Source of the DNA: Zea mays | Taxonomy: Eukaryota; Streptophyta; Magnoliopsida; Poales; Poaceae | Direction of reading: 5' to 3' | DNA: 64,000 nucleotides | Assembly (NCBI RefSeq): GCF_902167145.1 | Contig: NC_050097.1 | Span: forward strand, 228,861,034 to 228,925,033 | Shown: in pieces, positions 1 through 64,000 of the stretch | How positions within the stretch are numbered: the first letter of the stretch is position 1 | How the letters are laid out: the number at the start of each line of letters is the position of its first letter | Program-made: the position numbers and the translations under genes | The notes under the pieces: generated by a model | Told to the model about the DNA's origin: nothing | What the model saw: only the letters and a program-made list of their open reading frames with translations | The model's database searches: none

Positions 1-79
1 AACGATTAACCAAGTTTTGTGGCTTAAGTTTTCAAGTTTCGCAGGAGCACCTATTCACCCCCCCCTCTAGGTGCTCTCA
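1..79 (+). mobile_element. Copia (Sirevirus-like) LTR end, truncated by the window edge
   Basis: This is the right-hand end of an LTR whose element lies outside the window to the left. The stretch ends GGTGCTCTCA at 70-79, the mirror image of the TGAGAGCACC that opens the Copia 1 LTR at 35758. The match continues inward for about 75 bases through the C/G-rich block and the cttaagtt/aacttaag segment. It interrupts Gypsy A: the gag-protease frame of that element runs unbroken to position 80 and hits a stop only inside this LTR at 51-53. Bases 80-84 (cctca) would be one copy of the target duplication; the other copy is out of view. Confidence 0.8.
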
Positions 80-3000
80 CCTCAGCGTACTCCACACACT
101 CCACGTCGCATTCGTACGCGTGTCGGTATGTGGATCCAACGGTGATGACCCCGTTGGGGCCCGGCATTTTGAGCTTGAAGTAGGTGTAGTTGGGGACGAC
201 CATGAACTTGGCATAGCATGGTCTCCCCAGCACTGCGTGGTAGGTTCCTCGGAACCCGACCACCTCGAACGTGAGGGTTTCCTTTCGGAAGTTGGAGGGA
301 GTCCCGAAGCAGACGGGCAGATCGAGTTGTCCAAGGGGCTGGACGCGCTTCCCGGGGATGATCCCGTGAAAGGGCGCCGCACCGGCCCGGATCGTGGACA
401 AATCGATCTGCAAGAGCCCGAGGCTCTCGGCGTAGATGATGTTGAGGCTGTTGCCTCCGTCCATGAGGACCTTGGTGAGCCTGACGTTGCCGATGACGGG
501 GTCGACAACGAGCGGGTACTTTCCTGGGCTCGGCACGTGGTCGGGGTGGTCGCCCTGGTCGAAGGTGATGGGCTTGTCGGACCAGTCTAGGTAGATCATG
601 AAGCAGACCTCCCGGCGCTCCTGCTTGCGGTGCCGAACCGAGGCGTTCACCACTTGCCCACCGTAGATCATGAAGCAGTCGTGGACCTCGGGGAACTCCT
701 CTGCCTTGTTGCCCTCCTTCTTGTCGTTGTCGTGGCCTCTGCCACCTTCTGCCGAGGGCCCGGCCTTATGGAAGTATCGCCGAAGCATGACGCATTCCTC
801 AAGGGTGTGCTTGACGGGACCCTGATGATAGGGGCACGACTCCTTGAGCATCTTGTCGAACAGGTTGGCCCCTTCGGGAGGCTTCCGAGGGTTCCTGTGC
901 TCGGTGGCGGCGACAAAATCCGCGTCGGCGGCGTCGCGTTTTGCTTGCGACTTCTTCTTGGCCTTCTTCTTCGTGCCACGCTGAGCGGACGCCTCGGGGG
1001 CGTCCTCCTGTTGGTGTCCCTGAGGCGGCTTGTCCTTCCGGAAGATGGCCTCGACCGCCTCCTGACCAGAGGCGAACTTGGTGGCGATGTCCATCAGCTC
1101 GCTCGCCCTGGTGGGAGTCTTGCGACCCAGCTTGCTCACCAGGTCACGGCAAGTGGTGCCGGCGAGGAACGCGCCGATGACATCTGAGTCGGTGATGTTG
1201 GGCACCTCGGTGCGCTGCTTTGGAAATCGCCGGATGTAGTCCCGCAGAGATTCTCCTGGCTGCTGGCGGCAGCTTCGGAGATCCCAGGAGTTCCCAGGGC
1301 GCACGTATGTGCCCTGGAAGTTTCCAGCGAAGGCTTTGACCAGGTCGTCCCAGCTGGAGATCTGCGCAGGAGGTAGATGCTCCAGCCAGGCCCGGGCGGC
1401 GTCGGAGAGGAATAGGGGGAGGTTACGGATGATGAGGTTGTCATCGTCCGTTCCACCCAGCTGGCAGGCCAGCCGGTAGTCCGCAAGCCACAGTTCTAGC
1501 CTTGTTTCCCCTGAGTACTTGGTGATGGTAGTCGGGGCTCGGAACCGGGTCGGGAACGGCGCCCGTCGTATGGCCTGGCTAAAGGCTTGTGGACCAGGCG
1601 GTTCGAGCAAGGGGCTCCGATCCTCCCCGCTATCGTAGCGTCCCCCACGCCTGGGGTGGTAGCCTCGGCGCACCTTCTCGTCGAGGTGGGCTCGACGGTC
1701 ACGGCGGTGGTGCTCGTTGCCGAGGCGACCCAGGGCTGCAGGTGTTGCATCCCGCGTGCGCCCGGTGTGGACCGAGGCTTCCCGCATGAATCGGGAAGTC
1801 GCGGCGCGATGCTCCGGGGGGTACCCTTGTCTTCGGGAGGCAGAGCTCTCGGCCCGTCGGACCGCGGCATCCTCCAGGAGATTCTTGAGTTCTCCCTGGA
1901 TACGCCGCCCCTTGGTGGTGGATGGCTCCGGCATCGCTCGGAGTAGTATTGCCGCTGCAGCCAGGTTCTGGTCGACCCCACTGGAAGCCAGGGGCAGCCT
2001 TGCCCTGGCATCGTCAGTGATGCGGTGTTGGACGTCCTAGGCCAGATGACGCACTTCTCCGGCTAGTGCTCAGCCTGCCCACTCCTGCCCGATGTTTTGC
2101 CGGAGTTGCACAAGTTGTCCTGCTTCCTCGTCGAGCTTGGCCTGCATCTCGCGGATTTGCTCGAGCTGTGTGTCCTGACCCCCCGTAGGGACTGGGACCA
2201 CAGCTAGCTCCCGAAGGATGTCAACGCGAGGCGCAAGCCTAGGGGTATCATCGTCCTCCGGCATACCAAGGTGGTTGCCTTCGTCGTGACCCCCCAGATC
2301 GACGTGGAAACATTCGCGACTTGGGCCACAACCTTCGTCATCAAGGCTGTGGCCATCATCGGAGCAATCAGAGAGGTAGTAGTCACATGCGGTCATGAAG
2401 TCTCGCATGGCGCTAGGATTACCGAGCCCGGAGAAATCCCAACTAGAGTCGGGCTCGTCATCTTCCTCGGAGCCCGGGGGCCCGTAGGTCGAGACAGCCA
2501 TCAGTCGGTCCCAGGTTGACCACATATGGTACCCCCGGAAGGTTAGGATATGCCTTTATGAAAGCGCTCACCGAAGCGGGGTCGCTAGGTGGATCGAAGC
2601 TGAATCTAAAAGGCACGGGGTGGAAAACGGACGGTACCTCTCGATCGATGGACGGTGACGAAGTCGTGTCAGGGACGGACTGCACCGTTATCTCAGGTAC
2701 GAGGCTAACGCCCAGCAGGCCCTTCGCGAGCGTGCTGGCGTCATCCGTCTGCTTGGGGTTGGCGTGTTGCGGGGAAACGGCGTTCGTCGTCGTCTCAGGC
2801 GCGAGGTCAACGCCCGACGTGTCCCCCGCTGGGACGCCGGCGTCATTGACTCGCTCGACAGCCAACGAGGTGCCGCCTCCTGCTTGGCCGCAGTTGCCTC
2901 GCCTCCTCCTCCTGCGGCGGGGAAGGTGACAGGACAAACCCGGATGCTGCTCTTCCGCCATAGAGGGAAGACGTCGCCGATTCCGCCGCCGTCGGGCGGG

Positions 3001-3135
3001 CTGGCGGCCATCGTTGTCGCTGTCGCGCGGCGGAGGAAGGAGTACCATGTCGTAGCTGCCGTCGAGGTACATAAACACGAGACTCCCAAAACGGAGCAGC
3101 GTCCCGGGTTGAAGAGGTTGCTGGAGACTACCCAT
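80..3135 (-). pseudogene. gag: Gypsy A gag and start of protease, broken
   Basis: Three open stretches read in order on the minus strand: about 3135-2500, then 2525-2070, then 1934-80. They are separated by a frame change near 2515 and by two stops in the frame of the last segment, TGA at 2070-2072 and TAG at 2037-2039. Both stops are one C-to-T step from CGA and CAG. The middle segment has an acidic region typical of Tat-lineage gag. The last segment has the capsid-like gag domain (about 1500-1100), a Cys/His knuckle-like CPYHQGPVKHTLEEC (near 830) and a protease-like LMDGGNS motif (near 460). The reading frame then runs into the Copia LTR at 79, so protease is incomplete and reverse transcriptase is absent from the window. 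Identity as retrotransposon gag is firm; the exact start is uncertain. Confidence 0.8.
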
Positions 3136-3175
3136 CTGGAACTTGACGGGAAGTTGTTCGTCAACACGCAGCAGG

Positions 3176-3193
3176 CCCCTACCTGGCGCGCCA
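3176..3193 (-). promoter_or_regulatory. Primer-binding site of Gypsy A
   Basis: On the minus strand TGGCGCGCCAGGTAGGGG begins two bases after the LTR end. As I recall plant tRNA-Arg(CCU), this is the complement of its 3' end plus CCA, so it would be the minus-strand primer site. The spacing and the position fix the 3' end of the LTR at 3196. Confidence 0.8.
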
Positions 3194-3365
3194 ACTGTCG
3201 GCGTTTCGACCCCGGGGGGTCCCTGGACCGATGAGTAAATTGTCGCTGCGTGCCCCAGCCCAGATGGGTTGGCGCGAGATGGAACACAGAGGGGGGAAAA
3301 TCGCGGCTTCGTGTTGTCCTGCGCCAGAGTGGATGCGCTTGCAGTAGGGGGTTACAAGCGTTCGC

Positions 3366-3366
<1 letters not shown>

Positions 3367-3402
<36 letters not shown>
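3367..3402. repeat. (AG)n microsatellite
   Basis: A run of about 18 GA/AG dinucleotides lies inside the Gypsy A LTR just downstream (minus strand) of the TATA box, in the expected transcribed leader. Confidence 0.95.
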
Positions 3403-3406
<4 letters not shown>

Positions 3407-3464
3407 TTCGTCAGCCCGTCCTCCCGCGCGACCACCCTCCTTTTGTACGAGGGCCCTAGACCTT

Positions 3465-3473
3465 CCTTTTATA
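3465..3473 (-). promoter_or_regulatory. TATA box in the Gypsy A LTR
   Basis: The minus strand reads TATAAAAGG about 270 bases before the 3' end of the LTR, a normal place for the U3/R promoter of a Gypsy element. No transcript evidence is available. Confidence 0.6.
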
Positions 3474-4527
3474 GATATAAGGAGAGGGTCCAGGTGTACA
3501 ATGGGGGGTGTAGCAATATGCTAACGTGTCCGGTAGAGAGGAGCCAGAGCCCTATGTACATGCCAACGTGGCTGTCGGAGAGGTGCTAGAGCCCTGTGCA
3601 TGCGATGTCGTGGCCGTCGGAGGAGCGCTTGAGCCCTATAGAAGCACAGCTGTCGGGGCTGTCGGGACCTTGCTGGTGTCTCCTTGCTTCCGTAAGGGGC
3701 TGAGAACCGCCGTCGTCATGGTCGCACGCGGGGTGCCATCATTACTTGTTTACCGGGGCGAGCCAGATGAAACGCCGGCCTTGTTCCCCATAGCCTGAGC
3801 TAGCTAGGGGTAGGGTAATGATGATCCCCCCTGTGGCGTGGTCGGTCCGAGCCCAAGGTCGGGCGAGGCGGAGACTCCTCCTGAGGCCGAGGCTAGGGTC
3901 GGGCGAGGCGAAGACCATCTTCCGAGGTCGAGGTTGAGGCCGAGCCTTGGGGTCGGGCGAGGCGGAGACCACCTTCCGAGGCCGAGGCGGGGGCCGAACC
4001 CTGGGGTCGGGCGAGGCGGAGCTTCCTGTGGCGCTTCAGGCTGGACTCGGCTGCTGTCAGCCGCACCCTAGCGGGTGGCACAGCAGTCGGAGCAGGGCAG
4101 GCGACGCTGTTTTCCTGTCAGGTCAGTCAGTGGAGGGGCGAAATGACTGCGGTCACTTCGGCCCTGCCGACTGAGGAACGTGCGTCAGGATAAGGTGTCA
4201 GGCGATCCTTGCATTGAATGCTCCTGCGATACGGTCGGTTGGCGAGGCGATCTGGCTAAGGTTGCTTCACTGCGAAGCCTGCCTGAGCTGGGCCTCGGGC
4301 GAGTCGAGGGTGCGCCCGTTGCTTGAGGAGGCCCTCGGGCGAGGCGTGAATCCGCCTGGGTCTACTATTCCTGCCCGAGGCTGGGCTCGGGCGAAGCGAG
4401 ATTGTGTCCTTGAGTGGACGGAGCCTTGACCTGAATTGCGCCCATCAGGCTTCTGCAGCTTGTGCTGATGGTGATTACCAGCCGAGTTTAGGAGTGTTGG
4501 AGGTACCCCTAATTATGGTCCCCGACA

Positions 4528-5640
4528 GTAATATTTAATAATTTTGCAAAAAAACTTGGGTTTAGAAGAAGTAAAAGAACATATTATTGGAATGTAAAAA
4601 GATTAAAAGATAATAAGGTAACAATGGAATCCATATTATAATCTCAAATTTATTTTTACCTTTAGACCCTTTCTAATTAACATTTTTTTAATGATGGAAG
4701 GAAAAGAATGACTTAGTAACAATTTGAGTCCAGAACCAATAATAAAGATTGTACCTTAGTAGCGACTACAAACCAAGAACAAGTACTAAAGATGGAATCT
4801 TTAGTACCTATTCTTGTCTTATAACCAGTATTAAAATCGCTCTTTAGTACCGGGCTTTCCATCCGGGACTAAAAGTTGGGGCCTTAAATTAGTCCCAAAT
4901 GTCAAATACCGGTTGAGAATCCAGTATCGTAGACGATTCTGTATAGATGGCCCTTTAATTTCTCCTGGAAGCACAGTTTCAAGCTAAGGAGATTGATTGT
5001 TTACCTAATTGTGAAATCCTTCTCGTGTTATTTCGGTAATAGTGTGTTCAATCATGTATTTGCTTGCACCAATGCACAAGAGCTTCGGGATGCAACCCGT
5101 GAAAACTGTGAAGGCAAAAAAGGACGTGCAAACTAGAAACAAAATCTTGTTCTCATTTAAAAGCTTAGTACCTGTAAACAAAATGAGAACGAGTATAATG
5201 CACATTGCTTGTTCTCAAACCTATAAACAGTTGAATATATTTTTTATTACCTGCTCTAAGGACTAGTTGGTGGAAAGAGCATCTCGTCCCTCACATTAAA
5301 CCCCTTGGTCTAGAACCCCATGACCTGAAACCACTAACCAGAGGAAGTAGCATTGAAGTAGGTCAGGGAAGAAGGAACTTAGATGTATTTTCATACTTTC
5401 TTTGTACTAAAAAATATAATACTCTCTTAAGATTGATATATTTAATAAAGGAACTATATATACATTTGGATATTTTTATGTTTGTATTTACTCATATCCA
5501 ATGGAAGGAACTTGTATATTTGTATATGCACATGTGCATTACAAAGAACTTATATATTTGTATGTGCACATATTTATTAATGTACTCTCTATCAATATCA
5601 TTTTGTTTCAATATCCATTTCAAAGAACTTGTAAAATAAT
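4528..5640. other. Gene-free AT-rich flank, probably an old DNA transposon
   Basis: I see no coding signal here. The stretch has several copies of a ctttagtacc/ggtactaaag-like motif (around 4740-4920) and short repeats containing aaagaactt (5500-5640). The same motifs appear on the other side of the CACTA element at 35518-35757, so both pieces probably come from one older element. Its ends are not visible and I cannot name the family. Confidence 0.5.
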
Positions 5641-5653
5641 CACTACAGGAAAC
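5641..5653 (+). repeat. Left terminal inverted repeat of the CACTA element
   Basis: CACTACAGGAAAC is the En/Spm-type end. It matches the complement of the right end exactly, and beyond 13 bases the two ends stay similar (aaatttt then cgtggg). The aat target duplication precedes it. Confidence 0.92.
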
Positions 5654-5659
5654 GCATAA

Positions 5660-5940
5660 ATTTTCGTGGGCCGGGCTATTTTTGTCGTCCGGCCCACGAA
5701 AATACAATGTTATTTTCGTCGGCTAGCGTGACCGACGAAAATGTGGTCTATTTTCGTGGACCAGTGAATATTTTCGTGGGCAGGCCCACGAGAATACGAA
5801 AGGTATTTTCGTCGGCCTCGAGACCGACGAAAATGTGGTGTATTTTCGTCGGCCTCAACCAGGCCGACGAAAATAAGTCATTAACCGACCTCTATTTTCG
5901 TCGGCCTTAATGAGGCCGACGAAAATAGAGGGCCATTAAT
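5660..5940. repeat. Left subterminal repeats of the CACTA element
   Basis: TATTTTCGTCGGCC-type motifs occur here in both orientations, often as pairs that can fold into short hairpins (for example around 5715-5745 and 5900-5930). In CACTA elements such subterminal motifs are binding sites for the TnpA-type protein. Confidence 0.85.
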
Positions 5941-6330
5941 CGTCCATCCGGCCTCAGCGCGCATCTTCTCGCTCTCGCTCGTCCATCTCTAGCAGCGCCG
6001 CCGCCCGCCCGCGCCCCGCCTGCCCGCGAAGAAGGGAGCGCGCCGCCCGCGCCTCGCCCGCCCGCGAAGAAGGGAGCGCGCCGCCGCACGCGGCCCATGC
6101 GCCCTCGCCGCGCCGCCCGTGCCACGCCCGCCCGCGAAGAAGGGAGCCCTTTGCCGCCGTCGCGAAGAAGGGAGCCCGTCGTCCGTCCACGCCGCGTCCG
6201 CCATCCGTCCACGCCGCCCTCGTTCCCCGCGGTGAGCCTCCCCGTCTCCCTTCTTCATTTGATGCACATGGCGGTCGTGGCGTGCCGTGGTGGCCGTGGC
6301 GTGCCGTGCGCGTGCCGTGGCGACCGTTAA
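5941..6330 (+). promoter_or_regulatory. GC-rich start of the CACTA transcription unit
   Basis: This block is very rich in G, C and CpG. It contains several copies of a short repeat with cccgcgaagaagggag (about 6020-6175). It lies between the subterminal repeats and the first coding exon, where CACTA promoters and first noncoding exons are usual. No convincing long reading frame is present; the open frames here are composition effects. Confidence 0.45.
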
Positions 6331-7369
6331 CCGTTAACCATAGCTTCTTCGTGTGTAAATCGACATCGACTTGGGGGGGCTAACACAGCAGGATATACAG
6401 ATTGTTAAGGCGGTGGTGAACTGGTGATTTACAGCTAGCTTCTCTTATCCAATGGATCTCTTGTTTCTGATTGTGCAATATATAAGCGGTCAATCCCGTG
6501 TCAATTTGTTGTGCATTGCATGCATGCATGTAGAGTATGCATCATCATCACTACTTGAGCAGCTCTGTTGCGGTGTTGTAAGTTAAAGTCACACCGTACG
6601 TGCACCGTTCACATACGTAGTTTTTGCTTTTGTCCTGATAACACACAATTTTGTTAGCCATATACAATTATTATATTTTTCTTGGTTTTGTTTTTCTGAT
6701 TGCAGTGTGCATCATTCTTCATTAGTAATCGCATTGTGATACAGTTGCTTAATTGGTTTTGTATAGTGAAGAGTGCATGCTAGATCAGTGGTGATCAGTG
6801 ATCATCATGTGAAGGAGCATACAATGCTGTGCTGATCTATCTTGAGGGTACTCGGTAACAGTCATATTTTTGTGGTTGGCTCATTTGTGGTGGTGTTTGG
6901 TTTGTGCCTCATTATCCTCAATGTCTCATTCTATTATCTTACTTTTAGAGTTTAGTTTAATGTTTAGAGTTTAGTTTTAATCGTTAACCGTAGCGAACCC
7001 TATGTGTCACCCGTTCGGGAACGACGAACGTCACATTGGCTTGTGAGGTTCGTCGTTCCGGAATTGTCCATGTATTTTGGACAGTTTGAGAGTGTAGGTC
7101 GATGCTTGTGATTTATGACATGTGCCTTACGATTGATGCGGAATTTCGGTTGTGTAACCCAGTTGTTCTCCAACACACCATGTTCAAGCGTGTGCTTGGA
7201 GAGCAGCGGGGTTATACTGCTGAAATTTCGTGGCAATCGTAGGCTACACGTCACAAATCACAAGCATCGGCCTACACTCTTGAGTGGGTTTAGGGCCTTT
7301 ACCTAATAGGGAGTTCACCTAAGCCACAGACGATCGTTGATGTTCTTTGTCTTTTGTTTAGCCTTTGAA
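6331..7369 (+). other. CACTA leader/intron region with a large hairpin
   Basis: I see no coding sequence. The base composition changes to AT-rich. The notable structure is an imperfect inverted repeat at about 7089-7281: gtgtaggtcgatgcttgtga near the left edge is mirrored near 7250-7280. The end of the region (tttgtttag near 7360) looks like a splice acceptor before the first ATG of the TNP2-like gene. Confidence 0.5.
7089..7281. repeat. Imperfect inverted repeat (about 190 bp)
   Basis: The left arm 7089-7180 and right arm 7190-7281 pair over most of their length around a center near 7185. Similar peptides in opposite frames on the two strands are a by-product of this symmetry. Confidence 0.75.
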
Positions 7370-9566
7370 ATGGACGGTGATCGGAGGGTGATGTATGACG
7401 GGTGGAGAAAGGATGGGGCACATTCGAATGAATGGATGGGTGTAACAAAGGCTTTTCTTGAGCACGCTTTCAAAGATGCAACTGGTCGTCTAGTGAAGTG
7501 TCCTTGCAATCGCTGCGAGAACAAGTGGCCTCAGAAGAAGGAAGAAATGGAGAAACACCTTTGCAAAAGTGGGTTTATGCCAAACTACCTTGTATGGTAC
7601 CGGCATGGAGAGTCTATTAGACACGTTGACGCGGAGGTGGAACTTGATGACGATCATGATAGGATGGACGACATGTTGCATGATCTTGGTAGGGATGTTG
7701 AAATGAACGCTGAGAAGCCGGGGCAGCTTCCACGCGATGCTCAGGAATTCTTCCGGCTACTCGCTGCGGGAGAAGAGAGACTGCACGAGCACACTCAGAT
7801 GTCAGTTCTTGGGACTCTCACAAGACTAATGGCGATAAAGTCGAAGCACAACATTTCAAACAGTGCTTACAACGACATCGTCCAACTGATGGGGGAGGTT
7901 CTCCCAAAGAATCATAAGTTGCCAAAGAATATGTACTTCGCAAAGAAGATGTTGGTTGGTCTTGGGATGACATATGAGAAGATCGACGTGTGTCCAACAG
8001 TTGCATCCTATTCTTTGAGGAGGATGACAAGCTGGACCGTTGTAAGCATTGCGAAGCTTCTAGATATGTCGAGGTGACAAATGATGAGGGTGAATTGGTA
8101 AATTTGAAAAGGTTTTCCCGCCAGGATTCTTCAATGTGATGCAACATCTAATTGTGCATTTGCCTTGGGAAGCTTTGGTAGGCGGACCAGTGCAATTCAG
8201 GTGGATGTATCCTATAGAAAGGGCGTTGAAAAAGCTCAGGGCGTCTGTTCGCAACAAGGCTAGAGTTGAAGGGTGTATTGTGGAGGCTTTTGCCCTTAAG
8301 GAGATATCTCAATTCTCAACCAGGTATTTCGCTCGAGCCAACAATGTGTTTGCTCCTTCAGTGCGACTTCATGTCGAAAATGAATCGCCCCAAAGCACCC
8401 TTCAAATTTTTGCGAATCCGGGTAAAGCAGTTGGAAAAGGGAGTGTACGTCACATTGAAGGATCAGATTTGAACACGCTAATGCTATACATGTATAGCAA
8501 TATTGACAACACACAGGAGGCGTTCGAGTAAGTTTTCCTCATAGGTACGTCCATTTTCTCATCTCATAATTTCTATAGTGTGTAATCTCCATGTTTCTAA
8601 TATGTCCAGCATGTTTGATGAAGAATGTTGGAAATCTACTAGTAAACCTACGGCCATCCAATTAGAAAATCTTCGACGTGATGGGTTGAAAGGTGGACCA
8701 AACTTCGTGCAGTGGTTTCGTAATTATGTTAGTAATTGTCGTTCTCTCATTGTCCATACTTAATCTTTGAATTTTGGACTTGGAAGATATAATGCATATA
8801 CTAATTCCTTGTATAGGTTTCCAAAAACTCTATGCACCCAGACTTGCAGCAAATGGCACATACCTCTGTGTCCGTCCGGAACTATACTCGCTATGATGTA
8901 AATGGATATCGCTTCTGAACCGCGAAATTGGAGAAGAGTCGACCATTGGTAGCCACCACCAATAGTGGTGTGTTGGCAAGTTCATATGTTGACGATGACA
9001 AAGTAGTGGACTATTACGGTGTTCTTCAAAACATTGTAGAGTTGATTTTTGATGGCCCCAAGGAACTTAAAGTCGTGTTTTTCGAGTGCGACTGGTTTGA
9101 TGCTCATAGTGGGACTCGTGTCGACAAGTATGGTAATGTCGAGGTGAAGCATAGCTCTAGGATTCCGAGCAGTATGAGCGATGTTGTCCTTGCAAATCAG
9201 GCAAAACAGGTGTACTACCTGCCATATCCTCACCCAAGCCTTAGGGCTTGGTGGGTTGCAATCAAAGTCAACCCACAAGTTGTCGCTTCAGAGAGTGCTG
9301 ACTACGTGAGTACGAGCAGGGACAACGATGATGTTGTTTTTCAACCAGAAGCGGCATCGAATCAAGACATAGCTCACCGATTCCATGTGACCAATGGAGA
9401 AGGCCTTGAAAATCTCTGTTGCAATTCAAGCGACTTAATTGAAGAACCTAGGTCAAAGCGCAAATGACCTGTCGTCGTTAGAAGATCAGTAAGGATCCAA
9501 CAAAATCAAGAGCGTATGAATAAACAACGAGCCGAAGAAGCATCATCGGATGCGGATGACTTTTGA
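7370..9566 (+). pseudogene. CACTA TNP2/TnpD-like transposase gene, core deleted
   Basis: This was the catalytic transposase of the CACTA element. From ATG 7370 the first exon encodes a transposase-associated zinc-finger-like domain (Transpos_assoc: CNRCENKW, then W-Y-x-HGE). It goes on into an En/Spm helper region that ends at DVCP. A 1-base frame change near 7997 follows, and the matching second frame runs to about 8095 (CKHCEASRYVEV). The sequence then jumps straight to KVFPPGFF at about 8105, the DUF4218 region. Most of the TNP2 catalytic core is therefore missing. Probable exons continue 8610-8727 and 8817-9566 with a DUF4216 domain (YDVNGYRF to WWVAIKV). In-frame stops are TGA at 8916-8918 and 9465-9467, both CGA to TGA in type. 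The normal stop is probably 9564-9566. An intact family member would be roughly 1,000 residues or more. Confidence 0.85.
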
Positions 9567-11319
9567 TTAGTATGTTTCTTTTAGTTAATCAATTAAGCTA
9601 TGTATTCCAATTTTCACATTATTAATTTTCATATTATTTGTTTCATATATTGTGGTTTGACATTAGTTTATCTACAGTTGAACATGTTCAAGCATAGGAG
9701 ATCGAGGAGGAGTGGGGGCAGCCCGGCCAGCGAGGACAGCTCGGGCAGTGGGCTTTTTCAGGGCACCTCACAGAGCCGACAGAGGCAGCAACAACTTCTC
9801 GACTGTCTAGACGAAGTGCAGGGTGAGGAGGGTGAGCAGGAGGCTCCTCAGCAGGATGCTCATGTGCAGGGTGACGAGGGTGAGCAGGATGAGGAGGGTG
9901 AGCAGGATGAGGAGGTTGACCCTATGGGGGCAGGCAGCGCGGGCGACGCGTCAGATGGTTCTACATCCTTCAGGTATTATTATGCATATTAGTTTAATTG
10001 ATATTAGTTTTTAATCATTTCATCATATTGAATTTACTTGTATACTTAGGTATAAAAAGAGCAATGCGCTTGGTCCGAGACCTGCCGAGAGGAGGCTCAT
10101 CCGGTCGCATGGAGAATGGTGGGGCTTATTTCTGTTGTGTTAATTTTTTAATGTGAACGTGATTGCACTGGTTTACTTGTTTTATTAATGTTTGTAGGTC
10201 ATGGGAAGACTTGACTTGGGACGGTACAGGCAGACGTCCCAAGGTGAACACGGTGTTGGGTAGCCTCTGTCGCTTCTACTACCCTGGCATGGTGGAGCTC
10301 AATGGCGAGAGGTTCACGGCTATGCAGTGGGCCGATTGGGGTCTAAAGGACTATGTCCAGCCAGGGGAGCCAGGGGAAAGCAGTAGCGGAGGGGGAAGTT
10401 CGAAACAAAAACGAAGGACTTGTCAGGTGGCTGTGTGGGACGAGTTCTGGGTGAGTTTACTTTCGTATATAAGAAATTCACTGAATTATTGCTTCTCCTA
10501 ATCTTACTTTAACTTAACTTCTCCATTGATATGTAGGGGAGGTTCCAATTGCCGAATGAGATCGAGGAGGACCAGGCTCAGTGGGCACGTGTGAAGAGGC
10601 ACTTTCGGAAGTGCGCTGATAAGGTAATCAAGGATGCCATGTACAATGCTCGCATCGCGGCCGTCAACTACTACTACAAGAAGATAAAGGGGCAGAAAAT
10701 GAGCAAAGCATTAGGGGCCAATGAGATCTACCTCACAGAGGAGCAGTACCTGGAGAGCGTTGTGGATTGGCTAGCGAAGGACATGAAAGCCTGGAGGTGG
10801 TTGGCTAAGAGATGGGCGTCGCCTGAGTGGATTGCAGAGTCCCAGAAGCACCGTACCAACCGTGGCACTGAAGGATCGGGGCACAGGTACGGCGCCGATG
10901 GACACCTTGGTACCGCACGCCGCATGGTAAGTATATAAATCAAACTTGTATGTTACATATATGAAAATTCTATGGTTTAACTCTTCTTTTTCATGCAGGA
11001 AGCTGAAAGTGAAGCTGCTCCAAGTTTTATGGAGGTTTACGTCCGTGGTTACCGTGGCCCTGATCCGGCGAACCCTGATGAGCTATGCAGCGGGGTGGCA
11101 AGGGAGAAAATGGTAAACAAGTTTGTATTTACGAATTAAATTGCATGTTTTGTGTCTAACTCCAACTCTAACTTTCTTTGCAGAATGCATATGGGGAGGA
11201 AATGACTCAACGCCATGGGCCTGATTTCTACTGGATGCATTTAGACTTAGATGCCTCGGCGTTGTACCACAGTGGTGGGGTAGAAAGCATGGCAGGTGAG
11301 GTGGTTGTCTTTGATTCGA

Positions 11320-11793
11320 TGTTGGAGCAAAGGCAGAAACGCCACCCTTCGCTCGAAGTCTCCGCTGCTTAGCCGCTACTCTGACAGACAAAGCAGGCAG
11401 GGACACCCTTCGCTCGATCGGCACCAGACAAAGACCAGCGACGAAGGCATCCCACAGTGCGGCCTCGTCCAGCTCAGAGGCCCACGTGCGATCCGGCCCA
11501 TTGTAACGGGCCCTGCGTGGCCGCCGTGTGTTACGGGCCTAATTTGTAAAGGCATCCCTGTAATTACAGTCTGTAACCCTGCTTTATGGGAATATTCTGG
11601 GGATAACCTAGGTAGCTGAGGGCACATGCGTCCTTAACACAGGGCGCTGGGCGTTCAGGTACCTATAAATACCCCCGCACAGTGCCCGTGAGAGGCCGGA
11701 GAAAATAGAGCTGTTTGCCATCTCACGCGTAACCCTACTGTCCACACTGTTCACCCCTGTTGGCTTTCTTGCGACCGTTAGCAAGTTCCAACA
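11320..11793 (+). repeat. 5' LTR of Gypsy B (474 bp)
   Basis: It starts TGTTGGAGC and ends TTCCAACA, a TG...CA structure with short inverted ends. It is the same length as the 3' LTR. Confidence 0.96.
11664..11671 (+). promoter_or_regulatory. TATA box in the Gypsy B 5' LTR
   Basis: TATAAATA lies about 120 bases before the LTR end. The 3' LTR has the same site at 23038-23045. Confidence 0.65.
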
Positions 11794-11795
11794 TT

Positions 11796-11808
11796 TGGCG
11801 CCCACCGT
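11796..11808 (+). promoter_or_regulatory. Primer-binding site of Gypsy B
   Basis: TGGCGCCCACCGT starts two bases after the LTR. It is complementary to the 3' end of tRNA-Lys(CUU) as I know it. Confidence 0.85.
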
Positions 11809-11833
11809 TCGTGCTACGACAAAACCACCCGCG

Positions 11834-13411
11834 ATGGCACCCAAGAGAGCTAACCCGAAGGCTGACGAGGCTGCGAAGGCAGCACTGCTTGTCGCAAGAA
11901 AGGGCAAGGCCCTCGTCCTCACCCAATCCACCCAGCAAGAGCCCACTGAAGACAATGTTCCCCGCACCTGCGAAGACGACACCTTCCGCACCTGCGGGCC
12001 CGAAGGACAATCGCAGCCGCCCCCAGGCTTCGAAGGCGCGGATCTCACCGAGGACGGCGAGGTCCTCGGCGTCTCAACAGAAGAACAGCTACAGCTGCGC
12101 GCCCTGCGCCTCAAGAACCGCAATCTCCAGAGGCAGAAAGAGATACTGGAGGCCAAGCGCCAGCGTGTGTCCGCACTAGCCAAGGTGCGGCAAATGATAC
12201 GCGATGAGGAGCAGAAGGCCCAAGACCTCGAGCGCGAGATCGCGCTAATGCAGCGCGAAGGCCACCTCGGTCTACAGCAAGAGCCACCCCTCCAGCAGCG
12301 CGCACAACCGGAAGACACGCGCGAAGACTACCTCGGCCTGCAGCATGGCCCACCCCTGCAACACCGGGCGCAGCCGGAGAACCCGCGTTTCCCCGAGCAT
12401 GACTACGCCTTCCAGCACGGCGCGCCATTCCAAGGGGTCAACTACCTCGACGAGCGAAGTCCCCTGGCGCCACACCTGCAAGTGACGCCTTGGCCAGCTA
12501 ACTTCCGAGCAGGGACCTATCCCAAGTACAACGGCAGCACCGACCCGGCGCAATACATAATGAGTTATCAGGTCGCCGTTGCGTCCGCCGGAGGGGACGA
12601 CGCCACAATGGTGAAGTCTTTCATCATCGCTCTGGAGGGTCCAGCACTCACCTGGTTCACCAGATTGCCTCCGCTGTCCATTGATTCATGGAGAAGTCTC
12701 AGGGACAAGTTCCTGCTCAACTTCCAAGGGTACCGCCCAGACACCGACGCCTTGGCCGAGCTCTCGCTTTGCAAGCAGCTGGAAAAGGAGACTCTGCGGG
12801 AGTATTACCGCAAATTCTTAACACTCAAGTCACAGCTGCCCTCCGTCGATGATCAGATCGCTATCCACTACGCCATCAGTGGCCTTCGTGCCGGCGTCCT
12901 CTACAGTCATTGTATTAGAGATCCACGCAAAAACCTCCAGGAGCTGTATCAGCTCTTTGAAAAATATGCCAAATCCGAAGAGCTCCACCACCGCAAGGTT
13001 GAGTCACAGCGGAAGCCCAAAGATGCCCCGCAGTCCAGCCGCACATGGACGAGGACTCCGCAGCCAGACTCTGGTCGAGACGGCCGCAGTCAGCAGCAAG
13101 TACACAACATCGCCAACCAGCATCCCGCTGCTGACCCCCCTCGCCGCCAGGAATATCCCCCCCAAGGCCGCGGAAATGGAACTCGTGGCAGGGGCCGAGG
13201 GCGCGCGCAGCCGCCGCGCCCATTCTACTGCCTTTTTCACGGCGAAGACTGCGCCCACCAAACCAAAGACTGCCCCAAAACGAAGGCCACCAGAGACAGA
13301 ATGGCACGGGCGCAGCCAGCCGACAACCCCAGAATTGTCGCGCACAACTACCAGCAACCCCCTCCACCATATATCCACACCCCCGCTCCGCATCCACCGC
13401 ACCACGCTTAG
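11834..13411 (+). pseudogene. gag: Gypsy B gag
   Basis: The structural protein of the particle. I take ATG 11834 as the start; an apparently longer frame begins at a TTG inside the primer site. The protein opens basic and Ala/Lys-rich (MAPKRANPKADEAAKAALL). A charged coiled-coil region follows (about residues 85-150), then two near-repeats with LGLQ..PPLQ, and the capsid-like gag domain (FSA-type FRAGTYPKYNGSTDP to LFEKYAKSEE, about residues 225-390). An RGRGRG stretch and a Cys/His cluster (CLFHGEDCAHQTKDCP) come next. The frame closes at TAG 13409-13411, which looks like a mutated CAG because gag-like sequence continues in the same frame for about 140 more bases, to the frame change near 13555. 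Confidence 0.85.
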
Positions 13412-13539
13412 CAACACCATCAGGAAGTACAAATCGTACCTCCTCCACCCCCACCTCCACACCAGCAACATCAAAACATCCCCCATGCCCCAAAGCAGGA
13501 AGACTTCGCCGATCAACCATATCGCGGAGTCATTCACAT

Positions 13540-16500
13540 GATAACAGGGGGTCCAGCACTGACTTCGACACCAAGCGGCAGAAGCGGGACCACTACCGCA
13601 GCATCATCCATGTCGCCGTCACTGGCCCAGTCGTGTAGACAAAGTGGTCCCACATACCGCTAACCTTCGACGCACGAGACGTCGACCTGCGCAGCGCCCC
13701 CCATATCGACGCCATGGTCATCAATTGCAGCGTGGCAGGCTGGGACTTACACAAAGTCCTAGTCGACAACGGCAGTCAGGCGGACATCATCTTCCTCCAC
13801 GCCTTCGACCGCATGGGTATAAGCCACAGCCTGCTCAAGCCTTCGGACAACCCGTTGTATGGCTTCGGCGGCAAGGGCACCTTTCCCGTTGGCAAAATAG
13901 AGTTGCCCCTCTCCTTCGGTGTAGCACCCAATGCCCGAAGTGAGCAAGTAACCTTCGACATTGTCGACATGGTATATCCATACAACGCCATCATGGGCCG
14001 GGGCTCCATCAATAAGTTCGAAGCTGCCATCCACGGACTGTACCTATGTATGAAGATACCAGGTCCGCTAGGCGCTATTACGATCTACGGCAACCAGCAG
14101 ACAGCGCGCAACATAGAGCGGGACTTCGTGCCTGGTCAGAGGAACGTGCACTGCCTCACGACCCAGCGCGAGGTCCCTGCGCCCGCCAGCCCAACCGATA
14201 AGCTGCATGACAAGGCACAGTTGCAGAGCCAAGACGGGACCAAGACTGTCCCCCTCGATCAGGCCATGCCCAAGCAGACAGTCACTGTCAGCGAAGACCT
14301 TACATCACATGAAGAGGAGAAGCTTCTCTGCTGCCTGGCCAAGAATAAAGATGTCTTCGCCTGGTCCGCCCTCGACCTGGTCGGAGTCAGCCGATCCATA
14401 ATTGAGCACAGCTTGGGAATTGACCCTTCGGTGCGACCAAAAAAGCAAAGGCTTCGCAAAATGTCCGACGAAAAGACAGAGGCCGCCAAGGCGGAGGTGC
14501 ACCGCCTCCTAGAAGCTAAATTCATCGAGCCAGTGGCTTACCCCACGTGGCTCTCCAATGTCGTAATGGTGCAGAAAAAAAGCGGGAAATGACAAATGTG
14601 CATAGACTTCACCAGTCTCAATAAGGCCTGCCCAAAGGACAATTTCCCGTTGCCGCGGATCGACAAAATAGTCGATAGCGCGGCCGGATGCGAGGTCATG
14701 TCACTCCTCGACTGCTTCTCCGGCTATCACCAGATATACATGAAGGAGGAAGACAAGGCTAGCACCAGCTTTATAACACCCTTCGGCACTTATTGCTTCA
14801 TCAGAATGCCGGAGGGACTCAAGAATGTCGGGTCCACCTTCTCCAGACTCACCAAAACAGTACTCGACGGGCAGGTTGGCAGAAACATATTTACATATGT
14901 GGACGACATCGTCGTCGCCAGCAAGAATAAGGAAGACCATCTCGCCGACCTCGCCGAGACATTCGCGAACATGCGAGATGCACGACTCCGCCTAAACCCG
15001 GAAAAGTGCGTCTTCGGTGTTCGCCAGGGCAAGATATTGGGCTACCTGGTGTCACATCGCGGCATCGAGGCCAACCCAACCAAGATCCAGGCCATCGTCG
15101 ACATGTCGCCTCCGCAGTCCGCCAGGGACGTCCAGCGTCTGACAGGCAGATTGGCCGCTCTCAACAGATTTATCTCCAGGTCCGCCGAGCGAAGCCTCCC
15201 CTTCCTCAAAACACTCCGCGGTGCAAAAGACTTCGCCTGGGGACCGGAGCAAGCAGCGGCCTTCGCCTCACTAAAACAGTACCTGTCGGAGCTGGCCATC
15301 CTCACGAGCCCCGACTCCTCGCTCCCCCTATTGCTCTATGTCGCGGCTTCGCCGCACGCGGTCAGCGCGGCACTAGTGCAGGAGCAGACAGTTGAGGGCG
15401 CGGTCAGGCAGTGCCCTGTTTACTATGTCTCCGAGGTCCTGACACCGTCCAAATGCAACATGACAGAGTTGGAGAAGATCGCCTACGCAGTTGTTATGTC
15501 TTCGCGCAAACTGCGCCATTATTTTGAAGCATTCAAGGTCCGAGTCACCTCAGATAGGGGGCTCGGCGAACTATTCAGGAACCCGGAGGCATCGGTGAGG
15601 ATTGCCAAGTGGGCAGCCGAACTCTCCGGCTACCACATCAGCTTCGAGCCCAGGACAGCCATCAAGTCACAAGTCCTGGCAGACTTCGTCGTCGACTGGA
15701 CTGGGCCAATAACACAGCCGGACCCGTCCACAGAGAAGGTTTGGACCATCCATTGCGACGACGCATGGTGCCATGCGGGGGCAGGCGTCGCTGCAGTCGT
15801 CACCTCACCAGCCGGAGTCAAACACAGATATGCAGCACGCCTCAGCTTCGCTCTGGAATCCGATAGATGCACAAACAATATAGCAGAGTATGAAGCGGTT
15901 ATCCTGGGCCTCCGCAAGCTAAGGGCCCTCGGAGTCACCACATGTATCATCAAAATAGACTCCAAGATAGTTGCCGGCCAGGTCGAGAAGGACTATGCAG
16001 CGAAAGACCCCGCGCTCATGCAATACCTCGCGGCCATCCGAAGTCTCGAGAGACAGTTTAAGGGATTCACCTTGCAGCATGTGGATAGGGCCAAGAACGA
16101 GGAGGCCGATGCACTGGCCAAGGCTGCCGCCAGGGGCGAGCCCTTGCCCTCCGACGTGTTCTTTCACACCATCGGCATGCCGGCTGTCCGGAGCCCCGAA
16201 GGGCTCCAAATAACTAATGACAGCGAGGGCCACCGCATAGTCAACCTAATCATGACCGAAGACTGGCGGGCACCAATAACCCTGTTCCTGCAGGGGTACT
16301 ATCATCCAACCGACGTCAGTGAGGCCAAGCGCCTCAGACATCGAAGCCGGGACTTCGCACTGATTGAGGGCCAACTCTACAAGAAAGGGGTCAGTCAGCC
16401 AATGCTTAAGTGCGTCACCGAAACCGAAGGCATGCAGATCCTACGAGAAGTCCACAGTGGCACGTGCGGTTCGCACGTAGGGCCAAGGGCCCTAGCTGCC

Positions 16501-17486
16501 AAGGTGATCCGCTAAGGGTTTTACTGGCCCGCAATGATCTGCGCCGCAAATCGGGTCACAAGGTCCTGCGAAGCCTGCCAGAAGTTCTCTCCTCGGTCAG
16601 GCAGCCCCTCGCAGTATACAAAGCTGATTGCCCATACATGGCCTCTCCAGCGCTGGGGCCTGGACATCGTCGGGCCCCTGCCCACCGCTTAGGGGAACCT
16701 CAAGTTCGCCTTCGTAGCCGTCGAATACTTCACCAAATGGATCGAAGCGAGGGCTGTTTCTACAATAACATCAAAGACTGCCCAGAAATTCTTCTGGCAA
16801 AACATTGTTTGCCGCTTCGGAGTACCGTCCAAGCTAACAGTTGACAACGGCAAGCAGTTTGACAGCCAAGATTTCAAGGATTTTTGTTTCTCCATCAGCA
16901 CCAAGCTTGCCTTCGCTTCAGTCTATCATCCGCAATCCAACGGGGTCGTGGAGCGCGCCAATGGAAAAATCTTCACAGCTGTCAAGAAGATGCTCCTCGA
17001 TGAAAAAAAGGCAGATGGACCGAATTGCTACCGGAGGCAGTCTGGGCGCTAAACACAACCGAGTGCAGGGCGACTGGGTTCACTCCTTTCCGCCTTCTTT
17101 ACGGATCGGAGGCCATGACCCCGCAAGAAATAAAGCATGGGTCCCCGCGTACAGTTCCGTCAGCCGTCCCCGACGTGGACGAGCCAACTTCAAAAGATCT
17201 CATTGACGGAGACCGGGTCTTCGCCCTACACGCCCTAAACAAATACCAAGCCCAGACCAAAGCATGGCGCGACCACGCAGTCATCCCGAGGGAGTTCAGC
17301 GAGGGGGACCTCGTACTCGTCCGAACAGCTCGGACGGAGTCCAGGGGCAAGCTGGAGCCCAAGTGGGAGGGCCCCTTTATAGTCAAGACAAAAGCTTCCC
17401 CCAGCGCTTACAGGCTCACAACGCCAAACGGCGAGGACCTGGAGCACTCCTAGAACATCGACAACCTTCGCAAATTTTTTGTTTGA
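13540..17486 (+). pseudogene. pol: Gypsy B pol: protease, RT, RNase H x2, integrase
   Basis: The enzymes for reverse transcription and integration, broken in many places. Protease has VDNGSQADI in place of the usual D-S/T-G (about 13760). RT has SLLDCFSGYHQI and the YVDD box (about 14900). The first RNase H is followed by a second, Tat-type RNase H (WTIHCDDAWCHAGAG, about 15740; IDSKIVAGQ and DALAKAA further on). Integrase has FTKWIEAR, VDNGKQF and SVYHPQSNG...E (16720-16960). Stops: TAG 13636-13638, TGA 14590-14592, TAA 16513-16515, a TAG near 16690, and TAG 17451-17453. The likely native stop is 17484-17486. Frame changes occur near 13555 and in an A-run near 17005. Nearly all stops fit one C-to-T or G-to-A step. 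Confidence 0.88.
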
Positions 17487-17724
17487 CTCATTAGGGCTGA
17501 TTTCGCCCTTGTAACTCGCCAAAAAACAATCTTGTACCGGCCCGCACTCTTTTCCTCCCGGGGGGTGAGGTTTTTAACGAGGCGGAGCCATGTAATATAT
17601 GTGTGAAAAATCCCCCGCAAAAACATGCGTCGAAAAAAGACCGCGACGACGGTCTTCGACATTCGACCAATTCGAGGTCACCGCGAGGCTAAGCGCTAGC
17701 CACCCTCGCGTGCGACAAATCCGC

Positions 17725-18400
17725 GCAGAAGTCGCCTAAGGGTGCAGCCGGAATAGCACAACAAGTGCGAAAAAACACGAAGTCTACCGCGAAGACTATC
17801 CGTGCAGAAGTCGCCAAAGGGTGCAGCCGGAATAGCACAACAAGTGCGAAAAAACCCGAAGTCTACCGCGAAGACTATCCGCGCAGAAGTCGCCTAAGGG
17901 TGCAGCCGGAATAGCACAACAAGTGCGAAAAAACCCGAAGTCTACCGCGAAGACTATCCGCGCAGAAGTCGCCTAAGGGTGCAGCCGGACTAGCACAACA
18001 AGTGCGAAAAAACACGAAGTCTATCGCGAAGACTATCCGTGCAGAAGTCGCCAAAGGGTGCAGCCGGAATAGCACAACAAGTGCGAAAAAACCCGAAGTC
18101 TACCGCGAAGACTATCCGCGCAGAAGTCGCCTAAGGGTGCAGCCGGAATAGCACAACAAGTGCGAAAAAACCCGAAGTCTACCGCGAAGACTATCCGCGC
18201 AGAAGTCGCCTAAGGGTGCAGCCGGACTAGCACAACAAGTGCGAAAAAACACGAAGTCTATCGCGAAGACTATCTGCGCAGAAGTCGCCAAAGGGCGCAG
18301 CCGGAATAGCACAACAAGTGCGAAAAAACTCGAAGTCTACCGCGAAGACTATCCACGCAGAAGCCGCCTAAAAGGCGCAGCCGAACAAGTACAACAAAGG
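17725..18400 (+). repeat. 79-bp tandem array in the Gypsy B 3' region
   Basis: About eight and a half copies of a 79-bp unit, with gcagaagtcgcc and caacaagtgcgaaaaaac as fixed landmarks. Variants alternate with a 237-bp (three-unit) period: the block at 17875-18075 reappears at 18112-18312 nearly unchanged, which points to unequal exchange in steps of three units. Tandem arrays in this position are known for Tat/Ogre elements. Confidence 0.93.
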
Positions 18401-18571
18401 CAGAAACGACAACATCAAACCGTCCGCGTTAAGACCGACTATAACCACACCAGCACAGCATAACAAAACATACCAGACAAAGTACACAACGCCTTCGCAG
18501 GCACAGGCAAGCGAGGGCACACAACTTCATCGTACAAGCCTTTACACATATACAAGCGAGGGCGCCGCACT

Positions 18572-21500
18572 CTATATCGGCTCAACCTTAGGAATAATTC
18601 CCATCTCCCTATAATTAAATAACATTATCCTAAGCTCCTCACCCGCAAAAAGACTTCGCAGTTCCCCTTCCCCTGTACTCACGGCGGCCGGCAAAGACAA
18701 CAGTTCTTGCCGACCAGCCCTACTCACACGAAGCCGAGCCCCTTCCTCCGTGCTAACCCTACGCTTTGCAACCGCCCTTCGTCGTCGGCGCCCGGTGCTA
18801 GTGCCTGGCACGTCTGGCGCGTCCGCGGCGTATGGCGTAGCCTCCGCCGCAGCCACATCCAAGGCCGCAAAATAATCCAAGTCCTCCTCCGACGACTCCT
18901 CAGTCCACTCAACCGAGCTCCCAGAGTCAGTAAAATCAAAAAACTCAGATGCAGATTCACCATATCCATTACCACCTTCCGCGGTCGAAGCCGCCAAAAA
19001 TTCAGTAGTAGCGGTTGCGTGCGCAGGCCCAAAATCTTGAACCTGCGCAGCAACCAAAATTCAGCAAAATATCCAAAATTCCCCAACCCTATACACCCAC
19101 TACGGCACCTGCGAAGGCCCTGACGCTTCGGGAGCCTCCACCGTTGCCTCCGCCGCCGCTTCCGCCGTTGTTTCCGCCGCCTCCGCCGCGGGATCTTCAG
19201 CACTCGGCACAGCAGCCGCGGGGGCATCAGGGGCGCCTTCGGCCACTTTTGGGGGCAGGTCCTCGCCGGCCGCAGCAGATGTAGGGGCAGCCGTCGCGAT
19301 CGCCGCGGTCTCCGGGGTTGGCTCCAGGGCGACCCCAGACACGGCCTCCGCAGGGGTCGGCTCCGGGTCAGGCAGCGCGCTGTTCAGCGCCCCGAAGTTG
19401 TCCACCCGCTCGCCACGCGCCGCCTAAGACAAAACACACAAAATTCAGCAAACACACGCACAGCCCGCATACAGCAAACGCCAAACAAACAACCTTACCT
19501 GAGCCCTCGCAGTCTCGGCCCGCTCCCTGACCACCTCCCGACCGTGCGGACCCCACATCCGGTCATAGAGGGCCCCGGCGGATTCCTTCACGACGGGGTC
19601 TTCGACCTTGTAGACATCTCGCTCAAAATCTTCATCTGCCTGGTCGAAGACCTCGAAGTGCCGGCACCCTTCGCGGGAGAGTGCGTTCATCGCCCCCTCG
19701 CAGGTGACCAGGGAGGCGTACGACATAAACCCCCCACGACAGTGGGGAGTTCCTGCAGCTCCTCCTGCACCCATTGCAGACAACGAAGCCCGGGCTCTCG
19801 GTCCGGCACCTCGAAGTCACCGGTCCGCGCACCCAGCTCACGATATGTATCCATAAGCTGCGCGCGCGTCCGTTCAGCCTCCGCACGCATCGCGGCCTCG
19901 GCCCCCTTCGCGCGGCTCTCCAGGGCGGTGAGCCGCTCCTGCAGATGTTCGGCGAGCTCCTTGGCAAGATTGCCCTCCGCCCGCGCCAGTTTGGCTTCCG
20001 CCTGCGCAGCCTGCTCCTTGGCGATGGCCTCGTTAGCCTCCCTCCTCTCCGCCGCCAGTTGGCGCCGGAGGTCAGCCTTCTCCCTCTCCAGGGCGGCCAC
20101 CTTGTCCGTCAGCTTACGGCACTTGCTGTCGGAGGCCGATTTCTCACGGACAGCGTCAGCATGTTGCGTTCGAAGTCTCTCGACTTCGGCAGACACAGCT
20201 GCCGTGAGGGCCCCCGACGCAGTACGGCTGGCGAAGTCAGCCACCTGCAGAGCACACGTAAGGCCGTTGCCCCAAAAGAAAGAGGTGGGGGAGAGAGTAT
20301 AGCTCAGCGGACCTGACTCAACGCCTCCGTCGCCTGACTCAGCGCCTCCGTCACTCCCTTCAGCCGGCGGGTCGCTGCGCCCGCCTCGTCCCTGACCACC
20401 GCGAGGGCCGACACCTCGCCTCCGGCGCCAAGAGCCTCGCCCCTCGTCTTCGGCACCATGGCAGCCGTCGCGGTCGCCGCGCCAGGCGCAACTATAGCAA
20501 GCTGGCCCTCGTCCGACCCTACAACGCATCAACGAATTAAAAAATAAAATATATAAATAATAATAATAATAATAATAAGCCAACGACTTACCACCAAGAT
20601 AGTCGTCCACAGAAATATCGGTGCCGAAGTCGGCAACACGTTTGCCCGACAACGGCAACGCTCGGGCTGCCCTCGAAGCCTCTGCCACTCCACTGGCCGG
20701 CGGCACCACCTTCGTTGATTTGGAGCCTCCGGCGCCCGCCGTTGCCTCCGGCGCCTTGCTAGGTGCAGAGGCGCCCGACTTCGTCGCCAGCGGCGGCTTG
20801 CCTCCGCCGGAGGCCGTAGCCTTCGCAGCCCCCCGCTGCCTCTTCGGCCTAGCTTCATGCAGCCTGACAGCCGCCTGGCGTTTTTGCGCCGCCCCTTGGC
20901 GATCCTTGTCCATCACTGCCCACACAACAGCACCGATATTCCGCCCGTAAGGAAAAACTCTCCATTTGCGAACCATGCGAGATGTAAAAACGTCCCCGCT
21001 GGCCGCGCGGGGGATAGGAACATTCCTAGGCCAGCAACCCCCGGTAACCTTCAGCATCCGAGCCGAAGACTCCCGGAGCTCGGGCGAAGACATCCTTTCC
21101 CCCGGGGCCGCGCATGTCCTCATCAACTCTCTAGCAAACCCATCGGAAACCCCAAGTCCTCCCATGGCAGTACCTAGTTTCCTCTTCTTAGAGGATGGGG
21201 CGGCCGCCGGCGCAGGGTCGTCTTTAGTCTCCACCATCGGTTTCTTCCCCCGGCGGTCCGCGTCGTCTTGACCAGGATAGCCGTCATATGGCAGTTGGTT
21301 CAATTCGAAGACCCTATTCAAACGATCATTCGACCCGCGGATCTCCCAGCTGCGCTGGCCCTCGGTCCTTAGCACATAACGCCCAACAAGCCGCACCGCC
21401 TCATCCTCAGCTTCACGCACGAAGGCGGCCGGATCACGGTTTCGCAGATTAAGCGCGAAGGCGGGACTCTGCACCATCTCTCCACCACGGAAAGGCATCT

Positions 21501-22326
21501 GGCGAGGGCATACTTCGCCCAACGCCCAACCATGCGCCAAGGGCCATACCCCGTACGCCACAAACTCTTCAACCAAGTCGCGCCCACTGCTCTGGCCGGC
21601 GGCACTCCGAAGGGCCCCTTCGTCCACATCATCCTCCGCCACTTCAAAGGGCGGGTACGCCGAGTAAAAATGAGAGCACATCTCGGACACGGGAAGTCCC
21701 TCGTGGCCTTCGACGGTACCCTCAGCAACGTAAAACCAAAATTCGTTCCAGTTGCCCCACTTGTTGCGGGCGCAAGGGACCAACTCGACTACTGGCATCG
21801 TGGTCTTGCCGGTCTTCGGCGTGAATGTGCAGGACCCAAACTGAGCAACTTCGTCCCCGATCATCCTCTTCTGCCAGTGTAAACAATAATGCTTCACAAA
21901 AACTTCGACCGATGGCTGTCCGCCGTAAGAAGTCGTCGCCCATACATACATCGACAGGGCCACCACAGCATTCGGCGTCAGCTGATGCATTTGCACGTTG
22001 AACCTGCGCAGGACTTCGCCAACAAACCGATGCGCAGGCAAGCGGAGACCGGCGGCGAAAAACGCCTCGAAAACAACCAACTCGCCCTCCGGCTCGGGGA
22101 CTTTCTCCGTCCCCGGGGCACGGGCAACTCCGCCGCCGAAGTAGCCCAAACGCTGCATATCCTCCACGCGGGCCGACGACATTCGCGACACGCCGAAATC
22201 AACGGAATCGCCGGCGCGCAACTCCTCCGGCATCAAGCTGCTCAGCGTCTCCTCCGACGAGGCGGTGGCCGGCGGCGAGGAACCGTCCGGCGGCGTAGCG
22301 GCAGCGGAAGAAGAGGAAGACGGCAT
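18572..22326 (-). pseudogene. Antisense gene of Gypsy B (gypsy-type transposase-like protein, PF04195 type)
   Basis: This is a separate gene on the strand opposite to gag-pol, between the tandem array and the 3' LTR. ATG 22326 gives a Ser-rich start, then a conserved globular block (FFAAGLRLPAHRFVGEVLR to NKWGNWNEFWFYV). Reading goes on to DDYLGG, where a GTAAG donor opens an intron with an (ATT)n run (20560-20578). Further probable exons give a long Ala/Arg/Glu-rich coiled coil (about 20240-19760), the GGFMSYASLV region after a frame slip in a G-run near 19730, and two acidic C-terminal parts (19426-19100 and 19039-18572, stop at 18572-18574). The domain is found in antisense frames of Tat elements; its function is unknown. 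A TATA box lies 160 bases upstream. Confidence 0.75.
20560..20578. repeat. (ATT)n microsatellite in the antisense-gene intron
   Basis: A short run of taa/att triplets just after the splice donor of the antisense gene. It makes a false poly-Tyr peptide in one frame. Confidence 0.9.
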
Positions 22327-22483
22327 CGCTACGTACCGTCGGCGGCGGCGGGCAGTCTGCTTCACTCGCGCCAGATCTCCGGCGAACAAGAGCACGGCGG
22401 GCAGACGAGCAGCAAGACGACGGGCGGCTAGGGTTTTCGCGGAGCGCACAAAAGTAAAGTTCAAAAAGCGTCGGCCCCCGCCC

Positions 22484-22492
22484 CCTTTTATA
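22484..22492 (-). promoter_or_regulatory. TATA box of the Gypsy B antisense gene
   Basis: The minus strand reads CTATAAAAGGGGGC about 160 bases before ATG 22326, inside the element and not in the LTR. It suggests an independent promoter. Confidence 0.6.
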
Positions 22493-22683
22493 GGCAGGGC
22501 GCGGCTCTTCGGGAAACCCGCAATCCAACAGAGCGCGACGCTTCGGGAAACCCGCAATCCAACTGTATGCGGTCAATCAACGGTCACATCAAAAACCCCC
22601 GCGAAACCACTTCGAGCGAGGGCAACGTCTCCGCCATCTAGCGACGTCTTCGGCACCAGGTGACTTTGTCGAACTGGTCCCTC

Positions 22684-22693
22684 GGAGGGTAGA
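22684..22693 (+). promoter_or_regulatory. Polypurine tract of Gypsy B
   Basis: ggagggtaga lies directly before the 3' LTR, where the plus-strand primer is expected. Confidence 0.7.
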
Positions 22694-23167
22694 TGTTGGA
22701 GCGAAGGCAGAAACGCCACCCTTCGCTCGAAGTCTCCGCTGCTTAGCCGCTACTCTGACAGACAAAGCAGGCAGGGACACCCTTCGCTCGATCGGCACCA
22801 GACGAAGACCGGCGACGAAGGCATCCCACAGTGCGGCCTCGTCCAGCTCAGAGGCCCACGTGCGATCCGGCCCATTGTAACGGGCCCTGCGTGGCCGCCG
22901 CGTGTTACGGGCCTAATTTGTAAAGGCATCCCTGTAATTACAGTCTGTAACCCTGCTTTATGGGAATATTCTGGGGATAACCTAGGTAGCTGAGGGCACA
23001 TGCGTCCTTAACACAGGGCGCTGGGCGTTCAGGTACCTATAAATACCCCCGCACAGTGCCCGTGAGAGGCTGGAGAAAATAGAGTTGTTTGCCATCTCAC
23101 GCGTAACCCTACTGTCCACACTGTTCACCCCTGTTGGCTTTCTTGCAACCGTTAGCAAGTTCCAACA
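22694..23167 (+). repeat. 3' LTR of Gypsy B (474 bp)
   Basis: TGTTGGAGC to TTCCAACA, same length as the 5' LTR, with seven transition differences by eye. It is followed by the ttcga target duplication. Confidence 0.96.
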
Positions 23168-24143
23168 TTCGACAATTTCATTAACAAGAATGTGTCCACT
23201 TAATGGCTCAACTATGTGTATCATGCAGGTTTGCCTTTGGCACCAGCGTTGTGGAGTACAACAGGACAATAGGTCAAGGGAAGGCATCGTCTTCGGCAAG
23301 GAGTTCTCGCTCCTCCAAGTCTGCTCGAGAGGCTCAGCTGGAGGAGGAGACTCGGGCAGCACAGGAGCAGGCTCGAGCAGCACAGGAGCAGGCTCGAGCA
23401 GCGCAGGAGCAGGTCGGACAGCTGACGCAGTATATGGCTTCTTATTTTCAGGTAATTCGTCTATCTCATCACGTGTCATTGAATTCAAAGTATAATGTTG
23501 CGATTCTAATGTTTCATCCATTTGCAGGAAATGACTACTCGACTCGGCCCTGATATGAACTTGCCCGCTTTTCGCCCTCCCCAGGTAACACTATCTGAAC
23601 ACTTCAATTCCATAGCAACTCTTTTTTATTATCAAAAATGGCTCGCAGGCACAAGGATGGGGACAGTGGCCAGGACAAGCTCCAGCGTCGCAGCCACAGT
23701 GGACTGGTGTTGGGTGGACGCAGGCACCTCCAGGCACTTGGACGCCTCCACCACCCCAAGGATCGCAGCCAGTCCCGGGATGGGTGCCACCGGTCTCCCA
23801 GCCACCGGTGGGCTCTCAGCCATTTCAAGCGTGGATGGCACCGCCACCGACGAGGTGGGTGCCACCACCTCAGGGGTGGCCAGCACAACAGTATCCGTGG
23901 ATGCATGCATAGCCTCCTCATCACCATGGATCACAGGTCACGTTCCATGTTTAGTTTTATGCAAATGGTGACCAAACATAGCAATGTATAGGTATAGGGA
24001 TAGCAAAACACAACCTTATTTGAATGATTGATGAATTGCAGGGTTCAGCGTCACATGCTCAGGGATCAGAGGGTGCTGTCAACGTCCAAGACTTCTTCGT
24101 CCATGGTTCTGGAGGCAGTGGCCAAAACTCCCACAGCCCGTAG

Positions 24144-24603
24144 GAGTGAGTAGTGAGTTTGTTTGAATGTGTATTGATTGTGAATGTTTGAAACTATGGA
24201 TGTGTATGGCCAAAACTCCCACGAAAACTATGTATGGACTATGGACTTATGGGCTATTTATGTAATATGGAAGGTTGTGAATGTGTTTTGTGAATTGTGT
24301 ATTTTGCTTGTGAATCTGTATATGTGAATTGTGATATTGTGAATTGTGTCTTTTGCTTTCAATTGAAAGGTGCACAAAATTCTGTTTGGGGGGGTATCAT
24401 GAATTTTCGTCGGCCTGATTGAAGGCCGACGAAAATACTGCCCAGCTATTTTCGTCGGCCACCACCGGGACCGACGAAAATATGGCCCAGCTATTTTCGT
24501 CGGCCACCACCGGGGCTGACGAAAATCAGGCTCCTATTTTCATCGGCCACTAAGGCCGATGAAAATAGTTAGCCGACCAACTATTTTCGTCGGCTTTGGG
24601 GAT
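24144..24603. repeat. CACTA right subterminal region, copy A
   Basis: From 24224 on, this is repeated at 25872-26251 (offset 1,648 bases) with few differences. It starts AT-rich (aaaactatgtatgg...) and ends with three or four hairpin-forming TATTTTCGTCGGCC pairs (24395-24600). The copy stops abruptly at about 24603 in the middle of such a pair. Confidence 0.85.
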
Positions 24604-25132
24604 CCAACTAATTGTCGTTTGCTTTGGTCTGCTAGGAGTTCTGCATATTATGGTTTGTGAATTCTATTTAAGTAGTTTTTCTTACTCCTTAGTAATGTAA
24701 TAATATTGTAACTTTAAAAATGTTTATTTATAACTATATATATAGAGATCGATTATATATATATGGGGCATCATATAAGCTTTTGTTAAAATCTCACGCA
24801 CATGTCTGGTGGTGTGTAGAGATGGCATGGGGCTTTAGTCTCATATTGCTCATCTAGGTAGAAGAGGACCAACTTACATGTGAAAGTGTTCTATACTCTT
24901 CACATGAGACGAATAAAGGGCTATGGAGGCCGCCACATGTGCGCGCTCGCGTTTCGTGTTTTTCACATTATTTATCGCGTGACTTATGACTTGCGACGAT
25001 GCGCGATCGCGTCGTGATGTGTTCTAAACAGTAGTTTATTTTTTTCCTTTTGTTTATTTAGTTATCAAATACCACACCTAGACTGCCACGTCAACTGGGA
25101 GTAATGGGCACACACGTTACGTGCGAGATGTC
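24604..25132. other. Unassigned AT-rich spacer
   Basis: I see no gene. There is a TATATA-rich stretch (24715-24770) and no similarity to the CACTA sequence. It lies between copy A of the CACTA subterminal region and the Cassandra-like element and may be DNA brought in with the latter. Confidence 0.5.
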
Positions 25133-25862
25133 CTCTAACACTCGTCCACTCTCAGACTGGCGGTACTTTCTCCTAGTTGCCCTCTACTACCATAGATCAT
25201 TCCCACAGACCAACACAAGTCTTTTGTGTGCACTTTGTCCTCACTCGTGCGCACCCGAGAAAACTTCTCGGTCGGTCACCCATCCTAAGATTGCTCTGCT
25301 CCAAGCACACTTAACCCAGAGGTTCATTTGAGACAAACTTTTGAAAAAGAAGATGCACCTTGTTCGCATGAGTACTCTATTAATTCTATTAAGCATTAGG
25401 CCAGGATATAACCATCCATAGGGGTCAGGATATCACAATCCACCCTGTTAGAAGACCAACGTCCTCGTTGGTCAACTCCAAGCCAGGAACCTCTCCTCTT
25501 GGCCACGTCTTTGTGTATAGTGTTGTCATAAGCCATGCCATATGACCACTCCGAGCCCACATGCACCACGCGTCATATACCCCGAAGCCCCTAGCCCACA
25601 CACGCCCGTGAAACCGTGAGGGTCACCTTTGATACCATTTGTAACACCCCGTCCACTCCCAGACCAGCGGTACTTACTCCTGGTTGCCCTCTAGAACCAT
25701 ACACCATCCCCACAGACCAACACGAGTCTTTTGTGTGCACTTTGTCCTCACGCGTGCGCATCTAAGAAAACTTCCCGGTCGGTTACCCATCCTAAGATTG
25801 CTCTGTGCCAAGCACGCTTGACCTAGAGGTTCTTTTGAGACAAGCTTACGAAAAAGAACATA
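25133..25862 (-). mobile_element. Cassandra-like TRIM with 5S rRNA-like LTRs, one LTR truncated
   Basis: Two copies of one LTR-like sequence lie at 25133-25437 and 25640-25862. On the minus strand the LTR opens TGTGATATCC and ends GGGGTGTTACA, followed after two bases by TGGTATCAAAGG (25627-25638), a Met-tRNA-type primer site. The insert between them (25438-25639) has no coding sequence. Both LTRs contain a stretch similar to 5S rRNA in the sense direction on the minus strand, with GGATGGGT(G/A)ACC and the AAGCGTGCTTGG-like core (about 25268-25324 and 25777-25833). Cassandra elements are known for exactly this feature. The 5' LTR is cut off where CACTA copy B begins. Confidence 0.78.
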
Positions 25863-25871
25863 AGGATAGAA

Positions 25872-26408
25872 AAAACTATGTATGGACTATGGACTTATGG
25901 ACTATTTATGTAATATGGAAGGTTGTGAATGTGTTTTGTGAATTGTGTATTTTGCTTGTGAATCTGTATATGTGAATTGTGATATTGTGAATTGTGTCTT
26001 TTGCTTTCAATTGAAAGGTGCACAAAATTCTGTTTTTGGGGGGTATCATGAATTTTCGTCGGCCTGATTGAAGGCCGACGAAAATACTACCCAGCTATTT
26101 TCGTCGGCCACCACCGGGACCGACGAAAATACGGTCCAGCTATTTTCGTCGGCCACCACCGGGGCCGACGAAAATCAGGCTCCTATTTTTGTCGGCCACT
26201 GAAGCCGACGAAAATAGTCAGCCGACCAACTATTTTCGTCGGCTTTGAGGAAGCCGACGAAAATAAATAATTTCCGTCGGTACCGACGTAATTAGTTGCC
26301 TAGTTTCGTCGAACTTATTTTCGGCGGCTGCCGACGAAAATAGTGTATTTTCGTCAGTTTACGTTTATTTTCGTGGGTTTTTGGCCCACGGAAATTTAGG
26401 TGTTTCCT
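25872..26408. repeat. CACTA right subterminal region, copy B, and most of the right terminus
   Basis: It begins as a repeat of 24224-24603, then continues through further TATTTTCGTCGGC motifs and the mirror of the left end (cgtgggtttttggcccacg, about 26370) to gtttcct at 26402-26408. The final gtagtg of the terminus is displaced to 35512-35517 by element C. Confidence 0.9.
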
Positions 26409-27538
26409 TGTAACACCTCAAATCCATCAATTAAAATAACGTATTACTAGTTGTTAAACTTAGTAGGGAGTAAATTAAAATTCGAATCAAGTGTTTGATG
26501 TATTCATTTTTTTGTCAATATGATTTTGTTTGTTTGTAAAGTGCAAGGATTTCATTTTTGTTTATTTATTTAAGTATTCTCTTGTGTGATGTCCAACTCA
26601 TTTAAATAATAGAAATTTTCTAGAGATTATTTATTTTATTTGTTAAAATATTATTATTAGATTTAATATACTTTTCGAATAATTAAAATATATTTAATAA
26701 TGAATAACTATTAAAAAAATAAATAATGAATTTCGAAATTAAAAAAAAAAACAAATCGGCCGCTGGCCAACTGGCCCAGGTAGCTTCACGTTCCCTCCCC
26801 TAAGCCAATGATGTGTGGACCTATTCCCTCTCTTCTCTCCTCTATGACGTGTAGGGGCCACCTATTGTCTTCCCCAAATCACAGTAAGGAACGCATCGCA
26901 TCGCACAGCCGCCGCCGCTGTGTCTTCTCCCTCCCTAACTCTCTCTCTCCCTCCTTCTCTCTTCTCTCCCATGCTCTCTCTGCTCTCCCTCACACGCACC
27001 AGGTAGTCGCCAGGAGCGAGCCGCTCCTGCCCTGCCCGCACAGGCGCGTTCCGCACAGCAGCCGTTGCCCAGCCGCCTCTGCACCGAGCGTGCAGACGAG
27101 CCTCGGCCTCCCCGCGCAAGCAGCCGAGCCGCCCTTCCCCGCGCCCGGACGCGACCCGGCCAAGCCGCGCCATGGACGCCACCCAGCGCGCCCGACCGCA
27201 TCGAGTGCCTGCGCTCCAGCCCGTGCGACGCCACACCTGAAACCGAAGCCGAGCCCCAACCCGACGAGGCCCCAACGCATCGAGCCAAAACCCACGCCTG
27301 CGACACCGCGCCAGCAAGCCAGGCCGCCGACCGAACCTTGCCAGGGAGCGAGCTCCTGCCCCGTTCGTTCACCAACGGCAGTAATGGAGCTTCAATCGTG
27401 ACCATTATTCTCCCTACGTTATGGAGTTCAAGGCACTCGTTTCTTTTCTTTGGAAACCGACGCATCTATGGCACTTGAAGACAGCCAACGCCCATTGAAG
27501 CTCTCCCTGGCAGACTCTTCTTCTTCCCTCCCTCTCTC

Positions 27539-27547
27539 TATAAAAGG
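27539..27547 (+). promoter_or_regulatory. TATA box in the left LTR of element C
   Basis: TATAAAAGG lies after a CT-rich run, about 1.1 kb into the LTR. The mirror site is at 34369-34377 on the minus strand, so the two promoters point at each other across the palindrome. Confidence 0.7.
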
Positions 27548-28736
27548 CACCAGAGACCCTCTTCTTTCTCCTGCCTACCCAAGCTCACTCCATCTCTCTA
27601 GCTCGCCAGTACACTGCTCGACGCCGTCGTTCGTCGCCGGAGCCCGTGGAGTTCGTCGGAGTGTGCCGTTCGTCGCCGGAGTTCACCGGAGCCACGCATT
27701 CGCCGTGGATAGTCGAGCCCCTGCTTTTCTCCACCCGGCCGAACCCCGTCGAACTCTCCCCGTCGCACGCACGAACCCAAGGTTGAAGACAACCCAATTA
27801 TTTTGTGTATTTTATAAAATACTTTTTGATTCGATTCATGAGTTGTATATTTTGTTTGTTGTAATATGAACACATGTGATTCCGATTTATGTATATATGA
27901 GTGTTATGGAATTGTTTGGTAGATTCATGCGATTATTAGCATCGTGTTATGTCATGTTAGTCGTGGCGTTGAATTTTGGACTAGAGAAATATGACAACAT
28001 TTAGTAGTCACACGTTGGCGATAAAAATGCTAGATAGGAATTTTTGTAGTTAAATTGGGTCGCGATAAATTCTAGAAACTATTTGGAGAATTATAGGTGC
28101 ATTTTAAGTGGATTTAGAAAAATGGTGTAGAACGCATGTCATATGAATAAAATAGGATTTTTAGATGATTTATCCGATTATTTAATTAATAATATTCTTT
28201 TAGAAAAAAAAGAGAAAATATCACCATTAGTGTGGAAAATAGATTTTTGCTAGTTAAATAATCTTGTTCGCAAATTGAGCACTTAGATTTTTAGATTAAG
28301 CAAAATACTAGTTGATGTAAAAATATCCTCACTTGTGTTATAAAAAGCCCAATTACCAATTTATGTAGATTTTTAGAATATTAATATTATTAAATTTATT
28401 TTTGCTATACTAACTAACTGGAGTTAGAAGTAATAAAAGGTATTAATTCATTTATTAGCATTAAAAGACAATAAGTATTATTTATTTTCATTAATGATGT
28501 TAAAATATATTTAAACTGTATTTATTACACCCACTTATAAATTCACCATTAGGATTCACATTAATAGCTATAATTGAATTAATAAGTAGTTATGCGATTA
28601 GGACGAATTTAAGATGTGATTAGTGCGATATGTTAATGTGTGTTTAATGACGTACTGGTGTATGTTTATGAAATGGTGCATGTTTATTTATTTATGTATG
28701 TTTTATTTTTGTATGTGCGCTATGCGACTCTATTAG

Positions 28737-29854
28737 AAGCCGATTGTGCGGTAGGCGAACCAATTTCGTTCGAGGATGATCCGCAGGACTCACTTGAGCA
28801 AGGCAAGTGGATTCTCCCTCTGCATATTCTGTTTGTACCTATTCATTGCATACAATAATGTTTACTTTTTGATATACTGCATAATTTGTTGGGTTATACC
28901 TAATTAAGGATTTCCTAGATTTACTACCTGTATTCCTTGTTTAACCTGGGAAATAATTAAGCTGTGCAAAAATTTATGCTACCGCCCAACTTAATGATTC
29001 CTAATGTCACTCATTAATTGGTTTTAATGTTCCAAGGATTTAATTGGCAATTATGGCATTAACCCGATGGTTAAGATAACATTATTACAAATTTAATTGG
29101 AACATGGAGTGACCACCCAGGATAACAGTGCAACCACGAGTGCTATCATGGCTCTGGCTTTGGTAATTAGCTCTATATGCTTAGTGCCAAGCAACCTTAC
29201 CTGAAAGATGGGCAAGAGGGGGAGCGGTAGGTGCTGGCAGCCCACGTTAACATGGGGTCGTATTCTTGGCTAAGATACTGCACCCAGGGGGCCACCACCA
29301 TCGTCTTAGAAACCTTAGCGGGTTGCTTCGTATTAAGTGTATTTTGTGAAAACCTCATAATGGATCCCTAGCCATTCACCTCGGCAGTGTCTAAGGGTCC
29401 GATCAACCCGGGCTAGATGGGATACATGTCTTGTGGGTAAAGTTGTACCACCTCTGCAGAGTGTAAAACTGATATATCAGTCGTGCTCCCGGTTATGAGC
29501 GACCTGGACTCCTCACATGATAATTGAACTTGAAGATGGAATTAAATTGAGATCCGATGATCTGCCAATAATTTGCTTAAGTGGTTTCACTTAACTGTTT
29601 TTGTTATATTCATATTCCTTTGTTTAAATGGGATATTTGGGATTCACTCTTATCAGTAAGACAGGTGTTGTTAATAAAATGTTGACCAACTAAAATGCTT
29701 ACTGCTCAACCTTAGCCTCACCTTGTTATACCTGCATTAGTTTTTCCCCCACTTGCTGAGCCCCGACCATAAGTGAGCTCACCCTTGCTTATTTTGATCA
29801 GAGGGTGATGCTGGAGACTTTGATGGAGATTTTATCGACGACGATGATTTCTAA
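28737..29854 (+). CDS. Candidate spliced acidic reading frame in the element C LTR
   Basis: Proposed exons are an upstream one ending at 27781 (acccaag before gt), 28737-28802, and 29802-29854 with stop TAA 29852-29854. The second exon follows ttag, has 66 bases and ends at a GC donor (gcaagt). The third follows gatcag. Joined in phase 1, the frame reads EPISFEDDPQDSLEQ and then an Asp-rich tail ending DDDDF. Gypsy D has the same arrangement (43648-43716 and 44697-44782) with the same phases and another acidic tail. No ATG was found for the upstream exon, so translation is unproven. It could instead be a noncoding leader with conserved splice sites. No known domain is recognised. Confidence 0.35.
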
Positions 29855-30103
29855 GTCTAACGATGCGCCGGTCATCTTCCTGTTGGAGATTGCCCAGTTG
29901 TTTATTTCCGCTTTACTTTGATGTGATACTTGTTAAAGATACAATATTTCAGATGATGTAATAAAGTATTCTACTCTCTTTACGCCTTTATTGCATTGTC
30001 TTTTGATATACTACACTTGTGATGTCAACATATGTGTGGAAATGGATCCTGGCACACATATGGTATGCGCTCGGTCTACCCCTGGAACGGGGTGTGACAG
30101 AAG

Positions 30104-30115
30104 TGGTATCAAAGC
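30104..30115 (+). promoter_or_regulatory. Primer-binding site, left arm of element C
   Basis: TGGTATCAAAGC, one mismatch from the usual initiator Met-tRNA site TGGTATCAGAGC, starts four bases after the LTR. Confidence 0.85.
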
Positions 30116-30250
30116 TATGCTGACCCTAGGTCGTTAGATTAGTTAGAAATGGAAAGCCTAGTTGTTCAAAACTTGCTAATTTCATTCCTATAAATTCCTT
30201 TATCAGTCTTACCTCTTTGAAATTCAACTGAGTTGACACTTCTCTTGTAG

Positions 30251-30938
30251 ATGGTTCGCACTCTCCAAACTACTCGCATCAACACCAGCTACGCCCCTCA
30301 GCCCCGGTAGATCCCGGTCTACCCAGTGGTAGTCGAGGAAGTTCCGGCGGATCTCCCTCCCATCCGAGTGGAGAATGTAGTCAACCTGGAGGACAGCTCG
30401 GAGGAACAGCTGCCGACGCCCACCCCGTTGGCAGAGTCCCTGGCCTTCGCAGCTGGGTCATCGACGTCAGCACCGCCTGCACCAGCCTTCCAAGCACCTG
30501 CACCCGGAGGCGACGACCCCGACGACTCCGGAGACGACGATGACGAGGATGACGATGACGAAGAAGGTGGAGACGAACACGTCCACGAGGAAGCTGACTA
30601 CGCCCAGCAGGACAACTTCATGGGGTTTGGTCCTGTTGTCGAACATTACACATCAATGTTCGAGACGGGGCACTTCCCCAACCTGCTACAAGAAGTGTTG
30701 CACGCGCTAGGCACCTACGTCCGCCCCCTATACGAAACAAGGCGAGTGAGCGAGCCTCCCCGGGCTTGCTATTACATCACTCGCATCCATGTCAGGGTGA
30801 TGGATGCAGGTGACAGGGGATTCAGGACTCTGTCTGCTCACGAGTCCCTGACACCACTGTCCACCTACGCTGCCTCGGTCAGCGATGCTGCCCGTCGGAC
30901 CCTGTGGTCGCTCAGCCACACCTACCGACAGCAGCTGC
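30251..30938 (+). pseudogene. Element C upstream ORF, left copy, with a stop
   Basis: The frame starts at ATG 30251 (MVRTLQTTR), has TAG at 30308-30310 where the right copy has CAG, and then stays open to the palindrome center. It has an acidic DDSGDDDDEDDDDEEGG run and a domain (LLQEVLHALGTY to RRTLWSLSHTY). That domain aligns by eye with the ORF of Gypsy D at 45299-46312 (DALDTLLRRAF to RRALSHYCSVF). The protein is an accessory ORF placed before gag, as described for some Tekay/RIRE3-like elements; its role is not known. Confidence 0.75.
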
Positions 30939-30976
30939 AGAACACAAGAATCGAATCAAACAAAATATTTTATGCA
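30939..30976. other. 38-nt loop at the center of the palindrome
   Basis: Not symmetric, hence not part of either arm. It contains gaatcgaatcaaa and aaacaaaatat, both of which also occur within about 40 bases of each other in the element's own LTR (around 34055-34105), so it may be filler copied from the LTR. Confidence 0.8.
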
Positions 30977-31664
30977 GCAGCTGCTGTCGGTAGGTGTGGC
31001 TGAGCGACCACAGGGTCCGACGGGCAGCATCGCTGACCGAGGCAGCGTAGGTGGACAGTGGTGTCAGGGACTCATGAGCAGACAGAGTCCTGAATCCCCT
31101 GTCACCTGCATCCATCACCCTGACGTGGATGCGAGTGATGTAATAGCAAGCCCGGGAAGGCTCGCTCACTCGCCTTGTTTCGTATAGGGGGCAGACGTAG
31201 GTGCCTAGCGCGTGCAACACTTCTTGTAGCAGGTTGGCGAAGTGCCCCGTCTCGAACATTGATGTGTAATGTTCGACAACAGGACCAAACCCCATGAAGT
31301 TGTCCTGCTGGGCGTAGTCAGCTTCCTCGTGGACGTGTTCGTCTCCACCTTCTTCGTCGTCGTCATCCTCGTCATCGTCGTCTCCGGAGTCGTCGGGGTC
31401 GTCGCCTCCGGGTGCAGGTGCTTGGAAGGCTGGTGCAGGCGGTGCTGACGTCGATGACCCAGCTGCGAAGGCCAGGGACTCTGCCAACGGGGTGGGCGTC
31501 GGCAGCTGTTCCTCCGAGCTGTCCTCGAGGTTGACTACATTCTCCACTCGGATGGGAGGGAGATCTGTCGGAACTTCCTCGACTACCACTAGGTAGACCG
31601 GGATCTGCCGGGGCTGAGGGGCGTAGCTGGTGTTGATGCGGGTAGTTTGGAGAGTGCGAACCAT
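30977..31664 (-). pseudogene. Element C upstream ORF, right copy, truncated
   Basis: Starts at ATG 31664 on the minus strand, directly after a tag that resembles a splice acceptor. It is open without internal stops to the center of the palindrome; the frame closes at 30912 inside the opposite arm. It keeps CAG where the left copy has TAG. The normal C-terminal part of the protein is missing, so it is a fragment. Confidence 0.75.
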
Positions 31665-31799
31665 CTACAAGAGAAGTGTCAACTCAGTTGAATTTCAAAG
31701 AGGTAAGACTGATAAAGGAATTTATAGGAATGAAATTAGCAAGTTTTGAACAACTAGGCTTTCCATTTCTAACCAATCTAACGACCTAAGGTCAGCATA

Positions 31800-31811
31800 G
31801 CTTTGATACCA
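31800..31811 (-). promoter_or_regulatory. Primer-binding site, right arm of element C
   Basis: TGGTATCAAAGC on the minus strand, the exact mirror of 30104-30115. Confidence 0.85.
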
Positions 31812-31815
31812 CTTC

Positions 31816-34800
31816 TGTCACACCCGGTTCCAGGGGTAGACCGAGCGCATACCATATGTGTGCCAGGATCCATTTCCACACATATGTTGACGTCACAAGT
31901 GTAGTATATCAAAAGACAATGCAATAAAGGCGTAAAGAGAGTAGAATACTTTATTACATCATCTAAAATATTGTATCTTTAACAAGTATCACATCAAAGT
32001 AAAGCGGAAATAAACAACTGGGCAATCTCCCACAGGAAGATGACCGGCGCATCGTTAGACTTAGAAATCATCGTCGTCGATAAAATCTCCATCAAAGTCT
32101 CCAGCATCACCCTCTGATCAAAATTAAGCAAGGGTGAGCTCACTTATGGTCGGGGCTCAGCAAGTGGGGGAAAAACTAATGCAGGTATAACAAGGTGAGG
32201 CTAAGGTTGAGCAGTAAGCATTTTAGTTGGTCAACATTTTATTAACAACACCTGTCTTACTAATAAGAGTGAATCCCAAATATCCCATTTAAACAAAGGA
32301 ATATGAATATAACAAAAACACTTAAGTGAAACCACTTAAGCAAATTATTGGCAGATCATCGGATCTCAATTTAATTCCATCTTCAAGTTCAATTATCATG
32401 TGAGGAGTCCAGGTCGCTCATAACCGGGAGCACGGCTGATATATCAGTTTTACACTCTGCAGAGGTGGCACAACTTTACCCACAAGACATGTATCCCATC
32501 TAGCCCGGGTTGATCGGACCCTTAGACACTGCCGAGGTGAATGGCTAGGGATCCATTATGAGGTTTTCACAAAATACACTTAATACGAAGCAACCCGCTA
32601 AGGTTTCTAAGACGATGGTGGTGGCCCCCTGGGTGCAGTATCTTAGCCAAGAATACGACCCCATGTTAACGTGGGCTGCCAGCACCTACCGCTCCCCCTC
32701 TTGCCCATCTTTCAGGTAAGGTTGCTTGGCACTAAGCATATAGAGCTAATTACCAAAGCCAGAGCCATGATAGCACTCGTGGTTGCACTGTTATCCTGGG
32801 TGGTCACTCCATGTTCCAATTAAATTTGTAATAATGTTATCTTAACCATCGGGTTAATGCCATAATTGCCAATTAAATCCTTGGAACATTAAAACCAATT
32901 AATGAGTGACATTAGGAATCATTAAGTTGGGCGGTAGCATAAATTTTTGCACAGCTTAATTATTTCCCAGGTTAAACAAGGAATACAGGTAGTAAATCTA
33001 GGAAATCCTTAATTAGGTATAACCCAACAAATTATGCAGTATATCAAAAAGTAAACATTATTGTATGCAATGAATAGGTACAAACAGAATATGCAGAGGG
33101 AGAATCCACTTGCCTTGCTCAAGCGAGTCCTGCGGATCGTCCTCGAACGAAATTGGTTCGCCTACCGCACAATCGACTTCTAATAGAGTCGCATAGCGCA
33201 CATACAAAAATAAAACATACATAAATAAATAAACATGCACCATTTCATAAACATACACCAGTACGTCATTAAACACACATTAACATATCGCACTAATCAC
33301 ATCTTAAATTCGTCCTAATCGCATAACTACTTATTAATTCAATTATAGCTATTAATGTGAATCCTAATGGTGAATTTATAAGTGGGTGTAATAAATACAG
33401 TTTAAATATATTTTAACATTATTAATGAAAATAAATAATACTTATTGTCTTTTAATGCTAATAAATGAATTAATACCTTTTATTACTTCTAACTCCAGTT
33501 AGTTAGTATAGCAAAAATAAATTTAATAATATTAATATTCTAAAAATCTACATAAATTGGTAATTGGGCTTTTTATAACACAAGTGAGGATATTTTTACA
33601 TCAACTAGTATTTTGCTTAATCTAAAAATCTAAGTGCTTAATTTGCGAACAAAATTATTTAACTAGCAAAAATCTATTTTCCACACTAACGGTGATATTT
33701 TCTCTTTTCTTTCTAAAAGAAGATTATTAATTAAATAATCGGATAAATCATCTAAAAATCCTATTTTATTCATATGACATGCGTTCTACACCATTTTTCT
33801 AAATCCACTTAAAATGCACCTATAATTCTCCAAATAGTTTCTAGAATTTATCGCGACCCAATTTAACTACAAAAATTCCTATCTAGTATTTTTATCGCCA
33901 ACGTGTGACTACTAAATGTTGTCATATTTCTCTAGTCCAAAATTCAACGCCACGACTAACATGACATAACACGATGCTAATAATCGCATGAATCTACCAA
34001 ACAATTCCATAACGCTCATATATACATAAATCGGAATCACATGTGTTCATATTACAACAAACAAAATATACAACTCATGAATCGAATCAAAAAGTATTTT
34101 ATAAAATACACAAAATAATTGGGTCGTCTTCAACCTTGGGTTCGTGCGTGCGACGGGGAGAGTTCGACGGGGTTTGGCCGGGTGGAGAAAAGCAGGGGCT
34201 CGACTGTCCACGGCGAATGCGTGGCTCCGGTGAACTCCGGCGACGAACGACACACTCCGGCGAACTCCACGGGCTCCGGCGACGAACGACGGCGTCGAGC
34301 AGTGTACTGGCGAGCTAGAGAGATGGAGTGAGCTTGGGTAGGCAGGAGAAAGGAGAGGGTCTCTGCTGCCTTTTATAGAGAGAGGGAGGGAAGAAGAAGA
34401 GTCTGCCAGGGAGAGCTTCAATGGGCGCTGGCTGTCTTCAAGTGCCATAGATGCGTCGGTTTCCAAAGAAAAGAAACGAGTGCCTTGAACTCCATAACGC
34501 AGGGAGAATAATGGTCGCGATTGAAACTCCATTACTGCCGTGGGTGAACGAACAGGGCAGGAGCTCGCTCCCTGGCAAGGTTCGGTCGGCTGCCTGGCTT
34601 GCTGGCGCGGTGTCGCAGGCGTGGGTTTTGGCTCGATGCGTTGGGGCCTCGTCGGGTTGGGGCTCGGCTTCGGTTTCAGGTGTGGCGTCGCGCGGGCTGG
34701 AGCGCAGGCACTCGATGCGGTCGGGCGCGCTGGGTGGCGTCCATGGCGCGGCTTGGCCGGGTCGCGTCCGGGCGCGGGGAAGGGCGGCTCGGCTGCTTGC

Positions 34801-35506
34801 GCGGCGAGGCCGAGGCTCGTCTGCACGCTCGGTGCAGAGGCGGCTGGGCAGCGGCTGTTGTGCGGAACGCGCCTGGGCGGGCAGGGCAGGAGCGGCTCGC
34901 TCCTGGCGACTACCTGGTGCGTGTGAGGGAGAGCAGAGAGAGTATGGGAGAGAAGAGAGAAGGAGGGAGAGAGAGAGAGTTAGGGAGGAAGAAGACACAG
35001 CGGCGGCGGCTGTGCGATGCGATGCGTTCCTTACTGTGATTTGGGGAAGACAATAGGTGGCCCCTACACGTCATAGAGGAGAGAAGAGAGGGAATAGGTC
35101 CACACGTCATTGGCTTAGGGGAGGGAACGTGAGGCTACCTGGGCCAGTTGGCCAGCGGCCGATTTGTTTTTTTTAATTTCGAAATTCATTATTTATTTTT
35201 TTAATAGTTATTCATTATTAAATATATTTTAATTATTCGAAAAGTATATTAAATCTAATAATAATATTTTAACAAATAAAATAAATAATCTCTAGAAAAT
35301 TTCTATTATTTAAATGAGTTGGACATCACACAAGAGAATACTTAAATAAATAAACAAAAATGAAATCCTTGCACTTTACGAACAAACAAAATCATATTGA
35401 CAAAAAAATGAATGCATCAAACACTTGATTCGAATTTTAATTTACTCCCTACTAAGTTTAACAACTAGTAATACGTTATTTTAATTGATGGATTTGAGGT
35501 GTTACA
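31816..35506 (-). repeat. Right LTR of element C (3,691 bp, inverted)
   Basis: The mirror copy of 26409-30099 and identical in length. Where I compared them, the arms differ at roughly one to two percent of sites, mainly transitions. This is an ordinary amount for LTRs that diverged after insertion. Confidence 0.93.
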
Positions 35507-35517
35507 TTCCTGTAGTG

Positions 35518-35757
35518 AATATATATCAATATCCATTTCAAAGAACTTGTAAAATAATTTCAATATCGGTTCTTGTATAAAACTGGTACTAAAGCTCGCA
35601 TTTAGGACCTATTCTTGGCAACAACTAGTACTAAAGGATTAACATTAGTACTAATTGTAAACAATAACCTATACTAAAGAGTTAGCATTAGTATCGGTTG
35701 CATACACCAACCCATACTACTATTTGTACTATATAAATTCATCACTCCCGTCCAGCC
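35518..35757. other. Gene-free flank right of the CACTA element
   Basis: Starts with the aat target duplication, then repeats a 33-base sequence also found at 5608-5640. It contains ctagtactaaag-like motifs like those in 4740-4920. Probably the same old element as 4528-5640, into which the CACTA inserted. Confidence 0.55.
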
Positions 35758-36336
35758 TGAGAGCACCTAGAGGGGGGTGAATAGGTGATCCTGTGAAACT
35801 TAAAACTTAAGCCACAAAACTTGGTTAAACGTTAGCGCAATAATCGCCAAGTGGCTAGAGAGAAGGTCTTGCACAATACGATAATCACAAAGAATTCAAC
35901 ACAGAGAAGACACAGTGATTTATCCCATGGTTCGGCCAAGTACAAAACTTGCCTACTCCACGTTGTGGCGTCCCAACGGACGAGAGTTGCACTCAACTCC
36001 TCTCAAGTGATCCAATGATCAACTTGAATACCACAGTGTTATGCTTTTCTTTTCTTATCCCGTTCGCGAGGAATCTCCACAACTTGGAGCCTCTCGCCCT
36101 TACACTTTTGATGTTCACAAAGAATCACGGAGTAAGGAAGGGAAGCAACACACACAAATCCACAGCAAAATGCGCACACACACGGCCAAGAATCGAGCTC
36201 AAAAGACTATCTCAAAGTTCTCACTAGAACGGAGCTCGAATCACTGAGAATGACAAACGAATGCGCAAAGATTGAGTGTGGATGATCAAGAGTGCTCTAA
36301 GGTTGCTTGGTTGTCTCCTCCATGCGCCTAGGGGTC

Positions 36337-36345
36337 CCTTTTATA
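36337..36345 (-). promoter_or_regulatory. TATA box in the Copia 1 LTR
   Basis: TATAAAAGG on the minus strand, about 580 bases before the LTR end. Confidence 0.6.
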
Positions 36346-36409
36346 GCCCCAAGGCAGCTAGGAGCCGTTGAGAGCAATTCTGGAAGGCTGATCTTGCCTT
36401 CTGTCATCG

Positions 36410-36765
36410 GGCGCACCGGACAGTCTGGTGCACACCGGACAGTGTCCGGTGCCCGATTTCCTTCCTTAAATGGCGAAGCCGACCATTGCTGATCTGGGAG
36501 CCGTTGGCGCACCGGACATGTCCGGTGCACACCGGACAGTCCGGTGCCCCCTTCCGACCGTTGGCCCGGCCACGTGTCGCGCGCAGATTCCGCGGCCGAC
36601 CGTTGGCCCGGCCGACCGTTAGCTCACCGGACAGTCCGGTGCACACCGGACAGTCCGGTGAATTTTAGTCGTACGTCGCCGGTCAATTCCCGAGAGCGGC
36701 CAGTTCGCTCGAGCCAGCCTGGCGCACCGGACACTGTCCGGTGCACCACCGGACAGTCCGGTGCC
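36410..36765. repeat. Sirevirus palindrome cluster
   Basis: Roughly eight copies of CACCGGACAGTCCGGTG or close variants, arranged as four pairs. The same motif in the same part of the LTR occurs in Copia 2. Such palindromes are a known feature of Sirevirus LTRs upstream of the TATA box. Confidence 0.9.
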
Positions 36766-37006
36766 CCAGACCGAAACAGCCTTTTGGCTGTACACAGCCA
36801 ACTCTTCTCTTTTCTTCTTCTTTCTGTTTCTCATACTTAGACAAGTATATTAGTACACAAAACCAATGTACTAAGACTTAGAAACATACCTTTGCTCTTG
36901 ATTTGCACTTTGTCCATTCATGGGCATAGATTTACATTTAAGCACTTGTGTTGGCACTCAATCACCAAAATACTTAGAAATGGCCCAAGGGCACATTTCC
37001 CTTTCA

Positions 37007-37795
37007 ATCTCCCCCTTTTTGGTGATTTATGCCAACACAACATAAAGCAACCAGAACAAGTGCAATATCACTTCAAATAAAAACTCAAATTCATTTTGAT
37101 TCAATTTGGCATATATGGATCATCCTTTGCCACCACTTGGTTTGTTTTTGCAAATCAAACTCAAAATCCTATCTCTAAGTCAAATCCACTTGTAGAGACA
37201 TAAAGAGAGGTTTTCCATAGAAAATTGATTCAAGATTCCAAAAACTCTCCCTTTTTCCCATAATCAACACTTCTCCCCACAAGAGGCCAACTTTTGACAA
37301 AAGAGACAATGCAAGAGTTTTGACAAACCAAAAGCTCTATCCTACTGTTTTCAAAGTTTCTCAAGTGGTAGCTGATCCATTTATTTCTTTGGCCTTTATT
37401 TTCTCCCCCTTTGGCATCAAGCACCAAAACGGGATCAATCTTGGCCCTTTAACCCCATTGCCTCACCAAAATCTTCAATTAAGAGCAAATAGGCAATAAG
37501 AGTCAAAAGATGAACTTGGAAAAGTTACTCTTTTCATCGGAGTGCAGTGGAAGTCTTTCATGGTCCAAGTCCACCTTTTCCCTTTTTAATTCTCCTTTGA
37601 GACTAAAAACAAGCAAACTCAAGCATATGGTTAGTCTCAAAGGGTCAAGTTGTAAGACATCTCCCCCTAAAACTGTGCATCACTTTGCAACGGACTTGTG
37701 AGGTCCAGGGAGTGTTTGTACAACTTGAGCACCACAATAAGCAACAAAATGCAGAATTAACATGATCAAAGGCATAAACACATGTATGCTACAAT
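37007..37795 (-). promoter_or_regulatory. Noncoding 3' region with multiple polypurine tracts
   Basis: Between the pol stop and the LTR there is no gene. On the minus strand AAAAAGGGGGAGA lies directly before the LTR, and further AGGGGGAGA-type tracts occur near 37405 and 37665. Repeated purine tracts here are typical of Sireviruses. Confidence 0.75.
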
Positions 37796-40605
37796 TCAAT
37801 CCAAGTTCCGCGAATCTAAGACATTTAGCTCACTACGCAGCCTGCAAAAGGTCTTCTCATCTAGAGGCTTGGTAAAGATATCAGCTAGCTGGTTCTCGGT
37901 GCTAACATGAAACACTTCGATATCTCCCTTTTGCTGGTGATCTCTCAAAAAGTGATGCCGGATGTCAATGTGCTTTGTGCGGCTGTGTTCAACAGGATTT
38001 TTCGCCATGCGGATAGCACTCTCATTGTCACATAGGAGTGGGACTTTGCTCAGATTGTAGCCAAAGTCCCTGAGGGTTTGCCTCATCCAAAGTAGTTGCG
38101 CGCAACACTGTCCTGCGGCAACATACTCGGCCTCAACGGTGGATAGGGCAACGGAGGTTTGTTTCTTAGAGTTCCACGACACCAGGGACCTTCCTAAGAA
38201 TTGGCACGTCCCTGATGTACTCTTCCTATCGACCTTACATCCAGCATAGTCGGAATCTGAGTATCCAACCAAGTCAAAGGTAGACCCCTTTGGATACCAG
38301 AGCCCGAAGCAAGGCGTAGCAACCAAATATCTAAGAATTCGCTTCACCGCCACTAAGTGACACTCCTTAGGATCGGATTGAAATCTAGCACACATGCATA
38401 CGCTAAGCATAATATCCGGTCTACTAGCACATAAATAAAGTAAAGACCCTATCATTGACCGGTATGCTTTTTGATCAACGGACTTACCTCCTTTGTTGAG
38501 GTCGGTGTGTCCGTCGGTCCCCATCGGAGTCTTTGCGGGCTTGGCGTCCTTCATCCCAAACCGCTTCAGCAAGTCTTGCGTGTACTTTGTTTGGGAGATG
38601 AAGGTGCCGTCCTTGAGTTGCTTCACTTGAAACCCAAGGAAGTAGTTCAACTCGCCCATCATCGACATCTCGAATTTCTGCATCATAACCCTGCTAAACT
38701 CTTCACAAGACTTTTGGTTAGTAGAGCCAAATATTATGTCATCGACATAAATTTGGCACACAAACAAATCACCATCACATGTCTTAGTAAAAAGAGTTGG
38801 ATCGGCTTTCCCAACCTTGAAAGCATTAACAATTAGAAAGTCTCTAAGGCATTCATACCATGCTCTTGGGGCTTGCTTAAGTCCATAGAGCGCCTTAGAG
38901 AGCTTACACACGTGGTCGGGGTACCGTACATCCTCGAAGCCAGGGGGTTGCTCCACGTACACCTCCTCCTTGATTGGCCCGTTGAGGAAAGCGCTCTTCA
39001 CATCCATTTGGAACAACCTGAAAGAATGGTGAGCAGCATATGCTAGCAAGATACGAATTGATTCTAGCCTAGCCACAGGAGCAAACGTCTCCTCAAAGTC
39101 CAAACCTGCGACTTGGGCATAACCTTTTGCCACAAGTCGAGCCTTGTTCCTCGTCACCACCCCGTGCTCGTCCTGTTTGTTGCGGAATACCCACTTGGTT
39201 CCCACAACGTTTTGCTTGGGACGAGGCACCAGTGTCCAAACTTCATTTCGCTTGAAGTTGTTGAGTTCCTCCTGCATGGCTAACACCCAGTCCGGATCTA
39301 GCAAGGCCTCTTCTACCCTGAAAGGCTCAATAGAAGAGACAAAGGAGTAATGCTCACAAAAATTAACTAATCGAGATCGAGTAGTTACTCCCTTGCTAAT
39401 ATCACCCAGAATTTGGTCGACGGGATGATCCCTTTGAATCATCGCTCGAACTTGGGTTGGAGGTGCCGGTTGTGCTTCTTCCTCCATCACATGATCATCT
39501 TGTGCTCCCCCTTGATCACACTCCTCTTGATGAACCTGTTCATCGTTTTGAGTTGGGGGATGCATCATTGTTGTGGAAGAAGGTTGATCTTGCTCCAATT
39601 GTTCCTATGGTCGCACATCACCAATCGTCATGGTGCGCATAGCGGCCGTTGGAACGTCTTCTTCATCTACATCATCAAGATCAACAACTTGCTCTCTTGG
39701 AGAGCCATTAGTCTCATCAAATACAACGTCGCTAGAGACTTCAACCAAACCCGATGATTTGTTGAAGACTCTATACGCCTTTGTATTTGAGTCATAACCT
39801 AACAAAAACCCTTCTACAGCTTTGGGAGCAAATTTAGAATTTCTACCCTTCTTCACTAGAATGTAGCACCTGCTCCCAAATACACGAAAGTAGGATACAT
39901 TGGGTTTGTTACCGGTTAGTAGCTCATACGAAGTCTTCTTGAGGAGGCGATGAAAGTAGACCCTGTTGATGGCGTGGCAAGCCGTGTTCACGGCTTCCGA
40001 CCAGAAACACTCGGGGGTCTTGAATTCTCCAAGCATCGTCCTTGCCATATCGATTAGCGTCCTGTTCTTCCTCTCTACCACACCATTTTGCTGTGGTGTG
40101 TAGGGAGCGGAGAACTCGTGCTTGATCCCTTCCTCCTCAAGGAACTCCTCCACTTGAAGGTTCTTGAACTCGGACCCGTTGTCGCTCCTTATCTTCTTCA
40201 CCTTGAGCTCAAACTCATTTTGAGCTCTCCTGAGGAAGCGCTTGAGGGTCCCTTGGGTTTCAGACTTATCCTGCAAAAAGAACACCCAAGTGAAGCGGGA
40301 AAAGTCATCGACAATAACTAGACCATACTTACTTCCCCCTATGCTCAGATAGGCGACGGGTCCGAAGAGGTCCATATGCAGCAGCTCCAGGGGTCTTGAA
40401 GTGGTCATCACATTCTTGCTGTGATGCGCTCCTCCCACCTGTTTACCTTGCCTTGATTCCCATCACCGAATATAATTGAATCTTGGGAATCCTTATTCTT
40501 GACGTAGGAGGTGAACATCTTCTTCTCCCCCGTCATATGGTTTGTGCATCCGCTGTCGATAATCCAGCTTGAACCCCCGGATGCATAAACCTGCAAGGCA
40601 AATTT
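37796..40605 (-). pseudogene. pol: Copia 1 pol: protease, integrase, RT, RNase H, broken
   Basis: The PR frame (40605-40440) has [13 protein letters not shown] and breaks off after GDGNQGK. It joins directly to the end of the Cys/His integrase motif in another frame. Compared with Copia 2 about 395 bases are missing, including the HHCC zinc-binding part. Integrase continues 40438-39605 ([22 protein letters not shown]) and ends at a TAG, 39605-39607. The same frame resumes to 37796 with RT ([23 protein letters not shown]) and RNase H ([19 protein letters not shown]). One deletion plus one stop make it non-functional. Confidence 0.9.
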
Positions 40606-41723
40606 AGGCTTGGGACTTAGGTACCCAACTCTTGTTGGGTCCTACAAGGTTAGTCACAATTTCCTTAGGGATCCAAATGCAAGTTTTATCACCCTTGCAT
40701 TTTGCCCCTAACTTCCTAGCAATCACCTTTCTATCCTTTCTACAAATTGCAAAGGAAGCATTCAAAGCATGATATATTGTAGAAGGTTCATTAACTTTCC
40801 TAGGAACATTAACAACATTTCTCCTAGGCATATTATGAACAACATTTCTCCTACCAACATTCCTATCATGCACATAGAAAGAACTAGAAGCAAACATGTC
40901 ATGAGAATCATAAACATATGAATCAAAAACATTATAACTTCTATTTGCATTTCTAGTATGTCTCCTATCATGGTACATAAAAGCATGGTTCTTTTTAGCA
41001 CTACTAGCCATAGGAGCCTTCCCTTTCTCCTTGGTGGAGATAGGAGCCTTATGGCTTGTCAAGTCCTTGGCTTCCCTCTTGTAGCCAAGTCCATCCTTAA
41101 TTGAGGGGTGTCTACCAATTGTGTAGGCATCCCTTGCAAATTTTAGCTTATCAAAATTACTCTTGCTAGTCTTAAGTTGAGCATTAAGACTAGCCAATTC
41201 ATCATTAAGTTTGGAAATTGAAACTAGGTGTTCACTACAAGCATCAATGTCAAAATCTTTACACCTATTACAAGTTTCAACAATTTCTACACAAGAATTA
41301 GATTTACTAGCTACTTCTAGTCTAGCATTTAAATCATCATTAAAACTCTTTAACTTAGCAATAGTTTCATGACAAGAAGATAGTTCACTAGAGAGCATTT
41401 CATTTCTCTTAATTTCTAGAGCAAGAGATTTCTGAGCTTCTATAAATTTATCATGTTCTTCATACAACAAATCCTCTTGCTTTTCTAAAAGTATATTCCT
41501 ATCATTCAAGGCATCAATCAATTCATTAATTTTGTCTACCTTGGTTCTATCTAATCCCTTGAATAAGCATGAGTAATCTATCTCATCATCATCACTAGAC
41601 TCATCCTCACTTGAAGAAGCATAAGTACTAGTATTATGAGTGCTTACTTTCTTCTCCCTTGCCATGAGGCAAGTGTGTCGCTCGTTGGGGAAGAGGGATG
41701 ACTTGTTGAAGGCAGTGGCGGCG
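40604..41723 (-). pseudogene. gag: Copia 1 gag, C-terminal part only
   Basis: Open from the junction with Gypsy D (41723) to TAA 40604-40606. The fragment lies downstream of the nucleocapsid knuckle: an acidic SSEDESSDDDEID segment, a long coiled coil (about 41560-41130), a Cys pair (CNRCKDFDIDAC), and a basic C-terminus ending SWVPKSQA. Pol follows in the +1 frame, as in Copia 2. The rest of gag is on the far side of Gypsy D. Confidence 0.85.
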
Positions 41724-42019
41724 TGTAACGCCCTGAATTTGGGGGTAGAATTTTTTCTTCTTGTCTCTCACCAAATTCAGGCGTTACCCCTTTTCTTTTC
41801 TCGTTTCCTCGCTAAACCTTGATATTTTTCCAAAGTTATAGCGGGGTTTGGCTTGGATTTCCCGTCTAAAGAAAAAAAACCTAAATTACTTTATTTTGTG
41901 TGAAGCATCATGCCGAACCATGCATATTTTTTGGGTGTTTAAAATGTGAAAGCATTCATCCCGAGAAAATTAGATTTTAGAAAAAGAAAACCTTTTTCTT
42001 TTTCTCTCCCTCCCTCTCT

Positions 42020-43260
42020 TTCCCATTTCGGCCCAGCCCCCCCCCCTTCGGCCGGCCCAGCCGCCCCCTCCCCCCTCCCCTCCCGCGTGGGCCCCGGCCG
42101 GCCCAGCCGCGCGCGCCCCCCCTTCCCCCACTTTGGGCCCATCCGGCCCAGCCGCCCCCCACCCTTTTCTTTTTTTCCCAAAAATCCCCCCCGCGGGCCC
42201 CGCCCGTCATTCTCTCGCTCTCTCTCTCCCCAAACCCTAACCGCGCCGCCCTTGCCCTAGCGCCGCCGCCGCCGTCGCCTCTCCCCTCCCCGGCGCCGCC
42301 GCCGCGCCGCCCCCCTCCGGTGAGGCCCCCCTCCTCCCCTCTCCTTCCCCCCTTCTCCCTCCTCCTCCCTCGCCCGCCCGGCCACCCGCTTCGGCCGCCC
42401 CCGCCCCGGCGTCCCGCGTCCGGCCTCCCCCGGCCGCCCCCGCGCCGTCCTCGGCCGGCGCCGCCGCGCCCGCCCCGCCTCGGCGAGCCGCCCCCGCCCC
42501 GTCCGGCCCCGGCGAGCCCGCGTCCGACCTCCCCCGGCTCGGCCCCGCCCGCGCCGCCTCTCCCCCGGTTGCCCGCGGCCTCCCCCAGCCGCCCTCGCCC
42601 GTCCCCGGCGAGCTTGGCTGCCCCGCGCCGCCCGCGCCCGGCCGCTCCGGCGAGCCCGCGCCCGGCCGCTCCGGCGAGCCCCCGCCCCGTCCCGCGCTCG
42701 GCCGCGCCCCTCGGCCCCGCCCCCGGCTTGGCCGCCCTCGGCTGCCTCGCCCCCGGCGAGCCCCGCGCCCGCGTCGGCCCCGCCTCGCCGCCCTCCGGCG
42801 AGCCGCCCTCGCCCGGCCCCGCTCGGCCCCGCCCTCGCGCCCGCTCCGGCGAGCCGCCCGCGCGCGCCCGCCTCCCGGCGAGCTCGCCCCCCCCGGTTCA
42901 ACCGCCCCGTGCCCCGGCTCGGCCGCCCGTCCCCGCGCTCGGCCTCGTCCGGCCGCGTCCTCGCTCGCTCGCGCTCGCTGGCCCCGGCGTGCTTGCCCGC
43001 CCGCCCCGCCGTGCCTTGCTCGCGTCGTGTCGGCCCCGGTGTAGCCTTGAGTTCGGCCCAGCGTGCCTATGGCGCGCGGCTTTGAGCTCGTCTAGCGCAC
43101 GGCCCCGACGTGCGTACGGTTAGTCCGTGGCGTGTGCGTGCGGCCTCGCGTGCGTGCCCGCGTAGTGCGCGTGCCTTGGCACGACTCGTCGTGCCTCGTC
43201 TACCCCCCCTAACCCCTCGTCTACCCCCCTAACCCCTCGTCTACCCCCCCGTCTCCTATA
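42020..43260. repeat. C/G-rich, CpG-dense block of the Gypsy D LTR
   Basis: Made of short ccccggcgagcc and cggccgccc-type repeats. It ends with three copies of a cccctaacccctcgtcta unit (43197-43254). Long Pro/Arg-rich open frames on both strands reflect composition and are not called as genes. A TATA box is not obvious; the block may act as a CpG-rich promoter. Confidence 0.7.
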
Positions 43261-43647
43261 TGCGCTAATCACGTCGTTTATATTAATAAGGTAGGAGTCT
43301 TAATTTGGAAATTGGCTACGATAGTTAATTTGTATATTCAATCGTCTATCTTATTCTATGTTAATCTACTAAAAGTGATCGCGTTTACAGTAGTGCATGT
43401 AGCTAATTCTTTTGTTAGAACTGATTAAAACTAGAGCACGTGACGTCTAGTCTTTCATTTACCCGTAGTGTCCCTCGAGCATAAGCCTCAACCCTTGCGA
43501 GACTTTCCCTCGTTTCTTTCTAACCAAGGTAAATTCATTATCGTATGTGGTATTCTGTGCATATTTGCTTTACTTGTTCTCTTGTATGGTGTACTGTTGG
43601 TTTCCTAATTTCAATGGATGGATGTATGTATGTTTGCACCCGCTTAG

Positions 43648-44782
43648 AGAACGATCCGGTTGAAGAGCCCGAGGAACTCGCAGGAGAAGCCCCTGAGCAG
43701 CAGTCGGTTGGTGGAGGCAAGTGTCCCTTGACCTATCCATGTCCTACTCATTATTTAATTCACCTCCCGCTTTACACATTTATGCCTGAGGATTGACTAG
43801 TTTTGTTATCCATGTCCTTGTTTACCTATTTGGGTTGGATTATTACTGTTTAGCTTTATGCTATTGCTCAACTATAATCAATGAACATGATGAGATTATC
43901 TATGATACGCTGTTTTCCCTTCTCTTATGATGATGTTATGCTTGTGGTCATCAAGGGGGCTCGAGCGGTTTCTCGAGTGCCTCTCCGTAAGGACCTGTTC
44001 TATGGATGACCGCCCGGGAAAACAGTGCAACCATGAGGGTGGAATGGGGTGCCCTTAGCTGAATAATTAGAGGATCCGGGATGTAGTTCACTTAGCCGTC
44101 GTGCCGTCAATGGGGCTCGGTGTATGCGGCTCGCTCTGCCAAGGTTGATTTGTCCCTTGGGGAGGAGTGCGGTACATTTAGGAAACCTAACGGGTGGCTA
44201 CAGCCCTGGGGAATCTTTGTAAAGGCTACGTAGTGATGCCCTGCTGGGTCACCTTGGTAGTGATCAATGGAGAGTCATGATCTCCGGGCAGAATGGGAAT
44301 CACGGCTTGTGGGTAAAGTGCACAACCTCTGCAGAGTGTTTGAAAACTGATATATCAGCCGTGCTCGCGGTTATGAGCGGCCAAGGGAGCTCCAGTGATT
44401 AGTGGTACTTGATCAGAGACATTGTGGTACAGGTGGCTATGAGAATCGATGGTTTTGGTTATGACTATGGTGCTGGTAAGTGGTATTCTTTCCGTTTGGA
44501 AAGGGTACATCGGGTTAATAACTTGGGTAATGCTAAAACTTGGCTTTCTACTAGTAAGTAATAATCTGACCAACTAAAAGCAACTTCTTGACTTATCCCC
44601 ACATAAAGCTAGTCCACTACAGCCAAACAGGATGCTTGCTGAGTATGTTGATGTGTACTCACCCTTGCTCTACACACCAAACCCCCCCATCCCCAGGTTG
44701 TCAGCATTGCAACCACTGCTCAGGCGAAGATGAAGCTGTGGAAGGAGACTTCCAGGAGTTCCAAGACTACGACGAGTTCTAG
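43648..44782 (+). CDS. Candidate spliced acidic reading frame in the Gypsy D LTR
   Basis: Proposed exons are an upstream one ending at 43528 (aaccaag before gtaaat), 43648-43716 (after cgcttag, 69 bases, GC donor gcaagt) and 44697-44782 (after a C-rich tract and cccag, stop TAG 44780-44782). In phase 1 the frame reads ENDPVEEPEELAGEAPEQQ, then GCQHCNHC and an acidic end QDYDEF. Exon order, phases and the GC-AG intron match the element C LTR although the DNA is largely diverged. In the 3' LTR one G is missing at the third acceptor (near 63775), which would break that copy. No start codon and no transcript are known. Confidence 0.35.
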
Positions 44783-45042
44783 GAGTGGGTTAGCGGCAAC
44801 CCCCAGTCGGCTGCCTGTGAAGGCCGCAGTTATCTACGTTTCTTTTCCGCACTTTGATTTATTGTAAGAACTATATGGACGTCTCAGACGTATGATGTAA
44901 CCGACTATTTCCCTTATTAATACTATTTTGAGCACTGTGTGAGGACGTCCATATTATGTAACTGCTGTGTACGTGAATAACTGATCCTGGCACGTACATG
45001 GTTCGCATTCGGTTTGCCTTCTAAAACCGGGTGTGACATAAG

Positions 45043-45054
45043 TGGTATCAAAGC
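45043..45054 (+). promoter_or_regulatory. Primer-binding site of Gypsy D
   Basis: TGGTATCAAAGC, identical to element C, four bases after the LTR. Initiator Met-tRNA type with one mismatch. Confidence 0.85.
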
Positions 45055-45298
45055 CGTGCTGACTGTAGGACCGCTAACCTAGAGTAGAATGGTCGTTCTA
45101 AGGACTATAGACCTCTGTCCCTTCCTTGACTTTGATATCCCTTCAAAAGTTGGTCATACCGACCAAACCTATGTTCTACTATATATTATACCTTGCTGAA
45201 AATCATGTTTTATTCTAATCCTTCATTCACTTATGATTCATTATTTGCTGGTCATATTGATTCTGTTCTTACCCTTTTGCTTGCGATGTCTTTTGTAG

Positions 45299-46312
45299 AT
45301 GGCTCGACTTAGACACACTGCACGAAAGTCAGTCATCCCCTTCTTACCCTCCCGCCTTGCTGAGCGTCCGCTTCGCCGTCCCGTGGCCGGACAGTCCAGC
45401 CACTTGGAGAGACTACACCACCGCCTGCGTGAGGAGCAGGAACGTCGACGACAGGAGCAGCAGGGCTCTTCTTTCTCGCTCCACCAGGAGATAGAGTCTG
45501 TGAGGAGCTGCTCCCCTGTGCTTCCTCTGGAGGCGCCCCCTGCACCACCACTGGGCGCCCCAGCCCCTGGAGCAGCTGCCGGAGGAGATCCAGACGACGG
45601 AGGTGGCGACGACAGCTCGAGCCACGACACCGACTTCTCTGCTAACCATGAGCCGGAAGGATGGGTTGCTCGACCCATCACTCGCGACGCTGCTCGCGGG
45701 TGTCACTTCCACGATGCGCTCGACACCCTGCTACGTCGGGCATTTGACCGGCATACTTGGTCCGTCGAGTATCGCTGTGTGGTCTACCAGCATAGTCGCG
45801 GGGTCTACCCGGACCGCTGGGAGGCAACCTGCTTGGTGCGCTGCCCGGAGAACAGTCTCCAGGGTGCAGAGGCCTGCTCAGAGCACTATTCTATCTCTGA
45901 GCGGGACTCAGCTGAGGCAGCCATGCAAGATGCTGCACGACGTGCGCTTTCGCACTACTGCTCGGTTTTCGGTGGGGCAGCTGATGGTCTTGACCTGAAG
46001 TATTACCCCCGCCGTCCATCTGGCAGCACAGGAGGCGTGATTGTCTCACCTGTCGGTGAAGGCAATCCTAGGTTGAGCAGCACAGTCAACCTAGCCGTCG
46101 TGCTAAACACGGAGCTGGACCATGCATTAGACGAGCTGAGTAGGGCTCGTGCTGAGATCGCCCTGCTGCGGGCTGAGCGCGCGGAACGTCGTCACTTGGA
46201 TGGTGGTTCCCCCGCTCCCGTCGGGACTCAGCACCCGTACCGCTCACCTCAGCGTGGACACCAGTCTTATGGCAATCCCGCCTGCAAGACCAAGATAACT
46301 CTAGAACCATAG
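45299..46312 (+). CDS. Upstream accessory ORF of Gypsy D (337 aa)
   Basis: A complete reading frame from ATG 45299 (MARLRHTARK) to TAG 46310-46312, ahead of gag. It has a basic N-terminus, a Pro/Ala/Asp-rich acidic linker (residues 75-115), and a conserved block (DALDTLLRRAFDRHTW to RRALSHYCSVF, about 135-225) that also occurs in element C. A C-terminal coiled coil (ELDHALDELSRARAEIALLRAE, about 270-300) follows. The ATG comes directly after tttgtag, which resembles a splice acceptor; element C has the same. Accessory ORFs before gag are known in some plant Tekay/RIRE3-like elements; the function is unknown. No damage is seen. Confidence 0.8.
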   Translation: MARLRHTARKSVIPFLPSRLAERPLRRPVAGQSSHLERLHHRLREEQERRRQEQQGSSFSLHQEIESVRSCSPVLPLEAPPAPPLGAPAPGAAAGGDPDDGGGDDSSSHDTDFSANHEPEGWVARPITRDAARGCHFHDALDTLLRRAFDRHTWSVEYRCVVYQHSRGVYPDRWEATCLVRCPENSLQGAEACSEHYSISERDSAEAAMQDAARRALSHYCSVFGGAADGLDLKYYPRRPSGSTGGVIVSPVGEGNPRLSSTVNLAVVLNTELDHALDELSRARAEIALLRAERAERRHLDGGSPAPVGTQHPYRSPQRGHQSYGNPACKTKITLEP

Positions 46313-46717
46313 ATCGTTAGAGTTGGATCTTGTAATTAATACGAAATATACATACATAGAAGCTACAGTCTTAGCGTTAGTCTCGGTCTTAGTTAGTCTT
46401 AGTTAGACAGGGTAGTTTGCTATATCCTGTGCATTTATGTTTGTCATGATGAACTATGTTTGGTTTGGATCTTTGTAATGACTGTCACCAGAGTGTGGGT
46501 ATCCCCTGCATTTTGGTTTACCCATTATGTTAATGGAGTTAGCTATATAGTTGGGAAACCTTTTATTCCACTTTCCTCTTTATCTGAGAAGTTGTGTGGT
46601 CTGTGTTGGAGATCAGTGAAGATGCTCATCTGTTCAGTGCTGTTGGAGAATTCTATACTCTTTTCTTATGCTGCAAGATTTGCCAGATCAGTTCTGATGT
46701 GTGGTTGCATTCTGCAG
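46313..46717 (+). other. Spacer between the upstream ORF and gag
   Basis: About 400 bases without a convincing gene. The gag frame is open backward to 46460, but that part is hydrophobic and unlike gag. The spacer ends with ttgcattctgcag directly before ATG 46718, again like a splice acceptor. Confidence 0.6.
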
Positions 46718-49700
46718 ATGTCAGAGAACAGGCGCAGAGGAGGAAGGCGTGCTCAGCAGGAGCGAGCCGCTCAACAGGAGGAGGTGCCCCAGCAGCAGCA
46801 CCTGCCGCCCCCGCCCCCGATGTCCATCGAGCAGATGTTTCTGATGCAGACTCAGGCAGTTCAAGCCATCGGTCAGACCTTGGCCGCCATTCAGCAGCAG
46901 CAACAGCAACAGCAGCAGGCCCCACCTCAACCTCAGATGCCTCAGATGCCCAGAGACAAGCGTGCTGAATTCATGAGAGGTCATCCACCAACGTTCGCTC
47001 ATTCTTCTGACCCTATGGATGCTGAAGATTGGCTGCGCACTGTGGAGCGGGAGTTGCATACCGCTCAGTGCGATGACAGGGAGAAAGTTCTGTATGGTCC
47101 CCGTCTGTTGAGAGGAGCAGCCCAGTCATGGTGGGAGTCTTACCTCGCCACCCATGCCCATCCTGACGCCATCACCTGGGAAGAGTTCAGAGGTAGCTTT
47201 CGTCAGTACCATGTTCCTGCAGGTCTGATGACAGTGAAGAAGGAGGAGTTTCTGGCTCTCAAGCAAGGGCCATTGTCTGTCAGTGAGTACCGAGACAGAT
47301 TTCTGCAGTTGTCTCGCTATGCTCCTGAAGATGTCAACACCGACGCCAAGCGACAGTACCGTTTCCTGAGAGGCTTGGTTGACCCTCTGCAGTACCAACT
47401 GATGAATCACACCTTCCCAACATTTCAGCACCTGATTGACAGAGCAATCATGACAGAGAGGAAGCGTAAGGAGATGGAAGATCGTAAGCGCAAGATCAGT
47501 GGACCCCAGCCTGGAAGCAGCAATTGTCCTCGTTTCTCAGGCAATCAACCTCAGCAGTTCAGGCAGAACCAGCGTCCACCTCAGCAGCATCAGCAGTTCC
47601 AAAGGCAGTATCCTCAGCACCAGTACCAGAACCGTCAGAGCAATCAGTCAGGAGGTCAGTTTCAGAAGCAGAATCAGCAAGCGCCTCGTCTTCTTGCCCC
47701 AGCAAATCAGCAGAACAGTCAGGCAGCACCAGCTCAGGTTGGAAACAGAGCATGTTTCCACTGTGGAGAGCAAGGCCACTGGGTGATGCAATGTCCGAAG
47801 AAGGCAGCCCAGCAGCAGTCAGGCCCCAATGCCCCAGCAAAGCAGAATGTGCCTCAGCCTGGAGCAGGCAGTCGCTCTCAGCCGCGCTATAATCAAGGAA
47901 GGCTGAATCACTTGGAGGCGGAAGCAGTTCAGGAGACCCCCGGCATGATAGTAGGTATGTTCCCAGTCGACTCCCATATTGCAGAAGTGTTATTTGATAC
48001 CGGAGCAACGCATTCTTTCATTACTGCATCATGGGTAGAAGCACATAATCTTCCAATTACTACCATGTCAACCCCCATTCAAATTGACTCAACCGGTGGT
48101 AGAATTCGAGCCGATAGCATTTGTTTGAATATAAGTGTGGAAATAAGGGGGATAGCGTTTCCCGCCAACCTTATAGTAATGGGTACTCAGGGAATAGATG
48201 TCATCCTAGGGATGAATTGGCTAGATAAGTATCAGGCAGTTATCAGTTGTGATAAAAGGACCATCAAGTTGGTGTCCCCACTAGGAGAAGAAGTGGTGAC
48301 CGAGTTAGTCCCGTCTGAGCCAAAGAAAGGAAGTTGTTATCAGATAGCTTTTGATAGCAGTGAAGCAGACCCGATCGAGAGTATCAAGGTTGTGTCCGAG
48401 TTCCCAGATGTGTTTCCAAAGGACTTACCGGGTATGCCACCAGAGCGGAAAGTTGAGTTTGCTATAGAGCTTCTTCCTGGAACCGCCCCTATCTTCAAGA
48501 GAGCTTACAGAATATCTGGACCAGAGTTGGATGAACTTAAGAAGCAAATTGACGAGCTGTCAGAGAAAGGTTACATTCGGCCAAGCACCTCGCCTTGGGC
48601 CGCCCCTGTCCTATTTGTGGAGAAGAAAGATGGCACCAAGAGGATGTGCATCGATTATCGAGCTTTGAATGAGGTCACGATCAAGAACAAGTATCCCTTG
48701 CCCAGAATTGAAGATCTGTTCGACCAGTTGAGAGGAGCCTGTGTGTTCTCCAAGATTGATCTGAGGTCAGGTTATCATCAGCTCAGGATCCGACCTTCGG
48801 ACATTCCGAAAACGACATTCATTTCCAAGTATGGTTTGTATGAGTTCACAGTGATGTCTTTTGGTTTGACCAATGCGCCAGCATTCTTCATGAACTTGAT
48901 GAACAGTGTATTCATGGATTACCTTGATAAGTTTGTGGTGGTATTCATTGATGACATTCTGGTTTATTCTCAAAGCGAAGAAGAGCACGCAGATCATTTG
49001 AGGATGGTGTTGCAGAGATTGCGAGAGCACCAGTTGTATGCAAAGTTGAGCAAGTGTGAGTTCTGGATCAGTGAAGTCCTGTTCTTGGGTCACATAATCA
49101 ACAAAGAAGGATTGGCTGTGGATCCGAAGAAAGTGGCAGACATTTTGAACTGGAAAGCGCCAACAGATGCTCGAGGAATCAAGAGCTTCATTGGAATGGC
49201 CGGATATTATCGGCGATTCATTGAAGGGTTTTCGAAGATTGCGAAACCAATGACAGCGTTGCTAGGCAACAAAGTTGAGTTCAAGTGGACCCAGAAATGT
49301 CAAGAGGCCTTTGAAGCGCTGAAGGAAAAATTGACTACAGCGCCTGTCCTAGTCTTGCCTGATGTGCACAAGCCCTTTTCGGTGTATTGCGATGCTTGTT
49401 ACACAGGCTTGGGATGTGTGTTGATGCAAGAGGGAAGAGTTGTGGCTTACTCGTCCCGACAGTTGAAGGTTCATGAGAAGAATTACCCAATCCATGATCT
49501 AGAGTTGGCAGCAGTGGTTCACGCACTGAAGACATGGAGGCACTATTTGTATGGACAGAAATGCGATGTTTACACAGATCACAAGAGTCTGAAGTACATA
49601 TTCACTCAGTCAGAGTTGAACATGAGGCAACGAAGATGGTTGGAGTTGATCAAAGATTATGAGTTGGAGATCCATTACCATCCAGGCAAAGCAAACGTAG

Positions 49701-51280
49701 TGGCAGATGCTTTGAGTAGAAAGAGTCAAGTCAATCTGATGGTCGCTCGTCCGATGCCTTATGAGTTGGCCAAGGAGTTTGACAGGTTGAGTCTCGGATT
49801 TCTGAACAATTCGCGAGGAGTCACAGTTGAGTTGGAACCTACCTTGGAGCGCGAAATCAAAGAAGCGCAGAAGAATGATGAGAAAATCAGTGAGATCCGG
49901 CGACTGATTCTAGATGGCAGAGGCAAAGATTTTCGAAAGGATGCAGAAGGCGTGATATGGTTCAAAGACCGCTTGTGTGTTCCCAATGTCCAGTCTATTC
50001 GGGAGTTGATTCTTAAGGAAGCTCATGAGACAGCCTATTCGATTCACCCTGGCAGTGAGAAGATGTATCAGGATCTGAAGAAGAAATTCTGGTGGTACGG
50101 AATGAAGAGGGAAATCGCAGAGCATGTGGCTATGTGCGATAGTTGCCGAAGAATTAAGGCAGAACACCAGAGACCTGCTGGATTGTTGCAACCGTTGCAG
50201 ATCCCTCAGTGGAAATGGGATGAAATCGGTATGGATTTCATAGTCGGATTGCCTCGCACTCAAGCCGGCTACGATTCCATTTGGGTAGTAGTGGACCGCT
50301 TGACCAAGTCAGCCCACTTCATACCTGTCAAGACCAACTATAGCAGTGCCGTATTAGCAGAATTGTATATGTCTCGGATCGTTTGTCTTCATGGTGTGCC
50401 AAAGAAGATAGTGTCAGACAGAGGAACGCAGTTCACCTCTCACTTCTGGCAGCAGTTGCATGAAGCCTTGGGCACGCATCTGAATTTCAGTTCAGCTTAT
50501 CATCCGCAGACAGATGGCTAGACCGAAAGGACCAATCAAATTCTTGAAGACATGTTGAGAGCCTGTGCGTTGCAAGATCAGTCCGGATGGGACAAGAGAT
50601 TGCCTTATGCGGAGTTTTCCTATAACAACAGTTACCAGGCCAGTTTGAAGATGTCCCCATTTCAAGCGCTCTATGGAAGGAGTTGCAGAACTCCGTTGCA
50701 ATGGGATCAACCTGGAGAGAAGCAAGTGTTTGGGCCAGACATTTTACTTGAAGCCGAAGAGAACATCAAGATGGTCCGAGAGAATCTGAAGATAGCGCAA
50801 TCGAGGCAGCGAAGCTATGCAGACACAAGAAGAAGAGAGCTGAGTTTCGAAGTCGGAGACTTTGTCTATCTGAAAGTGTCACCGATCAGAGGAGTCAGAA
50901 GGTTCGGAGTGAAAGGCAAGCTAGCACCCCGCTACATTGGTCCGTATCAGATTCTTGCAAGACGTGGAGAAGTGGCCTATCAGCTCAGTTTGCCCGAGAA
51001 TTTGTCTGCTGTGCATGATGTCTTTCATGTGTCTCAGTTGAAGAAGTGCTTGCGTGTGCCAGAAGAGCAGTTGCCAGTGGAAGGTCTTGAAGTCCAGGAG
51101 GACTTGACCTACGTTGAGAAGCCAGTGCAAATCCTTGAGATTGCAGACAGAGTCACCCGAAGGAAGACCATCAGAATGTGCAAAGTCAGATGGGATCACC
51201 ACTCAGAGGAAGAAGCAACCTGGGAGCGTGAAGATGATCTGATGGCTAAATACCCTGAGCTCTTTGCTAGCCAACCCTGA
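46718..51280 (+). pseudogene. gag-pol: Gypsy D gag-pol with one in-frame stop in integrase
   Basis: A single frame of 1,520 codons, broken once. Gag: Gln/Pro-rich N-terminus, capsid domain (about residues 90-220), Gln-rich linker, CCHC knuckle [14 protein letters not shown] (from 346). Protease: FDTGATHSF (about 427). [10 protein letters not shown] (about 744). RNase [11 protein letters not shown] (about 890). Integrase: HHCC region (about 1110-1150) and catalytic D (MDFIVGLP, about 1172), D1234 (SDRGTQF) and E1270. A TAG at 50519-50521 (codon 1268) falls two codons before E1270 where CAG is usual. The frame then continues through the GPY-like region to a chromodomain (about 1464-1518). I start at 46718 because residues from there match gag. 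Everything except this one stop appears intact. Confidence 0.93.
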
Positions 51281-51299
51281 ATCTCGAGGGCGAGATTCT

Positions 51300-51316
51300 T
51301 TTAAGGGGGATAGGTT
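51300..51316 (+). promoter_or_regulatory. Polypurine tract of Gypsy D
   Basis: aagggggatagg lies just upstream of the 3' LTR start at 51317. Confidence 0.75.
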
Positions 51317-51893
51317 TGTAACGCCCTGAATTTGGGGGTAGAATTTTTTCTTCTTGTCTCTCACCAAATTCAGGCGTTACCCCTTTTCTTTTCTCGTTCC
51401 CTCGCTAAACCTTGATATTTTTCCAAAGTTATAGCGGGGTTTGGCTTGGATTTCCCGTGTAAAGAAAAAAAACCTAAATTACTTTATTTTGTGTGAAGCA
51501 TCATGCCGAACCATGCATATTTTTTGGGTGTTTAAAATGTGAAAGCATTCATCCCGAGAAAATTAGATTTTAGAAAAAGAAAACCTTTTTCTTTTTCTCT
51601 CCCTCCCTCTCTTTCCCATTTCGGCCCAGCCCCCCCCTTCGGCCGGCCCAGCCGCCCCCTCCCCCCTCCCCTCCCGCGTGGGCCCCGGCCAGCCCAGCCG
51701 CGCGCGCCTCCCCTTCCCCCACTTTGGGCCCATCCGGCCCAGCCGCCCCCACCACCCTTTTCTTTTTTTCCCAAAAATCCCCCCCGCGGGCCCCGCCCGT
51801 CATTCTCTCGCTCTCTCTCTCCCCAAACCCTAACCGCGCCGCCCTTGCCCTAGCGCCGCCGCCGCCGTCGCCTCTCCCCTCCCCGGCGCCGCC
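51317..51893 (+). repeat. 3' LTR of Gypsy D, first part
   Basis: Matches 41724-42300. It is broken by Copia 2 after ccgcc (51889-51893), the target duplication repeated at 61388-61392. Confidence 0.95.
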
Positions 51894-52461
51894 TGATAGT
51901 CGCCTAGAGGGGGGGGTGAATAGGGCGAAACTGAAATTTACAAAAATAATCACAACTACAAGCCGGGGTTAGCGTTAGTAATAATAAATGAGTCCGCAAG
52001 AAAGGGCGCAAAACAAATCGCAAGTAAATAAGGAGCGTGACACGTGGATTTGTTTTACCGAGGTTCGGTTCTTGCAAACCTACTCCCCGTTGAGGAGGCC
52101 ACAAAGGCCGGGTCTCTTTCAACCCTTCCCTCTCTCAAACGGTCCCTCCGACCGAGTGAGCTTTCCTTCTTCTCAATCAACCGGGAACAAAACTTCCCCG
52201 CAAGGGCCACCACACAATCGGTGCCTCTTGCCTTGGTTACAATTGAGTGTTGATCACAAGAGCAAAAGAGAAAGAAAGAATGCGATCCAAGCGCAAGAGC
52301 TCAAATGAACACGGCAAATCACTCTCTCTAGTCACTAGGGCTTTGTGTGGAATTGGAGAGGATTTGATCTCTTTGAATGTGTCTAGAATTGAATGCCTAG
52401 CTCTTGTAAGTGGTTGAGAAGTGGGAAAACTTGGATGGCAATGAATGTGGGATGGTTGGGG

Positions 52462-52469
52462 TATTTATA
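52462..52469 (-). promoter_or_regulatory. TATA box in the Copia 2 LTR
   Basis: TATAAATA on the minus strand; the 5' LTR has the same at 60633-60640. It lies in the loop of a short inverted repeat of GGTTGGGG and CCCCAACC. Confidence 0.6.
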
Positions 52470-52514
52470 GCCCCAACCACCAAACTTGACCGTTGGTGGG
52501 AGGCTTCTGTTCGA

Positions 52515-53020
52515 TGGCGCACCGGACAGTCCGGTGCACACCGGACAGTCCGGTGCCCCTGCCACGTCATCACTGCCGTTGGATTCTAGCCGTTGGAGCT
52601 TCTGACTTGTGGGCCCGCCTGGGTGTCCGGTGCACACCGGACATGCACTGTTTGATGTCCGGTGTGCCAGCATGGGCGATTCTGACTTCTGCGCGCGCAG
52701 ACGGCGCATTGAATGCGCGGCAGAGAGCCGTTGGCGCGGAGACGACCGTTGTCCTGGAGTTGCACCGGACAGTCCGGTGCACACCGGACAGTCCGGTGAT
52801 TTATAGCGGACGAGCCGTTGGCTTTTCCCGAAGCTGGCGAGTTCCTGAGGCCGACCTCCTTTGGCGCACCGGACACTGTCCGGTGTACACCGGACAGTCC
52901 GGTGAATTTTAGCCGAGTCGCCCCTGGAATTCCCGAAGGTGAAGAGTTTGAGTCTGAGTCCCCTGGTGCACCGGACAGGTACTGTGCACTGTCCGGTGGC
53001 ACACCGGACAGTCCGGTGCG
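52515..53020. repeat. Sirevirus palindrome cluster in Copia 2 (3' LTR)
   Basis: About ten CACCGGACAGTCCGGTG-like palindromes in pairs, spread over 500 bases upstream of the TATA box; the same cluster is present at 60686-61191. Confidence 0.9.
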
Positions 53021-53216
53021 CCAGACCAGGGGTGCCCTCGGTTGCCCCTTTGCTCCTCTATTGAATCCAACACTTGGTCTTTTTATTGGCTAGATGTGAA
53101 CCTTTTGCACCTGTATAACTTATACACTAGAGCAAACTAGTCAGTCCAATATTTGTGTTGGACAATTCAACCACCAAAATTATTTAGGAACTAGGTGTAA
53201 GCCTAATTCCCTTTCA

Positions 53217-54066
53217 ATCTCCCCCTTTTTGGTGATTGATGCCAACACAAACCAAAGCAAATATAGAAGTGCATAATTGAACTAGTTTGCATAATGTAAG
53301 TGAAAAGGTTACTTGGAATTGAGCCAATATAACTACTTACAAGATATGCAAGGAATGTTTCTCTCTTATATAACATTTTGGACCACGTTTGCACCACATG
53401 TTTTGTTTTTGCAAATTCTTTTGTAAATCCATTTCAAAGATCTTTTGCAAATAGTCAAAGGTAAATGAATAAGAGTTTGCAAAGCATTTTCAAGATTTGA
53501 AATTTTCTCCCCCTGTTTCAAATGCTTTTTCTTTGACTAAACAAAACTCCCCCTAAAGGAGATCCACCTCTTAGTGTTCAAGAGGGTTTTGATATAACAT
53601 TTTTGAAATACTACTTTCTCCCCCTTTTGAACACAATAGGATACCAAATGATAAATACTAAATTGGTGGTGGTGCGGTCCTTTTGCTTTGGGCTCATTTC
53701 TCCCCCTTTTTGGCATGAATCGCCAAAAACGGAATCATTAGAGCCCTTGAAGTGCAAACTTCCCCTTTGGTCATAAATAAGTGAGTTAAGATTATACCAA
53801 AGACGAAGTTCCTTTTGCGTTTGAGCTTTTACTCTCTCCCCCAAGGATGAAGTCCTTTTCCTTGATGCTCATTTCTCCCCAAGGAATAGAGAGTTGCTCG
53901 GAGTGATGGCGAAGCATGAGTTACGGAGTGGAAGCCTTTGTCTTCGCCGAAGACTCCAATTCCCTTTCAATATACCTATGACTTGGTTTGAAATAGACTT
54001 GAAAACACATTAGTCATATATAAAAGAGATATGATCAAAGGTATTTAAATGAGCTATGTGTGCAAG
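53217..54066 (-). promoter_or_regulatory. Noncoding 3' region with repeated polypurine tracts
   Basis: No gene. AAAAAGGGGGAGA adjoins the LTR, and at least five further AGGGGGAG-type tracts follow (near 53510, 53550, 53620, 53700 and 53835). An env-like frame, found in some Sireviruses, is not seen. Confidence 0.75.
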
Positions 54067-57000
54067 CTAGCAAAAGAAATTTCTAGAATCAAGAATATTG
54101 AGCTCATGCCTAAGTCTGGTGAAAGATTGTTCATCAAGTGGCTTGGTAAAGATATCGGCTAATTGATCTTTAGTATTAATGTAAGAAATCTCGATATCCC
54201 CCTTTTGTTGGTGATCCCTAAGAAAATGATACCGAATGGCTATGTGCTTAGTGCGGCTATGCTCGACGGGATTGTCGGCCATTTTGATTGCACTCTCATT
54301 ATCACATAGCAAAGGGACTTTGGTTAATTTGTAACCGTAGTCCCGCAGGGTTTGCCTCATCCAAAGCAATTGTGCGCAACAATGTCCTGCGGCAATGTAC
54401 TCGGCTTCGGCGGTGGAAAGAGCGACCGAATTTTGCTTCTTTGAAGCCCAAGACACCAAGGATCTTCCCAAGAACTGGCAAGTCCCCGATGTGCTCTTCC
54501 TATTGATTTTGCACCCTGCCCAATCGGCATCCGAATAACCAATCAAATCAAACGTGGATCCCCGAGGGTACCAAAGCCCAAACTTAGGTGTATAAGCCAA
54601 ATATCTCAAGATTCGTTTTACGGCCGTAAGGTGTGATTCCTTAGGGTCGGATTGAAATCTTGCACACATGCAAACGGAAAGCATAATGTCCGGTCGAGAT
54701 GCACATAAATAAAGCAATGAACCAATCATCGACCGGTATACCTTTTGATCCACGGACTTACCTCCCGTGTCGAGGTCGAGATGCCCATTAGTTCCCATGG
54801 GCGTCTTGATGGGTTTGGCATCCTTCATCCCAAACTTGGTTAGAATGTCTTGAGTGTACTTCGTTTGGCTAATGAAGGTGCCCTCTTGGAGTTGCTTGAC
54901 TTGGAATCCCAGAAAATACTTCAACTCCCCCATCATTGACATCTCGAATTTCTGTGTCATGATCCTACTAAACTCTTCACATGTAGACTCGTTAGTAGAC
55001 CCAAATATAATATCATCAACATAAATTTGGCATACAAACAAGTCATTTTTAAGAATTTTAGTAAAGAGTGTAGGATCGGCTTTTCCGACTTTGAAGCCAT
55101 TAGCAATAAGGAAATCTCTAAGGCATTCATACCATGCTCTTGGGGCTTGCTTGAGCCCATAAAGCGCCTTAGAGAGCCTATAAACATGGTTAGGATACTC
55201 ACTGTCTTCAAAGCCGGGAGGTTGCTCAACATAGACCTCTTCCTTGATCGGTCCGTTGAGGAAGGCACTTTTCATGTCCATTTGATAAAGCTTAAAGCCA
55301 TGGTAAGTAGCATAGGCTAATAATATGCGAATTGACTCAAGCCTAGCTACGGGTGCATAGGTTTCACCGAAATCCAAACCTTCGACTTGTGAATATCCTT
55401 TGGCCACGAGTCGAGCTTTGTTCCTTGTCACCACACCATGCTCATCTTGCTTGTTGCGGAAGACCCATTTGGTTCCTACAACATTTTGGTTAGGACGTGG
55501 AACTAAATGCCATACCTCGTTCCTTGTGAAATTGTTGAGCTCCTCTTGCATCGCCACCACCCAATCCGAATCTTGGAGAGCTTCCTCTATCCTGTGTGGT
55601 TCAATAGAGGAAACAAAAGAGTAATGTTCACAAAAATGAGCAACCCGAGATCGAGTAGTTACCCCCTTATGAATGTCGCCGAGGATGGTGTCGACGGGGT
55701 GATCTCGTTGGATTGCTTGGTGGACTCTTGGGTGTGGCGGCCTTGGTTCTTCCTCATCCTCCCTTTCTTGATCATTTGTATCTCCCCCTTGATCATTGCT
55801 ATCATCTTGAGGTGGCTCGTCTTCTTGATTTTGCTCTTCATCATTTTGAGCCTCATCCTCATTTTGAGTTGGTGGAGATGCTTGCATGGAGGAGGATGGT
55901 TGATCTTGTGTACTTGGAGGCTCTTCGGATTCCTTAGGATACACATCCCCGATGGACATGTTCCTTAGCGCGATGCATGGAGCCTGTTCTTCACCTATCT
56001 CATCAAGATCAACTTGCTCTACTTGAGAGCCGTTAGTTTCATCAAACACAACGTCACAAGAGACTTCAACTAGTTCAGTGGACTTGTTAAAGACCCTATA
56101 TGCCCTTGTGTTTGAGTCATAACCAAGTAAAAAGCCTTCTACAGTTTTAGGAGCAAATTTAGATTTTCTACCTCTTTTAATAAGAATGAAGCATTTGCTA
56201 CCAAAAACTCTAAAATATGAAATGTTGGGCTTTTTACCGGTTAGGAGTTCATATGATGTCTTCTTGAGGATTCGGTGAAGATATAACCGGTTGATGGCGT
56301 AGCAGGCGGTGTTGACCGCTTCGGCCCAAAACCGGTCCGGTGTCTTGTACTCATCAAGCATGGTTCTTGCCATGTCCAATAGAGTTCGATTCTTCCTCTC
56401 CACTACACCATTTTGTTGTGGCGTGTAGGGAGAAGAGAACTCATGCTTGATGCCCTCCTCCTCAAGGAAACTTTCAATTTGAGAGTTCTTGAACTCCGTC
56501 CCATTGTCGCTTCTTATTTTCTTGATCCTTAAGCCAAACTCATTTTGAGCTCGTCTCAAGAATCCTTTTAAAGTTTCTTGGGTTTGAGATTTTTCCTGTA
56601 AAAAGAATACCCAAGTGAAGCGAGAATAATCATCCACAATAACTAGACAGTACTTACTCCCGCCGATGCTTATGTAAGCGATCGGGCCGAATAGATCCAT
56701 GTGTAGGAGCTCCAGTGGCCTGTCAGTCGTCATTATGTTCTTGTGTGGATGATGAGTGCCAACTTGCTTCCCTGCTTGGCATGCGCTACAAATCCTGTCT
56801 TTCTCAAAATGAACATTGGTTAGTCCTAAAATGTGCTCTCCCTTTAGAAGCTTATGAAGATTCTTCATCCCAACATGGGCTAGTCGACGGTGCCAGAGCC
56901 AACCCATGTTAGTCTTAGCAATTAAACATGTGTCGAGCTCAGCTCTATCAAAATCTACTAAGTATAGCTGACCCTCTAACACACCCTTAAATGCTATTGA

Positions 57001-57327
57001 ATCATCACTTCTTCTAAAGACAGTGACACCTATATCAGTAAAAAGACAGTTGTAGCCCATTTGACATAATTGGGAAACAGAAAGCAAGTTGTAGTCTAAG
57101 GAATCAACAAGAAAAACATTGGAAATAGAATGGTCAGGAGATATAGCAATTTTACCCAATCCTTTGACCAAACCTTGATTTCCATCCCCGAATGTGATAG
57201 CTCGTTGGGGATCTTGGTTTTTCTCATATGAGGAGAACATCCTTTTCTCCCCTGTCATGTGGTTTGTGCACCCGCTGTCGAGTATCCAACTTGAGCCCCC
57301 GGATGCATAAACCTTCAAAACAAATTT
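54067..57327 (-). CDS. pol: Copia 2 pol: protease, integrase, RT, RNase H
   Basis: The open frame begins upstream at 57444 and overlaps gag. I take the pol part from 57327, directly at the gag stop. Order on the protein: protease ([13 protein letters not shown]), gag-pre-integrase with HRRLAH and CSACQAGK, integrase core ([22 protein letters not shown]), a linker rich in acidic residues and Gln, RT ([23 protein letters not shown]) and RNase H ([19 protein letters not shown]). The integrase-before-RT order defines Copia. It ends in LDSRNFFC at 54067. All catalytic residues I can recognise are present and there is no stop. Confidence 0.95.
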
Positions 57328-60016
57328 AGTTCTTGACTTTAGGTACCCAAACTGTTTTGGGTCCTTTGGCATTAGATACAAGAACTTTGGGTACCCAAAC
57401 ACAAGTTTTGGAACCCTTGTGTTTGCCCCCAACAAATTTGGCAACTACCTTGCCGGATTTGCTAGTAAGCACATAAGATGCATCAAAAGTTTTAAATGAA
57501 AAGGCATGATCATTTGATGCAATAGGAGTTTTCTTTCTAGGCAACTTGGCACGGGTTGGTTGCCTAGAGCTAGATGTCTCACCCTTATACATAAAAGCAT
57601 GATTAGGGCCAGAGTGAGACTTCCTAGAATGAATCTTTCTAATTTTGCTCTCAGGATAGCCGGCAGGGTACAAAATGTAACCCTCGTTATCCTGAGGCAT
57701 GGGAGCCTTGCCCTTAACAAAGTTAGATAAGTTCTTTGGAGGAGCATTAAGTTTGACATTGTCTCCCCTTTGGAAGCCAATGCCATCCTTAATGCCAGGG
57801 CGTCTCCCATTATAAAGCATGCTACGAGCAAATTTAAATTTCTCATTTTCTAGGTTGTGCTCGGCAATTTTAGCATCTAATTTTGCTATATGATCATTTT
57901 GTTGTTTAATTAAAGCCATATGATCAAGAATAGCATTAACATCAATATCTTTACATCTAGTGCAAATAGAAACATGCTCAACATTAGATGTAGAGGGTTT
58001 GCAAGATTTAAGTTCTACAACCTTAGCATGCAACATTTCATTCTTAGTTCTAAGGTCGGAAATAGTAGCATTGCAAACATCAAAATTTTTAGCCTTAGCA
58101 CTTAAATTTTCATTCTCTAATCTAAGGCTAGCAAGAGATGCATTCAATTCATCAATCTTAGCAAGCAAGTCAACGTTATCATTTCTAAGATTGGGAATTG
58201 AAACATTACAAACATGTGAATCAACCTTAGCATTTAAAATAGCATTTTCATTTCTAAGGTTGTCAATCATCTCACGGCAAGTGCTTAGCTCACTAGACAA
58301 TTTTTCACATTTTTCAACTTGTAGAGCGTAAGCATTTTTAACCTTAACATGTTTCTTATTCTCCTTGATTAGGAAGTCCTCTTGGGAGTCCAAGAGATCA
58401 TCCTTTTCATGGATGGCACTAATTAGTTCATTTAATTTTTCCTTTTGTTCCATGTTAAGGTTAGCAAAAAGAATGCGCAAGTTATTCTCCTCATTTTTAT
58501 CATCATCCTCATCACTAGATGTTTCATATTTAGTGGAGGACCTTGATTTTACCTTCTTTTTGCCGTCCTTGGCCATGAGACACTTGTGGCCGACGTTGGG
58601 GAAGAGAAGGCCTTTTGTGACGGCGATGTGGGCGGCGTCCTCGTCGTCGGAGGAGTCGCTTGAGCTTTCGTTGGAGTCCCACTCCCGACAAACATGGGCA
58701 TCGCCGCCCTTCTTCTTGTAATACTTCTTCTTCTCCTTTCTTCTTCCCTTCTTGTCGTCGCCCCTGTCACTGTCACTAGACATAGGACATTTTGCAATAA
58801 AGTGACCGGGCTTACCACACTTGTAGCAAACCTTCTTGGAACGAGGTTTGTAGTCCTTCCCCTTCCGTTGCTTGAGGATTTGCCTAAAGCTTTTGATGAT
58901 TAGGGCCATCTCCTCATTGTCGAGCTTGGAGGCGTCAATTGGTTGTCTACTTGGTGTAGACTCCTCCTTCTTCTCCTCCGTTGCCTTGAATGCAACGGGT
59001 TGGGCTTCGGATGGGTCGCCAAGCTCGTTGATTTTCCTCGAGCCTTCTATCATGCACTCAAAACTTACAAAATGCCCGATAACTTCCTCGGGGGTCATTT
59101 TAGTATATCTAGGATTACCACGAATCAATTGAACTTGAGTGGGATTTAGAAAAATGAGAGATCTTAAAATAACATTTACCACTTCGTGGTCGTCCCACTT
59201 CTTGCTCCCGAGGTTGCGCACTTGGTTTACCAAAGTCTTGAGCCGGTTGTACATGTGTTGTGGCTCCTCCCCTTTGTTGAGCCGGAACCGACCGAGCTCC
59301 CCCTCAATCGTTTCCCGCTTGGTGATCTTGGTGAGCTCATCTCCCTCGTGCGCGGTTTTGAGTACATCCCAAATCTCCTTGGCGTTCTTCAACCCTTGTA
59401 CTTTGTTATACTCCTCTTTACTTAGAGAGGCGAGGAGTATTGTTGTTGCTTGAGAGTTGAAGTGCTCGATTTGGGCCACCTCATCCTCATCATAGTTTTC
59501 ATCCCCTACGGATGGTACCTGCGCACCAAACTCAACGACATCCCATATGCTTTTGTGGAGCGAGATTAGATGAAATCGCATTAAATCGCTCCACCTAGCG
59601 TAATCTTCACCATCAAAAGTTGGTGGTTTGCCTAGTGGGACGGAAAGTAAAGGTGTATGTTTGGAAATGCGAGGGTAGCGTAGGGGGATCTTACTATACT
59701 TCTTGCGCTCTTGGCGCTTAGAAGTGACGGAGGGCGCATCGGAGTCGGAGGTCGATGTTGATGAAGTGTCGGTCTCGTAGTAGACCACCTTCCTCATCCT
59801 CTTGTGCCTGTCGCCTTTCCGATGCGGCTTGTGGGAAGAAGATTTTTCCTTCTTCTCTTTGTGGTGAGAAGAAGATTTCTTCTCCTTCCCTTTGTTGGAG
59901 GAGCTCTTCTTCTTCTCCCTCCGTTTGGTGCGGGACTCTTCCGATGAAGTGCTCCCGTAGCTTGTAGTGGGCTTTTCGCCGGTCTCCATCTCCTTCTTGG
60001 CGTGATCTCCCGACAT
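57326..60016 (-). CDS. gag: Copia 2 gag (896 aa)
   Basis: ATG at 60016 ([15 protein letters not shown]); an open codon before it is GTG. A long Lys/Ser-rich basic N-terminus is followed by the Copia gag domain ([16 protein letters not shown] to [10 protein letters not shown]), a CCHC knuckle ([14 protein letters not shown], about residue 400), an acidic [12 protein letters not shown] segment, a long coiled coil (about 570-720), and a basic Trp-Val-Pro-rich end. The extended C-terminal part is typical for Sireviruses. It stops at TAA 57326-57328, where pol continues in the +1 frame. Confidence 0.95.
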
Positions 60017-60050
60017 CACTTCGAGCGGTTAGGCTCTAATGAAGCACCGG

Positions 60051-60062
60051 GCTCTGATACCA
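60051..60062 (-). promoter_or_regulatory. Primer-binding site of Copia 2
   Basis: TGGTATCAGAGC on the minus strand, two bases from the LTR at 60065. It matches the initiator Met-tRNA end. Confidence 0.92.
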
Positions 60063-60064
60063 AT

Positions 60065-61387
60065 TGATAGTCGCCTAGAGGGGGGGGTGAATAGGGCGAA
60101 ACTGAAATTTACAAAAATAATCACAACTACAAGCCGGGGTTAGCGTTAGTAATAATAAATGAGTCCGCAAGAAAGGGCGCAAAACAAATCGCAAGTAAAT
60201 AAGGAGCGTGACACGTGGATTTGTTTTACCGAGGTTCGGTTCTTGCAAACCTACTCCCCGTTGAGGAGGCCACAAAGGCCGGGTCTCTTTCAACCCTTCC
60301 CTCTCTCAAACGGTCCCTCCGACCGAGTGAGCTTTCCTTCTTCTCAATCAACCGGGAACAAAACTTCCCCGCAAGGGCCACCACACAATCGGTGCCTCTT
60401 GCCTTGGTTACAATTGAGTGTTGATCACAAGAGCAAAAGAGAAAGAAAGAATGTGATCCAAGCGCAAGAGCTCAAATGAACACGGCAAATCACTCTCTCT
60501 AGTCACTAGGGCTTTGTGTGGAATTGGAGAGGATTTGATCTCTTTGAATGTGTCTAGAATTGAATGCCTAGCTCTTGTAAGTGGTTGAGAAGTGGGAAAA
60601 CTTGGATGGCAATGAATGTGGGATGGTTGGGGTATTTATAGCCCCAACCACCAAACTTGACCGTTGGTGGGAGGCTTCTGTTCGATGGCGCACCGGACAG
60701 TCCGGTGCACACCGGACAGTCCGGTGCCCCTGCCACGTCATCACTGCCGTTGGATTCTAGCCGTTGGAGCTTCTGACTTGTGGGCCCGCCTGGGTGTCCG
60801 GTGCACACCGGACATGCACTGTTTGATGTCCGGTGTGCCAGCATGGGCGATTCTGACTTCTGCGCGCGCAGACGGCGCATTGAATGCGCGGCAGAGAGCC
60901 GTTGGCGCGGAGACGACCGTTGTCCTGGAGTTGCACCGGACAGTCCGGTGCACACCGGACAGTCCGGTGATTTATAGCGGACGAGCCGTTGGCTTTTCCC
61001 GAAGCTGGCGAGTTCCTGAGGCCGACCTCCTTTGGCGCACCGGACACTGTCCGGTGTACACCGGACAGTCCGGTGAATTTTAGCCGAGTCGCCCCTGGAA
61101 TTCCCGAAGGTGAAGAGTTTGAGTCTGAGTCCCCTGGTGCACCGGACAGGTACTGTGCACTGTCCGGTGGCACACCGGACAGTCCGGTGCGCCAGACCAG
61201 GGGTGCCCTCGGTTGCCCCTTTGCTCCTCTATTGAATCCAACACTTGGTCTTTTTATTGGCTAGATGTGAACCTTTTGCACCTGTATAACTTATACACTA
61301 GAGCAAACTAGTCAGTCCAATATTTGTGTTGGACAATTCAACCACCAAAATTATTTAGGAACTAGGTGTAAGCCTAATTCCCTTTCA
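60065..61387 (-). repeat. 5' LTR of Copia 2 (1,323 bp)
   Basis: Identical to 51894-53216 as far as I can see, except one base. TATA box at 60633-60640 and palindrome cluster at 60686-61191. It drives transcription toward gag on the minus strand. Confidence 0.96.
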
Positions 61388-64000
61388 CCGCCGCCGCGCC
61401 GCCCCCCTCCGGTGAGGCCCCCCTCCTCCCCTCTCCTTCCCCCCTTCTCCCTCCTCCTCCCTCGCCCGCCCGGCCACCCGCTTCGGCCGCCCCCGCCCCG
61501 GCGTCCCGCGTCCGGCCTCCCCCGGCCGCCCCCGCGCCGTCCTCGGCCGGCGCCGCCGCGCCCGCCCCGCCTCGGCGAGCCGCCCCCGCCCCGTCCGGCC
61601 CCGGCGAGCCCGCGTCCGACCTCCCCCGGCTCGGCCCCGCCCACGCCGCCTCTCCCCCGGTTGCCCGCGGCCTCCCCTGGCCGCCCTCGCCCGTCCCCGG
61701 CGAGCTTGGCTGCCCCGCGCCGCCCGCGCCCGGCCGCTCCGGCGAGCCCGCGCCCGGCCGCTCCGGCGAGCCCCCGCCCCGTCCCGCGCTCGGCCGCGCC
61801 CCTCGGCCCCGCCCCCGGCTTGGCCGCCCTCGGCTGCCTCGCCCCCGGCGAGCCCCGCGCCCGCGTCGGCCCCGCCTCGCCGCCCTCGCCCGGCCCCGCT
61901 CGGCCCCGCCCTCGCGCCCGCTCCGGCGAGCCGCCCGCGCGCGCCCGCCTCCCGGCGAGCTCGGCGCCCCCCCGGTTCAACCGCCCCGTGCCCCGGCTCG
62001 GCCGCCCGTCCCCGCGCTCGGCCTCGTCCGGCCGCGTCCTCGCTCGCTCGCGCTCGCTGGCCCCGGCGTGCTTGCCCGCCCGCCCCGCCGTGCCTTGCTC
62101 GCGTCGTGTCGGCCCCGGCGTAGCCTTGAGTTCGGCCCAGCGTGCCTATGGCGCGCGGCTTTGAGCTCGGCTAGCGCACGGCCCCGACGTGCGTACGGTT
62201 AGTCCGTGGCGTGTGCGTGCGGCCTCGCGTGCGTGCCCGCGTAGTGCGCGTGCCTTGGCACGACTCGTCGTGCCTCGTCTACCCCCCCTAACCCCTCGTC
62301 TACCCCCCTAACCCCTCGTCTACCCCCCGTCTCCTATATGCGCTAATCACGTCGTTTATATTAATAAGGTAGGAGTCTTAATTTGGAAATTGGCTACGAT
62401 AGTTAATTTGTATATTCAATCGTCTATCTTATTCTATGTTAATCTACTAAAAGTGATCGCGTTTACAGTAGTGCATATAGCTAATTCTTTTGTTAGAACT
62501 GATTAAAACTAGAGCACGTGACGTCTAGTCTTTCATTTACCCGTAGTGTCCCTCGAGCATAAGCCTCAACCCTTGCGAGACTTTCCCTCGTTTCTTTCTA
62601 ACCAAGGTAAATTCATTATCGTATGTGGTATTCTGTGCATATTTGCTTTACTTGTTCTCTTGTATGGTGTACTGTTGGTTTCCTAATTTCAATGGATGGA
62701 TGTATGTATGTTTGCACCCGCTTAGAGAACGATCCGGTTGAAGAGCCCGAGGAACTCGCAGGAGAAGCCCCTGAGCAGCAGTCGGTTGGTGGAGGCAAGT
62801 GTCCCTTGACCTATCCATGTCCTACTCATTATTTAATTCACCTCCCGCTTTACACATTTATGCCTGAGGATTGACTAGTTTTGTTATCCATGTCCTTGTT
62901 TACCTATTTGGGTTGGATTATTACTGTTTAGCTTTATGCTATTGCTCAACTATAATCAATGAACATGATGAGATTATCTATGATACGCTGTTTTCCCTTC
63001 TCTTATGATGATGTTATGCTTGTGGTCATCAAGGGGGCTCGAGCGGTTTCTCGAGTGCCTCTCTGTAAGGACCTGTTCTATGGATGACCGCCCGGGAAAA
63101 CAGTGCAACCATGAGGGTGGAATGGGGTGCCCTTAGCTGAATAATTAGAGGATTCGGGATGTAGTTCACTTAGCCGTCGTGCCGTCAATGGGGCTCGGTG
63201 TATGCGGCTCGCTCTGCCAAGGTTGATTTGTCCCTTGGGGAGGAGTGCGGTACATTTAGGAAACCTAACGGGTGGCTACAGCCCTGGGGAATCTTTGTAA
63301 AGGCTACGTAGTGATGCCCTGCTGGGTCACCTTGGTAGTGATCAATGGAGAGTCATGATCTCCGGGCAGAATGGGAATCACGGCTTGTGGGTAAAGTGCA
63401 CAACCTCTGCAGAGTGTTTGAAAACTGATATATCAGCCGTGCTCGCGGTTATGAGCGACCAAGGGAGCTCCAGTGATTAGTGGTACTTGATCAGAGACAT
63501 TGTGGTACAGGTGGCTATGAGAATCGATGGTTTTGGTTATGACTATGGTGCTGGTAAGTGGTATTCTTTCCGTTTGGAAAGGGTACATCGGGTTAATAAC
63601 TTGGGTAATGCTAAAACTTGGCTTTCTACTAGTAAGTAATAATCTGACCAACTAAAAGCAACTGCTTGACTTATCTCCACATAAAGCTAGTCCACTACAG
63701 CCAAACAGGATGCTTGCTGAGTATGTTGATGTGTACTCACCCTTGCTCTACACACCAAACCCCCCCCATCCCCAGTTGTCAGCATTGCAACCACTGCTCA
63801 GGCGAAGATGAAGCTGTGGAAGGAGACTTCCAGGAGTTCCAAGACTACGACGAGTTCTAGGAGTGGGTTAGCGGCAACCCCCAGTCGGCTGCCTGTGAAG
63901 GCCGCGGTTATCTACGTTTCTTTTCCGCACTTTGATTTATTGTAAGAACTATATGGACGTCTCAGACGTATGATGTAACCGACTATTTCCCTTATTAATA
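61388..64000 (+). repeat. 3' LTR of Gypsy D, second part, truncated by the window edge
   Basis: Starts with the ccgcc duplication (61388-61392) and matches 42296-44923. Compared with the 5' LTR there is a 12-base deletion in the C/G-rich block (about 61880), a one-base loss near 63775 and several transitions. About 115 bases should follow beyond 64000, then the missing 5' half of Copia 1. Confidence 0.93.

Follow-up and report, generated by a model that had tools for sequence, protein, structure and literature searches.

A palindrome of 9 kb at positions 26409–35506 of the window (the whole 64,000 nt stretch of maize DNA analysed here) probably arose as a palindromic Ty3/gypsy LTR retrotransposon cDNA, which integrase inserted a single time via two U3 ends. 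The evidence strongly favours an origin by strand switching while the cDNA was being made, because the two arms are mutually closest, have private bases in common and are accompanied by three other inverted units of the same family with target duplications.

Anatomy of the palindrome and its insertion site

The palindrome is confirmed as real and its length alone excludes chance; in a self-alignment, 26409–35506 is 98.36% identical to its reverse complement over 9105 columns. This alignment and the end positions bear out a preliminary description of two inverted 3,691 nt LTRs, each with a primer site. The left LTR is complete (26409–30099, forward strand, TGTAACACC...GGTGTGACA), with its end defined by alignment with ordinary copies, and its mirror image, the complete right LTR, occupies 31816–35506 on the reverse strand (...GGTGTTACA), the U3 end being outermost in both. 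The TGTAACACC LTR start was found upstream in 13 of the 20 ordinary copies retrieved. In the left arm, a 4 nt spacer (GAAG) separates the LTR from a primer-binding site, TGGTATCAAAGC (30104–30115, forward strand), which we take to resemble the complement of initiator-Met tRNA, and a second primer-binding site lies at 31800–31811 on the reverse strand. Each LTR also contains what we presume from its motif to be a TATA-like box directed inward (27537–27548, forward strand; 34368–34379, reverse strand).

The internal arms (30100–30938, forward strand; 30977–31815, reverse strand) are each 839 nt long, and the 687 bases described earlier are instead the length counted from the ORF start (687–688 nt). 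The left arm includes the start of an upstream ORF with an ATG at 30251 and, where the frame was read directly in the sequence, an in-frame stop at 30308–30310, while in the right arm the ORF is open from 31664, across the loop, to 30912. The palindrome's own ORF gave no Pfam match. Mirrored coordinates sum to 61915 at both the outermost and the innermost positions, as had been noted, but the symmetry is not exact: over 4,535 aligned columns the arms show 62 substitutions, four of them at the junction, and there are 6 gap columns in addition. The indels happen to offset one another, which keeps the ends in register.

TTCCT is present on both flanks (26404–26408 and 35507–35511), directly outside the two U3 ends, in agreement with the preliminary description. 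The host is a CACTA-type DNA transposon (5641–35517) with termini CACTACAGGAAA, a 3 bp duplication (AAT) outside them and a Transpos_assoc domain at 7337–8077, and its last 6 bp directly follow the right TTCCT. Excision of the palindrome in silico restored the host CACTA terminus and left TTCCT present once. TTCCT is therefore a true target duplication, and together with the like outer ends this shows that the palindrome integrated once, as one unit, as had been proposed.

Ordinary copies of the family have the LTR ends, GAAG spacer, primer site and upstream ORF of the palindrome, but their LTRs are direct whereas those of the palindrome are inverted. Among the best 40 matches listed, close LTR matches were direct at 19 loci and inverted in the palindrome alone. 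The palindrome shares with Ty3/gypsy elements the TG...CA LTRs with a primer site inside (TGTAACACC...GGTGTGACA, GAAG, TGGTATCAAAGC) and the 5 bp target duplication (TTCCT), and the protease–RT–RNase H–integrase order was found in L018, the one ordinary copy tested, which features gag, CCHC, RVP_2, RVT_1, RNase H and integrase zinc domains. In place of the usual direct LTR pair, with U3 outermost on one side and U5 on the other, the palindrome has inverted LTRs and two outer U3 ends. On these sequence features, the palindrome is classed as an aberrant product of a Ty3/gypsy family and not as an ordinary member.

Kinship of the arms and the central junction

The arms diverge from each other by 1.37%, while each arm differs from each of 20 copies by at least 3.2% in shared columns, and 43 of 3,382 columns hold bases private to both arms and absent from the copies sampled. 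Across the full length of U3 only the two arms match, with partial matches elsewhere and no parent copy bearing this U3 among the best 40 of 496 candidates, and in the middle of the LTR the next relative is ∼90% identical (best 40 of 2058 candidates). For the internal part alone, the arms are 2.1% apart (847 columns, four junction mismatches included) and the left arm and ordinary copy L009 2.6%, a narrow difference that weakens the case for this part. Adequate outgroup data were available for 39 arm differences, which were polarised as 13 left-derived, 15 right-derived and 11 ambiguous; 18 of the 28 polarised changes are C>T or G>A, the pattern expected of post-insertion ageing. A further 19 non-junction differences had scant outgroup data. 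These alignments show the arms as each other's closest relatives, aged evenly. A contribution of mixed templates is unlikely but conceivable, given the 11 ambiguous differences out of 39 and the 19 with little outgroup data.

At the centre, a self-complementary 8-mer, GCAGCTGC, forms the innermost left (30931–30938) and right (30977–30984) stems around a loop whose 38 nt length (30939–30976) had been given correctly, although only its first ∼10 nt match ordinary copies. These 10 nt (AGAACACAAG, 30939–30948, forward strand; most copies have AGAACACGAG) are the ordinary continuation of the left arm past the right arm. They are followed by 25 nt of filler that resembles the LTR of this family near arm position 1410 (30949–30973, reverse strand) and is antisense to the left arm, and by GCA (30974–30976), possibly a 3 nt stutter of the stem. 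Aligned with the arm antisense, the filler scores 18 of a possible 25, which none of 1000 shuffles reached (shuffle maximum 17). It is an inexact copy of either arm's LTR, and its best genomic relatives have two mismatches; besides itself, only two related LTR copies in the genome match it with at most two. This calls for another LTR as template or for error-prone synthesis, and the presence of this filler implies at least two switches. Because ordinary copies part from the palindrome beyond 30948, the simplest version of snap-back, with a natural loop, is ruled out. The earlier suggestion of plus-strand snap-back or strand switching during reverse transcription is thus supported as regards the switch, which arm kinship and the sister units favour, but the filler defeats simple snap-back. 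The full 108 nt centre was found once in the genome (best 40 of 316 candidates). Single-strand folding of 30880–30976 gave a weak signal (z −1.77, with 6 of 200 shuffles equally good).

Inverted units in the family and the origin of the palindrome

Three other inverted units occur in the same family. The chromosome 4 unit has U5–U5 ends, a CTGTG target duplication and a join that falls precisely on the U3 terminus and includes two extra bases. The chromosome 7 unit has U3–U3 ends, an inverted 3′ LTR and flanks that agree with one mismatch (ATTAC/GTTAC); its join lies exactly between the PPT end and an unprocessed U5 end (CTTC), and with its joined flanks as query, 16 of the 40 matches listed span the join. 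The chromosome 6 unit, read in part, has ordinary ends enclosing an inverted stretch and a GTCAG duplication. The chromosome 4 and 6 units switch within ∼5–7 nt of each other, ∼255 nt before the LTR end. An RNA start at that position could account for this common breakpoint, but the TATA-like box lies far upstream, which argues against it. All three units probably arose by a sense reversal similar to that behind the palindrome. The three junctions tested are each single-copy, so the inverted units do not constitute an element group. Likewise, several copies with the same centre, as expected of a multi-copy palindromic group, were not seen among the best 40 of 316 candidates, and by this sequence evidence the palindrome is one insertion and not an element group.

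Inverted units account for 4 of 61 multi-anchor loci in a biased sample, or 3 of 60 without the palindrome under study, and the first 100 primer sites of the 981 listed yielded no further palindrome. A candidate second palindrome at chromosome 1, 145.68 and 145.78 Mb, was rejected when one of the two loci was inspected and its sides proved to be different families. Facing primer sites are 6,570 bp apart at both loci, which are therefore probably duplicates. Five head-to-head U5–U5 loci (LTR ends, four with TAAG-type spacer remnants) were not counted as inverted units; four of them, all but C4:38.6, were sampled where a single LTR length placed their outer ends, and showed no arm-to-arm similarity. 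At C4:136.5 Mb and C5:199.5 Mb, the LTR starts found, three in total, come after PPT-like sequence, so none of these LTRs is an outer U3 end, and at C2:188.5 and C5:212.7 no LTR start lay within the stretches sampled.

Opposite-strand switching or fold-back of the nascent plus strand fits the palindrome best, with end joining less probable. After the second strand transfer, a plus strand comprising U3-R-U5-PBS and 839 nt of internal sequence would have left its minus template and primed first on a plus-sense LTR, which would yield the 25 nt of antisense LTR. The strand would then have primed again at GCAGCTGC, either on itself or on a sister plus strand, and copied this template up to the template's 5′ end, the U3 terminus. 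Formation of a two-ended duplex from the resulting molecule would place U3 at both ends. Fold-back would yield a closed hairpin first, which counts against the mechanism, and we infer that this hairpin was then converted into an open duplex carrying U3 at each end. Integrase probably took two U3 ends since the U3 and U5 termini of the family are nearly the same as inverted sequence (TGTAACACC / TGTCACACC, 8 of 9).

Polymerase-theta end joining, too, is characterised by microhomology and by short templated filler, and both a 25 nt LTR-like filler and short microhomology are found at the palindrome centre. Host alternative end joining, using a templated filler, could thus have linked two truncated cDNAs (each U3-LTR-PBS-839 nt) end to end before the U3–U3 product was integrated, or the halves could have integrated at one site and been joined later. 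The other units lend this some weight, in that the chromosome 7 join, with the PPT end on one side and the unprocessed U5 end on the other, looks as if made at defined DNA ends, and the chromosome 4 join, with its two additional bases, sits precisely on the U3 terminus. One study (PMC10959353) ascribes LTR-retrotransposon DNA circles to autointegration and end joining. However, both arms end within ∼10 nt of one internal position, which would be rare for independent truncations, the second switch sits in a self-complementary 8-mer, and the filler is antisense as self-copying predicts (otherwise a 1 in 2 chance). We therefore regard end joining as rather unlikely.

A further alternative is that two ordinary elements inserted in opposite orientation, one inside or beside the other, and that a deletion followed. 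Neighbours in opposite orientation do exist, such as the chromosome 1 145.68 Mb pair, which is two different families, and at least one head-to-head locus made of two different elements. For the palindrome this course is highly improbable and is rejected on the strength of the arm relationship (equal lengths, mutually closest) and by the one common target duplication at the outer U3 ends, with the host terminus restored. Fold-back reads are a known class of artefact, but a sequencing read or assembly folded back on itself is scarcely credible here: the arms carry 62 substitutions, the palindrome stops exactly at the LTR ends, the differing flanks combine into one host element and the window contains zero Ns.

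Returning to strand switching, the inverted units together look like the outcome of an error that recurs during reverse transcription and gives like-ended products capable of integration. Tentatively, and with somewhat less than even confidence, sense reversal could be recurrent in this lineage, making up a few percent of recent insertions, with U3–U3, U5–U5 and internally inverted products accepted by integrase much like normal ones and breakpoints clustered at a defined stop (for example, a cDNA or RNA end). If so, palindromic products might serve as natural loci for hairpin RNA directed against the family; the 9 kb palindrome, with two inward promoters, is a candidate hairpin-RNA source. 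The palindrome and the chromosome 7 unit (two U3 ends) and the chromosome 4 unit (two U5 ends), with their target duplications, provide natural evidence of like-ended cDNA insertion by a plant LTR-retrotransposon integrase, suggesting that this enzyme accepts two ends of the same kind. Junction filler, microhomology and breakpoints are a readable record of sense reversal in reverse transcription. As the palindrome has no direct LTR pair, finders of direct LTRs should miss such elements, and inverted-LTR elements may be under-counted elsewhere.

Comparison with known systems

In older work on avian retroviruses, plus-strand DNA served as template for palindromic or inverted-repeat viral DNA. 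These inverted DNAs, which likewise come from a plus-strand template, are described as unintegrated or circular molecules, whereas the palindrome sits in the chromosome between copies of a target duplication. Inverted terminal repeats are also found in DIRS-type elements, but these use a tyrosine recombinase and are not known to make a target duplication; the palindrome has a target duplication, and the one relative analysed encodes a Ty3/gypsy-type pol (RT, RNase H and integrase zinc-binding domain). A literature search by title and abstract opening found no integrated palindromic or U3–U3 plant element, which is weak evidence of absence given that few subscription papers were covered.

The template-switching complexes of Sabot and Schulman (2007) are likewise faulty LTR retrotransposon cDNAs that entered the genome as single units, with a 5 bp target duplication and highly similar outer LTRs, and include one maize (Opie) case (PMC1950507). 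They consist of two elements sharing an LTR, with three LTRs in one orientation, and were explained by a jump between two RNAs (PMC1950507). The palindrome resembles them in having one target duplication and outer LTRs that are very alike, but has two inverted LTRs and no third, internal one. Unlike these complexes, it is reversed in sense and both of its outer ends are U3, and this sense reversal calls for a DNA strand as template or for end joining.

Structure and integration of the palindrome

Genome searches were carried out against 2.18 Gb in 655 contigs, in which the window, which contains no Ns, is G000:C2:228861034-228925033 (G000, the genome searched; C2, its chromosome 2). Alignment of 26409-35506 with its own reverse complement gave a 98.36% match over 9105 columns. 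The inner LTR ends of this palindrome are GGTGTGACA, followed by GAAG and then TGGTATCAAAGC, while both outer ends, read inward, are TGTAACACC, the U3 start of its LTR, as the preliminary description had claimed. The two arms differ by 62 substitutions in 4,535 columns (48 transitions; four of the 62 at the junction), a K2P distance of 0.0138, which corresponds to ∼0.5 million years at an assumed rate of 1.3e-8 substitutions per site per year.

The palindrome sits in a CACTA-type host element (5641 to 35517) with a left end of CACTACAGGAAA, AAT duplicated outside it and a Transpos_assoc domain within. TTCCT lies on either side of the palindrome, and removal of the palindrome with one TTCCT copy restores the host right end, CACTACAGGAAACACC. 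The TTCCT pair is therefore a genuine target duplication, and both halves were inserted together, which bears out the earlier proposal of integration as one unit.

Other elements are also present in the window. An LTR-like pair (98.5% identical over 478 bp) around gypsy-like ORFs is nested in the CACTA host at 11318-23169 and includes a tandem array (17719-18397) with a repeat unit of ∼79 bp. A gypsy-type element within 41724-64000 has an LTR from 41724 and a primer site near 45040; a copia-like element has inserted into its 3' LTR, very recently, as the LTRs of the copia-like element (51894-53216 and 60065-61387) are 99.9% identical.

Template of the arms and sequence of the centre

Copies from 20 of 39 other listed loci were fetched for comparison. 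Over shared columns, the arms are 1.37% apart versus about 3.2% or more to each of the 20 copies, although the margin is small for the internal part alone, where the arms are 2.1% apart (including junction mismatches) versus 2.6% between the left arm and L009, a stretch from chromosome 4. The two arms agree, at 43 of 3,382 columns, on a base that none of the sampled copies has. Among the best 40 of 496 candidates, only the two arms matched U3 at full length; elsewhere the matches were partial, with pieces of up to ∼350 nt (72-83%), one of 339 nt on chromosome 9 (94%) and shorter ones (80-97%). For the middle of the LTR, the next match after the arms was 90% (best 40 of 2058 candidates). The parent copy was not found among the genome search matches listed. 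Outgroup data were sufficient for 39 arm differences, comprising 13 left-derived, 15 right-derived and 11 unclear, and 18 of the 28 polarised differences are C>T or G>A. Such balanced changes are the pattern expected if the arms were identical at insertion, and these sequence comparisons indicate, as far as tested, that both arms came from one template.

At the centre, ordinary copies run on as CAGCAGCTGCAGAACACGAGGTTC (six copies, minor differences), and the palindrome instead reads GCAGCTGC, AGAACACAAG, a 25-nt filler (30949-30973), GCA and GCAGCTGC. The exact sequence of this filler occurs once in the genome, and at up to two mismatches it is found elsewhere only in two LTR copies related to the palindrome's family, to which they are 84-96% identical over larger aligned pieces. 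Antisense comparison of the filler with the arm's own LTR gave a score of 18, whereas none of 1000 shuffles scored above 17. The whole 108-nt centre was a single occurrence among the best 40 of 316 candidates.

Inverted units elsewhere in the genome

A second inverted unit of the family (G000:C4:114757127-114770136, stretches L009, L039 and L040), read along the minus strand, opens with CTGTG and a complete inverted LTR. Two extra bases separate this LTR from the final ∼258 nt of a sense LTR, after which come the primer site, the internal region, a full sense LTR and again CTGTG. U5 is at both outer ends, with CTGTG as the duplication, and the exact U3 terminus of the inverted LTR meets LTR position about -258. 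Its full LTRs have 58 differences in 3,384 sites, and the junction occurred once among the best 40 of 3030 candidates.

The third unit, with an inverted 3' LTR (G000:C7:23672575-23685375, L041-L043), was read except for ∼4.9 kb of internal region and consists of ATTAC, a sense LTR, the internal region as far as the very last base of the polypurine tract (PPT), CTTC, a complete inverted LTR finishing in U3, and GTTAC. CTTC is the complement of the GAAG spacer, denoting an unprocessed U5 end. Both outer ends are U3, the duplication (ATTAC/GTTAC) has one mismatch and the LTRs have 68 differences in 3,397 sites (K2P 0.0203). The junction has one occurrence at up to three mismatches, versus 91 exact ordinary PPT-U3 junctions. 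When the flanks were joined, 16 of 40 listed matches (79-83% identity) crossed the join, which shows that the host repeat has relatives uninterrupted at this point.

The fourth unit (G000:C6:28974781-28990501, L044-L047) has a 5' LTR that contains an inverted excursion, a structure that assumes continuity across three LTR stretches (about 1.1, 2.6 and 2.6 kb). GTCAG and a sense LTR to slightly beyond half length are followed by an inverted stretch, which runs from ∼132 nt before the LTR end back through U3, the PPT and ∼0.74 kb of internal region. The final ∼252 nt of a sense LTR come next and lead into the primer site, the internal region, an LTR and GTCAG. The outer ends are ordinary, with GTCAG as the duplication. 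The unit is young, since its inverted copies are near-identical (768/768 sites; 99.7% of 659). The chr4 and chr6 breakpoints lie ∼5-7 nt from each other.

From the matches listed in seven genome searches, 398 anchors, picked by similarity or exact match and partly from other families, formed 267 clusters, with 61 spanning at least 2 kb and six of mixed orientation. Four of these six are the inverted units in the window and on chr4, chr7 and chr6, where one anchor of the chr4 cluster came from a query containing its own junction. The remaining two are a pair on chr1 and what is probably a duplicate of it, of which one was read and is not a palindrome. The first 100 of 981 primer sites included no palindrome. 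Among the matches listed, 19 distinct loci had close LTR matches in direct orientation and the window alone had them inverted, and all eight close U3-start pairs counted were direct. The primer-site, LTR and U3-start counts speak against inverted units being common.

Sister-family LTRs lie head to head by their U5 ends at C2:188500747, C4:38627070, C4:136502400, C5:199472902 and C5:212733899 of G000, with primer-site-like remnants between the LTRs at four of the five. Two of four sampled were ruled out as U3-ended palindromes by 3' LTRs behind PPT-like sequence. At G000:C2:167500091-167519895, three family LTR matches in direct orientation, ∼9 kb apart, represent a candidate direct three-LTR template-switching complex.

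Formation of the palindrome and relation to known complexes

The palindrome is a single integration with like ends and an LTR-like antisense filler, and the family has other inverted units. The likely route is that the plus strand, extending past the second strand transfer, twice switched from the minus strand to plus-sense templates and in the end copied a plus strand, either itself or a sister, as far as its U3 terminus; a hairpin would then have been converted to a two-ended duplex. A mirror event on the minus strand fits the chr4 and chr6 units. The main rival is end joining of cDNA pieces, for which the case is strongest in the chr7 unit, where two defined ends meet. As for integration, the family's U3 and U5 termini have one difference in nine bases, and this near-identity may have led integrase to accept like ends.

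No integrated palindromic U3-U3 element was found in a partial coverage of the literature at the level of titles and abstract starts. The palindrome is a Ty3/gypsy derivative of aberrant origin, neither an ordinary member of its family nor a separate group. Sabot and Schulman (PMC1950507) described similar template-switching complexes, but those are direct, whereas here the sense is reversed.
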